From contig NC_087077.1 of NCBI RefSeq assembly GCF_026151205.1, positions 13,304,983-13,368,982 of the forward strand: a stretch of 64,000 nucleotides of DNA, given 5' to 3'. Shown in pieces: positions 1 through 64,000 of the stretch (positions are counted from its first letter, which is position 1; every line of letters starts with the position of its first letter). The position numbers and the translations under genes are program-made. The DNA comes from Bolinopsis microptera. Lineage: Eukaryota > Ctenophora > Tentaculata > Lobata > Bolinopsidae. The notes under the pieces were generated by a model. It made no database searches, was not told where the DNA came from, and saw nothing but the letters and a program-made list of their open reading frames with translations.

Positions 1-395
1 TTTGTTGCTTCAAACTCAAAGAACCGTATCAACTGGTCTTTAAGTATTTTAAATGTAAGGCTTTTCTTACGTGTTGCATAACTTTTGTCTTTTTACCGCA
101 TTGATGGAAGTTGGAACACTTCTAATCTAATCGACCCATTGCACCTGGGCACCATGCTATGCGAAATCTCTAAATATTAGAGCACAAAGTCTGTCCGTTT
201 TGGTCGAGTAGCGGCTCGATATAGTTTGATTTTACCGTTTGTTGGGCGGTTTCTCATATTGAAGCTTGAACACCTGTTTTTTGTAAGAGTGTCATTAAAT
301 AGACAAATATTAAGTTTGGGGCGTATCAACTGATCATTTATATCGTACTCCCACGAACTTTGACGCATTTTGAAAGATTGTGTCAATATAATTGG

Positions 396-406
396 TGTAT
401 ATATAA
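396..406 (+). promoter_or_regulatory. TATA box of the secreted-protein gene
   Basis: A TATATATAA-type element lies about 50 bases upstream of the ATG at 450, so transcription would start near 425-435 with a very short leader. The element is seen directly; its use is inferred from spacing. Confidence 0.5.
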
Positions 407-449
407 CACCCACTCTATCCATCTCTCGTTCAGTTGGTCAGGAATCAGG

Positions 450-1217
450 ATGAAGGTGCTTTTACTTGTTGTTCTAATCTGTGCCTCCTCTGTCTTTGCA
501 CGACTGGAGATTGAGGAATGGATACCTATCACCGAATCACAGGATGTCACAGAAGCAAAGCCTGGATGGCATAATGACTGTGTAGATGACTTGGAAACCA
601 TTTTCAAAGACAAGGATATCATCGAGGATGATGATTTAGCTATGAAAGGAGAGGGAGAAGCTAAGAACGTGTTAAATGATAAGGGTTGTCCGCAACAGAG
701 AGTGATTGACACCGCTGTCGTGTTCTGCAAGTACTCCTGGAAAAGCAAGAAGAGGGGCTGCAAAACAGCATTAGGAGACTTCAAAACTTTCCTCGAAAAG
801 GATGACTATGATGAACAGATTCTGGGTTGTGGTTTTGCGTCTGATAACGGCAAAGGATTCGCTTTTGTCTGCCTGAAAGAGAGGGAGCCACAAAAGCTAA
901 GGAGGCTTCAAAACACTGTGACAAGCGTTTGTCAAAACGGAATCAATGAACTTTACAAAAAAGATAACGTTTACAAAGATGCAGATCTGGAGGACAAAGC
1001 ACTGTATACCAGCCAAACAGCTCTCGACAAAGGTAACTGCAAAGAATCACCAGCAAACAGCCGGTGTAAAGTTATCAGAAACCTGGTGTCTGTAGACAGG
1101 GCTTCTGTATGTGTCGCCCTCACTGACGGAATTAACCCAAGAGTGGCAAAACGAGTCGGTTGTAAGTTCGTTCAAGAAGGTAATGGAGCCTTGACATGTG
1201 TAATCAGGCCAAAGTAA
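450..1217 (+). CDS. Secreted protein with two six-cysteine repeats, unknown family
   Basis: Single-exon gene for about 255 residues. I choose the ATG at 450 because it opens directly into a classic signal peptide (MKVLLLVVLICASSVFA, cleavage likely before RLEI); the frame is open further upstream, but that stretch overlaps the TATA box. The mature chain has 12 cysteines that divide into two sets of six. Each half ends in a similar pattern: GC, then about ten residues, then a second cysteine in a hydrophobic run (LGCGFASDNGKGFAFVCL and VGCKFVQEGNGALTCVI). This suggests an internal duplication of a disulfide-stabilised domain. No enzyme motif, transmembrane segment or GPI signal is seen. I do not recognise the family; an extracellular or secretory-granule role is inferred only from the signal peptide and cysteines. 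The next gene downstream, TMEM11, is unrelated. Confidence 0.85.
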   Translation: MKVLLLVVLICASSVFARLEIEEWIPITESQDVTEAKPGWHNDCVDDLETIFKDKDIIEDDDLAMKGEGEAKNVLNDKGCPQQRVIDTAVVFCKYSWKSKKRGCKTALGDFKTFLEKDDYDEQILGCGFASDNGKGFAFVCLKEREPQKLRRLQNTVTSVCQNGINELYKKDNVYKDADLEDKALYTSQTALDKGNCKESPANSRCKVIRNLVSVDRASVCVALTDGINPRVAKRVGCKFVQEGNGALTCVIRPK

Positions 1218-1698
1218 CAAGATCAGCATCCAAAGTTAGAAAATATAGGGAAAGTGGACGAAATATATAAAAGATTCAAGTTAAATTTCTTAAGGGATGA
1301 TATAGCTTTAATAGGCACACATACAATTATTTTTTTATAAAATTTGGCACCCCGGAAATTAATAAATTAATCACGATTTTGTTGTTGATTTTATCATATT
1401 GTTGTTTTCTTTGAATGTTTTTTTTTCAGTTCAATTGCTGTCTCTGTTGAAGTCACATTAAGAATTAGAAAATATTAACCCAGAAAAGTCGATTGAAAGT
1501 ATTAAAAACATAATGAAAATATGATACACATATAGTATACATATACAAACAACAAAAAACGGCTAATATGATATAAGCTTTAATTTGCACGTCAGCATGA
1601 ACATTAAAAATTAAACGTACTCTCATAAAAATAATTAGAAACGACTAAAATACTTTAAAATACTGTAAACAATTTGGTACTACGGGTTCTATTCGCAG

Positions 1699-2721
1699 GT
1701 GAAGAATGTATGAGGTACATCAGAGTTGGGAACGCCCTTCACAAGGTCTGCGTCTTATCCGGAGTCACCGCTCTAGGTATGGCTATACATTGTATTGTAT
1801 ATACATTGTTTACAGTATCCAGGCTCCATTAGCTGATTTTTTAATAATATAATACCTTTTTTTAAATTTTAGTACATATAATATATTGCTAACTTATATT
1901 ACATGCTTTAGAATCTGCTTTGTAAATTACACGAGGAACTTGTAGCCAGGAACTAGTAGCTAATAAGACTTAATTTATAAAGGACTGATTGTAAAGGACT
2001 TATTGAATAAGTCCTTCACGATCAGTTAAAAGCAGTTTGCTAACTCAGATATATAATATGATTATTTAAATGATACCCAATAACACTGATCACATGAGCA
2101 AGTTCTAGTGTTCAATGTTAACCAGCTCACTGAACTGTAAAGGAGAACATAACTGAATATTCCTCTTTTCCCAGGTGTTTCCGGTTTCAAATGGTCGTGG
2201 TCGATACCGTTCAGTGCCCTAACTGTGGGGTGCGCTGCAGTGTACCAATTCAGTTGGCAGCACGATCCAGCTTGTAAATATCAGGTTAGTTCAATAGTTT
2301 TGTAAAGCTAGACTTGAAAGAGAAAAGTCCGTTAAGATACGGGAGAAACAGGTAGCTAATAGCCAGTGGAGTTTTAATCTGAACTTTTTATGTAAAATCT
2401 GGAATGGAGTATTGTTTATGAGTCGCATGGTTGCAACTTTGCAATGTATTCTTTTTAGATCAAAGTAAAATCTGTTTCAAATCGCGATCAGTTATATGGA
2501 TACACTTTTAATTCAGCACTTTTTATGACGACTGTCTCCCACCCCAGGTAGACACTGCTGGTCACTATCTTCACAGGATCCCGCTGGATCAGCTCACTGC
2601 CTCTGCGCCGATTATCCTCCTGCGACGCGACGACCGCGTCAGGAAGAAACTCCACAATACTATTGCGGGTGCTTGCGGCATCCTTCTGGTTTACCAGCTT
2701 TTTTCATACGCTACTAGTTGA
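1699..2721 (+). CDS. TMEM11: TMEM11, mitochondrial inner-membrane protein (3' exons)
   Basis: Three exons at 1699-1776, 2175-2284 and 2548-2721 (stop) join in phase and encode the last 120 or so residues of TMEM11. In animals this protein sits in the mitochondrial inner membrane and affects cristae shape. Diagnostic matches are the VGNALHK segment before the first hydrophobic stretch, SWQHDPACKYQ after the second, and LRRDDRVRKKLHNTIA near the end, each close to the human protein (192 residues). The first exon here begins one base into a codon, so at least one upstream coding exon is missing. I could not find it between 1218 and 1698, so it may lie before this window, which would place the secreted-protein gene inside a TMEM11 intron. 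Confidence 0.8.
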
Positions 2722-3355
2722 GTGCTGCATGTTGTAGCAGTGGTTGTTGGAAGTTATAAGTTGAATGTTTTAAGTACCTATGTCTAGATTCCTGGGCTTA
2801 TTGCTTTCTTGTATTTTTGAATTTTGTTATTTTCCAGTTTTCCGGATTAAGATAAATCTCAGAAAATGTTTTTCAACCATGGATGATATAACTGAACATG
2901 AATATTTGAGCTAAGTAGATGTTAGCGCGCTGCAGGAATTATGACAAATGCCTGATTATTTAACATAATCGGTCTGAACGAGGAGATATATTACATTTTG
3001 TATTCATAAGTTTATATCATGGCTCTAGTTAATTTTTAAGCTTACCTAGCGGTACCTATTATATGATGTTATTTTTTATTGTTAAACTGGAAATGTAAAC
3101 AATTCATTCATTGCCACCCAATTAGGTTCATCTAGGAATCTTGGCTTATTTAACTTGAGCCAAAATTGTGTTAAATGATTTAAAAAAAATTGGAACTAAT
3201 TTGGTAAATTAGACACATATGAGTTACGCCTAAAAAGACGGCAAATATTTACACTTGATTTCGTAACTTCTAGCCGAAAAGAGCTCTCCAAATTCACTGT
3301 ACTTAATACAAGAGTCTCCCGATAGTTGAACTAAACACTTTTGTTAGCCGTAACA

Positions 3356-5816
3356 ATGAACGACAGTGAGCCAAGTGGTAGTGGCGTGTCACGTGACAGC
3401 GGTGTACCAATGGACACATTTGATGATAGCGTGGTTTGTAAGAACTCAGTCTCGTCCGGTAATGTGGTGTTCTTACACCCTCTGGTGGCTATGAACATTG
3501 CTGATCATGCGACCAGATACAAGATCAACAACAAGGACCATCAGTACGGTTAGTCTAGATAACCGGGTGTCACAATATTCAATAAGAATACCGTCAATTT
3601 GTAACACTCCTTATTAAATGCGATGCACAATAATCATTTTTATACGTCACGAAACGCCAGTTTTTCTGTTTCGTTCACTACAAACTTAATCTTGAATCCC
3701 TTAATCCACAGCACTGGGAGTATTGCTAGGAAAACAGACAGGTCGAGATATTGAGATAATATCTTCATTTGACGTGTGTTACGATGTGGTAGATAACTCC
3801 TGGATACTCAACAGGGACTACCTTGACAGCAGGCTTGAACAAGGTTTGTTCTTTTGTTTTGTTCTTCCGTACTTCACCTTATTATAGCAAAATCGGTCGT
3901 TGAAGTTTAGTCACCTTCGTTGGAGGTAACTAAACTGTCAATTTAATTATTCATTATACAGTAATGAAAAGATATAACTTACAAGATTCATGATAACCTA
4001 CCATAACAGTTGATCGCTTCTGACATACTCTTTTCAGTGTCTCAGATCCCCGCTGGCGGGGCAAGTTGGGCGGAGTCCACCAGCTCCGTTAGTGATGTAG
4101 TGGGATGGTACGCGCTGGGTAGCTCCCCTGCCACACGACACATCGGTATGCACACACAGATGTGCCAGGTTAATGAGAGCGTTGTGTTGCTCATGTTCGA
4201 TCATACCAACGAGAAGGAGCTTTCCATGAAAACGTACGAGTCACTCGTCGACCTTTCCAACAACCAGGTTTAGATTATTTTCTTGAGTCATTACACGAGA
4301 AATACGGTCACTCACTTTTTGATCGTCAGCTTAATTTATATCCACAAATAATTGACACGCTCGTCAGACGTAATTTATGATAGGGAATTTCGTGTGTTCT
4401 TTTCAAGAGCTCTACTTTATACAGGTTAATATTTTGCATAAACCACGTGACTTTTCTATCTCATTACCCGGAAACTAATCAAACCGATCCTTCTCCTTCC
4501 AGAGTAGAACAGTGTTCGTTGAGAGCCAATACACAGTTAAGACTACTGAGAGTGAACGTATTGGTATAGACCATGCAGCTGGGGCTAATGTATCTGGTAA
4601 GTTTCTGTGCTATCATATCACGCTAAGCTTCTTCATTTATAAGACAAAATTGTTATACAGATCTGAATAAATACTGATGCATAAAATTAATAGGGAATGT
4701 TTTTTTTTTTCTAAAGTAAGTAATGCGCAGGATTATTATCCAAACTAAATGATAAACATTTGAATTATTTCTTGATCACAGGATTCAGCGCAGTGTCCGA
4801 CGTTGTCAGTTCAAATCAAAGTGCTATAACCATGTTGAACGGACGAGCACAAGTTATATGTGACTACATTAGAGAAGTTAAAGAAGGCAAGAATCTTTAT
4901 ATCTTAATATATCGGACATATTGATAATATATTACAATAAAATCATGATATACTGCGGAGTTTGGGGAAAGGAAATGGCCGCGGTAAATCTGGGGGTTTT
5001 ACTGTATTATTGATCGGGGTGATTCTTGTTTTACTAGGGGTGATTTTATCATAATTTGATATTTCATTCCAATTAATGGGATACTTTTCGTCCTCGATAT
5101 GTTATAGTTTCTAATAAGTCTGATTTCAGGTAAAAGGAAATCAAACCCAGCTATAATGCGGGCTATATCGAGTTTGGTATCTTCGTTACCCTTAGCTCAA
5201 CAACATACTGATAACTTTGATGCTCAATGCAGTCAGGTAATTTGATAAATTCTTTCTCAATATTTTCCTACAAAAGCCGATTTCGTTTCAGAAGGGAAAA
5301 AATTATAAAAATATACATCCAATCAGATTAAGTGATCCAATTAGCAGATCTCAATATAATACATGTATGTACTTTCTAATTGAAGATCTATCTTATTCGG
5401 TCCTACAAATATTGTGCATATTTGTAAGGCTCGATGACATCCTTGTATGCGAACAGTCTACAATTTCGCGCGTCTTTAGATTATCGTTTATATAATTGCT
5501 GGGCGGGAACGTACTCACGTGGACGGGTCTATGAACGACTGGTCCGAACGGACGTGACCTTCCTCATTCCTGACTGATGAACCTGCTATCTCGTTGCTAC
5601 AATCACTGTAATCTTGTTGCCACTCACGCATATTTCCCGTTACAGGAAGTAGTAGAAGCTATGATGATCGCCTCGCTTGCTACACTAACAAGAGGAATTA
5701 TGACACACGACGAGATTGCTGCCAAATCTAACGTTATCTACTCTCACAACGTGACGAATAAAAAGATACGGAGTTTAGATGTTTTCTCAGCTTTCTCCAG
5801 AAATTTGCCGATATGA
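3356..5816 (+). CDS. COPS6: COP9 signalosome subunit 6
   Basis: Seven exons (3356-3548, 3712-3843, 4038-4267, 4503-4596, 4782-4886, 5130-5236, 5646-5816) give a continuous protein of 343 residues, close to human CSN6 (327). CSN6 is the catalytically inactive MPN-domain partner of CSN5 in the COP9 signalosome, which removes NEDD8 from cullin ubiquitin ligases. The MPN domain begins at VVFLHPLVAMNIADHATR and includes ALGVLLGKQTGRDIEII and VGWYALGS. The metal-binding JAMM signature (HxH with a later Asp) is absent (RHIGMHTQMC instead), as expected for this subunit. The C-terminal half carries the AERIG-like SERIGIDH motif and the helical tail. All splice junctions keep frame. The fifth intron uses a GC donor (GCAAG after 4886). 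The ATG at 3356 is chosen because it is the first one in frame and follows a purine-rich context. Confidence 0.93.
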
Positions 5817-6751
5817 AGATCCTAGGATGACATTATATATGAACTACATGGGATGTCAGAATGAAATGTGGGTATGGTTTCATAAGAGTTGTCTTGTGGA
5901 GAGTTAAATGAGAATAGAACACGAACACCGCATTGTCTTCGGTAATGAATCGTGAAATGAGCAAGTGTTGGACTTGGGACTGTTGGGTCTTTTTAGTATT
6001 TAATTTTCTTGCATTATATTTGGAAAATGGGCCAAGGGTAGAAAAAATAAATCTCAGGTTATTATATCTGTATATTTGCTGGTATGTATGTTTTGATGAT
6101 GAACTATTGACACAATTAATATTGGTGTTTAATGTATTCCCGAAATCCTCCTAAGAAATCACATTAGTGTTGTCAAATTCAACTAGCCTCTTAGGTTTGT
6201 ATTTTCAAGTTTTGTGATACAAGTACAGTAGAACCCCGATTTACCGCAAAGCCCGATAGACCATTTACCGTGGCTTACAGTCAGTATGTGAACAATCCAA
6301 ACCAAGAGTCACCGCAGCCGTTTTCTTAATACCCAAAACTCCGCGGTATATCAGAGTTAAAGATGCAATATAATAATCTCCGGGCTGGGACCATTTCATT
6401 TGAAAACACTAAGCTATTATAGTGCCTTAATGATTGTTGACAAGAAAAGTAAATACATAGCTGAATAGGGTTTACAATTAAATACGCAGGTCACATCCCA
6501 AATATACGCCGTACAACAGCCATTACAAATTCTTCTCAATTCCACAATGAATTTCAAATATAAATAACATAAACATCGTTAAGAAACTTGCATCGTGTGT
6601 ACATAAAGTAGATATTCTTCTTCGATTTTGAGGAGTACCCCAAAAATATATGTATTAAATGATCCATTGAAATGAGAACTAAATTATTTTTCAGTCCACA
6701 ATTATAGAACAAAATCCTTGTCACCACCTTCTAGAAAATTAAAAGCGACCT
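5817..6751. other. Intergenic stretch between COPS6 and USP5
   Basis: Both flanking genes end here and transcribe toward each other. I see no convincing coding region. An open stretch at 5933-6154 has no family features and no splice context. The only notable element is a Tigger/pogo-like terminal motif at about 6224-6245. Confidence 0.5.
6224..6245. repeat. Possible pogo/Tigger-type terminal inverted repeat
   Basis: The stretch TACAGTAGAACCCCGATTTA resembles the ends of Tigger/pogo DNA transposons. No matching inverted end was found nearby, so this may be a lone remnant or chance. Confidence 0.25.
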
Positions 6752-9700
6752 TTACATCCTCTCATAAAGATACATATAAGCCATATCTTTAGGGGGCGTG
6801 ACTGACAGAGCAACCTTTTCGTCGTTATACAGAACCCACCGTCCCTCCTTATCCCGGATGTGACAGACGTAGTGCCCGCACGCCGTGCTGCTACCCATGT
6901 GGGATATAAAGGCTTTTAACCTGTAGCGCCCAGGTCCATCTGGCAGGGAGGAGGAGGCGGAGGGAGAACTTGCGGGCTCTTCCTGGTCGAGCTCGTCGGC
7001 GTGGGAAAATATCCAATCTGCTGCCCGCTCAAGGTTGTTGTCACACTTTTTTAGCGCTTTAGTTCCCTGTTGGACTGTGAAGCCCATGGCACATAACATT
7101 TGTACGTCATCTTGATTGACAGTAACTTCAGATGTTGCAGTTTTGTGGGCTGCTCTATTACAAGCGGGTCATTTAAGTCTGGGTCATCCATATGACTGAA
7201 AATCCATTCCATAGCTTGTTCAGTCCCACCGTTTTTAGTATGATAGGCTGCCTTACGACAGGCCTCGAAACCGAATCCCATATTCATCAAGTTCTCTACG
7301 ATAGCAGGATCCGGTTCAAGAGGAGCTTCAGTTGGACCGGCCGGTAATTCAACCTCGCCAGGCTTCAGGCCATTACTTCGTAAGTGTTCTAGATCTAACA
7401 CATCTGGTACATCCAGCAAAACATCCAACTTTTTAGGCTGCCAGTTGGCAGTAAGGGTAAATCTTCGGGCTTGGAGCATAAGGTAGTTAGGGAATGTTTT
7501 AAGACCAGTCGTTTTACTGGCAGTCCCTTTCTGTGCGGTCTCGGGACTCAGGAAATCTTGTATCACTTCAGGAGATGAAAATGTTGTAAAACAGTCTCCC
7601 AGACTGAGGTTATATTTAACATAGTCTTCAGGTTTGATCTTCTCGCCAGCTGCTTCCAGCTCCGACTTTTTAGCTTCCCAAGCTTTAGCAGCTGTAAAAT
7701 TTGATGCCTTTTCCAGTGGTATGGGCAGGGACAGACAGTAATCTTTTCTAGATTTGTAGAGAACCTTCTGAGAGGCATTGCACTGAATTCTGTCTTCCAC
7801 TTCGAAACACAGGTCGTCAGAGCAAGCCAAATTGGGAGTCTTACGTTCTTCTTTCTCTGGAGAAATGAAGGTGAACGGTGTGAATCAATATTTTACCCAT
7901 TCAATATTAACATATATAATACATGGTGCAAACATTTAAAAGTGTTAATAAGTTTAAAACAGTGTAGACGACTGCAAAATAAATCCAAGAAATTAAACCT
8001 AAAACAGTGATAAGATGAAGAAAGAACTCGTGAGCATCTTGCTGTCTCGTTGAAGAGAACTCTGGGTGTCCTTGACCGATTATCGATTTCAATAACGCAG
8101 GTCTTACGCCTGTGGTAATGACATTTATCCAAACTTGCAGTATATCGTGGTCCGTGGAGACTGGGTCTAACATAAAATACGCAACTTAATTACGCTGCAA
8201 TTTCTCAATTATTGCATGGCACGAAAATTTAAACATACCGTTTTCTTGCCCGGGTTTCAAATCCTCGGGACCGACAGAATACTTCCCAGGATTTTGAGTG
8301 TAATGAATGAGGTTCTTTAGCTGTGTCCCAAAGTCAGTTGGAACCTGAATGTTTGTTATTGATTGAATCAACTAACTCAATGATAAATTCGGTCGTGGAA
8401 CAAATGCTGAATGTGCTTTCATTATTAGTCAGACTATGCGCGCTACTGGAACAGTAATAATTGCCACAATCTTATTATTATCAAAATATGATAGCAATCA
8501 ATACCTTTAGTCTTGACGAGATAATTAAAATCGTTCAATTATCATTAAATCTAACCTGGGAGCTTGAAGTGCCGTTTGCTAAGTATTTATTCGAAATCTT
8601 TCCAACACAGTTTACTAAAACCTGCAAAAAGTAAGCCCATGTGTTATAAGACGAACTTGCACGAAAATGTAAATTTTCAGCGTAAATTTAATTTTGATTG
8701 TGATCATTAGTTAAACTAAGACACGAACCTGAAGCACGCTGTTCATGTAACAAGTGTTACCCATGTTGACATAACCCAAATAGCCGGAACCAAATACCGG
8801 TTTCAGAGCCACACCCGACTCAAGAATGTTGTCACACTCAAACTTAAAGTTCATGTTTGCAGCAATTTCTAGCTCGTTCATGGTCTTATCTGAAAAGTTC
8901 AGGACATCCATAATCAAACTATCTTTGTTTAGACAAAAGTTTAAACAAAATTGTAATATAACTGCTGGTTCCTTATTACCTCTTCAAGGCCTCCTCCGTA
9001 TTGACTTGTATACAGGGGTTGTCTAAAGAATGATCAAAGATGGCTTGGTATGTATCAATATAACCAAGGCTACTTTTATTCATAGAAGTTGTAAAAAAGT
9101 TCAACGTTTGACAACTTTTTTCTATTTGTAACAGTGCTTACCAGTCTGTTGACACTGCATCATGTCAATACCAAAGTGTCGCAAGTGCTTGGCTAGTTGG
9201 GTATCAATTACCATATCATCTTCATCATATGAGTACACATCACCACCCTGAAGATTTAACAGTTACCCTCCAAAACACCGTGCACTGGTTATTAGGACAG
9301 AGATAGTGCGTAAGATGATAACATTACCATTAAAACTTCCGTAATTTAATTACAATGTAGCGTAAATTAATTACACTTAACCTGGGGAGTAATGGTTCCC
9401 AGTTTCACAGCTAGCGGGTATTTAGTCTGATCGTAGTAATCAATAGCATGATTATTACCACCCGTACCGTCGAAGTATTTCCTGCCACAAAAGATGGTAC
9501 CGCAAGTTAGGTTCATCCACAAGTTGTCTGTTTTATCACAGCCGACTACGGAACACTTCCATGGTCCAGGGGCTACCTAGGGGGTGTGATTGGTTTTCTT
9601 CAGGAAAATATCAGGTCTAATCTCCTAGAGCTTTTTGGAACTGACTGTGCTTGTGTGCTAGATACATTATGCAATCAATCAACGATTACTATCAATAATT

Positions 9701-10786
9701 CATTCCAAGCTGAGTTAAGGAGCTAACTGCCACCGAATATAAAAGGTAGTTAAATATGATTAATGATTACCTGAACACCATTGCTGAGTTGGGTTAAAGT
9801 ATCGGAATGTTTGGAATTTGCTCTGACATCTCCCTCCCACTGGTTATTCTGATCCTGCTGACCTAAAAAAGGAAACTTTAATGATTGAAGAAAGTGCAGC
9901 CAGATGGAGCATGATAATCGAAACTGCCGATAATGTTGGCTATTTCAAGGTATTTATCACTATGCTGTTCATAACTACTGTTAGTTTAATGTCTTACCTG
10001 CAGAGGAGAAAGCTATGACGTTGTTAGCAGTTTGACTAACTATGTCTGGTATAGAGGGACCCCCAAAGTCTAGATCCTGTCCTGCTCCATCTCCTCCACG
10101 AACGTGAATACTGTATATATCCTGGTATTGGTTAAATGATTTAAGTAGAGTTAACTATCCTCCCACAATTCGATAAGAAATATAATGTATTAAATTCGGA
10201 ATTTCAAGCCATTGAAGAGAGGTTATATATCCGTTTAATACTAATAACTTAAAGTTACTGCACAGTGATGGTGTGTTTGATCTCCAACTGGGCACTGACC
10301 TGGTACTCAAAGTTATCTTTATCCTCAAATCCACCCTCCACGCCAATAGCCAGTCTTGTTATCTTAGCTGGAGGATCTTCAGAGTCGTCTGTAGCAGGCC
10401 TGCGCTCTTTACTTCTTTCGCGTGCTTCAAATATACACCCGGCTGTGGAAAATTTATTAGTATCATCTAATACACTGACCATGCGTCATTTGAATTAAAT
10501 AAATTGTGCAGCACAAATTTGATTTTATAAAATTGAAATTGGAAGTCAAGCAAACACATTGACTCCAAGTTAGCAAATTGATTTGCAATTATACGCAACC
10601 CAGAAGTAAGTTGTTTGGATCAGCCAATAATACCTTGTTGACATGTTGAGAACAGTGGCCCCAATACTTCTCAAAGTCAATGTAGAGAGGACCGTGGAGA
10701 GGTGTATCAAAACAGTAGACACACTGATCCTTGTAGATCTTAGTGGAGTGGCTCAGAGGACTGATACTACTAAGCAAACTCTCCAT
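6752..10786 (-). CDS. USP5: Ubiquitin carboxyl-terminal hydrolase 5 (isopeptidase T)
   Basis: Eleven exons in order: 10786-10634, 10442-10300, 10121-9998, 9862-9771, 9576-9382, 9247-9142, 8889-8729, 8621-8556, 8344-8239, 8166-7999 and 7856-6752, about 806 residues (human 835-858). USP5 disassembles free polyubiquitin chains in cytosol and nucleus. Visible parts: the variant N-terminal region ending LAIGVEGGF; the ZnF-UBP domain ([37 protein letters not shown]); the Cys box GNTCYMNSV with the nucleophile; [11 protein letters not shown]; two UBA domains (from [12 protein letters not shown] and [11 protein letters not shown]); and the His box CGHYVCH. Two junctions are one base out of phase: exon 1/exon 2, and inside the last exon near 7105-7135 between the UBA domains, where the sequence passes through AAAA. 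One extra base at each gives a continuous USP5, so these look like base-call or assembly errors; a real lesion cannot be excluded. Confidence 0.92.
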
Positions 10787-11126
10787 GTCCTTATTTGGAG
10801 TCAGGGTTAGTGAAGTTCGGATTACAAATACAAAGCTATAACAGGAGTAAATGTAAATTGGAATTGTTTGGTTTACTTACACCGAGGGGATGGACTGACG
10901 CCGAGTGTAATATATTTTGTTCAGTTTACTAGAGTGAAAAGCGTACATTGGTCAAAACACCATAATCTTAAAAAGCAAAGGTATTTAGTATAGTGGAATT
11001 TAAAAAATTGCAAATCATATCATACAAATTGTCTCAAAACCGAATAAAAATGTCTGAAAAAATATAGAAATCTTTTAAAAAGTATCTGAAAAGCTGAAAT
11101 AGCCAAATCACAGTTTATCTGTTTCT

Positions 11127-12309
11127 TTAAACAAATATCACTTGGTCCAGTGTCCTATCCGAGTCAGTGGTTGGAACATTATCCAACATCTGTACACTGT
11201 ACGCCAGAGCAATAGTGTACGGCTGCTTACCCCACCTACTCTCGTACTTTGTGAGGTAGTTGTCATAGTAACCTTTACCTCTTCCTATTCGTAGTCCTGA
11301 GATTTAACCAGAAATAGTTTAGGTTGAATTGTTGAATTGTACAGAGGACAATGTGAAGTTGATCAAGTATGCCTAATGCATTGCAGTGTTTCATCTTTGG
11401 TTGCATCAACCTGCTAAGACATACAATTAAAGATGATTGCTTTTAAACAAACAATATCCTACCTTCCTTAGTGAAGCCAAGACCAGGACAGAGGATGAGA
11501 TCTAGTCCAGTTGTACTAATAGCATGTTCTCTCACTTTATAATCAGTCGGCTGCCTGAAATTAACTAATTTTAGGAAAAAAATATATTCAGATAATATTT
11601 ATGGCATATCAATGAAATATTTGAGTAAGGAGTGAATAATCTCAGTTACCATTTACCACTATGAAGAACAGTCTACACAGTCTACACAGTCTACACTGTC
11701 AGCACAGTCAGCACAGTCTACACAGTCTACACTGCCTACACAGTCAGCACAAATCCCACTCACCTCACCCCATAAGTATCCAGAGGAAGAGACGTATAGT
11801 CCTCTAAATCTTTGATTTTAACCATAACCATCTCCTCTTTGTTAAAGTAGGGGACAAACAGACTCTTTTTTGTTTCCAGAATGCTCGTTATTATCGCACG
11901 TGTACACACTTCCTCTGACATAGAGACATATACTGAAATATGGTCCAAGATCATGATACCGATCACGTTAATTAATTAACCTGGATTGGGACAAAAGTAG
12001 TTGAGACGTATTATAGACTATACTATAAATCTACAGTGATCAAATTTCTAGTAAATTAATAGACATAAAACTGTTAAGAAAAAGTGCATCTTGGTAACCA
12101 GGTAACGGATCATTTCTGATACAAATTAATGGGCATTCAATCCAGCACTTACCACAAATATTCTGACAACTGCTGTATTTCTCACTCGCAAGAACTTTTC
12201 CGGCGACGATACTGCTTTCCTTTGCTTTGTCAGCTTCTGTCATTTGTCTGAGCCGGTCTTTCAGCTGTTTTCTCAGTAACTTTTTGGCAGCAAATATCGC
12301 ACATGACAT
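11127..12309 (-). CDS. MTHFS: 5-formyltetrahydrofolate cyclo-ligase (methenyltetrahydrofolate synthetase)
   Basis: Four exons (12309-12153, 11932-11764, 11554-11463, 11296-11127) join in phase to give 195 residues, against 203 in human. The enzyme uses ATP to convert 5-formyl-THF to 5,10-methenyl-THF in cytosolic one-carbon metabolism. Recognised features are the N-terminal basic helix KKLLRKQLKDRLRQM, the middle segment VYVSMSEEVCTRAII, GLDLILCPGLGFTKEG, and the family signature RIGRGKGYYDNYL that lines the nucleotide/substrate site. The start at 12309 is the first in-frame ATG and matches the family N-terminus. Intron 2 contains a 9-base tandem repeat (11669-11750). The gene ends about 340 bases from the 5' end of USP5, which lies downstream on the same strand. 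Confidence 0.93.
11669..11750. repeat. 9-bp minisatellite in MTHFS intron 2
   Basis: About nine units of CAGTCTACA with variants CAGTCAGCA and CTGTCAGCA are arranged head to tail. Confidence 0.85.
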
Positions 12310-12779
12310 TCCCCCTACTTATTAAATAAGTGTTTAGTTTACAAATACAATTCATAAATCTATTTAATAGACACGTCTTGTTGTATTGGTGGTTATAAGA
12401 ATCTTACATGAGTTTATCTTGTAGTGAAACCCGTGAGAACATTTAATGAACACATAATCAAGTTTTGTTAAACATAAATTTGATTCTAAATAAGAAATAT
12501 TAAATACGCTATTGCAATCTGATGAAATATAGCATAAAAAAATTTCCTTGTTAAAAATAATTGGGCGAAAACCAGTAAAAAGCTGGTAAAAAGTAGGTGA
12601 TAGATTGTCAAAAATTCTCGTTGTATGTATGTAAGCTTAAGCACTGTAATAAAGCACCTAATAAGATCCTTTACTCCATCTTCATAGTTAATTGCCTGGT
12701 ATTTAGTTGATTTTATGTAATTCAATCAATCATTCATCTCATTAATATATCATTTCTCATTTACATAATATTGTAGCTT

Positions 12780-13281
12780 TCAACCGTTTTGTCTACGATG
12801 AGTAGAATGCTTCCCTCTGTTAGACTTTCTGCCCCTCTGGGAGTTCGATTGCACTTTTTTAATCTCTGATGTTGCTGTACGATACAAAGCAGAGATGTTC
12901 TTTTCCAGAATATTGTTTTCTTCCTTCAATAATTTATTCTCTTCTCTGAGTTTTGCTATTTCAGTGAATGCATTTTCCAGCTCATCCGTGAGTTCTTGGA
13001 CCTGATTAAATTAAATATATAATAAAAATATATATTATATTACATAATATGATTATGGCCTCATTGATGAAATATGAATTACAATTTAAAGTAATATTTG
13101 AAAAATAAACAAAATTAAAAAGGAAATAATATTTTGGAATTAACCAAACCTTATAGTCGGCAGCTGACTGATCTTCAATAAAATCATCTTGAGGAACTTC
13201 TATCTCACTCTCTAGAGCTTGATCTGCGTTTGGTAAACAGTCTAGTTCACTGTACAATATCTCGTCTAGATCATCGCACAT
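12780..13281 (-). CDS. Short acidic/coiled-coil protein with FLASH-like motif
   Basis: Two exons, 13281-13150 and 13001-12780, encode 117 residues. The N-terminal 44 residues are acidic (MCDDLDEILYSELDCLP). Exon 2 opens with a heptad-rich helix (VQELTDELENAFTEIAKLREEN, then KLLKEENN) that runs into LEKNISALYRTATSEIKK, followed by a basic, Arg/Lys/Ser-rich tail ending RRQNG. The NISALxxTAxxEI pattern resembles the N-terminal coiled coil of CASP8AP2/FLASH, which works in histone mRNA 3' processing, but that protein is far longer. This could be a minimal relative or an unrelated coiled-coil protein with a convergent motif. Both splice sites are canonical and phase 0. The region after the stop (12300-12779) holds no further coding sequence that I can support. 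Confidence 0.6.
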
Positions 13282-14409
13282 GGCTGAAAAATGAACATCA
13301 GTTAAACTTATTAAACATTAAATCGCTTGTTGCTCGGTGTCTGCTTCCAAAATCCAAACTAATCAGATGAAAATCATAGAAAATTTTAAGCTTAGTCTAT
13401 GCTAGTCGTAGTTTTCAAGCTTGTTTCTTGAAACTAACCCAATTAAGGATTTGCATGTTGCTTGTGTGGGGCTTGTGCCAGTAAATCAATGAAGATATTA
13501 TATCGTTTAAAAAAGATTTTTATAAAAATTTTAAATCAAAACAGAATATAGTCACTTACTAAAAATATATAACGAGACAACATCTTTGAAATTAAAAAAT
13601 TAAAAATTACACTTTTTTATGTAAAATTAAAAAAAAAAAAATCGCATATTCTGACAACACGTTACGGTCTTTTTTAAATAAAAAGAATTTATTAAAATTA
13701 TACTTCAAACACATTAAGATATTAACAGACACTACATAAAAAATTTAATTAAATTTTGACATGAAACTATAAATTTTAAAAATCACTGTGTATTTCCCTT
13801 ATTAATATGATCGAAAATAAATAGTCCTGCTACCATGATCATACTCTATTTAATTCGCCCTCAGGAATCTTACAGAATTATAAAGATTTTTGTTAAATTG
13901 AGTCTTGTATTATTGGTAATTTGAATCGAAGTATTTATAAGACGAGACAACACTTTTCAGATTAAAAAATTGAACTAATATAAAAAATATAAATATTGCA
14001 CATTCTGATTAAACTGTTCAGTATTTTATCAATAAAAATCAAATTACAGTTATGCATCAAACATATTAAAAACGCTGCAAATTTTAATATAAAATATAAA
14101 AATACTACAATATAAAAATAAAAATATAGACATTATTATGAGCGCATCATACTCAGTACCAGCAATCAGCAGTCTTTGTACAGAGTATTGTCAACTTGTA
14201 TACTATTTCTGTAAAAGATGTCACATGCCATCATCAATCATCAATGTTCTCAAAATTATCACAACTTTTTTTCCTTTTTTCTTTTTCTTTTTTCTAAGGA
14301 CCAATACATTTAACCATGCTAGATTAATTAGGAGGTGAGGAATCTATTCTCTTAACAATAATATGACCTCACAAAACTATAAAGCTATAAGTATAAAACT
14401 TTGGTTACT
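13282..14409. other. AT-rich intergenic DNA with a block duplicated near 17.4 kb
   Basis: No gene seen. The stretch 13917-14090 is recognisably similar to 17345-17525, and 14290-14409 is similar to 17985-18116. Both pairs lie downstream of copies A and B of the repeated gene family, so the duplication unit included 3' flanking DNA. Confidence 0.65.
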
Positions 14410-16987
14410 CTAGTCTAGGCTAGTATCATAGTACACATTGATAAAATACTTTAAATTATGGTTTGTCACTTTATCGCTGTTCACATTCAGGAAATCTTCA
14501 CATGCTCGAGGTAAACCACTAAACATTACTCTGCTCATTTCAGAGCTGACAGCTTCGTGAGATAGGTCTTTGATGAAAGAGGTCAGTTCTCTCAAGAATT
14601 CCAAGCTGTTATCTTGAGAATGGTCGAGGTAGGAGATCAAAGTTTTGATTATAAGAGTTGGCATTCCCGAAAGCGTTTTTTGAGGCAGTGTGTTTACCCC
14701 AAATACGGAAGGGTTCGATTTGGCAATTTCAGAGCAGATGAGTTCCGGGAATTTTTCAGTCATTTTCCATGTTGCTCTAAGAACATCAATGTGTGTGCAA
14801 AGGCCAGTATTAGATATTTCAACATTTTCCTCAGTTTCCGATGAGTGATATAAAAATAGCATCTTTCTATCTAAAATTCGGAAACTTTCCCAGGTAATCA
14901 CTATGCTAGGAGACACATCTTTGACGAAGAAGACAGGATCAATGTCGTCCAATGCATAAGCAGCAGCTTTTCTCATAATATCTGAGATTTGTGAACAAAT
15001 AGGACGTCCTTCATCATTAGAATGGTCAATATAATTCTTTTGCTTTTTAGCTAGGTCTGGTAAAAAGTCTAGCAACTTTTCCATAAGTACCCTTCTATCC
15101 ATCAGTTGGCTCAGACCAATTAGTATATTTAAAAGCTGAGATGTGAAAAATGGTAACTCTTTAATTATAGTTAAAGCTCTTCCAATCCCACAAACAAAAT
15201 CGCACTCTTCTAACACATGCAATTGTGATTCTATTTGACCCAAGTCATCGTTTTTGACCAATACTAGCTTTTTCACGATAACAGACAATATTCCTATTAT
15301 CATGCCAAACTTTGTTTCTGAAATAAAGTCTATGCACAGTTCTGTTTGTGAGATCAAGTCTATGCACAGTTCTGTTTGTGAGATCAAGTCCATGCACAGT
15401 GGTATACCAGGCATCATTTCATCAATATTTTGTAAGGTGACACGGTGTTCCGAGCTCTCTTCTGTACAAAAGTACTGACATATCACTCTCCAAGCAAGTA
15501 ACTTAATGTCTTCGCCAACATTGTGATTGTGCAATACCTTGACATTCTGAACCAACAAAGCAATGTGACCTGGAGCTCTGAGCTCATTTAAGGCCAAGTT
15601 GTCTTTGTCAAACGCTATACTATTACCAAAAAGCATTGCTATTAGGCGAGTTCCTTTTGCAAGAAAATCAACCGAATGCTTCTGAAAATCTAATAGAGCA
15701 GGCAAGCATTGGTTTATTGAACGAAAATCTTTGTAAACAATAGAACATTTAAGAATATCATACATTATAATCAGTGTATCGAGTAAGCAGTTCAACTTTT
15801 CATGACGCATTTCTGTAGAGTTCAATTCCACAACCAAGTACACAATCAGTCTTTTAAACAGTTTTTCCTTCACATAAAACTCGCAATCTTTTCTATCACC
15901 ACCTTGCAGATAAATAGAAATATTTTTCACTACATTTTCGAATGCCCAGTTATCTTTTGAAACTTGAGAGAGATTTTTTACTGCAACTTCAGTCAAAATC
16001 CGGAATTCAGTGTTAAGCCCATACATCTGTTCTTTGGTCTCAGTGTAGGATACAAGAAGAAGAATTATATGAAAAGTCTGTATCATATCATTCAGGTACC
16101 GTTTCACAAAAGTAATGTCATTACTCATCTGACCGAATAACATGAATAACTTATTAATTGTTCCGTCTTTTATATGGGACCTCACCATGGGCATACAGTT
16201 CGTCGAATGCCTTTCTTGTATCAAATAGTATTGGAATATGTAAAAACTTGTCTTATAGACGCGTTCGTAATCGCTATCCATGTTCTCTGCGGTTTTAAGA
16301 AGCAGTGGAAGCTCAGCAAAATGTCTCCTTCCCATTTTGTGCTCCGTTCGAAAAACCTTGTATTCTTGAAATCTGTATTTATGAATTGAGTCAATAAATT
16401 AACTGCCCTATGTATATCATGTATATCAACAATCATAGGAAGGAGGTGCAGGATAGTTTTGATTGCACCATTTTCCATCATACAACCAGTAAACATAGGA
16501 TTAGGATCATGTTCAGTCTTAACATTATCAATGTATCCATTCCACCCAATGTAAAACAGGTTGTTCAATATCACAGATGTAACAGACTTGAGACTCTGTA
16601 CGACGTAACTGTTTCAGTAGTTTACAAAGCGTGGCAATCGTTGTTTGGTCACCGTTCAGCACCGTGATAAACTCTGAAATAGATGAAAAGGTAAACGCTC
16701 ACCAAATCTAATTAGAAATAAAGTGAGGGTAGTGTAACTGCTAGCTATGAATTATCACAAGAAAATCCGATTTTGCTAGTAATAATCTTAACCGGTCATC
16801 TATTATAGATATAATTTGGAGCTTAGGCAATAAATGCCCATTACTTCATTTCAAATTCAGACTTACCATCATGAGTGCCGGCTGTGTGTAAATCACAATA
16901 TTTACTAATTTCACAGAGTCCTTCAACTTTGATGCTGATGTCGTTAGAGTGATTGAGCTGATGAATAGCTTTGTGAATACCTTCCAT
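14410..16987 (-). pseudogene. Helical family member A, reading frame shifted twice
   Basis: Exon 1 (16987-16867) begins MEGIHKAIHQLN and ends with a canonical GTAAGT donor. Exon 2 (16673-14410) follows a canonical acceptor and encodes most of a protein of about 790 residues. The final 640 residues or so are one open frame with family blocks VRSHIKDGT, KKQKNYIDHSN, RKAAAYALDDIDP, SYLDHSQDNSLEFLRELTS and IKDLSHEAVSSE. By comparison with copy B the frame changes near 16600 and again near 16318 (in a TTTT run); the two shifts cancel, so the intervening part reads in another frame. Residues are mainly predicted helix with no catalytic motif, signal peptide or membrane segment, compatible with an ARM/HEAT-like superhelix. 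A direct repeat in codons near 15340-15400 (CIDLISQTEL twice) is local to this copy. It may be a young pseudogene or a gene hit by base errors. Confidence 0.6.
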
Positions 16988-17344
16988 ATTGTGTACATTA
17001 TTTCCTGAAACAAGAGATTCCATCTTAAAAAGTCATACACTCTGTAAACATAAAGCTAATCTGTAAATTTCGAGCTCTTCTTTAAAAATACTTATAATAT
17101 TTAGTCTAGTAGTTTTGGTTAGGGTTATGATCAGATTTATGGTGTGGGTTTAGTTTAGATTCAAGTTTAAAGCTTAATATAAAGCACCCAAATTAGTCAC
17201 AACAAAATTATGCCGCAATGATATAATTAAGAGATTGACAATGGACATGGTTGTTGTAAAATCGTGTTTAGATTTTAAAATGTCATATAAATCATGAGTC
17301 GTTAAAATTTAAAAGGATCATACAAAAATTAGGTAAATTGTAAT

Positions 17345-17525
17345 GGAATATTTGAATCGAAATATGACAAGACAAAACTTTTTAGATTAGAAAAGTGCAT
17401 ATAATAATTTATTGTAAAACTGAAAAAAATAATAAATATTGCACCCTCTAATTAAACGGTTCAGTCTTTTATCAATAAAAAGAAAAATAGAGTTATGCCA
17501 TAAACATGTTAAACACGCTGGATTA
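17345..17525. repeat. Flanking block shared with 13917-14090
   Basis: AT-rich non-coding DNA about 600 bases downstream of copy B, similar to DNA downstream of copy A. It starts with a TTTGAATCGAA motif and runs through an ATTGCACxxTCTxATTAAAC motif. This supports tandem duplication of gene plus flank. Confidence 0.6.
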
Positions 17526-18116
17526 CAAATTGCTTATTGATCAAAATTTTAATATCGTCGCCTACAAATTAAAAAGGCCTTAGTCGAAAAAGCGCATTAT
17601 ATTGAGATGATCGATTAAAACATATTTTTTTCCAAATCCAGAGTCTGGACCTAGCTGAGGTGCTTAGCAGCAAAATGAATTCCCATATAAATTTTGGTCC
17701 TTTTAAAAAAATAGCTTAGCCTGCCCTTTTAAATATTCTCTCGGATTTAATTTTTTAATCTAAGAGCATTATATAATGAAGATTAAAAAGTCATATACGT
17801 CGACTTAGGTCATTTTCATCAAAAAATTTCCATATTTTGGGACAATGTAGGTATGGTACCCCAGATTACGTATCCGTGTTGCAATTTAAAAGAGCCTAAG
17901 TCGACTTAGGCCCTTTTGATTTGTAGGTGACAATGTTTTAAAAAGTTAAAAAATATCACTACTTTTTTCCTTTTCTCTTTTTCCTTTTTTAAGGACCATA
18001 CCGCCTGTCAAAACATTTAACCATGCTAGATAAATTTGGAAGTGAGGAATCTATCCCTTTACAATACTATATTATTATAATGCTCACAAACCTATAAGTA
18101 TAAAACTTTAGTTACT

Positions 18117-21100
18117 CTAGTCTAGGTTAGTATAGTATACATTGATAAAATACTTTAAATCATGGCTTGTCACTTTATCGCTGTTCACTTTCAGAAAACG
18201 TTCACATGCTCGAGGTAAACCACTAAACAATAATTTGCTCTTTTCAGAACTGACAGCCTCGTGTGATAAGTCTTTGATGAGCGAGGACAACTCTCTGAGG
18301 AAGTTCAAGCTGTAATCTTGAGAATGATCAAGGTAGGAGATGATAATTTCGATTATCAGTGCTGACATAGTCGAACATGATCCTTGAAGGTCTGGATTTT
18401 CCCCAAACAAAGAAGTATTAAATTTGGCGATATGAGAGCATATGAGTTCCGGGTATTTGTCAATCATTGTCCATGTTGCCCTCAGAACATCTATAAACGT
18501 TTCATTATACAAAATCTCAAGATTTTCCTCAGTTTTCAATGGATGTGACGAAAAGAACTTTTTTTTGCCCGAAATTCTTAACGATATCCATAAACCAGTA
18601 ACATTCCAAACCAAAGTTTTAGCAAAAAAGGTTGGATCAATATCATCTAAAACATAGGCAGCAGCCTTCCTTAGGATAACTGCAATTTGGTTTCCCAGGC
18701 GCTGTCCATTAGCATCAGTGTATTCACAATTGCGCTGCTGCTTTTTAGCCAGGGCCGGTAAAAAGTCGAGTAATTTCTCCATAAGAGCCCTGCTATCCAT
18801 CAAATCATTCATACCAAGTATTGTATAAACAAGCTGATGTGTTGCCACTGCATCTGTGTCCTCGATAAAAATAATGGCTTTTCCGATCCCAGGAACAAAA
18901 CCACATTCTTCAAAATCACGCAGAGCTGAGTCGATTCGATTGCATCCCTCATCTTTGATATGCACTAAATTTCTCACAACAATCAATAACAGTCTTCTTA
19001 TGTTGTACTTTAATTTTTCATCAAATTCTTCCTGTAAAATCAATTCTATGCACAGGGGTATACCAGGTAAGATTTGGCTGATGTCTTCCAGAGAAATACG
19101 GTGTTGTGAGTCAGGTTCTGGAGAGAAGCAAGCCATAATCATTCCCCAAACAAGAAATCTTCCGATTGAATCACCATGAAATATCTTAGCATTCTGGATT
19201 AATAGAGCAATAAACCCTGAGGCTCTGAGTTGACTGAAGTCCTCTTCTTTGAACAATCCACTGTCTTCAATGAGAAAGCAAGTTAGCAATAATGATTTTC
19301 TCAGAAAATCAATAGAATGTTTCTGAGAATCTATTAATAATGGAAAGTATCGTTTCAAGCAACGAAAATCTTCGTAAATAATGGAATCTTTATGGTACAT
19401 TATATTCAGCATATGAATTATACCAGTCATTCTTTCATAATGCATCTTTTTCGAGCGCAGTTCAACAGCCAAATGTGATGTTAATTGTTTAAATAGTTTT
19501 TCTCTTACAAATAATTCACGATCTTTTTCATCATATTCTCTCATGTTCCATAGTGCTTTTTGAAATGCAATGTCATCTTTTGCAATTGTGGTTAAATTTT
19601 TGATTACTAATTGATTCAAAACCCGTCGTTCAGCATCAAGTCCATCATTAGGTTTTTCGTGGACAGTATTCTGATCACATTGACTTATCAAAGAAAAATT
19701 ATGAACCATTCCGATTATGATAAACTCCACAAACTCACAATCATAGTTCATTAGATCACTGATTAGCATGAACAACTTGAAAACTGTTCCATCCTTTATA
19801 TGGGACCTCACCATGGACTTACAGTAATTAATGTCACAGTCGTCGGTCAAATATGATGTGAACATGAAATAGATTGACGTATAAAGTCGTTTGTTCTTGC
19901 ACATTTCCAACCTTTCTACAGTTTTAAAAATAGCCGGAAGATTAGAAAAAATGTCACTTTTCCATTTGATGCTTCGTTCGAAAAACCTTGTATTCTTGAA
20001 ATCTGATAGCATGAAAAAATTCAATAAAGAAACAGCAGTTTGTATAATACTATTATCATCATCGCGATAAAGTGTAGGAAGATGTAGTAGGATTGACCAA
20101 ATTGCACCGTTTTCCATCATGCAACCAGTTAACATCGAATTATTATCCCTGCTGCCAATAAAGAACAAAATGTTCACTGCCATTTTTGGAATAGATTGTG
20201 CTTTATTCATGAAAACCGCATAATGCTCTTCGTTTCTCAGTTTCAAAAGGTCACATATTGAAATGATCGTAGATTGGTCCTTGCAAAGCACTTTTAAAAA
20301 CTCTGAAATGTAAATTATCAGGTACTGTATACTATTTAATAAATAAATGATTAAAAGAACCAATTTTAAATTTGCCATATTATGGTAGCCTTTAGGTTCA
20401 AAAATATACCCATAGAGCTCACTTAAAAACAAATCTAAATCAGTAGGCTGTCACTCTATTAATGCTGGAGACCAGTGTCCATACAAAACTTTTACTAGGT
20501 TGCCATTTGGTGTGAGCAATAGCGAACAGCACGCACACTCCTTTGCCCCGTCAACCTATATAATCTAATCTATTCAAAGAGTGACAGCCATACTACACAT
20601 TGAATTAGGATTCCATTAAATATCAAATTGATTTATTGTAAACTTGTTTATTCTGTAATTATAAATGGCATAAAATTGAAATTTTTAGTTTACTGAAATT
20701 TTTGTTTTAAAACTGATTATAATCAGAATGATTAATATTATTATATGATCGAATATTATTCGAAAACTATTCGAAACTTTATGTTCGTTTGTTTGACCGC
20801 CCATGTGCAAATTGAATGAGAAATAAGAAGTTGCATAATAATGCAGCTGGAAACGTGCACACGTGCATGCACAAAGATTAAGGAACGACATCGTGATCGG
20901 TTTTGCTGTCATAATATTATGTTGTGTGGAGTATTTTACATTTTGAAGTGCTGTATCCATAGATCCAATGGATCCTTAGCTACTCCCTAGACTAGGTGAC
21001 ACTGGGATTTGAACCCTGGACTCCTGGACCTTCTGCTCAGAAGGCGGATGCTCTAACCACTAGGCAACCGAGGTAATACTAACAGGCACGGCAGTCATGA

Positions 21101-22604
21101 CCAGAGGCACGTAGTGTGCTTAGAGGGTGTGCCAAGATACGTGACAACTCCTGAGGCACTTCAGGCACGTCTCCAGTCTCCAGAACACTATTTATTATTT
21201 ACAGGGGCTATATGTCATGACCTTTGGAGTCCCAGAAAAAAGTTAAACCTTCATTCGAATAGGGTGTGGTAACCTCATGACGCTTTTTAACTTTTTAAAC
21301 AAATTTTCAATTATATTGTTGATTATTTTGTATGCTATCGAATTGTTCTTACTCACAAAGTGAAGATCGTGACGGGCATATCTGGTAGAAAAATTAATGG
21401 ACCAACTGAATAGGTTTTTTGGTGGAGTTTTGCCTTGAAAGTTTTAACACAGATTCTGGAGCACACGACTTGAGAAGTTTCAAGCCGTTAAATGAAGCTT
21501 CACGAGCAGAAGTTCGAGCTGTTAAATCACCTCCATAACATTAAGAGCTCATTCCCCGAACTACCCTTCTTTGCCAAAACACTGCGTTACAAAGTATCCA
21601 GTCAGGACATACTTTACCCTGTCGAAAACGTCCGAGATCTTGGAGTTATGGTTTCAAGTGATCTTAGCTGGTCGACACACATCGGCAACATGGTACCCAA
21701 AGCGAGGAGCACGCTATCTTGGGTATTCAGTGAGATCAAAACTCGCGACAAGACCGTAATGACTACTCTCTACAAGTCACTAGTAAGAAGCTTACTGGAG
21801 TATTGCTACCCACTCTGGAGCCCTACCAAGGTGACTGAAATACAGCTGATAGAGGGGATGCAAAGAACTTTCACCAGTCGTATTGGCGGTCTTCAACATC
21901 TCAACTACTGGGAAAGACTCGCACAGCTTAAATAGATGTCTCTACAGCGCAGACGGGAGAGGTATATCATCCTCACATCCTGATGATGTGGAAGATTCTC
22001 CATAATGTGGTACCAAACTGCTGTGATATCAAGTTCAAGGTGACACCAAGACAAGGTGATGTAGCTGTTATACCCTCATTGTCAAAGTCAAGTTCCTTAC
22101 GAAACCAGTCACTACACGACAGGTCTTTTGCAGTTCAAGGACCGAAGCTGTGGAACAAAGTGCCTCACACAGTAAAGGCTGATTCATCCTTTGACATATT
22201 TAAGTGTAGTTTGTCGAACTTTCTTGCTTTGATACCGGACAACCCTCCGGTTGCCGGCTACAGCTGCAGTTGGTCAAACTCACTGGTTGACTACTCGCCA
22301 TCCAGGTGATCAGATATCTGATGACCCTTCCGGCTCCACGGATGAACTCAACGAAGTAACGAAGTAACGAAGTAAGTAAATCCGAGGTTAGTTATGAACA
22401 AAAGTAATTTGTTTTCCTTTTTTGGGACACCCTGTGAAATGAATCCAGAAATTATTAACAATTTCTTACCTTTTTCATTAGCTAAAAATGACCAGAGTTC
22501 GTGGCCAGAAGGAAACAATGAGTAATACTCGCTAAAGCTGCGACCTTGTTGGTCGTTTCGCTTGATTCGTTGAGCTGCTGAATAGCATTATAGAGACCTT
22601 CCAT
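18117..22604 (-). CDS. Helical family member B
   Basis: Exon 1 (22604-22470) encodes MEGLYNAIQQLNESSETTNKV and ends at a GTAAGA donor. Exon 2 (20302-18117) is one open frame of about 728 residues ending TNLD. Together they make about 773 residues if one base is added to a five-T run (22484-22488 on the + strand); as written, exon 1 meets a stop just before the donor. Family blocks: FLKVLCKDQSTI, GCMMENGAIW, KNTRFFERSIKW, VRSHIKDGTVFKLFML, KAAAYVLDDIDP, SYLDHSQDYSLNFLRELSS. Mostly alpha-helical by inspection, no known domain recognised, no signal peptide. Intron 1 is large because it has collected a small inverted-repeat element (20446-20589), a tRNA-like SINE head and a truncated LINE (21490-22378). 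Copy A lies downstream on the same strand. Confidence 0.6.
20446..20589. mobile_element. Small inverted-repeat element (MITE) in intron 1 of copy B
   Basis: A 144-base element bounded by inverted GGCTGTCACTCT / AGAGTGACAGCC ends. A TA dinucleotide lies just outside the left end and one base away at the right, so a TA target site is possible but not clean. It has no coding capacity. Confidence 0.6.
20985..21076 (-). repeat. tRNA-like SINE head
   Basis: On the minus strand the sequence has a tRNA-like A box (TTGCCTAGTGGTTAGAGC), an anticodon arm with a TCT-like triplet, and a B box (GGGTTCAAATCCC). The acceptor ends do not pair and the stretch before the B box is expanded, so this is better read as a tRNA-derived SINE or dead tRNA than as a working tRNA gene. 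Confidence 0.5.
21490..22378 (+). mobile_element. 5'-truncated LINE, end of reverse transcriptase
   Basis: The frame at 21492-21935 (VRDLGVMVSSDLSWSTHIGN through LEYCYPLWSP to GLQHLNYWERLAQLK) is the thumb and C-terminal part of a CR1/Jockey-like non-LTR reverse transcriptase. It continues after a stop and frame change at 21983-22309 (DRSFAVQGPKLWNKVP). The copy ends in a short GAAGTAAC repeat (22353-22378), a microsatellite-type 3' tail. It is a dead 5'-truncated insertion lying in intron 1 of copy B. Confidence 0.85.
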
Positions 22605-23764
22605 TAATTGCTTAATATCTTCAGAAATTGCATCCAGAAGTTCTCCCGAGCTGATCCCTAAAATGTGGGTCCTTCTTTCACGAAACTCATTTCACTGTTA
22701 GCTAACCTGTAAGTTTATCATAAAACATTTTTTTGGGTGATTTATTCAGAGATTAACATCAATTATTTTAATAATTATAATATGAGACTTCGATATTGTA
22801 TATTATGATATAATAATTATAATATATATCGAATTCTCATATTATTTCCTGAATAGCTGAATGAATGGCCAGCATTTGTTGGAATAACCATGATTCCATT
22901 ATGAAAATAAAATGATGTCTAGGGTAGTGAAATCAGTTTTGACTTTCCGAGCTGGTCATTTAAGAATTTAACAACGGTATAATAATAATATAGTTTTTAA
23001 CTTTTGTTATTAATTTATCAACTTCTGTATAACTGATCAGCACCCTATTTAGTTACAGCAAAATGTTTTTTTTCAATAATAGAATAAAGTGATGGGCATG
23101 ATTATTGTAAAATCGAGTTTAGATAATATTATAGCAAAAACGAATGAATCATAAAAAATGTAAAACAATCAGATTAACTTAGGTAAAACTATTCTCGTAT
23201 CATAATGTGAATCATCAAAAAATTTAATAAGGGGAATAAGAGATCAACGTCATAAAATATAAAGATAATAAACCTATAAATAAACTTTTAAAAGTTAGAA
23301 ATTGAAACAAATTTAATTGTGCTATTACTTAACCAAATATTTAAAATCATTTAAAAATTTAATGGTAATTGATCGTATCAAAACCAAAGATTTTATTATA
23401 CCAAGAAGTCGCAGAACTTTAGTAACAAAGAGGCACGTTGAGTGTGCACTTGGCTGCATAAAGATGTTTTATCTCTGAATCAAGTTAAATAGGTCATTAG
23501 GCCTCAAGTCACAAATTTCCCTCATACACACATTATAATATAAAATATGGGTGTGCCGTGTGGTCCCCTAGGGCTAGGATTAGCAACTCAAAATGTCAAC
23601 TTAAGTGATTTTAAATTTAATTGTTGAAAATGAAAACTTGAAATCTATCACATGCATTATTCATAACTCATTTTATTCAAACAGAATTTTAGGAACCAAT
23701 CAATTCTTTGATTATGAGCAAGGTTAATGGTTAAACAGTATGAGTGTCGTTAAAAATGTACCAA
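22605..23764. other. AT-rich intergenic stretch between copies B and C
   Basis: Very AT-rich, with short palindromic AT runs at about 22770-22850. No coding frame, RNA gene or repeat with defined ends was recognised. Confidence 0.4.
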
Positions 23765-26336
23765 TTAATCAAGAATATAGCCGTCACACAGTACACCCTG
23801 GTTTACATCAATGAAATACATCAAATTCTCCACAAACACCTTGTTGCTGTTAACATCCAGAAACCGTTTACAGGCCGGCATCAAGTCACGAAACAAAACT
23901 TTGTTTTCCTCAGAACTAACTGAATCATGAGACAAGTCTTTAACAAATGCAGTCAGCTCTATCAAAAAAGACAGGCTCTTATTCTGTGAATGGTCGAGGT
24001 AGGAAATGATTGTTTTTATGATTCTTGTAGAGGTCAGAGCTGTTATATCTTTGTCAGGAGGATGGGCTATAAACAAGAGATTGGGTACAGCAGGTAGTTT
24101 ATCATTAACTACTTCTGGATACTTACCAATTAAACACCAAGTTGCTCGAAGAGTGTCAATGAAGGATTCGTCGCACAAGTCCAGCTGTTCAAAATTCTCC
24201 TCAGTTTCAAAACAGTCCGACGAGAAGAACATCCTATCTCCAAATATTCTAAAGTTTGTCCAGCCAGCTATCACTTGATCAGCGATTACATCCTCGACAA
24301 AGGCGGGATCAAGATAATCCAAAACATATGCTGCAGCCTTCTTCATTATTGAAACACACACTGACATAAATGCTGTTGACTGCTCGAATGAATCACCAAC
24401 CTCCAAAAAGCGGTGCTGTTTTTCCGCTATTTCAGGTAACAAATCAACCAATTCTTTCATGAATTCTCTATTGTCAAATAATTGTTCAAATCTATCCAGG
24501 ACATACATGAGTTGGAATATGATTGCTGAAATGTCAGTCCGAATGAGACCTTGGCAAACGCCGGACACAAAATTAGACTTTTTGAGATAATCTAATTGTG
24601 GCCTGATAGAACAGGTTCGGTCTTCTTTAATGCGTGACAAGTTTGTCACAAGAAACCCACATATTGGAGTAACAGAATGAAGTGATATAAGCTCATCTTT
24701 ACCTGTAAGGACATCCATACACAGAGGAATAACAGGTAGGATCTGATCAATCTCTTCCAGCGTCAACCTGCAGGTCAAATGTTGGGGAGCAATGCACCAC
24801 ATCAATAACGTCATAGCTAACTGTTCTACCATAGGATTCTTACCGTGATATACTTTTACTGTCTCCACTAGCAAAGCAAGTATGTTCGCTGATTTGAGTT
24901 GAGTAAAATGTTCATCTTTGAGTAGATTTTCACTTGTTATAATGTTCGATGCCAACAATATTCGATTTTGAAGAAATGGAGCTGGTATAGCAGTATGCTT
25001 TTTACAGTCCACCATACTAGGTAGATGTGGTAGGATAACACGGACATCTTTCAGTGACATAGGATCTTGATTTTGGATGATAGTTGAAGACGGCCCCACA
25101 GCAATAAGGCACATGATTATGTCAGTCAGTTTAGAAGAATCAGCATTTCTAGAGCTTAGCTCAGACACAAATACGGCAGACATCTTTTTGAAAACTTTGT
25201 TTTCGGTGAAGAATCGAATATCCTCCTTGTCACCGAGCCTCACCAACTTCCTAATCGTGCACGCCGTAATTCTCAATGCAGAGCCTGAAAGGTCTTTGGA
25301 CAAAGTTGGAAAATGTTTGATTGCCATTCGATTTAATAATCGCATCTCGACTTGCTGCAGTTTATATCTGTATGGCGTATATTCAACACAAGTCGATATG
25401 TAAGAGAATGCTCTAATCAGAAGATTTATGTACATGTCAATGAACTGTCTGTCGTGACTCATATCACAAAACATTTTAGTGAACCTAAACAATGTACCAT
25501 CTTCCAAAAGAGACTTAACGGTTGATTTGTAGTACTGCCATTCTTCAGTATTCAAGTAGTTTATGAAAAGCTCTGTTGCTCTTCTCACCAACAGAGTTTT
25601 GAAATTAGCTTTTTCAGCAATATCTATGAAAATAGCCATCTTTGAAAATATAGCATCCTTTATAAATATACTCCTCTCTGAATAAGCAGAGGATTTAAAG
25701 TTGCAGCGAATAACCCGACCAAGAATCATAAAAGTCCAAAATTGGGGGTCTTCTTCTTTTAGCTCAGGAGCGATCTGCAGGAGCTTAGGAATGAACCCAT
25801 TATCTATTAAACGTCCATTGAACCTAGAGCCCTGAAGATTCCATGAAATGAAGTAAATGGTTGCCAGCAACCAGTGAATTCGTTTGTCACCGTCATTAGG
25901 GTCTCTGATATGTTCTTCCTCTAGGAACTCACACAGCGTGTCAACGATCTTTAGGTCCTTCTCCAAGACTTTCAAAAATACTGAAAATCAAGGTCTACAT
26001 TAAAGATTGAAAAATATGCATTGTTTCAAACTTGCATGGTTACTGAAAATTGGATACAATTTAGTATCTACCGCAGCCCAATCACGACTGTACAATATCA
26101 TATTTATCTATGGCATACCTAGCAAATCAACAATGACCATGCAAAAGTTGAATAGCTGAACAGCTTATTTATCATTAGGATTTTATGAACCCACCTTTCC
26201 GAGCCGCCTCGTGAGGGGGACTCTCAGGAAAAGTAGAAGGATCTAAACTAGTACATATTGTGGAGAGACCATCCAACTTGCTATTCATAGATACTCCGTT
26301 ATTGAATTTACGGATCGCTCGATGTAAATCTGTCAT
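23765..26336 (-). CDS. Helical family member C, intact
   Basis: Exon 1 (26336-26195; MTDLHRAIRKFNNG) and exon 2 (25980-23765) join in phase and encode 785 residues with no break, making this the reference copy for the family. The protein is a long run of amphipathic helices without signal peptide, transmembrane segment or catalytic signature. Shared blocks with the other copies: FLKVLEKD, GFIPKLLQIAPELK, SLLEDGTLFRFTKMF, PVIPLCMDVL, KAAAYVLDYLDP, IDTLRATW, SYLDHSQNKSLSFLIELTA and VKDLSHDSVSSE. The regular spacing of helical blocks is compatible with an ARM/HEAT-type solenoid, hence perhaps a scaffold or ligand-binding role, but that is inference. Exon 1 is short and phase 1, as in A and B. 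Its 3' end is nearly identical to that of copy D, so C and D are a recent pair. Confidence 0.82.
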
Positions 26337-27129
26337 CACAACTCCTGATTATTTTAAGTTATTTCAAATGATCGTTAGGTTACTTTATAAATTATCTTAT
26401 ACATAAAATTAATTTAATGCAATTAACCAAGAACGTTGTCACGCAATAAACAATTAATTGGCAGCTAACACGATGATAAAATGATATTGAAATCATAAAT
26501 TTGAAAGTCAAATTGAATTATTATTATATATAATACATATAATTATGGTAATAGTGATTTACATCTGCTCAATGAACGAATCATAGCCAAATGCAAAATT
26601 ACATTCAATGCTAGGTTCATAAAATAAACCTTAGGCTCTTTGCAAAAGTCAAAAATGTTAAAATAAAATAGCTGTAAAAGAAGAATAAATTGTAAAACGT
26701 TAAAAAGCTGCCACATCTTAACTATCATAGAGAAACATATTTTGTAAATTAGTAAAAAGTGATTTTGAAAAAACGGTATATTGTCCAAATGTCCATCGAC
26801 ACTCAGTAAAAAAAACTTGAAACTAAATTGCAATAATATGTACAACATTTTAATACATAAATTGTGATGAAATTGGTTACAAATACTTTAATTTATGCTT
26901 TAATTATAAAATGATATTTTTTTCAATAATAATAAATGTAAATGACGTAAAAATGAAATGTTCTTTTTTTATATTTTTCTATTTTTTTAACATTTAGTCA
27001 TGCAACGCCTTATAAAATCCTTATGGTAATCATCATGCTCTTCATCTACCAGTAATTTGTAAATGCACTTTATCATGCTTCGTGAGATTCCACATTTATA
27101 CAGCATGAGAGTTGTAATGAATGTAGCAC
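26337..27129. other. Non-coding spacer between copies C and D
   Basis: AT-rich. An open minus-strand stretch at 26543-26848 is low-complexity (Phe/Leu/Ile) and shows no family similarity, so I do not call it a gene. Confidence 0.4.
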
Positions 27130-28660
27130 TTAATCAAGAATGTATCCGTCTCACAGCACACCCTGGTTAACATCAATGTAATACTTCAAATTCTCCACAA
27201 ACACCTTGTTGTTGTTAACGTCCAGAAACCGCTTACATGCAGGCATCAAGTCACGAAACAAAACTTTGTTTTCCTCAGAACTGACCGAATCATGAGACAA
27301 GTCTTTTACAAATTATGCAGTCAGCTGTGTTAAAAAATATAGACTGTATTCCTCAGAATTATGAAGGTAGGAAACCACTGTTTGTACTATTCTTGAGGAC
27401 GTCAAATCGACAATATCAGTATGGTTAGATGCTCCAAAGTCTGAAGAGCTGAATTTTGACATTCCTGTTTTGATGATCTCAGGATATTTTCCGACCATAC
27501 TCCATGTTGCCCTGAGAGTATCAACATATATTTCATTACAAATTTCTAAAATCTCAAAGTCCTCTTTGCAACTCAATGGGTCCGATGAAAAGAACGCCTT
27601 TTGCTCAGATGTTCTGAACAGAAACCAGTGACATAAAACGTAATCAGCAACAACAGTGACAAAAAATGCCGATCAATTTCATCCAAAACAAAAGCAGCAG
27701 CTTTTGTAAATATGACCACGATTTCTTTGTGCAATGCATGGTTAACAGAATCGTACTGATTTAAAAAATATTTGAAACTATTTTCCTTATTCGATAAAAT
27801 TGGCAGATACTCAACAAACTTTTTCAAAACCGTTTTGTTGTCAGACATGTACGCCGAAATTCTAATAATCTTCACAATTCCAAAAAGTAAGCTTGGTTTT
27901 TCAATCAGGCTTATAGCCCTACTAATACCACAAACAAGATCACATTTTTGCAGAGCATTTAGCTGCGCATAAATGGGATGAATCTTGTTACTTCTGAAGT
28001 TGTCTAGATGATAAAACAGTAATATTATGGTATGAATCAGCATCTCTTTCGAATTTTCGGGAAACTGGCTGTCAGGAGACTTCAGGGCATCAATGATTAC
28101 TGGTATGCAGGGGATGAATTGATCTATGTCTCTAATAGATGGAAGTTTTTCCTTAAGATGGTTTGGCAAAAGGCAATATGACAGGAGTTCCCAAATAGAG
28201 TTCTCAATTTGATAGTCTTTGCCCCGATAATCTTTGGCATTCTGGACCAATATGGGAATAAGATTTAAATCTTTCAATTGATTGAAGTGATCCTCTTTAA
28301 GCAAAGGGTGGACAAAAACTATATGGTTTATAAGGTATAACGAGTCACCAAATGAATCAGCACGGAGAGCTAAATGCTTTCCAGGGTCTATGAGATCAGG
28401 CAAGTAAGGAACAACAACACGAACATCAGCGATAGTGAGGAATGTTTCCAGTTGACCAAGCAGAGTCAGGGTTTTCAGAAGGAAGGACACTCTGCTGTAG
28501 TCAATATCTTTGCCATGTAGCTCAGAAATCAGGACAGCAAAAAGCTTCTTGTGGAGCTTTTGCTTCACATAGAATTTAATAGCACTCTCATCACTTGCAG
28601 TATTAACATGAAAAATTATATTATCTAATGCCAACTGAAATGATGATGTATCCTTTGAGA

Positions 28661-29243
28661 AGACTTTACCTATCTTGGTTCTAGAATCAGAGACAGTGAG
28701 AGTGATATCAGGGTTAGGAAAGGAAGAGCATGGGGAGCATGCCACACTCTCAAAAAACTTTGGAAATCTAACCTTAGAAAGTCTATCAAAACCAGAGTGT
28801 TCACAGCACTAGTCGAGTCGGTGCTTCTATACGGTTCTGAGACTTGGACTATGACGAAAAGGCTAGAGAAGATGGTTGATTGTTGCTATACACGAATGTT
28901 AAGAATGGCCCTTAACATCAATCAATATCGAGACCATGTCAGCAACCACAGTCTGTACGGTGATCTTCCCAAAGTCAGCTCCAAGATAACCCAACGAAGG
29001 CTCAGACTTGCAGGTCATGCTCACCGACATCCGGAGCTGACACTGAACAAACTGATCCTCTGGAAGCCGAGTCATGGACATACTAACAGGGGGCGACCTT
29101 ACTTAACACTACTAGATAACCTAAAAGCAGATACTGGGCTGAAATCAGTAGATGAGATAGCTAGACTGATGGAGGACAGAAAGCTGTGGAGAACTGTTGT
29201 CAATGGATCTCGGGAATACTACCCGCCTTAAGTCAAGTAAGTC
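28661..29243 (+). mobile_element. 5'-truncated LINE with target duplication
   Basis: 583 bases inserted into copy D, flanked by an 11-base direct duplication ATCCTTTGAGA at 28650-28660 and 29244-29254. The frame encodes the C-terminal end of a non-LTR reverse transcriptase: RVFTALVESVLLYGSETWTM, TRMLRMALN, HSLYGDLPK, RRLRLAGHAHR, LILWKPSHGHTNRGRP and the end at EYYPP, followed by a short AAGTAAGT-like tail. The frame is open, so insertion is fairly recent. It belongs to the same broad family as the fragments at 32060-32300 and 54841-55475. Confidence 0.92.
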
Positions 29244-29989
29244 ATCCTTTGAGACCATGGCAAAATATTTTAAGAAAATCCTATTCATCATTAGAAATTC
29301 TTTATCGAGCCCATGGTTTAGACTATTATAAACAGAATTACAGTCACAATGGACAATGCGAGTGAAAGCATGGATCATACTGTACAAATTATCCTCTTCA
29401 AAATGTTCATTCGAGCAAGACAAGTGCATAGACATTTTCAAAAATTTATAAACTGTTCCATTTTTAATGTGTGATCTTACAATAGACTTGTAGTATCCTT
29501 TTTCACCGTTTATCAAATACATGGAGTAAGTTGAAGTCAAAAGGGGCTGTATCTTTTTGATAACAGCTCTATCACATACATCAGCAAAACTAAACAAAAT
29601 TGGAATATTAGAAAATATATCCCCTTTTCGTGCAATGCTCCGTTCCCGGCAAATTTTCGATTGGCAGTCCATGTTTACAAACACGCATAGGATGAATAGT
29701 ATGTATTGACGGCTTAAGTCATCATCTATTTTTGGTAGCACTTTCAAGATTACCTCTATGACACCATTTTCAATAAAACAATGATGAACCTCCTGGCCCA
29801 TCAATCTACCATTCGTTTGATAAGATATGACATATAGCATAAACAAGAATTGCACCCGTTGTTTCGTTTTGGCGGACGCTAGATTTCCATTTCACTATAA
29901 CTATTAATATAAGCTCTAAAGGCCTCCCCCAGCCTCGGATCTTAGGATTGGATTTGCAAATATTCCTAAGACAAACTGCTTAAGAAAAG

Positions 29990-30430
29990 CTAAGACAGCA
30001 AAAAAAGCTGAGACAAAATTTAAGCGAACCTGAGATGTCAAAATAAGCTAAGACAGCGAAAATTCTTAAGACAAAATTTAAGGAAACCTAAGACAGCGGA
30101 AAATCCTGAGACAAAATTTAAGGAAACCCAAGACAGCGAAAAATCCTAAGACAAAATTTAGGAAATCCTGAGACAGCGAAAAATCCTGAGACAAAATTTA
30201 AGAAATCCCGAGACAGCGAAAAAACCTGAGACAAAATTTAAGAAATCCCGAGACAGCGAAAAAACCTAAGACAAAATTTAAGAATCCTGAGACGCGCGAA
30301 AAAACCTGAGACAAAATTTAAGAAATCCCGAGACAGCGAAAAATCCTGAGACAAAATTTAAGAAAACCTGAGACAGCGAAAAATCCTGAGACAAAATTTA
30401 GGAAAACCTGAGACAGCGAAAAATCTTTAG
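29990..30430. repeat. 40-bp tandem array, left arm
   Basis: About 11 units of 40 bases built on GACAAAATTTAAG and GAGACAGCGAAAAA. The right arm carries the inverted array at 33965-34330. Confidence 0.9.
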
Positions 30431-31204
30431 ATACAATTTATACAATAACAACAAGAATATACATGGATATTACATCTTTTAATTTCTTGCAAAGAATATA
30501 ATAAATACAATATTACTAGGTATAGTAGGAATGTCAATAAGTCAATAGAATTTGTTTGAAATCTCTATGTGCCTGCTAATGAAGTGAGTATCCCAGATCA
30601 TATCTTTACAGGTAGGACTGTATAATGGGGGCCCGATGTTATAGCGGACATCATCCCCCCCCCCCTTACCCCTTCTTACCCCCAGTTCCATAGCGGATAT
30701 TATGCCAAATTATTGGACGGAGATCGTCAACTAATATTTCTTCGGATATTTCTCCGGTTTGCAGTTCCATAACCTTATCCGGAAACCATCTACGGTAATT
30801 TTGTTGATTCTCACAGAGCAAAGTGCAAAGAAACTGCCGCAAACTGCTACAATCTCCGAGAAATCTATTTATTGACTAGCTTGCTAAAATTCATCGTCAA
30901 ATTACCGCTGCTCGAGTTACCTAGCCAGGCCCATTTCAGTTTTGAGTACTAGAGTCGGTTATCTAGTCAAAGCCTAGCTTTTTTGTAACTTGCAAGTGCT
31001 TTTGCGGATTGTCGTGGATTTCGGCAAATAGTCGTGGATTTCGGCGATATTTTCAGATTATTCTTCAATGTCCTCAAACCTGAGCACTGGGACTACTTAA
31101 GTTTTTGCTACTATCTGAATTATTTGCTCAAGCTACTGGCTCGCTAGGTTCAAAGGTTTATTTCCTATTTATCATGAAAAAAAAAATTGTGCTGGGTAAA
31201 AGTT

Positions 31205-31290
31205 TACACGGTGTTCACGCAGGTTTGAACTCCCGACCTCGCGCAGAGCTAGCCGATCGCCTGGCCGCCAAGCTACTCGGGTGATGTACT
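31205..31290 (-). repeat. tRNA-like SINE head in left arm
   Basis: Minus strand has AGTAGCTTGGCGGCCAGGCG (A-box-like) and GGGAGTTCAAACCTG (B-box-like). The right arm has the same unit on the + strand at about 33095-33170. This is a tRNA-derived module carried inside the foldback element. Confidence 0.5.
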
Positions 31291-31330
31291 TATGAAATTT
31301 TTGATGTAATTATATATTTACCCCTTTTTA

Positions 31331-31637
31331 CCCCCAGTTCCATAGCGGATATTATGCCAAATTATTGGACGGAGATCGTCAACTAATATTTCTTCGGATA
31401 TTTCTCCGGTTTGCAGTTCCATAACCTTATCCGGAGACCATCTACGGTAATTTTGTTGACTCTCACAGAGCAAAGTGCAAAGAAACTGCCACAAACTGCT
31501 ACAATCTCCGAGAAATTCCCGGAGAGCTTCATCTCCGTATAACTGTATAATACAGTAGACGGAGCCGGAGAATCATCACCGTAGAAATGGACCTCCGTCT
31601 CATAATTTGGCATAATATCCGCTATGGAACTGGGGGG
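31331..31637. mobile_element. Small inverted-repeat element nested in left arm
   Basis: About 307 bases with ends CCCCCAGTTCCATAGCGG / CCGCTATGGAACTGGGGG and TTA on both sides, the size and 3-base target type of PIF/Harbinger MITEs. A half copy lies further out at 30676-30862. Confidence 0.7.
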
Positions 31638-32059
31638 TTAATCTGATTAAAAGCTACAAAAAATTCCAGAAATGAGATGGCTGGTTAAAACCTACCTTTG
31701 GAAAGCTCTGATGAACCTGCCTGTGGAGAAATAAACGCACTTAACTTCACCTCAATTGAGCAATAACTATTTATCGCTTATTACTTCATTTATTTAGGAT
31801 GTATAGTGTGCTTCGTAACTAATTTATTATTACAAAGTTTACTTTCTAATAAGCTAAAACGACAACTAATCTTTCGTTTTACTCCCTACTGTACTGGTTT
31901 ACTCGTCAATCCAGGTATATGAGAATGTGTGAGAATGGTCTTGAAACTATGAAAAGAGGGAATTAGCGGTTTTGGGGACGGGAAGATTACAGCATCAAAA
32001 ACGGGTAGGATGTAGGAGCCTAGGAGGGTAATTATAATAATAAAGGTACTGGGGGATTG

Positions 32060-32300
32060 AACAACTTACTTACTTTCGGCGATCCTCGATCGAACTCCCA
32101 TTCACTGTCTGCCTCCACACGTCTTGATCGCACATAACAGTTCGAAGGTCGTCCAACTGGAGCCCAGTGTCACGAGCTACTACGTCCAGGAAGGTGAGTG
32201 GTCTCCTTCCACAGTTCCACGGCCGGACTGGGTAAGTCGCCAGGGGAGGATAGAGGAGATAACTTGGTCAGAAGCTCTCATGCAGTGCCCAGCAAATCTG
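32060..32300 (-). mobile_element. LINE 3' end inside the foldback centre
   Basis: On the minus strand, RNRFAGHCMRA and, in another frame, FLDVVARDTGLQLDDLRTVM followed by DVWRQTVNGSS are the C-terminal end of a non-LTR reverse transcriptase. It ends in a GTAAGTAAGT tail like that of the LINE at 28661-29243. One frame change and the truncation make it dead. Confidence 0.8.
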
Positions 32301-32316
32301 TTACGCCTAACCCCCA

Positions 32317-32366
32317 TGTTATTATACTGAGATCAATTGACTCAGTGTAATTGCATGGGGGGTCAA
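32317..32366. repeat. Short hairpin in foldback centre
   Basis: CCCCCATG and the following AT-rich arm are inverted as GCATGGGGGG around a centre containing TCAATTGA, forming a stem of about 23 bases with a few mismatches. Confidence 0.6.
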
Positions 32367-32740
32367 TTGTAAGCCGGGGGGCCACCTGCTTCAATCTCCC
32401 CGTCCCCAAAACTGCTTCCCTCTTTTCAGAGTTTCAAGACCATTCTCACACATTCTCATATACCTGGATTGACGAGTAAACCTGTACAGTAGGGAGTAAA
32501 ACGAAAGATTAGTTGTCGTTTTAGCTTATTAGAAAGTAAACTTTGTAATAATAAATTAGTTACGAAGCACACTGTACATCCAAAATAAATGAAGTAATAA
32601 GCGATAAATAGTTATTGCTCAATTGAGGTGAAGTTAAGTGCGTTTATTTCTCCACAGGCAGGTTCATCAGAGCTTTCCAAAGGTAGGTTTTAACCAGCCA
32701 TCTCATTTCTGGAATTTTTTGTAGCTTTTAATCAGATTAA

Positions 32741-33047
32741 CCCCCCAGTTCCATAGCGGATATTATGCCAAATTATTAGACGGAGGTCCATTTCTACGGT
32801 GATGATTCTCCGGCTCCGTCTACTGTATTATACAGTTATACGGAGATGAAGCTCTCCGGGAATTTCTCGGAGATTGTAGCAGTTTGTGGCAGTTTCTTTG
32901 CACTTTGCTCTGTGAGAATCAACAAAATTACCGTAGATGGTCTCCGGATAAGGTTATGGAACTGCAAACCGGAGAAATATCCGAAGAAATATTAGTTGAC
33001 GATCTCCGTCCAATAATTTGGCATAATATCCGCTATGGAACTGGGGG
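32741..33047. mobile_element. Small inverted-repeat element nested in right arm
   Basis: Inverted counterpart of 31331-31637, with the matching half copy at about 33500-33705. Confidence 0.7.
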
Positions 33048-33094
33048 TAAAAAGGGGTAAATATATAATTACATCAAAAATTTCATAAGTACAT

Positions 33095-33170
33095 CACCCG
33101 AGTAGCTTGGCGGCCAGGCGATCGGCTAGCTCTGCGCGAGGTTGGGAGTTCAAACCTGCGTGAACACCGT
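33095..33170 (+). repeat. tRNA-like SINE head in right arm
   Basis: Mirror of the left-arm module, differing at one base near the B box (GGTTGGGAG against GGTCGGGAG). Confidence 0.5.
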
Positions 33171-33964
33171 GTAAACTTTTACCCAGCACAATTTTTTTTT
33201 TCATGATAAATAGGAAATAAACCTTTGAACCTAGCGAGCCAGTAGCTTGAGCAAATCATTCAGATAGTAGCAAAAACTTAAGTAGTCCCAGTGCTCAGGT
33301 TTGAGGACATTGAAGAATAATCTGAAAATACCGCCGAAATCCACGACTATTTGCCGAAATCCACGACAATCCGCAAAAGCACTTGCAAGTTACAAAAAAG
33401 CTAGGCTTTGACTAGATAACCGACTCTAGTACTCAAAACTGAAATGGGCCTGGCTAGGTAACTCGAGCAGCGGTAATTTGACGATGAATTTTAGCAAGCT
33501 AGTCAATAAATAGATTTCTCGGAGATTGTAGCAGTTTGCGGCAGTTTCTTTGCACTTTGCTCTGTGAGAATCAACAAAATTACCGTAGATGGTCTCCGGA
33601 TAAGGTTATGGAACTGCAAACCGGAGAAATATCCGAAGAAATATTAGTTGACGATCTCCGTCCAATAATTTGGCATAATATCCGCTATGGAACTGGGGGT
33701 AAGAAGGGGTAAGGGGGGGGGGGGGGGGGGGGAGATGATGTCCGCTATAAAGCTATAACATCGGGCCCCCATTATACAGTCCTACCTGTAAAGATATGAT
33801 CTGGGATACTCACTTCATTAGCAGGCACATAAGAGGTTTCAGACAAATTCTATTGACTTATTGACATTCCTACTATACCTAGTAATATTGTATTTATTAT
33901 ATTCTTTGCAAGAAATTAAAAGATGTAATATCCATGTATATATTCTTGTGGCTATTGTATAAAT

Positions 33965-34330
33965 TGTATCTAAAATTTTTTCGCTGTCTCAGGTTTTCTT
34001 AAATTTTGTCTCAGGATTTTTCGCTGTCTCAGGTTTTCTTAAATTTTGTCTCAGGATTTTTCGCTGTCTCGGGATTTCTTAAATTTTGTCTCAGGTTTTT
34101 TCGCGCGTCTCAGGATTCTTAAATTTTGTCTTAGGTTTTTTCGCTGTCTCGGGATTTCTTAAATTTTGTCTCAGGTTTTTTCGCTGTCTCGGGATTTCTT
34201 AAATTTTGTCTCAGGTTTTTTCGCTGTCTCGGGATTTCTTAAATTTTGTCTCAGGATTTTTCGCTGTCTCAGGATTTCTTAAATTTTGTCTTAGGATTAT
34301 TCTGCTGTCTTAGGATTATTCTGCTGTCTT
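33965..34330. repeat. 40-bp tandem array, right arm
   Basis: Inverted counterpart of the left-arm array, about nine 40-base units (CTTAAATTTTGTC ... TTTTCGCTGTCTC). One unit in each arm has the same CGCGCGTCTC variant, showing that the arms copied each other rather than diverging on their own. Confidence 0.9.
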
Positions 34331-35599
34331 AACTTTTGCACCTGTGTCTCAGGAATTTTTGCAAATCTAATCCTAAGATCCGAGGCTGGGGGAGGCCTCT
34401 CTAATCAGCTCACCTTATAATAATCATATTGAAACATCAGTAGACTACGCGTGCCACATTCAAGTTGGGCTTATTACAAAATACTATACATTACTAGTAT
34501 ACATTAAAATACGCTAGTGCCGCGCATTCATTGACCACATACTAGCTATACACCACATCTCCGCAAGCAATCCCCGTGCGCGTGCGCGCGGCAAGTTGAC
34601 ATGGAAACGAACGGAAGCAAGTAAGGAACACGACATATATTTGACCCACCTACCGCTATTTCCAAAATCCACATTTTTCTGCAAAAACGTCCATTCGTAA
34701 CCTTTCACTATTGCCTTTTTTCAAAAGGGTGAAAAGGAAAAAATATGTAGAGGGTATGCGGACCTCCTCTGTCAGATTCGTCCTTGAAAAGCCTTATTAT
34801 TGTTGAGACAGACTGCATGTCTTGAGACAGCACCTTTAGAACTTCTGAAATCAAAATGATCAATATGAGCTTGACCAAAGTGTTAGTCAACGAGTGGTAT
34901 TCAAGTATTCAGATACTTTGCAATAATATATTATTACATTGTAATTTGCATGCTGTTCTAACTTATAATAATAGATAAAGAATCTATGAAGATTTAATCT
35001 GATGATTCAAAATTGGTTCATTAAACAAACCATTTTGTTCCATACTGAAATTACTGATGCAAAGATCCTCAATTGGAGGGCTCCCTTCATTGACGGTATC
35101 AAAAATGTCCATTAATGCTTCTATTTTGAAGCAGTCGCCTTCTGCATAGTTGAACCGGGATATTGCCCTCTGTAACTTCTCCATGCCAATAAAGCGGCTA
35201 GATGTTTTTCCACAGATTGATGAGATTGTAATTCAGAATTCGTGACATCTGGTTCAAATAAATACGATTAATTAATTATTAATGATTTAATGCCAATTAC
35301 TCATACTAGAAGCATAAACTTAATATTATCATAATAAATATAACTTACAGATTATGGTAAGAGCAGGATTGGAGCATGACAACTATTTTTAAGTTTACTA
35401 GGCTGAACGTCAATAAATTCAAATAAATACATTTTTCGAATAAAGTTTTAATTAGGACTTAATATAATAATTCAAATTTCATACATTTTCATTCTAATTA
35501 ATTCTATCAGATTATTACAACTTCACAAAGCTACGTTACATTATATAATATACTTCAAAATTCACGTACTTGGACCCATGCAAATCTATTGCTTCAAAT

Positions 35600-35826
35600 T
35601 ATGTACAAACTTATGATTAATTCTACACTTATGATTAATTCTACATGAGCATTGAGCATAGGATAAAATCTCTTATCACACTTCGGGCAGTTTAAAAACA
35701 TCTTCAATTTGTATGAACTTATAAAATTCTTGACCTCAGTAATTTCTCCACTGGAAAATTTCAGTGACACAATATTTTTTCGAAATTTGAACGTCCGAGA
35801 ATCATCACAATCCAGTTGTAAGTAAT
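35600..35826 (-). CDS. Possible orphan terminal exon
   Basis: After a good acceptor (TTACTTTTAG at about 35827-35836) an open frame of about 73 residues reads YLQLDCDDSRTFKFRKN through KMFLNCPKCDKRFYPMLNAH to a stop. The CPKCDKRF...H portion resembles half a C2H2 zinc finger. No upstream exon was found before CHMP6. It may be the last exon of a small unrecognised gene, a fossil, or chance. Confidence 0.3.
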
Positions 35827-36308
35827 CTAAAAGTAATTTAAATAATTAAGAAAAATGATTTACATTATGTGCTTTAAATTGCAGTTACAGTATCAGATCA
35901 AACCCATTCACACAAAAGCAAAACAACTAACTTTCATCATGATGATAGGAAAAATTATTTAACAGTGTTCGTTCATATTATTATATTATTATTTCATTCA
36001 TTAGATTTAAAACATCGATAAGATTTAGTCGATGTATCTATATTCTTTAACTCTTTAATACTCGAAAGAAGCTAAGGAAGAAATAAAAAATAACAGATTA
36101 TGAATTTATGACGCCACTAGCGTTCTTGGATCATCTCGTGATTCTGAAAATAAAGCTATTAAAGGATGGATAATATTATTATGTAGGTACTTGCCAATTA
36201 CCTCTTCAAAATTATCAATTTACAGAAGAATATTCATATTTCTCACTAAGTCTAGTAAAAAACCGATCGAGATTGTGCATTACATAAATAATTATTAATA
36301 TACTATAA

Positions 36309-37687
36309 TTATAACTCACTAGTTTTCTCAAGTTCATGTGTTGGAGCCACAGGAAGGTCCATGTCCGACACTGGTACATCAGGCAACTCCTGTTCAGCCT
36401 GGGAGAAGACCAGTGTGAAGCGAACCCATTTTAAAATTCGAGGGACTATCAAATTTAACACTTTTCGAAAACTTGGTTTTCACTGTCTCAAAACATACAA
36501 AAACTTTAAGAAGAATGAAGTTTGGTCAGATTCAGGACATGAACTAATTGTCACCTCATCTCCAAGGAGTTCCCCGAGTTCAGCTAGAAGCTCGTCCTCA
36601 TCAGGTTGCTCAACACCGGCTCCACCAGCCATCAAATCATCTATTTCCTGGTGGTAAATATTCTATATTAGCAAAGTGTTCGATCCGATATCTAACGAGA
36701 TACGCACATAATCTATCATTCTTAAGAATTTGATAATCGTACTACTTTAGGTAAATATACTTTTATAGGAGTACAGGGTAAAAAGTTTCCGCCCTCTACA
36801 CCTAAAAACAATGCTTAATTGTTAAAGTTTTTTTGGGACTTTGTTTGGTCATTATGAAGATACAAGAATCCCATCATTCAACAAGGGTCATGATCATGAA
36901 TAAACTGAAAATGTCCCACTAACATTTTGGTAAGCGATAGCATCCTCAGTATCTCCCATAATCTTCTCAACGTCATCAAGTGACATGATCTGGTGAAGGG
37001 CATCCAAAGCCTCGTTACCTCCCTTCAGTCCCTCTACCACTTGAATCTCTACTTGGGCAAACTCTATGTCTTGTACCTGAGTTTAAAATCAGTTTTACGG
37101 GGCACAGGAAGCGATTTTGTTACATGATTGGTTGCATAAGTTTACATTGCGGGGAATTCAATAAATTTGGAAAAGTGAAGATTAACAGCTTGCAGATTGC
37201 GGAAGAAGTACACTGTACTATATTTTGGTAACTAACCAACTTATCGAGGTTATCGAGCTGAACGTCAGTTTTATCAAGGAGTGAATCTTGGAACTTCTTT
37301 TTCTTTAGTAACCTCAGCGCCTTGCTGAGGGGTGAAATTGGATTAGTACTTTTAAGTAGATTGATTGTAGATACAAATAAAATTAAATTTATGAGATTCA
37401 ATTATTCAGTTTATCTAAGATAAAATCAAGGATTAATAATTAATATCGATATTATTCCAATCACAATCTATCCCGATCAGACGATTTACAATAATCAGAT
37501 AACTGACTTACTCTTTTCTCCCCTGATCGAGTAATTGTTTAGCCAGGATCCTCTCCTTAGCCTGATTCACCACAATCTTCTTCTGATACTGCTTCAGTTT
37601 ATCTCTCGTCTGTTTCAACTTTAGAACAGCTTTGTCTTGTTCTGTTATCCGCGAGACTGGTTTCTTTTTTGCGAATAGTTGTCCCAT
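36309..37687 (-). CDS. CHMP6: Charged multivesicular body protein 6 (ESCRT-III)
   Basis: Five exons (37687-37512, 37324-37237, 37076-36924, 36647-36555, 36398-36309) give 199 residues against 201 in human. CHMP6/Vps20 bridges ESCRT-II to ESCRT-III filament assembly on endosomal membranes. Diagnostic features are the N-terminal MGQLF with Gly2 suitable for myristoylation, the basic helices RITEQDKAVLKLKQTRDKLKQ, the core segment KALRLLKKKKFQDSLLDKT, VQDIEFAQVEIQVVEGLKGG, the DDVEKIMGDTEDA hairpin, and an acidic C-terminal tail (DEDELLAELGELLGDE) ending in a MIM-like ELPDVPVS stretch. All junctions keep frame. SAYSD1 lies upstream on the same strand. Confidence 0.94.
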
Positions 37688-38226
37688 GATGACAGCTCCC
37701 TCTTGTTACAGCGGCAGAATATGTCGGTTTGTTGGAAGGTTTTGAGAAGAAGTCTGATCTAATTATGAGTGTAGAAGTGTAAGGTCGATCGTAACTACGT
37801 CATAACCTAGATAAGTAGACCCGATCAGCCTCAATCATAATGACAGAATTACACACTCCCTATCTCAAGATATTATCATAATATGTTTTCAAGTCAAAAA
37901 TGGTAAACATTGGTTGTTTGACTTAATATGATAAGATAATTTAATAATTATTTTGTATAATAGCAAGGCGTAGTGTAACTGAAAATAAAATAGATTTATG
38001 GTAATTTTAGATAAGGAGTCAAGACATAGACTTATAGACAGATGAACATGAAATAATACACTATGTAAATTATTTGAATTTCTGAAATCAAATTTCAATC
38101 ATAAAACCATAAGTATAAATTCTACATAAAGCACAAGGTGACGTCAAACATTTGTACAAACTGAATCAAAGTTCTTAAAACTTGCAGCCTATCTAACATA
38201 ACATGCTAAAGCTCACTAAAAAACCC

Positions 38227-38694
38227 TCAATCCTGTTTCCTGACAGCAGCAGCCCCATATCTCAGTTCCTTCTCCCACTGTTCCGATGTAAAAGTCCCAT
38301 CTAACCTCTCCATATTACTATTAAACACAGAGTAAGCACTGAGCTCCCTCGGGCCCCTCTTATACTCCTCCATGCTCTGCCACACGAACACTGGTATCGA
38401 CACCAGGAAGAAAACACTCCCAAACTCGTGGTGAGCGAAGAAGAGGAGGAGGGAGACCCAGAGGGTGAGCTTCAGGAGGGGGATGGTGAGAGGGTGGTTA
38501 ATGAATCTGTCGAGGTCGGATGGGGTGGTCATGGTGGTAAAGGTGGGATCTGATGGGATGGGTTGGTTGTTTTCTGGGGGAGTTGGTTTGGATTGAGCTA
38601 CTTTCTTTTGTTTCCGTAGTTCTTGTTTCCGCTTGTATTCTCGGTAACGGGCGAGATGAGGCGGGATTTCTTCGTTGTCACTTGAATCACTCAT
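38227..38694 (-). CDS. SAYSD1: SAYSvFN domain-containing protein 1
   Basis: Single-exon gene of 155 residues. The C-terminal block ELSAYSVFNSNMERLDGTFTSEQWEKELRYG is the SAYSvFN signature, and a hydrophobic hairpin precedes it (LLKLTLWVSLLLFFAHHEFG and SVFFLVSIPVFVW), consistent with an ER or vesicle membrane anchor. In human SAYSD1 links ufmylated ribosomes at the ER translocon to disposal of stalled chains; that role is from family knowledge. The N-terminal 60 residues are charged, with PPHLARYREYKRKQELRKQKK. The start at 38694 is the first ATG and matches the family length (183 in human). Confidence 0.9.
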   Translation of the reverse strand: MSDSSDNEEIPPHLARYREYKRKQELRKQKKVAQSKPTPPENNQPIPSDPTFTTMTTPSDLDRFINHPLTIPLLKLTLWVSLLLFFAHHEFGSVFFLVSIPVFVWQSMEEYKRGPRELSAYSVFNSNMERLDGTFTSEQWEKELRYGAAAVRKQD

Positions 38695-39035
38695 TTCGTA
38701 AACTGGTAGGAACTGTGATGCTGATGGTAACCCTGATGGATTTCACGGTACCATCTGTTTGCTTTCCAGTTTCACACCATCTAGCTAGCTGAATGCAAAA
38801 CCTTTTGAATTAAATGAACACATATTTATTTATTTTGATAAAGGTTATGAAAATCACAGGAAGTTACCATTTTATCAGGTTTTGAAATTAACGGGTCCAA
38901 AAATAATTAACCATTTATAATTATTCACATATTATTGTCTTGAAATCAATAGTGATTTTCCTAATTTAAAATTCAATGGATAATTTAAATGGATTTATAC
39001 ACGAAATTTTACTGATGTAACAGATACTGTCACCT

Positions 39036-39986
39036 CTAAAAATTCAGTACACTGGGATCAACTGTCATGCCTGGATGTCCCAACTTGGATGCAGCCAATT
39101 TGCACGCCAACGCTACAGACTCTGGAAGTAATGTCCTGTCTAGATGAGATGCGCAGTAGAGAAACCCTGCAGTAAAACAATCCCCTGCCCCACACGAATC
39201 TACAATATCATCAACTTTATGAGCATCACAAGTAAAAGTATGATCGTCTATTTTTTGTAACTTATCATTACTGAAGGTGAGTTCTGAGATCCCGTCAGCA
39301 AGCCACATTCCTGTCCCTTTATCTCCCCAAGTAACAACAAGAGCATGGGAACAATGTTTAGAGAGACCTGCCAGTGCTGCTTGTAAATCACTGAAACCTT
39401 GAATTTTGCAAACTTCCTTGCTGATGATTGGAAAGTCTACAATACCAAGCATATCTTTCAACCCTTCCCTGACTTTCTCAATGTCAATAGATAACACAAC
39501 ATCAGGTCGCAGCCGCTTGATTTCCTTAGCTATTTTCAGAACCTCTAGTCCATTCCTCCTGTGTTCCAAATGGATCCACTGATACTTACTAAGATCACTT
39601 ACAGCAGAGAAAACTTCCTCACAATTCAGATCATTACAATTCCCCCTAAAGTGCAGACATGTCCTGGATCCAGTTTCATTGGAGTGTAACACTACCGACT
39701 CAGGAATGTCCATATCCTGTTCCACCACAGCCAACAGTCTCACAGTAGCTGTACTCTCCAGGGAAGACTTGGTGTATTTGCTGAACTCACAAGAGCCCAA
39801 CTTAACACAACAATCAACATAACAGTCCTTTAACTGGGCTAACACTTGTGCAATGTTTCCAGCATTCCCCCCGATACGGGTCTCTTTGGACAGAGCTTTT
39901 ACTTTTCTGTCCTCAGCTGGGTAGGAGTCGGTGGAGTAGATGATGTCTTTACAGATGTTACCGACTATCAGTATCTTAGGTGTCAT
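39036..39986 (-). CDS. KHK: Ketohexokinase-like PfkB sugar kinase
   Basis: Intronless gene of 316 residues in the ribokinase/PfkB superfamily. The N-terminal strand KILIVGNICKDIIYSTDSYP, the GGNAGNIAQVL motif (residues about 39-49) and the C-terminal DSCGAGDCFTAGFL motif (about 265-278) with the catalytic Asp of GAGD are all present. The middle block KYQWIHLEHRRNGLEVLK matches the ketohexokinase KWIHIEGRN region, so the best call is fructokinase (ATP plus fructose to fructose 1-phosphate, cytosol) rather than ribokinase or adenosine kinase. Length is slightly above human KHK (298). Substrate choice is inferred, not seen. Lack of introns is unusual among its neighbours and may reflect retroposition or ancestral state. 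Confidence 0.85.
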   Translation of the reverse strand: MTPKILIVGNICKDIIYSTDSYPAEDRKVKALSKETRIGGNAGNIAQVLAQLKDCYVDCCVKLGSCEFSKYTKSSLESTATVRLLAVVEQDMDIPESVVLHSNETGSRTCLHFRGNCNDLNCEEVFSAVSDLSKYQWIHLEHRRNGLEVLKIAKEIKRLRPDVVLSIDIEKVREGLKDMLGIVDFPIISKEVCKIQGFSDLQAALAGLSKHCSHALVVTWGDKGTGMWLADGISELTFSNDKLQKIDDHTFTCDAHKVDDIVDSCGAGDCFTAGFLYCASHLDRTLLPESVALACKLAASKLGHPGMTVDPSVLNF

Positions 39987-40711
39987 GATGAGCTTTATGT
40001 GTACGAAGTGAGATTAGTGGATAAGCAGACGGCTTTTTAAGTTCGAAAAATAATTTTATTATTTTCATGCTGTTAGTTGGATACTTCACTTTGTTCCATG
40101 CTCGTGGTTCAAAACATTGTCGTACAATGCTGATCGGTAGTTCCATGTTTTGCTTGAAATTGAAGTTTAAATGGAAAATTGAATTTTTTATATTCGAAAT
40201 TACCATGCAGCAGTGGACTCTTAAAGAATACAAAGTTTTATTTTGATCAACTCAAACAATCATTTTCAAAATGTTTATGTTCAGTTTATTTGACAAATGA
40301 ATAAATAAGTACAGTAAATATAATTATGATGACATTATATTAAACAATCGGAGATCAAATATTCCATCCTCAAACTGGTAAGAAATCAAATAACGTCATC
40401 GTGCTACAGTAACTGACGCCCGCATCATGATATAAAATTAATTCCATTTTCGCTTTAATCCAATCAATTTTGATGTGGCTTGAACAACGCACGTGTTATA
40501 TTTCTTATCTCATTTGTATCTCTGGTAGCTGCTAAAAGCGACAAATGCAGTCATCTGAAAGTTTGCTTATTGGCAACACACCAACATTTCCCACCACAAA
40601 TACAAATCAGTCTGGTTTTTAGCCCATACAAAAACTCTCTATTTCTTTTTTGACAAAGTGACAGCGATAACGTTAATTATCAAGTTTCAAAATTTCTCGT
40701 TAATTTCCTCT
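39987..40711. other. Intergenic stretch between BRAP 3' end and KHK 5' end
   Basis: No coding sequence supported. It should contain the KHK promoter and the BRAP 3' UTR. A short open stretch at 39976-40233 (-) has no family features. Confidence 0.4.
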
Positions 40712-43700
40712 TCACTTCTTCTTCCTGGGAGATCTCCGGTTGTTTCTGTTTTCGTTGCTCGGACCCTGTACCACGTGCATCTCACCCCCTCTAATATCCT
40801 CTTTCATCGGACTACTGTTTATCGTGGCCTGGCTCTGTGGGAAGGGTTTCAATTTAAAGGTTATAATATTCAAGCTTGCTATTTCACAATTTCAGAACAG
40901 TTAAACCTCTTCCTTTAACATTTAACAAGAAACGTTAAAAAACGATATCTCAACTAAGCTTAATATAATAAAGTTAACAGTAACCTGTAAATGGAACATG
41001 AGATCTTTGATTTGTTCCCTCAGTTCCTGTGTCTCAGCAGCGTGTCTCTCTTGAGAAGCTTGCAGTTCACTGTTACTTGCCACCACCTTTGTTATCCACT
41101 CCTTCTGGTTCGCCTAAATAATGTGGGATTGGATTTGAGGAAAACCAACTATCACAAAATGGGCTTCAACATATAACAATCCAACATCAGGTGACTAGAA
41201 ATTCCTAACACCACGTCAAGATTTAAGGATTTAATGCCACAAAGAAACCGTACCTGTAAACACTTATTAAGTTCCATCTCCTCGCTCAACTCTTTTGACA
41301 GAGTGTTAAACTTGTTAGACAGCAGATCAATCCTCTTCTCAAACCTCCTCCTCTCCTCCTCACTTTTCTTCTCCAGTCTCTTCCTCTCTATCTCACTTTG
41401 CTCGTACAGTTCTTTGTACTTGTCCTTTTCCTGTGTTACTTTTTGTACCTGAATGGTGGAAAGTAGGACCTTTGTGGAAGGATTAAGACAAAGAGGTTCC
41501 TCTGTATAATATTACCAGCCTAAAATTAATGTTATGGTGCAAACTCCAGGGAAAATAGAAATCTACACACCTCGCCCTCCACGATAGCTATGCGCTCCAT
41601 AGCCTCCTGTTCAACAAACAGAAGTTTCTTCTCGAAGAATTCCCGCTGTGACTCCAGCTGCTGGGTCAGGAGGTAACTGTACTCCAGGGTTAGAGATTCA
41701 AACTTCTCTTCTAGTATCCCATCTGAAATTGACATTGTCGGGGGAATTCAGATAGTCATAGTTGTGATGACTGTAAAAGGAAGGAAAGATCAGATTCATG
41801 ATAATGCGCACAATATTTGTCAAATAATTCCCACTATCTAACCTTGGTCTTGAACAGCAACTAATTTGCCATCGGCTTTGTTTTGGATGAGTCTGTGCAC
41901 GTAATTATCTCCAACATAATCCCAGACACACCTCTGTTCCACATCCATACTGTATGTGTGATTAGTCCTCTCGAAGTGCCCTCTGGCGTGGCCCCCTTCG
42001 TACCTACATAATAATACATTCTTAGACTTGAAGTAGAAACCAATGTTTCACGATCTATAATTTGAGTAGCAAACTGCACTCAAATATTGTGACTCTGCGA
42101 ATCTCGAATCAGTTTCGTTAAACATGGTGTCATTTGGAGGTTAAGAATAAAACAGGCATTTGCAAATGTGAGACTCAACAAGTGAGACTCAACAAGTGAG
42201 ATTCAACAAGTAAGACTCAACAAGTGAGACTCAACAAGTGAGATTCAACAAGTAAGACTCAACAAGTGAGACTCAACAAGTGAGATTCAACAAGTAAGAC
42301 TCAACAAGTGAGACTCAACAAGTGAGATTCAACAAGTAAGACTCAACAAGTGAGACCCAACAAGTGAGACCCAACAAGTGAGACCCAACAAGTGAGACCC
42401 AACAAGTGAGACCCAACAAGTGAGACCCAACAAGTGAGACTCAACAAGTGAGACCCAACAAGTGAGACACAACAAGTGAGACCCAACAAGTGAGACCCAA
42501 CAAGTGAGACCCAACAAGTGAGACCCAACAAGTGAGACCCAACAAGTGAGACCCAACAAGTGAGACTCAACAAGTGAGACCCAACAAGTGAGACTCAACA
42601 AGTGAGACTCAACAAATGAGACTCAACAGGTGAGACCCAACAAATGAGACTCAACAAGTGAGACTCAACAAATGAGACCCAACAAGTGAGACTCAACAAG
42701 TGAGACTCAATAAGTGAGACTCAACAAGTGAGACTCTTGAACAAGCTCTCGAAACGATCACGTTACATTCTAATAAGTAAGAAATTAAGATAATTGTGCG
42801 TTACAATGTAAGCGCAATGGCTGCAATGCAATAAGAGTATTGATCATGTACAATGTGCTAGTCTCTTGTTACAGTTGCTGATGGATGAGCTGATACCGGA
42901 ACGAGGAAAAGCACTGGTTTAAAAAGATAAGATAAGCAGGCACTAATTGAGTAATTAATTAAGTAGAACCACTAGGCTTGCACTGCCGGCTGAGTTACCA
43001 CAGAGAGACAATTTGTTAAATATGACAATAACGCTCAAAACCGCGTGACAAGAACAGATCTACAAATTATATTCACGGCGAGATTACGTATTGCACACGA
43101 GACAATGACTAGTATTAATACAGTGCTTGCTTATTAATCTATTAATGAGTAAAAGCGCACACTGCACTGTTGTTCTCCGTGATAAACGTAAATCGTGGGA
43201 GAATAGTTGGCTCTTACCTGCCGCAGCCTACATATCCACATATCAGACATAGCCATAGCCCCTCTGTATTCCCACATACCTGGGGAGAGATGGGTTATTA
43301 CGGGGATTCCAGCATTTTGTTATTTATCATAAGATAAAGTTCGGTTTTAGAACGTGACAACAGAAAACTAAAAACTGTAACTTGTTGGATAAGCATAACA
43401 TTAACATTGAGGTATTGAAATCAACATAATGTGATTTGAATAAAACTACATCAGTTCAATTCGCAGTCTTTGATTAGTTTCATAACTGGAGTTTCAAATT
43501 ACAAATATTTCAGATTAGTTGACAAATACGCCAATATTGATGTCTGAGTTTCGAGGCTGAGTGTAAGCGTTAAAAAGGTAGCAGCTCATCGAGAGGGAAA
43601 GCTAATTTTATGATGAATATTAATAAATTGTTTAAAGGTAGCTCCTGTTGAGCGGATTTAGCTGGAACTAGTCCAGGGCAAATTCTCCACACCCCCCCCC

Positions 43701-45892
43701 CCCCCCCTCACAAGTAATACTAACCATGCAGGAGTGAGAAGACTCCTCGGGCGGGACAGCGTGGAATCTGCAAACTGGACATGTAGTACACTTGCTCATA
43801 CACTCACAATGGAAAGTGTGGTTACACAAAACTGTCAGCATTCCTGTCGTGCTTTCGTCTGAGGGGGAGGATATGATAGATAACACAACACAAGAGTACT
43901 GGCAATAACGCAACACAAGAGTACTGGCAATAACACAACACAAGAGTACTGGCAATAACACAACACAAGAGTACTGGCAATAACACAACACAAGAGTACT
44001 GGCAATAACACAACACAAGAGTACTGGCAATAACACAACACAAGAGTACTGGCAATAACACAACACAAGAGTACTGGCAATAACACAACACAAGAGTACT
44101 GGCAATAACACAACACAAGAGTACTGGCAATAACACAACACAAGAGTACTGGTAATAACACAACACAAGAGTACTGGCAATAACACAACACAAGAGTACT
44201 GGCACAGATTAAAGAAATACAGTGATATATATGTGTGTACGTTTTGATTAATTATGCAAGAAATATTGAAATAGCAGTTAATACCGACAAATTGTTCTAA
44301 ATTCCTTGATTAGTTAAATAATAATTACTGACAAACCCATTCGTTCCAGACAGACAGCACATTGAGGTAGCTCTATCAGAGGTCCAGCTGCAAGGGATTT
44401 CATGTGCACCTAATGAGATAGAGATTTCCAGCTAGACTCACTACAATAATCTTCAATAATCCGTAAAATGGTTCTAGAGTCTAGGTATGAAATTCCATTT
44501 GAAGCTTGTGTGATTGAAAACACGTTGTACTGTATAATGTGCAGAGCAAATCATAAGTCCTGACAGTTAAGAATACAACGTAGTTAATAAATTACAATAC
44601 TAAACTTTAAATGAAATTCAGAAGAAATATCCTTGATTTGGATTCCTAACCTGTTAAAGGATTATTATAGTAATTTAAGTTTGTAACTACCTCTGTCTTG
44701 CCAAACTCAATGGAAGTTACAAAAGCGAGGTGGCAGATACTGTCTTCCAGTGTGTTGTACGGCTGATCTTGATGGTTCTGATAAAAACCTTCTGCCATAT
44801 CCTCGTGCTCAAACCGAATGAGCACCTGTAATATTGTAATTCTATACAACTCAGCTCATCCTTAAATCAAGCCCTGGTCTTGAACACATCACAATGTCAA
44901 CTTAGAAAACATGACACTGTTCATGTTTAAACACAGTTTGAGATTAACAATAATGAAAGAAGGTAGTTAAGGTTAAAAACCATGAATGTGTGGGGATTTC
45001 TGTCCCGCACTATCCTAATTCCATTGATGTTGTCTGTGTATGGCCCCAGGAACCCCAGTATGTCAGTCAAGTTGAAGATGGTGGGAACAGCCAACATGCA
45101 TACCAGATCTGTCTTGAAGTTTTCTCCAGCTGTAAAATTTAGGTCTAGCTATAATTTGAAATGAATACACGAAATAGAACTTATTTGAGGTGAGAGACAT
45201 GAAATATAGATATTAAATCAAAGAAAGGATCAATCCGGCCAGTCATAAAGCTCAAAGAAGTTGAAATATTGACTTACATTTGGAAAAGTCATTAAAGAAG
45301 TGCATTATTCCATGGGTGGTCTGAGCATCAGGATTACCACAAGTAAAACTACATTTTCCTTCAACCTCACACTGTTGACTATCAGCTACTGAGGCCATTG
45401 ATTCAGAAAATTTTCTCTCCAAACTTGGTGCTGATTCCTTGGTTTCATGACTGAGTGGTTCCTTGGTTTCTCTGGAGGGTGCTGGTTCTTTGGTTTCTCG
45501 GAAGGGTGCTGGTTCACAAGTTTCACTGTTCATCTTACTAGCAGGACTTTTGAGGTACTCTTTGATTTGATAGTCGTTCAGTTCAAAGACAGTACGTTCT
45601 ACTTCATCTAAATAACAGCGATTCATCCATTTGGAAAATACAACATCTTTTATGTTGTATGAACAATAAATTTGAAGGTATTTAAGATTTATGTGTGCTG
45701 AAATATTGGACAAGTGATATATAGACGCAGTTTTCTTTTAATATAAAACTGTGTTACAAATTGAACTGGGATCTATATGATAGTAATTATTAAACCAAAG
45801 TCTTATAAGTATGACACTACCACCAACTTACCTTCAATTGAGAGAACGTGTGAAGGATACTCGCAGAAGTAAATGTAAAGTGCCACTCTCAT
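40712..45892 (-). CDS. BRAP: BRCA1-associated protein (IMP), RING and ZnF-UBP ubiquitin ligase
   Basis: Twelve exons in order: 45892-45832, 45607-45278, 45129-44981, 44825-44691, 44409-44337, 43858-43725, 43279-43218, 42003-41843, 41722-41571, 41448-41254, 41113-40985, 40834-40712; all phases fit, giving 567 residues (human 592). BRAP is a Ras-responsive E3 ligase that restrains MAPK signalling by holding KSR. Order of parts: BRAP2/RRM-like domain (THGIMHFF, VLIRFEHEDMAEGF, ICHLAFV), RING (CAVCLERM, LCNHTFHCECMSKCTTCPVC), ZnF-UBP ([33 protein letters not shown] by exons 6-8, then VWDYVGDNYVHRL), coiled coil from about residue 365, and a basic tail RRSPRKKK. Exon 2 has three or four tandem ETKEPAPS-like repeats not seen in human BRAP. 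Two introns hold long minisatellites. Confidence 0.93.
42172..42735. repeat. 14-bp minisatellite in BRAP intron 7
   Basis: About 40 units of GTGAGACTCAACAA with variants (GAGACCC, GAGATTC, AGTAAGA). The first 170 bases show a 42-base higher-order unit of three 14-mers; later units drift to GAGACCC. Confidence 0.95.
43691..43708. repeat. Poly-C run in BRAP intron 6
   Basis: About 17 consecutive C (G-run on the transcribed strand) close to the exon 6 donor. Confidence 0.8.
43881..44206. repeat. 25-bp minisatellite in BRAP intron 5
   Basis: Thirteen units of ACACAAGAGTACTGGCAATAAC plus three bases, period 25, almost identical to each other. The array ends about 20 bases before the RING exon. 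Confidence 0.95.
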
Positions 45893-47018
45893 CCATCAAT
45901 AATCATGAGTTACATTCTAAATTTTAATATGAAGTTATTGGAGGTAAATCTTATGCAGACTGAAGAGCTAGTCTAACCAAGTGGCAAAACAGCACACATT
46001 ATCTAGTAAGTAAGTAAAAACTTTGAACTTGATCACAGGTTTCAAAAGAGTGCTAAGTGCACTTTTACAGACTTTGATCTACTATCTATACATCTATAAT
46101 TGCACATTCAGGAAAGGTTCCGACTTTATAATGGACTGCCATACACAGTTGAAAGAAAATATACAAAAGCATGCTTAAACATACTAAAGAACAATTTTTA
46201 CTTCTCTGCAGCCTGAAAACAGTAAAGGAAGACTATATCAATCGTAGACTCTAATTGTCATTTTTAAAGGATGGAATTACGTGAGCCAGTGATTATGAAA
46301 GAGAAACATTATATTATGTAAAAGAACCCAAAATATTGAATTTGACCAGCTCACATTGATCCAAATCGTGAAATTTGATGGTTGTTAATTGTTAAATAGC
46401 GAATAAATGAGAACTGAGGAAATACACTTTTGAAATGTTCTAGTTGATTAATGGGATACCATTTAAGATTTTATATGCCATAGTGTTGAGTTTGAGGGAA
46501 ACAGTTATTTCCCATTGTAGATCTAGTTGTGCTAAGAAATTTTTGTTATGTTGTTAAATGGAATCCCTTCGAACACAGCAAAAATAAATACAAACAACAC
46601 CATATCTTATTCATTTAAAGGTCCAAGTGAGCGACAGACGGTGAGGTACAGTTCTTTGACAAATATATCTCGCACAGTTATCTACACACAGTTTTGATAG
46701 TAACCGTAGTTTCAAACAATATACACATATAATATAATAATTACGCTATATAAAAATTCAATATAAATTCAATAGTACGCTAAATAAAATTTATAAACAC
46801 CCTTTAAGTAGTATAAGTAAGCCAGTTTAAAATAATAATAATAATAATTCTATACTGTTACATAATTTAAAAATTATGGCCCCTTATTGTGGGCAGAGTA
46901 TGTGTCTTTATTTAAGTGTCCTGATTTAAAATCATCTGAGTGACTGCATTGAAATAATTTAAGGAGAGTACCATAAAAACGTTAAAACAAAAGGAGTAAC
47001 AACTAGAACATACTTATA
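45893..47018. other. Intergenic DNA upstream of BRAP
   Basis: AT-rich, with an (AAT)n run at about 46830-46848. No coding region or named repeat recognised. It should include the BRAP promoter. Confidence 0.4.
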
Positions 47019-47884
47019 TTAATATCAACATTCCCCCTTTGTCTGGTTCCGGGCAAAAGACCAGGCAGCTTCGATGATACCTGGCATGTGGGTCTGGGTG
47101 TGCTGGTGGGCGGTTCTCGGCGTGGTGTGCGCTGAGACTGGGGTGGATGGCTGAAACTGGGTGGCCGCTGGGCTGAGTGATGAAGCTGGTGGTCGAAACG
47201 GGAGCAGTCTACATTGAGCACCCAAGTGACGAAAGTCACTAGGTAGCTCGTGGGGACAGCTTCCGGGTCGATAGCCGGCGGCGTTGGCTGGGCTCGGCGT
47301 GCTGCTGGGTGCAGGCACTTTGCTCCGGGATCGCATGCATCGTGGCAGGGGGCTTGTCGGCTGGGGCGTCTGTCACACGTGTTGGTACTTATTGATTTAA
47401 AGTACAGCGGCAGAGTCAATCCTGAGCACTAGAGCACCACTTATGACTCTGCCCATTTGCTCTGGAGTTACTGCCCAGGACCCAATCCTATCCTATTTCT
47501 CTCACCTATAGTGATTGGTAATGGTGCTTTATCCAGAGCGAATGACCTTGCCGTGGTAAGGGGGCTTAATCGGCATCACACGACCAGCCGAGACTAAGCT
47601 GTACTGTTCAGCTGAGCAAAACTGAACATAGGTCGCACGTGCCAACCGTCTTCCTTTACCTCATTTGATCCCTTTTTCTTTTGGAGCTCTCACAGCCTTC
47701 ACTCACATCTGAGCATATAGGGTTTCAGAAGTTCAGGGTGTGTTCTTCAAGGTCGGGCCCTTAATACCGATCATTAGCACCCATTTTCCCTGTTTTATTG
47801 GGCGGCATTTCAACACTGTCGTCGTAGTATTTCTCAGCATCTTTCTACGATTCGCAGAAAGTGTTAAAACTCTCACTAATACAC

Positions 47885-48345
47885 TAGGACTACAACACCG
47901 GATTACCATTGGAGGAAGCAGGATAGAGCCGGCCTCGTGCGGGAAAAGCGCAATTGCACAGACCTTACAGTCTTGTTGCAAGTGTGCTGGCCTCAACCGA
48001 GACTGCGCTCATTCAGCAACCATCAAGGAATCCACCACTATTACCCCTACACTACAACTCTGGCTTTCCAGTGGAGAGTGCTGGATTGAGCCGGCCACGG
48101 GGGGATTTAGCGCAATTGCACAGACCTTACAGTCTTGTTGCAAGAGTGCTGGTTCCTACCGAGGCTGTGCTCATCCAGCAATCACCAAGGAATCCTTCAC
48201 TATAACCCCCATACTACAACACAGGATTTCCAGCAGTGGGTGCGGGAATGAGCGGGCCTTGGGTTGGATTGGCACATTTGCACAGGCTTCACAGTCTTGT
48301 TGCGGGAGTGCTTGTCCCTCCCGGGGTTGTGCTCGCCTTGCATCA
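47885..48345 (+). promoter_or_regulatory. Three tandem 162-bp monomers in the LINE 5' UTR
   Basis: CTACAAC-start units at about 47890, 48052 and 48214 repeat with a 162-base period and share GCAATTGCACAGACCTTACA and AGTCTTGTTGC. Monomeric 5' UTRs act as promoters in other LINEs (mouse L1); that role is inferred. Because 162 is divisible by three, the frame stays open through all three. Confidence 0.7.
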
Positions 48346-48417
48346 TTTCTGAAACCCATATCATACACTAGCTACAGAATTATTCATCATCTACTTATTA
48401 TAGCAAGTACAACAATC

Positions 48418-49237
48418 ATGGCTAATGCAAAGAATGATATGGACCATCTGCCCATCACAGGTGAGTCATCAATCTCCACTGAGCTCAAGATCTCTGATCT
48501 GCGGCAAACATTAGACATTTTTGCGATCAAAGCACCCTTTTCAGCATTTATGCGCGGGAACGCGCACCTTATCTCCCATACTATTATACACAACAGTTCA
48601 CTATCTCCGAATTCTTCAGCTGGACTGTCGGGTGACGAGAGTATGACCAAATCGGAGAAGGACGCACTAGATGGCAGCGAGCACCTCTCTGACTACGTCA
48701 CAATAAGCAAAAAACTGACTGATGGTGCTAGTGTACGATCAAGACATAATAGCACTAGTGTAATATCAGTCAGTTCAGACCACAGTATCCGCACCTCCAT
48801 CAAGGAACTCACCATGACCACTGCAAACGGTGAACTGAGGGGCGCGAGACGGGAGACGGAAAAGTCAAGGCAGGCGGAGAACAGGAACTCGATGCTGCAT
48901 CTTGCCCGAATGGCAAACAGTACTCCTGGCTCTCCTCTGCCTGAGCTGAACCTCATCCCTACCGCGACCCACTCAGGCCTGCTAGCCATTATGCCCGAAC
49001 CCATCGTTGACAGCCCAGAGCTGGGGTTGAAGGTGGAAGTCTCGAAGCCCAATACCCCGTCCAAGGCTGCCTCCAATGGATCTATTCCAAAAGAGGGGGC
49101 TAAGGAAGGGGGAAAGGACCAACAGACGAAACCTCAGCCCCAGTCTGGGTCCCATCCGTCCAAAACGAGGAGAGGTAAGGGGAGTAAGGGCAAGAAAGGT
49201 AAAAAACCGCCTGGTAACAGTGCGAACACAAAACACC

Positions 49238-49284
<47 letters not shown>

Positions 49285-49938
49285 GACACTGAACTGGAGA
49301 ATGAGGAGACTGAGGAGGAGGAGGAGGGTGAACCGCTCCCCGCTCCTGAGGAGATATACAAGAAGGGTGATCCTGTGATCACCCTGACCGTTATCAAAAC
49401 AGGAGAGGGGACTGATGCGAGCGATCGCATCGCCCAACAACTCTTTCTCGTCCCTCAGACCCTAGTCATTACTTCTCTTGTACCTTTACCTGGTGGTTCG
49501 ATGATAGAGGTGGCGGACCAGGCGACAGCGGAGGTGGTGACCGATTGCCTCACAAAGGCTGGTTGGGAAGTCACTTCCGAGGCCGTCTGGAACCGCTACG
49601 CTTTCTATGTGCCTAACCAGTTATCGGGGATGGGACCCTCTAACATCGGACTAGACCCACACACACTGGTGCGTGGACTCATGTTGCGGAATGCAGCGCA
49701 TGGTTTACCAAGCGGCTCTCTGCGGCATGTGTCCAACACCTGGGAGACAGTAGCAGTGCAGCTACCTGAAGGTGGGGGCTCGTCGACGGAGTCTAAACAG
49801 AGGCAGCGGATCTGGGTGGATGTCTCACCCTCGGATGAGACATTCTTAGAGAAACACAGTTTTCTCCTAGAAACGCTGGTTGCTGCTATTCGTCTTCGGC
49901 CGGCCCCCCGACACAGTGCCCGACCCAAAAAGTCCTAG
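48418..49938 (+). CDS. LINE ORF1, nucleic-acid-binding type
   Basis: The ATG at 48418 sits in a good context (AATCATGG) and opens 506 residues beginning MANAKNDMDHLPITGE. The frame is open upstream through the monomers as well, but without an early ATG. The middle is low-complexity and basic (TRRGKGSKGKKGKK) followed by about 15 glutamines (CAA repeat at 49238-49282) and an acidic run. The C-terminal 180 residues look globular (VITSLVPLPGGSMIEVADQATA, GLMLRNAAHG), resembling the RRM-like part of Jockey-type gag proteins, but I see no CCHC zinc knuckles, which many relatives carry here. It overlaps the start of ORF2 by 59 bases. Confidence 0.8.
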
Positions 49939-52900
49939 TACTCGTCCGGTGAGGGTATCTGCAGATGCTGCACGCCATGTCCCCAACACCAATACTAATC
50001 CAACCCTCACTACCCACCCAAACACCAACAACAAGAACACCAACAAACAACGAAATAAGACACAGAGAGGTGCAAAGCGCCGGAAAACCACCGCTAAAAC
50101 TACGAAAATAACAGGTAAAAATCATTATGAATATTACTCTGTTACACAAATTAACCTTAAACGCAAGTACAACGCTTGGAAAACCCTGCTGGTGAACACT
50201 CACGGCAGGAAAAATCCTATTGTACTTGCGACTGAACCATACACCAATAACAAAAACCTTATCCCACCTATTAGTAAAGAACTAACCGAGTATTACTACA
50301 AAGCCGGGGACATTAGACCCCGTGCCGCCATAGTAATACACAAAAACCTAGCTGTAAAAAGCTGGGAACTATCGCAATTCACAACCCCGGATCAAGTAGC
50401 CATTAAAATTCAACTTAGCTCATCAGAAGTCATTCTGGCAGCTTCGTACATGGATATTAATGGTCCAGCTCCATCACACGAAACAACACCTCTAGCCAAA
50501 TATGCTATTGACAACAACATACCGCTTATTATAGGCTCGGACACTAATTCCCAACATACCCTTTGGGGAAACAGGTTGTGCAATAGAAGGGGGGAGGAAC
50601 TCCTTGATTTCCTCTCGTCGCTAGGGCTCTCCTGCTCCAACAAAGGTTCAACACCAACATTCCTTAACTCACGAGGTCATAATTCCATCATTGACCTCAC
50701 TATCACCAACCAACAGGGGGCTGAACTGATCAGTAACTGGCACGTTAGTGATCTTTACTCAAACTCCGATCACAGATATATCATGTTCGACATTACTTCT
50801 GGTCCCAAAAAAGAACCAAGACAAATACGCCTAGTCAAGAACACTGACTGGGCGAAATTTGACGAGATTCTTTACAACAACAATGATCTCCACAACACAT
50901 GCGTTAACACACCACACGACATTGATCACAAAGTTAACACCATTAATACTGCTCTCCGAACGGCCTTCGAGGAGGCATGTCCCATTACTTACATCTCCAG
51001 CGCTGTCCGAAAACCACCCTGGCTAACTCGAGAAGTTGAGGAAGCACAGAGGGGTATAAGACGCAAACTCATCACAGCTCGTCGAATCAAAACTGATGCT
51101 TCATGGCTCGCTCTTAGAGAAAGCAATAAGCAATACAACAAGATCCTGTCGAACTCCCAGCGCAATGCGTGGCGGAAATTCTTCGCAGACACTGAATCGG
51201 TTAAGGAATCTGGCAGGATGAACAAGATTCTGAAAACCTGTACTGACACCAATAACAAACTTGAAGCCGTTTATAAACCAAATGGCGAACTCACCAAAAA
51301 CGCAGAGGAGACACTGGAGGTCATGACACAAACCCACTTCAGGCAGAGTGTCACTGATCCGCCAGTTCCGCCTCTCTGCCCCTTACCCATCTCCACAGAC
51401 TTACTAGACAAAATCTACAGCCCTGAAAGAATCGAAAAGGCTCTCCTATCCTTCGATCCCTTGAAGGCTGCAGGACCTGACACTCTAAAACCTATCATAT
51501 TCCAGAAAGCCTGGGCTCATATCAAAGACATAACAAAAAACATTATGACAAAAAACCATGAAACGCAACACATCCCAACTTTGTGGAGGGACTCTCTTGG
51601 AATCTTTCTCCCTAAGCCTGGAAAAACTGACTACAACAAAGCTAAGTCATTTCGAACGATCACTCTTTCGCCTGTGATGTTAAAGTTGCAGGAGATAGTG
51701 ATCTTATGGCATATGCAACATGACCTCAACATAGCTAATGATATCAACAAACGACAATTCGGCTTTAAGAAGGGCTGCTCCACAGAAGCGGCACTTCATA
51801 AAGTTACTCACACCATTGAGCGCAGAATAGCCAAGAAAGGATATGTCCTAGGTGTCTTTCTAGATATAGAGGGCGCCTTCGACAATGTCTCGTTCAAGGC
51901 TATCTCTGAAGCAGTCAAGGCCACGAAAGTGGACTTGGCTACAGCACAATGGATCATCAACATGGTAACCAATCGATTCATCACACTAAATCATAAGGAT
52001 AAGTCGAGAAGGGTACGGATCAGGCGAGGTTGCCCCCAAGGACTTTGTCTTCCCCCATGATTGATCTAATCGTTCCTTCCTGCTACCACTGTTAAATTGT
52101 GTATTCTGATCAATCACGGGAGACAAAGTAAAACAAGTTGTAATTTGGGTTAGTAACTAAATTGGTAACAATTGGTTAAATAGGTTAGTAAATGAATTGT
52201 TAACAAATGGGTAATGGGTTAGCACACTAACGCTGCACTCACTATCACTGCACGTCACTCTACACAGACCTCAAACACAACTCTCACTCACTTAACCTCG
52301 TGAGTGGTGTGGTAATGTGATTACAAACAAATCTTCCCAAAACTGTAAATCCTTCTTAATAACAGTTCAAACTTCTTAAATAAACTACTTCTTCTAACTT
52401 CTTCTAACTTCTTAGAAACTAATTCTTCTATCACTTCCCCAGAAGTGATGTGAACGTGTTGTGATATTCCCTTACTCACAAACACTAGATCTTCTCTTTA
52501 GGTTCTTCTGTGTGGTCCCCGTGACACACACACACACTGGAACTTGACTTGTCTGGCTTTCACTCTTACAGCAGCAGACACTTACTAGAACTAAAAACAA
52601 CCCTGTAAATATAAGAAAGTATGTTAGAAAGTAGTAACCCCAAAACTACAAACCTAGGACTAAAGGAACTACTACAAAGAAACTGAAACTACTACATAGA
52701 AACCAAAATAAGCTAAACATTACACTACCTGCCCTTCAGGGTTAGCTCTCGTTCCGTTCACCTGAATCCTCTATATTTACATCCTTGTTGTATTTACATG
52801 CTAAGGGAATGAGTGTGTGTGAAACAACAAAACATAACCACTCAGACATGTCTATGAATATAATAACTTAAAGGTAAAATATGATATTCTCTCTCCTTTT

Positions 52901-54588
52901 CTCTGGAACCTGGTAGTCGACGATCTCCTTTCCTTTACCGCAAAAGACATCCCGGGTTACCTGCAAGCCTTTGCGGATGATCTGTTGTCTCTAGCGGAAG
53001 GGGATGATTTAGACATCATCTGGGACCGAACATGCAAAACTATTAAAACGATAGAAAATTGGTGCAGAACCAAAGAGCTATCTATTAGCGCCCTTAAAAC
53101 TCAGATAGTCATGTTTACCTGGAATAGTAAGTGGACTCTAAGACCTATAACAGTTGGCAACAACATTATAGGTCTTTCCAAGTCTGCTAAATTTCTAGGA
53201 GTGACCTTGGACAGTAAACTCAACTTCAATGAACATATCATCAACACCACCAAAAAAGCCACGGCATCCCTCATGCAATGTCGAAGAGCTGTCGGCCCCA
53301 CATGGGGTATGAGCCCCAAAACATGCAAATGGATGTACACGGCTGTCATTGGCACTCAGAATGATGTCTGGTGCCATGCCAAGCACACCTTTTATCGCAT
53401 TGAATCACCTCACCGACACTTCTGACATCATACTGTTCCTGCAAGGCGAAGCAGCAAAGGGTGCGGCCAGGCTACAAGCTTATGGCAGCCTCACTCTTGA
53501 AACTATCGCTTTCAGGAAGGGAACTATCAAAAATCATACCACTATCAACAAACAATTCATGGCAGACCTCATTATCCCACCTAGAGCAACGAGAGACCTA
53601 ACAACACCAACCATGATGCTGGGACGGCACTTCACCGTCACAACTCCTGGAGCCGATACCACTGAATATAGAAATTCACTTCAAAACACCATCGACAACA
53701 TTACCAGTGAAACGATCACCTGCTACACTGACGGGTCACTCACAGACTCAGGATGCGGGGCTGGCTATATCATCACAACTGACAACAATAACACCACCCT
53801 TGAAGAAAGATCATTCAAGCTCCCTGATTATTGCACTGTATACCAAACAGAGCTCACCGCTATCATTGAAGCTTGCAAATATCTATCTACATATACCAAC
53901 ACACATCATCATATGGTCTGACAGTCTATCATCTATTCAAGCTCTCTCCGCACTTTCAACGCGGAGTAGAACTACAAGAGACTGTTACGACTCTCTTAAT
54001 TCACTCGGATCCAACAACACGCTAGATATACGATGGATTGCAGCACACATCGGATTGTGGGGGAACGAAAAAGCAGATGAGCTGGCCAAGCTTGGCACTA
54101 TCAGCGAATCCACTTTGAGGAGTCCAATTCCACAATCCTACATCAAGCGTCAAATCGACAACAAAGTCAACAGACTGAATCAGGAAACTTGGTCAACTGA
54201 CGGTCCCAGACACACCAAACTGACACTTGGCCACAAGCATGCCAAAATCATCAAAAACCTCAACACTACACTCAGCAATAACAGACAAGATTACAGAACT
54301 GCAGTTCACCTCATCACGGGTCACTGCGGCCTAAATAAACACCTTCACACCATTTGCAAATCAAACACCAGTGCTTGTCCTATGTGCGGGGACGGAGAGG
54401 AAACTGTCTCACACTTCCTTGGACAGTGTCCGGCTATTGCCCAAATTAGAGGTCAATATTTCCAGGACTACTACCTCTCTGTCAATGACATATTCGACAA
54501 CCAACACATCACCACAATTGTCAATTTCACAAACCGCACCAAACGCTTAATTGTGCCGGAAGAGCTGGATCAGACCGGGGTGACTTAA
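49880..54588 (+). pseudogene. LINE ORF2: endonuclease, reverse transcriptase, RNase H
   Basis: Open from 49880 to the insertion near 52042, then from 52886 to about 53350, about 53350-53915 and about 53910-54588 in changing frames. Endonuclease: VLATEPY, GSDTNSQHTLWG, SIIDLTIT, SDHRYI. RT: AAGPDTLKP, LPKPGKTDYNKAKSFRTITL, FGFKKGCSTEAALH, VFLDIEGAFDNV, RRGCPQG, then after the insertion ILSPFLWNL and FADDLLSLAEGD. RNase H: CYTDGSLTDSGCGAGY, QTELTAIIEA, WSDSLSSIQAL, WGNEKADELAK. C-terminus: CPMCGDGEETVSHFLGQCP. The insertion and at least two frame changes (near 53350, where residues are also lost, and near 53910) inactivate it. The open frame has no ATG before about 50449, inside the endonuclease, so it must normally be reached from ORF1. 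Confidence 0.9.
52043..52885. mobile_element. Unclassified 843-bp insertion in the LINE reverse transcriptase
   Basis: It separates the PQG codons from the following ILSP codons of one RT motif, so both boundaries are known to within a few bases. The left end folds back: CTTTGTCTTCCCCCATGATT is inverted at 52108-52128 (ATCACGGGAGACAAAG). The interior has no long open frame; it has CT-rich repeats (CTTCTAACTTCTTCTAACTT) and a short CA run. I found no clean target duplication and cannot assign a family. Confidence 0.65.
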
Positions 54589-54840
54589 AGTATTATCTCA
54601 TATGCTGTCTCGTCTCGTTTTACTCTTCCAAACCCAGCTGGCATTTAAGCGTATCATTTTGACTCATATAACATCCTACACCACCCTCCACCAATCACTC
54701 TGATCTCACCGGCAACCTTCCCCAAGGTTGCCACACCCCAGAGGTAGGCAGAGCATCTCAATGCTATCCTCTCGTGGGCTATCATGGCCCAGCCTCTCTA
54801 AAAAAAAATAAAAAAAATAAAAAAAATTAATATCAACATT

Positions 54841-55475
54841 AGAACAAAATACAGTCACCTAATTCTCTTCTCCTACGGTTGAGTATAGAGGAACCATCTT
54901 TGGCGTGTATTAGGGACTTGCCTACCTGCCTAGGTCGATCCAGATGAAATCTGGAACGAGTTTCGTGCCAACGCTTCTCTCCATTTATCCCTATCACACA
55001 TGAGTAAACGCAGCTGGTCAGGTTCCATTCCAGTGTCTTCAAGTAGGACGTCCGGGAAGGTCTTATGTGGTCGTCCTCGATAACGCTGGCCATAGGATGG
55101 TTGCCAGAAAAGGAGTTGTTGAGCAGGTTGGTCCTGTAGACGGTAGACATGTCCTGCAAAACAAAGTCTTCGTGTCTTTATAGTATCTGTCACCGATGGA
55201 ATCTTTCCGTAAAGAACGGAGTTAGGTGTATGTGATTTCCATGAGATACCAAAGACCCTTCGTAGCATTCTAGTATAAACACCGTCTAGTGCTCTGATAT
55301 CAGCCTTTTTAAGAGTCCAGGTTTCTGCACCATACAGCAGAACAGGTTCTACTGCAGTTCGAAAAATCTTAGTCTTGATCTTCCTGGACATATTAGATTT
55401 CCAAAAAGCATCTAGACTCTGTAAAGCTTTCCATGCGAAGCCTTTCCTGACATTGATGTCACTGCTTGGGACTTA
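54841..55475 (-). mobile_element. 5'-truncated LINE, reverse transcriptase C-terminus
   Basis: Minus-strand frame 55450-54930 reads FWKSNMSRKIKTKIFRTAV, LLYGAETWTLKKADIRALDG, YTRMLRRVFGISWKSHTPNS, RRLCFAGHVYR, LLFWQPSYGQRYRGRP, ending near SSGST. This is the C-terminal end of a non-LTR reverse transcriptase related to the fragments at 28661-29243 and 32060-32300. It abuts the 3' target duplication of the big LINE. Confidence 0.85.
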
Positions 55476-55477
55476 GA

Positions 55478-55755
55478 CCATTACAAATACCCTGCTGTAA
55501 GTTTGCAAGGTATGTGGACTAAGTGGAAGAACTGGCTCCAAATTTATATCTAATTCTGCTATTTTTACTGCACTACTACTTTTTAACCCTCTCTCTCCTC
55601 TAAGAGCTATGACTGTTGTTCTCAATAGGTCAAATCTTACTCTCTTCCTAATAAATGTCATTGCCTCACTATACCGTTGGCCTGATTTCCTAGAAAGTTT
55701 ATCCGCTAATTTCTTGAAGAACTTATTAGCTTCCCTTCCCATACCCCCAGTGGTT
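55478..55755 (-). mobile_element. Retroelement-derived open-frame fragment, copy 1
   Basis: About 85 residues starting GMGREANKFFKKLADKLSRK and ending ELDINLEPVL. The same segment occurs at 60237-60560. This kind of sequence (GGMG, KFFKKLA, RxRFDLLRTTVIALRG) is met as the C-terminal end of reverse-transcriptase ORFs in invertebrate genomes, but I cannot name the class. It is a fossil fragment. Confidence 0.6.
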
Positions 55756-55796
55756 GATAGTAACCGTAGTTAAGTTTTTCCAAATTTTCCCACATT

Positions 55797-55868
55797 GTTT
55801 CTGGATGTGGGCGCCAAATTGTCGTTTGAATGTATTCAAACGACAATTTGGCGCCCACATCCAGAAAC
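55797..55868. repeat. Perfect 72-bp palindrome
   Basis: Two 35-base arms, beginning GTTTCTGGATGTGGGCGCCA, are exact inverted copies around a 2-base centre (GT). It could extrude as a cruciform. Part of the arm (TTTCTGGATGTGGG) recurs at about 56533-56546. Confidence 0.97.
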
Positions 55869-56214
55869 ACGCAATCTTGCAAGGCAGCCTTGGAGGAAAT
55901 TTTTTTTTGGGAGGAAAAACGGGGAAAAAGAGGAAATTTTTGAGAAGTTACTCCTAAATTTCGAAATATTTTTTTGGAATAAAGACAAATTAATTGAGGA
56001 AATTTTTGAAGAAAATATTTCGATTGTATAAAAATCAAAGAGGAACATCCTGTCAGTTTTAGAACACAGTGAAATATTCTGATTGGAGAATGCAGATTGC
56101 TGTTGTGAAGTTACCAAATTTACGTGAGTACTTGATTCTTTTCAATCCCAGTTTACTGCTGTCCTACAAATTTCTTTAATGACAAATGTCGTCTAAAACA
56201 CCCTATTTTGCAAA

Positions 56215-56500
56215 AAAATTCCGGGGGGCTGCGCCCCCCTAGCCCCTGCCAAGGGGCTCCGCCCCTGGACCCCGCTGGGGGCTGCACCCCCAGACCCCTG
56301 CCACAGCTTGCTCGCTTCGCTCGCTGCGCAGATGGATTGGGCACGTTAGCTCGCTTCGCTCGCCGACAGCCCCCCAAGAGAAGAATCCTGGCTACGTCCC
56401 TGCTCGTGAATTGGTTCAGTGTTAAAAATTTGCGAGCAAAACGAGCGGGCCGCAGAAAACAAGGCAAGCTTGCGAGCGAAGCGAGCGGGCCACAGAATTT
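56215..56500. repeat. GC-rich hairpin repeat cluster
   Basis: Successive short perfect stems (GGGGGGCTGCGCCCCCC, GGGGCTCCGCCCC, GGGGGCTGCACCCCC) are followed by CTCGCTTCGCTCG-type palindromes that recur on both strands. Base composition is unlike the surrounding AT-rich DNA. Possibly a non-autonomous mobile element; no coding content supported. Confidence 0.75.
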
Positions 56501-56556
56501 AGAAAAAAACGCATCTGGGAGGAAATATAAAACTTTCTGGATGTGGGATTTGGCGC

Positions 56557-56558
<2 letters not shown>

Positions 56559-56587
<29 letters not shown>
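56559..56587. repeat. Poly-C run of 29
   Basis: Uninterrupted C run next to the GC-rich cluster; length is likely unreliable. Confidence 0.85.
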
Positions 56588-56591
<4 letters not shown>

Positions 56592-56759
56592 TTGGCGGGG
56601 CCCTCCGTTACGCCACCGGACTGATCAATGATCGACCAAAAAGAGCTACAAAATTAAACACTGTTCAAATTCCTTGGGACAAAGTAGCAAATAATAGTGT
56701 AAGGAGCAGTATGAATATTTGTAATTGCATGCCTGCAAATGCTGGTTATTACTAAATTA

Positions 56760-58488
56760 TTACCAAATATTAATATCGAATTTATAGAAAACATTATTTA
56801 ATTTGAAATCAAGGGCTGCAGTTTGATGAACGACTTGTGATCTAGATATAATGTTAGGACATGAAACTAGGTTATGTTATAGACAGTTTTTGGGTTTTCC
56901 AAATAGTTTCTGATTATTCTGATTTGCGACAAATGATATTGCACTGTTAGGATAAACGACGTTTCAAAGTAACAACTTCTTATTCATGCTGACAAAATTG
57001 GTAAATATGTGAGAAAACTGTCTCATAAAATTTATTAATCAAAAATGGCTAAACGACAACAAATTGTTCAAATACTCGACTAAAATTAGAATCAAAATCT
57101 ATATATATACAACACTACTCGATCTGCTATTCAATAAACTTAAAACATCCACTAAACAGCAAGTACGTGATTGTGATCGGGTGATGGAATGACATGAACA
57201 GTGATAACAGATGATAAGATGTAAGTGATAACAGATGATAAGGTAAAAGATACAATACATGTGAGATGGTGTATACACAATGTGAGTGAAAATATAGTGA
57301 GTGGTTACTGATTGTGAGCGAGATGTGAGATATGTTACATAAGGAAGCAGTTCTAACGAGCTCTTCTCAAACACAAGGATATAACTTGTGAACTCGGCTA
57401 GTATATATGAAACATTTGTCATGGAGTTGTAGAGGGAGTTATGTGCCTCGCCGGGCTAAAGTAGTGGATGACCTTGCTGTACGGCAAGTTAAACAAGGAT
57501 CTGAAACTACTAGGTTCCGTACAGACTCAACTCTGCACCCGTGTCAATATGTTCATTATATGCAAGCCTCTTGATTTATAACCTAATTTTTTATTTTATC
57601 CTGTATGATGTATGTACTGATCCTGCTAAACAAGTACAAAATCTTCAAAGCATGAGCAGCCCACGAAAGATTATATAAGCGGAAATAATAAGCCGACCTT
57701 TAATCAAATGAATAAAAGGTACTTACAACTTTTTTAAATGAGTGGAATTCCCAAAAATTGTATTATTATTAATAGTTGTTACCTGCACATTGCCACACAT
57801 TTCCCTTAACTTTTTATGTTTTGTATTATTTATTACACTGTAACATTAACAGTAATTGTGAGCTTTAACATTAAAGTTTGAAATTTTGCGCATACTTCTT
57901 CGTTTTTACGTTCATTGCATCCAATAAACTAAAAATAACCATTTTGCGTTTGTGTTTTATTTGTAAGACGTTCCAGCTTCGACGCGCTGCGCCGCACGAA
58001 TTATTATTAAATTGTTACGCTTCTTAGCGAAATCAGTTGTATCGTACATTGACCCTCATTGTCATTTCATTTAGTGAGGGTAAAGGACACACTTGCTAGT
58101 AATGCTTCTTTGTGCCCGTTGACTTCACATAGCCATGTGTCTACGCGTACTGCTCGGCGGTCACGCGCTACTGCAAGCGGGAGGGCTCTGGTTAGAGCAA
58201 CCTGTTGACTAAAATGAACATTTTGTAGATTTTCTCCAAACGGCTTTCATCGGAGTGTGGCGCGGGTTATTTATTACATACTAGGTTATCACAAGCCAGG
58301 CGCAGGCCAACATTATCGTTTAATTGTGTCAGCCGCGCGGCGCTACCAGGTTGCACAGTATGTTTAATATTTAAAAAATCATATACATTTACTAATATCA
58401 AATAAGAGTCGGCCGGATGATGATTAATCACTCTACACTCGACTGTCACGTGACTTTTCAACCCCTTCTCTAGCTGGTCCTGAACGAC
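56760..58488. other. Intergenic DNA without recognised gene
   Basis: AT-rich. Includes an imperfect duplication of GTGATAACAGATGATAAG at about 57200-57245. Nothing else supported. Confidence 0.4.
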
Positions 58489-58613
58489 TACCTTACTCGG
58501 GAATATTATGACTGGGATAAAGTGGTGGGTTTTGGAAAATTCCGCCATATTTTCCCCGGTCATTAATTTTCCCAGTCATGAATTAACCCGCTATAAGATT
58601 CCCGAGTAAGGTA
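58489..58613. mobile_element. 125-bp inverted-repeat element, with partial second copy
   Basis: Ends TACCTTACTCGGGAAT / ATTCCCGAGTAAGGTA are inverted; the inner TGACTGGGA / TCCCAGTCA also pair. The right part (58524-58613) is repeated at 58641-58730 with few differences, so a tandem duplication followed insertion. Confidence 0.75.
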
Positions 58614-58901
58614 AACTAATAGTAATACATTTTGATGCTTGGTGGGTTTTGGAAAATTCCGCCATATTTTTCCCGGTCATTAATTTTCCCAGTCATAAAT
58701 TAACCCGCTATAATATTCCCGAGTAAGGTATTCGAAACTCTTGATTCACGATATCAATCCTTCGCATCTCGCCGATCTGCATACGTGCATATGTGGTTGC
58801 GAGAAGCATTATTTGATGCGCGCGCGACCCAGTAGTTATAGTGCATCGCGCTACAATCGAAACTCTAACCCTGTAATCTGATCCCAACCCTAACCCTAAC
58901 C

Positions 58902-59516
58902 CAGAGGCGGCTATTGAGGCCGGCGTCCAGGCGTCCGTGGACGCCTTTAAATTATTATTTGGTGGCTGGTGCTCAAAATAAAAATAGTAATTAGTAATAG
59001 TGTTAGGAAAGCTAGGAAATAACAAATAACAATATAAAGGTCTTCGTTTACTATGATCATACGTTTTAATGTAAGCGCACGCATGATCTTCGTGAAATTT
59101 TGTGTTGTAGGGAGTCCAATCCTACCTTTGGACTACTCAGCCGCGCAGTTTTAACACATAGTTAATTGTAAACGTTACAAAGCAAATCGTGCGCATCCCA
59201 CTACAGGTAATCTATTATGATTTGCCTCGATTTGGGGGTCCAGGATCCTTTGAACTATTGACTGTTGTGATACTGCGTGGCTGAGATCGTACACGTGTGG
59301 TGTCCTGTTTCACCCATGTTATAAAATTTTGTTTTTGTATGCTGTCGCCTGTAATGTGTAAAGTGTTACACATTACATTTACAAGGCCCTGTGTGTAATG
59401 TAATCGGTAGTTTGGAGGGATCAGCTTGAGCCGGCTCCCATACCAAGCCCCCCTCCCCCAGTCCATCGATTGGACCCCCAACAAAACTGCCAGCCAGCTC
59501 CCACGAGCCGCCTCTG
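58902..59516. mobile_element. 615-bp non-autonomous hAT-like element
   Basis: Ends CAGAGGCGGCT / AGCCGCCTCTG are inverted and flanked by an 8-base direct duplication CCCTAACC (58894-58901 and 59517-59524). CAG-starting ends and 8-base duplications are hAT hallmarks. No transposase is present. Confidence 0.88.
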
Positions 59517-59524
59517 CCCTAACC

Positions 59525-60189
59525 CAATCCTTAACAAAAGCATATGCTGAAACCCTAATCCTATCGAGAAATTAGACTAACCTCCTTATACGGTCATATC
59601 ACGTGATCAAGACAGTTTTTCGCCAATATCTCGTCAGGGGAGCATTTTAACCCTATGTCATGGGGGGTGATTCGGAATCAGCGTCCGAAAATACATCTAT
59701 TGAGGTTGGTTTCAACTGTCGGGGAACCTTTTAGAACAATCTCGAAGATCGACTGTAGAGTGATTTAGCACGCTCGATCAGAGTCCAATCTAGCTGCAAA
59801 CGTTAGACATGCACCACAGTTCAGCCGCCAAGTACCGTTTAAGTGAACACCGAGACACGAGGTTTAGGTGTAATTTTGTAAACCACTCTTATGAAAGGAT
59901 GATTTAGTAGTTGTTGTAGAAAATCACAGTCACAGCCCCATATACACAGGGAGACCAAAGTGCGAAGAAACTGCTGCCGACATCCGCCAACTGCCGCCAA
60001 CTGCTGCTAACTGCTGCTGACTGCTGCTAAAAATCCAGCACCTTTGACTGAATGACGTATTTTTCAATCTCATCCAGGTTAGAAGACGAGCTATGAGGTC
60101 TCCTAAATTTGCACTCAGTCACAATTGAGTTTATTTAGAACTATGGTTACGAAAGCATTTAAATTATATATTTTTAGATGTAAGAGTAT
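59525..60189. other. Non-coding stretch with a CTG/CCG-like microsatellite
   Basis: At about 59965-60030 runs CCGCCAACTG and CTGCTAACTG units. A preceding AAAGTGCGAAGAAACTGC echoes the AAAGTGCAAAGAAACTGC motif of the small element inside the foldback arms. No gene seen. Confidence 0.45.
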
Positions 60190-60560
60190 TTCATGCTCAA
60201 GCTCCTTCCAATAAGGCTCTAGGATCTCCAACCACTATGTACAATAGCCACGAGAGACAAAAAAAGAATTTATACAATAAAAGGATTGTAGAAGCGGAAC
60301 ATGGGACGTTTACACCGATAGTCCTATCAACCACTGGGGGCATGGGAAGGGAAGCTAATAAGTTCTTCAAGAAATTAGTGGAAAAACTTTCTAGGAAATC
60401 AGGCCAACGATATAGTGAGGCAATGACATTTATTAGGAAGAGAGTAAGATTTGACCTTTTGAGAACAACAGTCATAGCTCTTAGAGGAGAGAGAGGGTTA
60501 AAAAGTAGTAGTGCAGTAAAAATTGAAGAATTAGATATAAATTTGGAGCCAGTTCTTTAA
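60190..60560 (+). mobile_element. Retroelement-derived open-frame fragment, copy 2
   Basis: Frame 60237-60560 reads MYNSHERQKKNLYNKRIVEA, GTFTPIVLSTTGGMGREANK, and on to LDINLEPVL, matching copy 1 at 55478-55755 but reaching further upstream. Class unresolved; fragmentary. Confidence 0.6.
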
Positions 60561-60620
60561 ACTGGCTTACTTAAAGGGTGTTTATAAATTTTATGTAGTT
60601 TTCTATTGCATTTATATTGA

Positions 60621-61177
60621 ATTTTTTCCTTTTCACCCTTTTGAAAAAAGGCAATAGTGAAAGGTTACGAATGGAGGTTTTTGCAGAAAAACGTGGATTT
60701 TGGAGAACGAGATTGGTGGGTTTAAATATGTCGTGTGTCCTTCCTTCCTTCCTTCCGTTCGTTACCATGCAACGAAAAAGTTGGGCGCGCGCGAGGATTG
60801 CTTGCGGAGATGTGATGTATAGATAGCCTGTGATCTATGAATGCGCGGCGCGACTGTGTTTTAATGTATATGATGCATGTAATGTATAATATTACTATTA
60901 GGTAATACGCCCAATTTGTACGTGGCACGCGTAGTGTATTGATGTGTACACGAGTATAGTTTAAATTTGCTGATAATTTCTTGAATTACAGATACAAGTT
61001 AAGTTCTACGGCAATTGAACTGAATTTCAAGTGTTTCCCGTATTTGATGCATAATTTATCAATATTATTATCATGAAGATTGAAGTGAGCTGATTGGAGC
61101 TTATACTTAAATTTATAGTAAATGTGAAATGGAAATCTAGCGTCCGCCAAAACGAAACAACGGGCGCAATTCTTGTT
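60621..61177 (+). repeat. Repeat R, copy 2 (without the foldback insertion)
   Basis: Reverse-complement homologue of 29841-29919 plus 34399-34743. It includes AGCTGATTGGAGCTTATA near 61090-61107, which is the unoccupied equivalent of the foldback insertion site. It directly follows the retroelement fragment and could be that element's 3' part. A CCTT run lies at about 60740-60757. Confidence 0.8.
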
Positions 61178-61859
61178 ATACCGTATAGGGTAATTGTTAT
61201 ATTATGTGTATATTGTTTGAAATTCTTCTTTTTTATATAAATGCTTTAAAGCTCTCAAACTTTATAAAATAACTTGATCTTGGGTTATCATTAAAGTCTA
61301 CATGATGCATAACTGATCATTGAGTACGATTGAACCTCAAAAGTCATCTGCTTTCCCACGTTTCTAGTTCCCTTTCAATAATTAGTGTCATGATGAGATG
61401 CATTTCCAATAAGCTCAAAGAAGTAATTTAACACTTCAAATTCTAAATATTATCTGGTAAATCATTAATTGTACATATCATATCTAAATATAATGTGAAT
61501 TTTGTGTCTTTTCATTAGATTATCTCTAGGAGTATTCATGTGTGATAAAATAATCGTTGATCTCAACAGTTAAAAACATCCTGACGAATAAATCATGCTA
61601 CGCAGCAAATAACATCATTTTCTGTTATTCCACTGGTCACTGAATTAAGCTGCTATTTTAGGTCTCTTGTTGGTTAAAATTCGTGTTGTGTCAGGTGAGA
61701 TCATCATGCTTTTATTGTGCTTTTAAACTGGATTGTGGAATATGGCCAATGTTTTTGGCGGTGTGGTTTTGTGTGAGTAGAACAAATCTGCTGAATTAAT
61801 CAGGTGACCAACCGTTTGCAATTAGAACCGAAGCTCATTTATTCTTAAATCTGTTTGTC
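61178..61859. other. Intergenic stretch, nothing recognised
   Basis: AT-rich; no coding frame or repeat with defined ends was seen. Confidence 0.4.
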
Positions 61860-62110
61860 GAAGTATTAAAACCTCTCTTACTTGATGGTTTTCGACAGCT
61901 GAAATAGTAAAAATACATATGTTAGTATCATTGGCAAATAGTACAAACTTTCCTGTGCTCAATGAATAACAGAAGTCATTAATATTAGTAATAAAGGCAG
62001 AGGACCAAGATAGGAGCCCTGAGGCACTCCACAGAGTACAGACATTGGGTAGTTTCTTACCTAATACTGAGACATACTGGTATCTATTTCCCAGATAGCT
62101 AGGCTCTATT
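61860..62110 (-). mobile_element. Decayed non-LTR reverse-transcriptase fragment
   Basis: On the minus strand, GVPQGSYLGPL and, in another frame, NINDFCYSLSTGKFVLFAND match the RT block PQGS-LGP...INDF...FADD. The catalytic motif reads FAND rather than FADD, and frames change, so this is an old remnant. Confidence 0.65.
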
Positions 62111-62541
62111 TAAGGTTGTTTGACGTCAAAATAGTGAATCAGGAACTTGCTGAATGAACATTTAAAACTGTAGCAAATCATCTCGCTTTAAAATATAGCT
62201 TGCTTTTTTAATATCTCTAATTTAATCTAGGTGAGTATAATATACTTAATTTTTAGCTGTAAGCCATTGTTATGAAATTATATAACGTAAAGTTCGTCCC
62301 TTTTTATAACAAATCATTTCACTAAAATATATTGATCTCAACTAGCCAAATGGCTACATTCGTCAAAAAAAAGAAAATTGCTTTAATTGATTAACAACAA
62401 TACATTATATTACATTTTGGTTTGATACTTATTACATGAAAACTTAATGACACAATCATTTTAGCATTGCGAAAATATCAGTTTTAGGTCAGAAAATCAA
62501 CTTCATGCTCATTTGGTAGATATCAAGCAACGCTCCCTGTG

Positions 62542-63914
62542 ATGGCAAATATCTTCAACGAGCCATATTGTGCTATTTACAACAAAGTTCCGCACAAAGA
62601 GGTTAAACCAGGGAAGAAGCAAGTCGCAGATTTTCACTATGTCAAAACCATCGGGGAAGGCTCCTTTGCGGCTGTGTTGAAGGTTTCAGAAAAAGGGTCT
62701 GATAGAGAGTTTGCAATGAAAATTCTAGAAAAGGTAAGATTTGATAATATATAATACAGTTTCTTTTACAGAAATACTTTATTCTTGTTCTTCAAGCTGT
62801 TATGATCAGTGGTACTGACCTATAGCTATAGCTATTTGAGTATGAATTTTGCAGTTAATTTATGTTAAGTTTGTAATCAGTATTCAATTTCTAATTATAA
62901 TTAATCCTCACAGTATGTCAGAATATGAACATTAGAACTTACCAAATACCAAATATACCTCTCCCATAATATCAATCAACATTCCAACTGGTTACATAAT
63001 TTAAACATATATTACAGAGGCAGATACAGAAGGAGAACATGACAGCACGTGTGATGAGAGAAAGAGACATAATATGCTCCCTGGACCACACTTTCATCAT
63101 AAGACTCTACTGCACCTTCCAATCAGAAACTCATCTCTTCTTCTGCTTAACACTCGCTGAGAACGGATGTATACTAGATTACTTACTTAAATATGGGTCA
63201 TTTTCTCTGCCTGTCTCCATGTTCTACATTGCTGAGTTGGTACACGTTATCGATTACATGCATAGCAAGGTAAAACAGATACTTTATATTTGATTGAATC
63301 TGGTATGAGTTTTATCTGCAACATCATCGACCACCAATGATTAGCATTTAAACCAACTTTATACCAACTTCTGTTTATTTTGATATTGTTTAGTCCATTT
63401 TCATTCTGATATTATTAAGCAAACACTTAGATAACTGATGAACTGTTGAATCGTATTCACTGTCTGACTTAAGCATTCAGAATGTGTTACACAGAGACAT
63501 AAAGCCAGAGAACATACTGTTAGACAGCAGAATGCACATATTATTAACGGATTTTGGTACTGCTGGCACCGTCACTGCTGAAAATCAGAGGAGGAAATCC
63601 TTTGTCGGTTAGTATGATAAATGTTTATTAAGATTCTTACAGGCCCAACAGTGGGTATTCAAGTAAATTCAAATCGCAATACTTATTTTAGCTGAGCACT
63701 ATATTATATCCACAAAGCTTAATTAATATAATGATGTTGTGTGCTAACAGTTACCCCATCAGGAACAGCTCAGTACGTAGCCCCTGAATTGCTGGGGGAG
63801 GGAGAGAAGTACACGTGCAAGGAGAGTGATCTCTGGGCTGTCGGCTGTGTCTTGTATCAATTCATTTCCGGCAAGTTCCCCTTTAGAGGCTCCAACGACT
63901 GGGCTATCTTCCAG
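62542..63914 (+). CDS. PDPK1: 3-phosphoinositide-dependent protein kinase 1 (5' exons)
   Basis: Four exons (62542-62733, 63018-63269, 63481-63607, 63763-63914) join in phase and encode the first 241 residues; the gene continues past the window. PDK1 phosphorylates the activation loops of AKT, S6K, SGK and other AGC kinases. Visible motifs: glycine loop GEGSFAAV (residues about 37-44), VAIK-type lysine in EFAMKILEK, the [16 protein letters not shown] helix region that forms the PIF pocket, catalytic [15 protein letters not shown], activation loop [16 protein letters not shown] with the autophosphorylated Ser, and [21 protein letters not shown]. The N-terminal extension before the kinase domain is only about 30 residues, much shorter than human. 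The PH domain would lie beyond the right edge. The open stretch after 63914 is intron read-through. Confidence 0.93.
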
Positions 63915-64000
63915 GTATGTCACGTGACTTGCGAGGGGTTATTTTTAATTTTAAAACACGTCAGAAAATAGTTGGTTAGAAATGTTGGTTAAAGAAATGT

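Follow-up and report, generated by a model that had tools for sequence, protein, structure and literature searches.

Results

A foldback element within a copy of repeat R

The window, that is the whole stretch of 64,000 nucleotides analysed here, contains an element of 4,479 bp (29920-34398) whose inverted arms, of about 2 kb each, terminate in AGGCCTCCCCCAGCC and which has CTCTAA on both sides (Table 1). Its terminal sequence is AGGCCTCCCCCAGCCTCGGATC together with the reverse complement, and the termini of the family to which it belongs are AGGCC...GGCCT. The inner arms (30655-31962 and 32416-33723) pair over 1,308 nt at 99%, and the outer portions pair as well (the outermost 700 bp give 616 aligned columns at 96.6% identity). 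Inverted arms of this length, repetitive inside and separated by little other sequence, are typical of foldback elements. The nested 306-bp unit is mirrored at 32742-33047, as it is mirrored in the 16.2-kb copy described below. No stop-free stretch in the interior is longer than 89 codons, and a scan of the window against Rfam at the gathering threshold gave no matches.

Table 1. Coordinates of the element, of its host repeat R and of the deletion junctions in the family (window positions unless prefixed by L011 or L012)
Feature	Position	Strand	Copies or remark	Basis
Host repeat R, left part	29842-29913	+	split by element	R alignments, second-copy alignment
Target-site duplication CTCTAA	left 29914-29919, right 34399-34404	+		exact repeat in sequence
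Left arm (TIR)	29920-31962	+	~2.0 kb, begins AGGCCTCCCCCAGCC	inverted repeats
40-bp unit array, left arm	30051-30440	+	9.8 copies	Tandem Repeats Finder, repeat search
Truncated copy (186 bp) of 306-bp unit, nested in left arm	30679-30864	+		blastn
306-bp unit, nested in left arm	31331-31636	+	inverted ends CCCCCAGTTCCATAGCGGATATTATGCCAAATTAT	blastn, flanks
Inter-arm spacer	31963-32415	none		inverted repeats, parent alignment
Junction L011:2802 / L012:4564	32308		10.9 kb of parent missing	junction alignment
Right arm (TIR)	32416-34398	-		inverted repeats
40-bp unit array, right arm	33977-34317	-	8.5 copies	Tandem Repeats Finder
Host repeat R, right part	34405-34744	+		alignment to second copy
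Unfilled target site CTCCAA	61094-61099	-	in second R copy (60621-61177)	sequence, alignment
Junction	L011:2836 / L012:4553		six copies	
Junction	L011:3269 / L012:4488		one copy	
Junction	L011:3120 / L012:4299		one copy	
Junction	L011:2839 / L012:4495		one copy	
Junction	L011:2935 / L012:4687		two copies, 8 extra bases	

Alignments of R started at query bases 35-48, most frequently at base 43, which corresponds to window position 29842. The unfilled CTCCAA site that the first-pass annotation had proposed in a second copy of R is real, and stands in the context AAG-CTCCAA-TCAGCTCAC. This second copy falls short of a clean empty twin: identity in the blastn pieces is 80-92%, and close to the site there is a surplus of about 113 bases. 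When the flanks of the element were joined at a single CTCTAA, they matched R through the junction (query base 120) in each of the 40 R copies scored, among 627 candidates from a first look, with 94-100% identity. The best empty site, C2:10508776-10509009, is 100% identical over query bases 43-276 (234 bases). The proof of mobility given by these genomic R copies is stronger than that from the second copy in the window, and it upholds the earlier view that the structure reflects movement and not an assembly palindrome.

Copies across the genome

In the assembly 58 family ends were found (at most 3 mismatches in 22), against none in a control read backwards. They form 23 facing pairs, and all of the 17 two-ended copies that were read have an exact 6-bp target-site duplication, different in each case. 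The insertion sites are dispersed and the duplications A/T-rich. Chance is excluded by the 58 ends against the empty control and by the 17 exact duplications, and it is confirmed that the window holds a real mobile element, a member of a family in this genome (probably that of a lobate ctenophore), with the clear ends and the CTCTAA duplication described at first. The check suggested at that time, a search for many copies sharing the same end and 6-bp duplications, thus had a positive outcome. Several longer copies were considered as autonomous elements and rejected: L015, L019 and L030, together with the stretch L032 on C2, carry non-LTR reverse transcriptase frames, and L018 contains another foldback family. 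No description of the family was found in the literature searched.

A 16.2-kb parent type and its deletion derivatives

A copy of 16.2 kb on C1 represents the parent type, the only such copy among those read; it has the same ends as the element in the window and a 6-bp duplication of its own, and its coordinates are given as L011 (left) and L012 (right). The left arm of the window element matches both ends of this parent, with 96.7% identity over 2085 for the parent right arm, and spacer positions 31972-32308 are 99.7% identical to L012:4564-4900. Among the 16 other two-ended copies read, 12 have a middle in which distant points of the parent are joined across 10.3-10.9 kb, and six distinct junctions are seen (Table 1). 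The parent parts to the right of the junctions are 98.6-100% identical, and short overlaps are present at most junctions. In the other four copies (L017, L018/L019, L026 and L028) the junction could not be placed. Since the middle of the window element joins distant points of the parent and its ends are shared with it, the element is an internal-deletion derivative (Ds-like), and the data demonstrate a deletion relation of the short copies to the C1 parent type. Insertion of a core into a ready-made foldback cannot explain the copies, because the amount of core retained differs among them on both sides. The relation to the 16.2-kb parent type, which the deletion junctions reveal, was absent from the first-pass annotation.

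Coding content of the parent

The core of the parent contains a 94-aa exon of the family and a frame of 1,038 aa, which spans the L011/L012 boundary (first part L011:8511-9122, stop at L012:2553). The long frame had no Pfam match even at E values up to 5, no recognised transposase domain was detected in the 10 distinct parent frames scanned, and a viral contig scan with the long frame gave no relative. The PDB search was made with L012:1-2553 as the only query, and a structure model computed from a single sequence for part of the long frame (L055:562-2001, 480 aa) was too poor to be of use, with a mean pLDDT of 33. The further support sought at first, a gene for a transposase between such ends, was obtained in part only: the parent carries a long unclassified frame, which is not a recognised transposase.

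The 94-aa exon is found within the C1 parent and adjoining family arms in both halves of a palindrome on C2. Directly upstream of a divergent copy on C5 there is one stretch of 67 bases with 75-81% identity to the arm repeat. For the middle of the long frame (L012:1-1878) no second DNA copy was found among the nine candidates, all of which were scored, and in this respect it is unlike a captured host gene; for its start (L011:8511-9122) there was none among 40 scored of 499 candidates. These searches were made at the DNA level, and a diverged host homologue may exist. Past the stop at L012:2553 the likeness of the parent to L047 continues, though in a different frame, and the upstream exon region contains a 426-bp repeat of dispersed type. 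The C1 parent may for these reasons be dead.

Discussion

The mobility of the family, its ends, the size of its duplication and the empty site are established by the data above. Our preferred reading, to which we give a probability of roughly 0.86, is that the window element is a non-autonomous foldback transposon derived from a parent of about 16 kb by internal deletion. Loss of some 10.9 kb from the middle of the parent would leave the two arms nearly back to back. The element would move by cut-and-paste, with a transposase encoded by the parent acting in trans on the arm ends, and this enzyme would be either the 1,038-aa frame or the product of the gene holding the 94-aa exon. The short overlaps at most junctions suggest that the deletions may stem from abortive repair.

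Polintons outside vertebrates start with a bare AG, and the AG...CT termini and 6-bp duplications found here agree with a non-autonomous Polinton/Maverick derivative, in which arms of Polinton type would be moved by a Polinton integrase, a reading on which Polintons of this genome would be expected to start with AGGCCTCC. PolB genes do occur at 20 places in the genome (37 of 37 candidates scored), but even the nearest is separated by 240 kb from the closest of the 58 ends, and the 10 distinct parent frames scanned include no match to a PolB, integrase, ATPase or capsid family. In vertebrate Mavericks the duplications are of 6 bp and the inverted repeats 46-1,447 bp long (PMC8097293, partial text), and the likeness extends to the AG...CT termini and the full size of about 16 kb, whereas the arms of the present family reach 2 kb and its AGGCCT ends are unlike the (AG)3 or (AGT)2 motifs of those elements (PMC8097293, partial text). 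We therefore regard this origin as unlikely. Quite unlikely, in our opinion, is a transposon of the KDZ type (Kyakuja/Dileera/Zisupton), moved by the large CxC4-bearing proteins of this genome. KDZ-like proteins are present, among them L048, with a Pfam CxC4 match (3e-8) that passes the cut-off, and a KDZ-type zinc-finger stretch in the degraded C2 copies shares 64-69% identity with residues 153-224 of L048. It is located 2.4-2.8 kb inward from either end of the palindrome, on the same strand as the 94-aa exon. Against this, comparison of the 1,038-aa frame with L048 and two L053 frames gave an hhalign probability below 1, while the control, L048 against L053, gave 99.1. At the centre of the C2 palindrome is a KDZ core that shares 96% identity with another locus, C6:12463386, and seems to be a separate element. 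Of the 29 KDZ-like places (34 rows before neighbouring rows were merged), the three in C2 are the only ones with a family end within 280 kb, and two others are on C4, a contig without such ends. The described KDZ groups have 7- or 8-bp duplications (PMC12730594, partial text), in contrast to the 6 bp of this family. A search around L048 for ends and duplications gave one 6-bp candidate, none of 7-9 bp, and poor inverted ends; a search with PF18758 gave no match in this genome, and likewise none in its 14 controls, so that it has no bearing on the question.

The sequence GLLHVVKNIINH in the long frame, which by eye may resemble a D-P-x-H-x-x-K motif, would fit a foldback transposon like P/Galileo, although the same frame is without Pfam match. 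Galileo of Drosophila belongs to the P superfamily and has very long Foldback-like inverted arms, target duplications and, in some copies, inserted elements (PMC4168063, partial text). Its duplications are however of 7 or 8 bp with the consensus GTATTAC (PMC4168063, partial text), against 6 bp, A/T-rich, in all 17 copies here, with other ends and no P-type transposase found, and we consider this relationship very improbable. An artefact, either a palindrome made in assembly or two haplotypes wrongly joined, has a negligible probability as an explanation of the element. The palindrome at C2:1466955-1522135, which includes its flanks, could be such a join, but for the window element an artefact is refuted by the exact duplications that flank 17 copies at separate sites and by the empty sites in R.

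Other systems share single traits with the family. Tetris, a foldback element of Drosophila virilis assigned to Mutator by its authors, has arms that combine tandem repeats with a flanking and an inner part, and short copies devoid of coding capacity, but its units are of 220 bp and its duplications of 8-10 bp, compared with 40-bp units and 6 bp here (PMC4079207, partial text). IS3EU and GingerRoot have 6-bp duplications, and were rejected on account of their TA..TA termini (sometimes TG..CA in GingerRoot) against AG..CT (PMC10045372, partial text). Some Dada families also have 6-bp duplications, but Dada elements lack TIRs and insert into small RNA genes, whereas the present family has 2-kb arms and dispersed sites, and they were likewise rejected (PMC3706591, partial text). 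The hAT6 group agrees in its 6-bp duplication (PMC12730594, partial text), and the parent frames scanned were without a hAT match.

The moving enzyme could not be assigned to a known group. We suggest tentatively, and at less than even odds, that the 1,038-aa frame might be the transposase of an animal DNA transposon superfamily so far undescribed, characterised by a 6-bp duplication, AGGCC termini, repetitive arms of 2 kb and the continual formation of foldback derivatives via internal deletion.

Foldback elements are frequently orphans without a known parent. In the present family six distinct junctions link short palindromic copies to one larger parent type. How a foldback family arose can thus be followed at single-base level, and a specific, testable transposase candidate, which fits none of the groups checked, is supplied by the parent.

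Structure of the element and of its family

The two arms of the window element, about 2 kb each and separated by a 453-bp spacer, have the order end stretch, array of 40-bp units, further part and copies of a 306-bp unit (see the table). Pairing of the inner arms extends over 1,308 nt (99%), and stop-free stretches do not exceed 89 codons. The 306-bp unit is MITE-like with long inverted ends, and is mirrored in both window arms and in the 16.2-kb family copy on contig C1 (the parent), so copying or homogenization of the arms took place after the unit had landed. One stretch per arm (31221-31290, mirror at about 33093-33160) is tRNA-like by eye (GTTCAAACC box); ARAGORN and Rfam gave no match there.

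A search of the whole assembly (264.65 Mb, 232 contigs, of which 13, C1-C13, are long by the coordinates seen) with the first 22 bases, allowing 3 mismatches, found 58 ends, against 0 for the control query read backwards. These form 23 facing pairs, with less than 17 kb between the two ends, and leave 12 ends single. All 17 pairs read at both ends (the window element and 16 others; the six further pairs lie on C12 (one), C13 (three), C41 and C51) have an exact 6-bp target site duplication (TSD), all different, with 79% A+T versus 62% for the window. Three of the 12 single ends were examined: two are part of a C2 palindrome that lacks a direct duplication and in which the flanks, too, are inverted copies, and that at C9:2858207 is a copy of about 2.7 kb with a decayed far end.

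The C2 palindrome (C2:1466955-1522135; L031, L049, L051, L050, L052 and L032, read except 1512501-1514199) is at least 55 kb long, with blocks 86-99% alike. Nested frames for reverse transcriptase, along with a KDZ fragment, fill it, and it would be either an inverted duplication of old date or two haplotypes joined together. One family copy contains, nested at L018 1003-5595 (C3:11433536-11438128), a member of another foldback family, whose ends are TAGTAAGGGGAAAAG, whose arms measure about 1.35 kb and which may have a 3-bp duplication, CTT; this second family has at least 227 matching stretches genome-wide, counted from the best 39 of 2,638 candidates.

Features of the window element, the parent, its derivatives and the rest of the window (L011 and L012, left and right parts of the parent; L055, its joined long frame; other L numbers, family copies)
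Feature	Location	Remarks
Window element	29920-34398	4,479 bp; CTCTAA on both sides
40-bp unit arrays	30051-30440; 33977-34317	one per arm
306-bp unit, truncated	30679-30864	mirrored 33514-33699
306-bp unit, complete	31331-31636	own inverted ends; mirrored 32742-33047
14-bp tandem array	42168-42736	40.6 copies; clean
25-bp tandem array	43880-44204	13 copies; clean
Gag-like part	47713-49938	by eye
Endonuclease and reverse transcriptase part	49871-54588	by eye
Parent (largest pair)	C1:13698479-13714689	16,211 bp; TSD TTGTAA
94-aa exon	L011:5522	+ strand; starts MAEIHGA
Frame	L011:7309-7752	+ strand
1,038-aa frame	L055:1-3114	+ strand of L011/L012
Junction L011/L012	2802/4564	window element
Junction L011/L012	2836/4553	L016, L022, L024, L025, L027, L029
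Junction L011/L012	3269/4488	L020
Junction L011/L012	3120/4299	L014
Junction L011/L012	2839/4495	L021
Junction L011/L012	2935/4687	L013, L023; eight extra bases

Deletion junctions

The parent arms are 92-97% identical to the window arms and enclose about 10.5 kb absent from the window element. A join of the left to the right part of the parent is seen mid-element in 12 of the 16 two-ended copies read besides the parent, with overlaps of 1, 1, 4, 3 and 6 bases (the last includes a mismatch; 3 exact by eye) and an eight-base filler at the sixth junction; in the other four (L017, L018/L019, L026 and L028) no junction could be placed. The core retained from each side varies among copies (131 + 76 bases in L020, for instance), which indicates that they derive from a core-bearing element and is not accounted for by insertion of a core into a foldback. 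The short copies thus go back to six or more distinct deletion events, each of 10.3-10.9 kb. The 2836/4553 derivative, present at six sites, probably spread after its deletion.

Coding content of the parent

The parent type is known from one copy in one assembly, and several genome searches scored part of their candidates. The 94-aa exon is also found in both halves of the C2 palindrome, adjoining family arms; a diverged form on C5 has 67 bases of the arm repeat immediately upstream. The frame at L011:7309-7752 has relatives at at least five places on C11, and the one read (L046) has 76% protein identity. Two parent parts adjoining each other in the C11 relatives are separated by a dispersed 426-bp repeat, found at 17 other places at 98-99% among the matches listed, some shorter. 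The 1,038-aa frame seems to be continued in another frame at L012:2417-3154, since its relative L047 has both parts in one frame. Four partial relatives with nearly alike borders cover L012:1879-2676; no second DNA copy was found for L012:1-1878 (9 of 9 candidates scored), nor for L011:8511-9122 among the best 40 of 499 candidates. Pfam had no match for either piece of the 1,038-aa frame, nor PDB for its 851-aa piece (E up to 5 in both). By eye the frame contains what we take to be a D-P-x-H-x-x-K-like stretch. The frame is, by inference, the leading transposase candidate, although the parent copy looks damaged.

Insertion site and the rest of the window

The first-pass annotation regarded the second copy of the host repeat R in the window as the unfilled site and as proof of mobility. 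The joined flanks of the element do align to it across the junction; taken alone it is weaker evidence than was thought, because it is diverged and has about 113 additional bases close to the site. R is, however, a dispersed repeat, and all 40 scored candidates (the best 40 of 627) match a 276-base joined query, each with one alignment spanning both sides of the junction (about 224-244 bases, 94-100% identity). The top match among those scored, C2:10508776, is 100% identical across 234 bases. These matches show the sequence as it was before insertion, with one CTCTAA.

The minus strand at 14410-29891 has five long open frames (662, 777, 740, 411 and 248 aa), related by eye, three sharing a motif like VRSHIKDGT, and the last overlapping R; they look like a cluster of paralogous genes. 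Frames at 47713-54588 resemble a non-LTR retrotransposon by eye.

Classification

The family resembles Polintons in its 6-bp duplication and in its AG start. A Polinton origin is unlikely, as the nearest of 20 PolB places lies 240 kb from any end, and the 10 distinct parent frames scanned gave no match to Polinton genes. Polinton-type PolB genes occur elsewhere in opposite pairs 8-11 kb apart (C7:6691702/6702995, C9:6595755/6606125, C9:663553/671611), as if Polintons sat head to head.

KDZ-like proteins are present in the genome. The locus L048 has a 1,491-aa open frame (4133-8605; C1:12515132-12519601) with CxC4 (KDZ-associated), UCH-like and Ulp1-like parts, of which CxC4 and UCH match above cut-offs and the Ulp1 family slightly below; L053 resembles it, and relatives occur on C8, C10, C1 and C2. 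Each half of the C2 palindrome, which is degraded, contains a KDZ-type zinc finger. A KDZ origin is nevertheless unlikely: the parent frame is unrelated to L048 and L053, and the KDZ core at the palindrome centre is almost a duplicate of a locus elsewhere. IS3EU is ruled out by its termini, Dada by its lack of arms and Galileo by TSD length. The window element is a foldback transposon by structure and a deletion derivative by origin.
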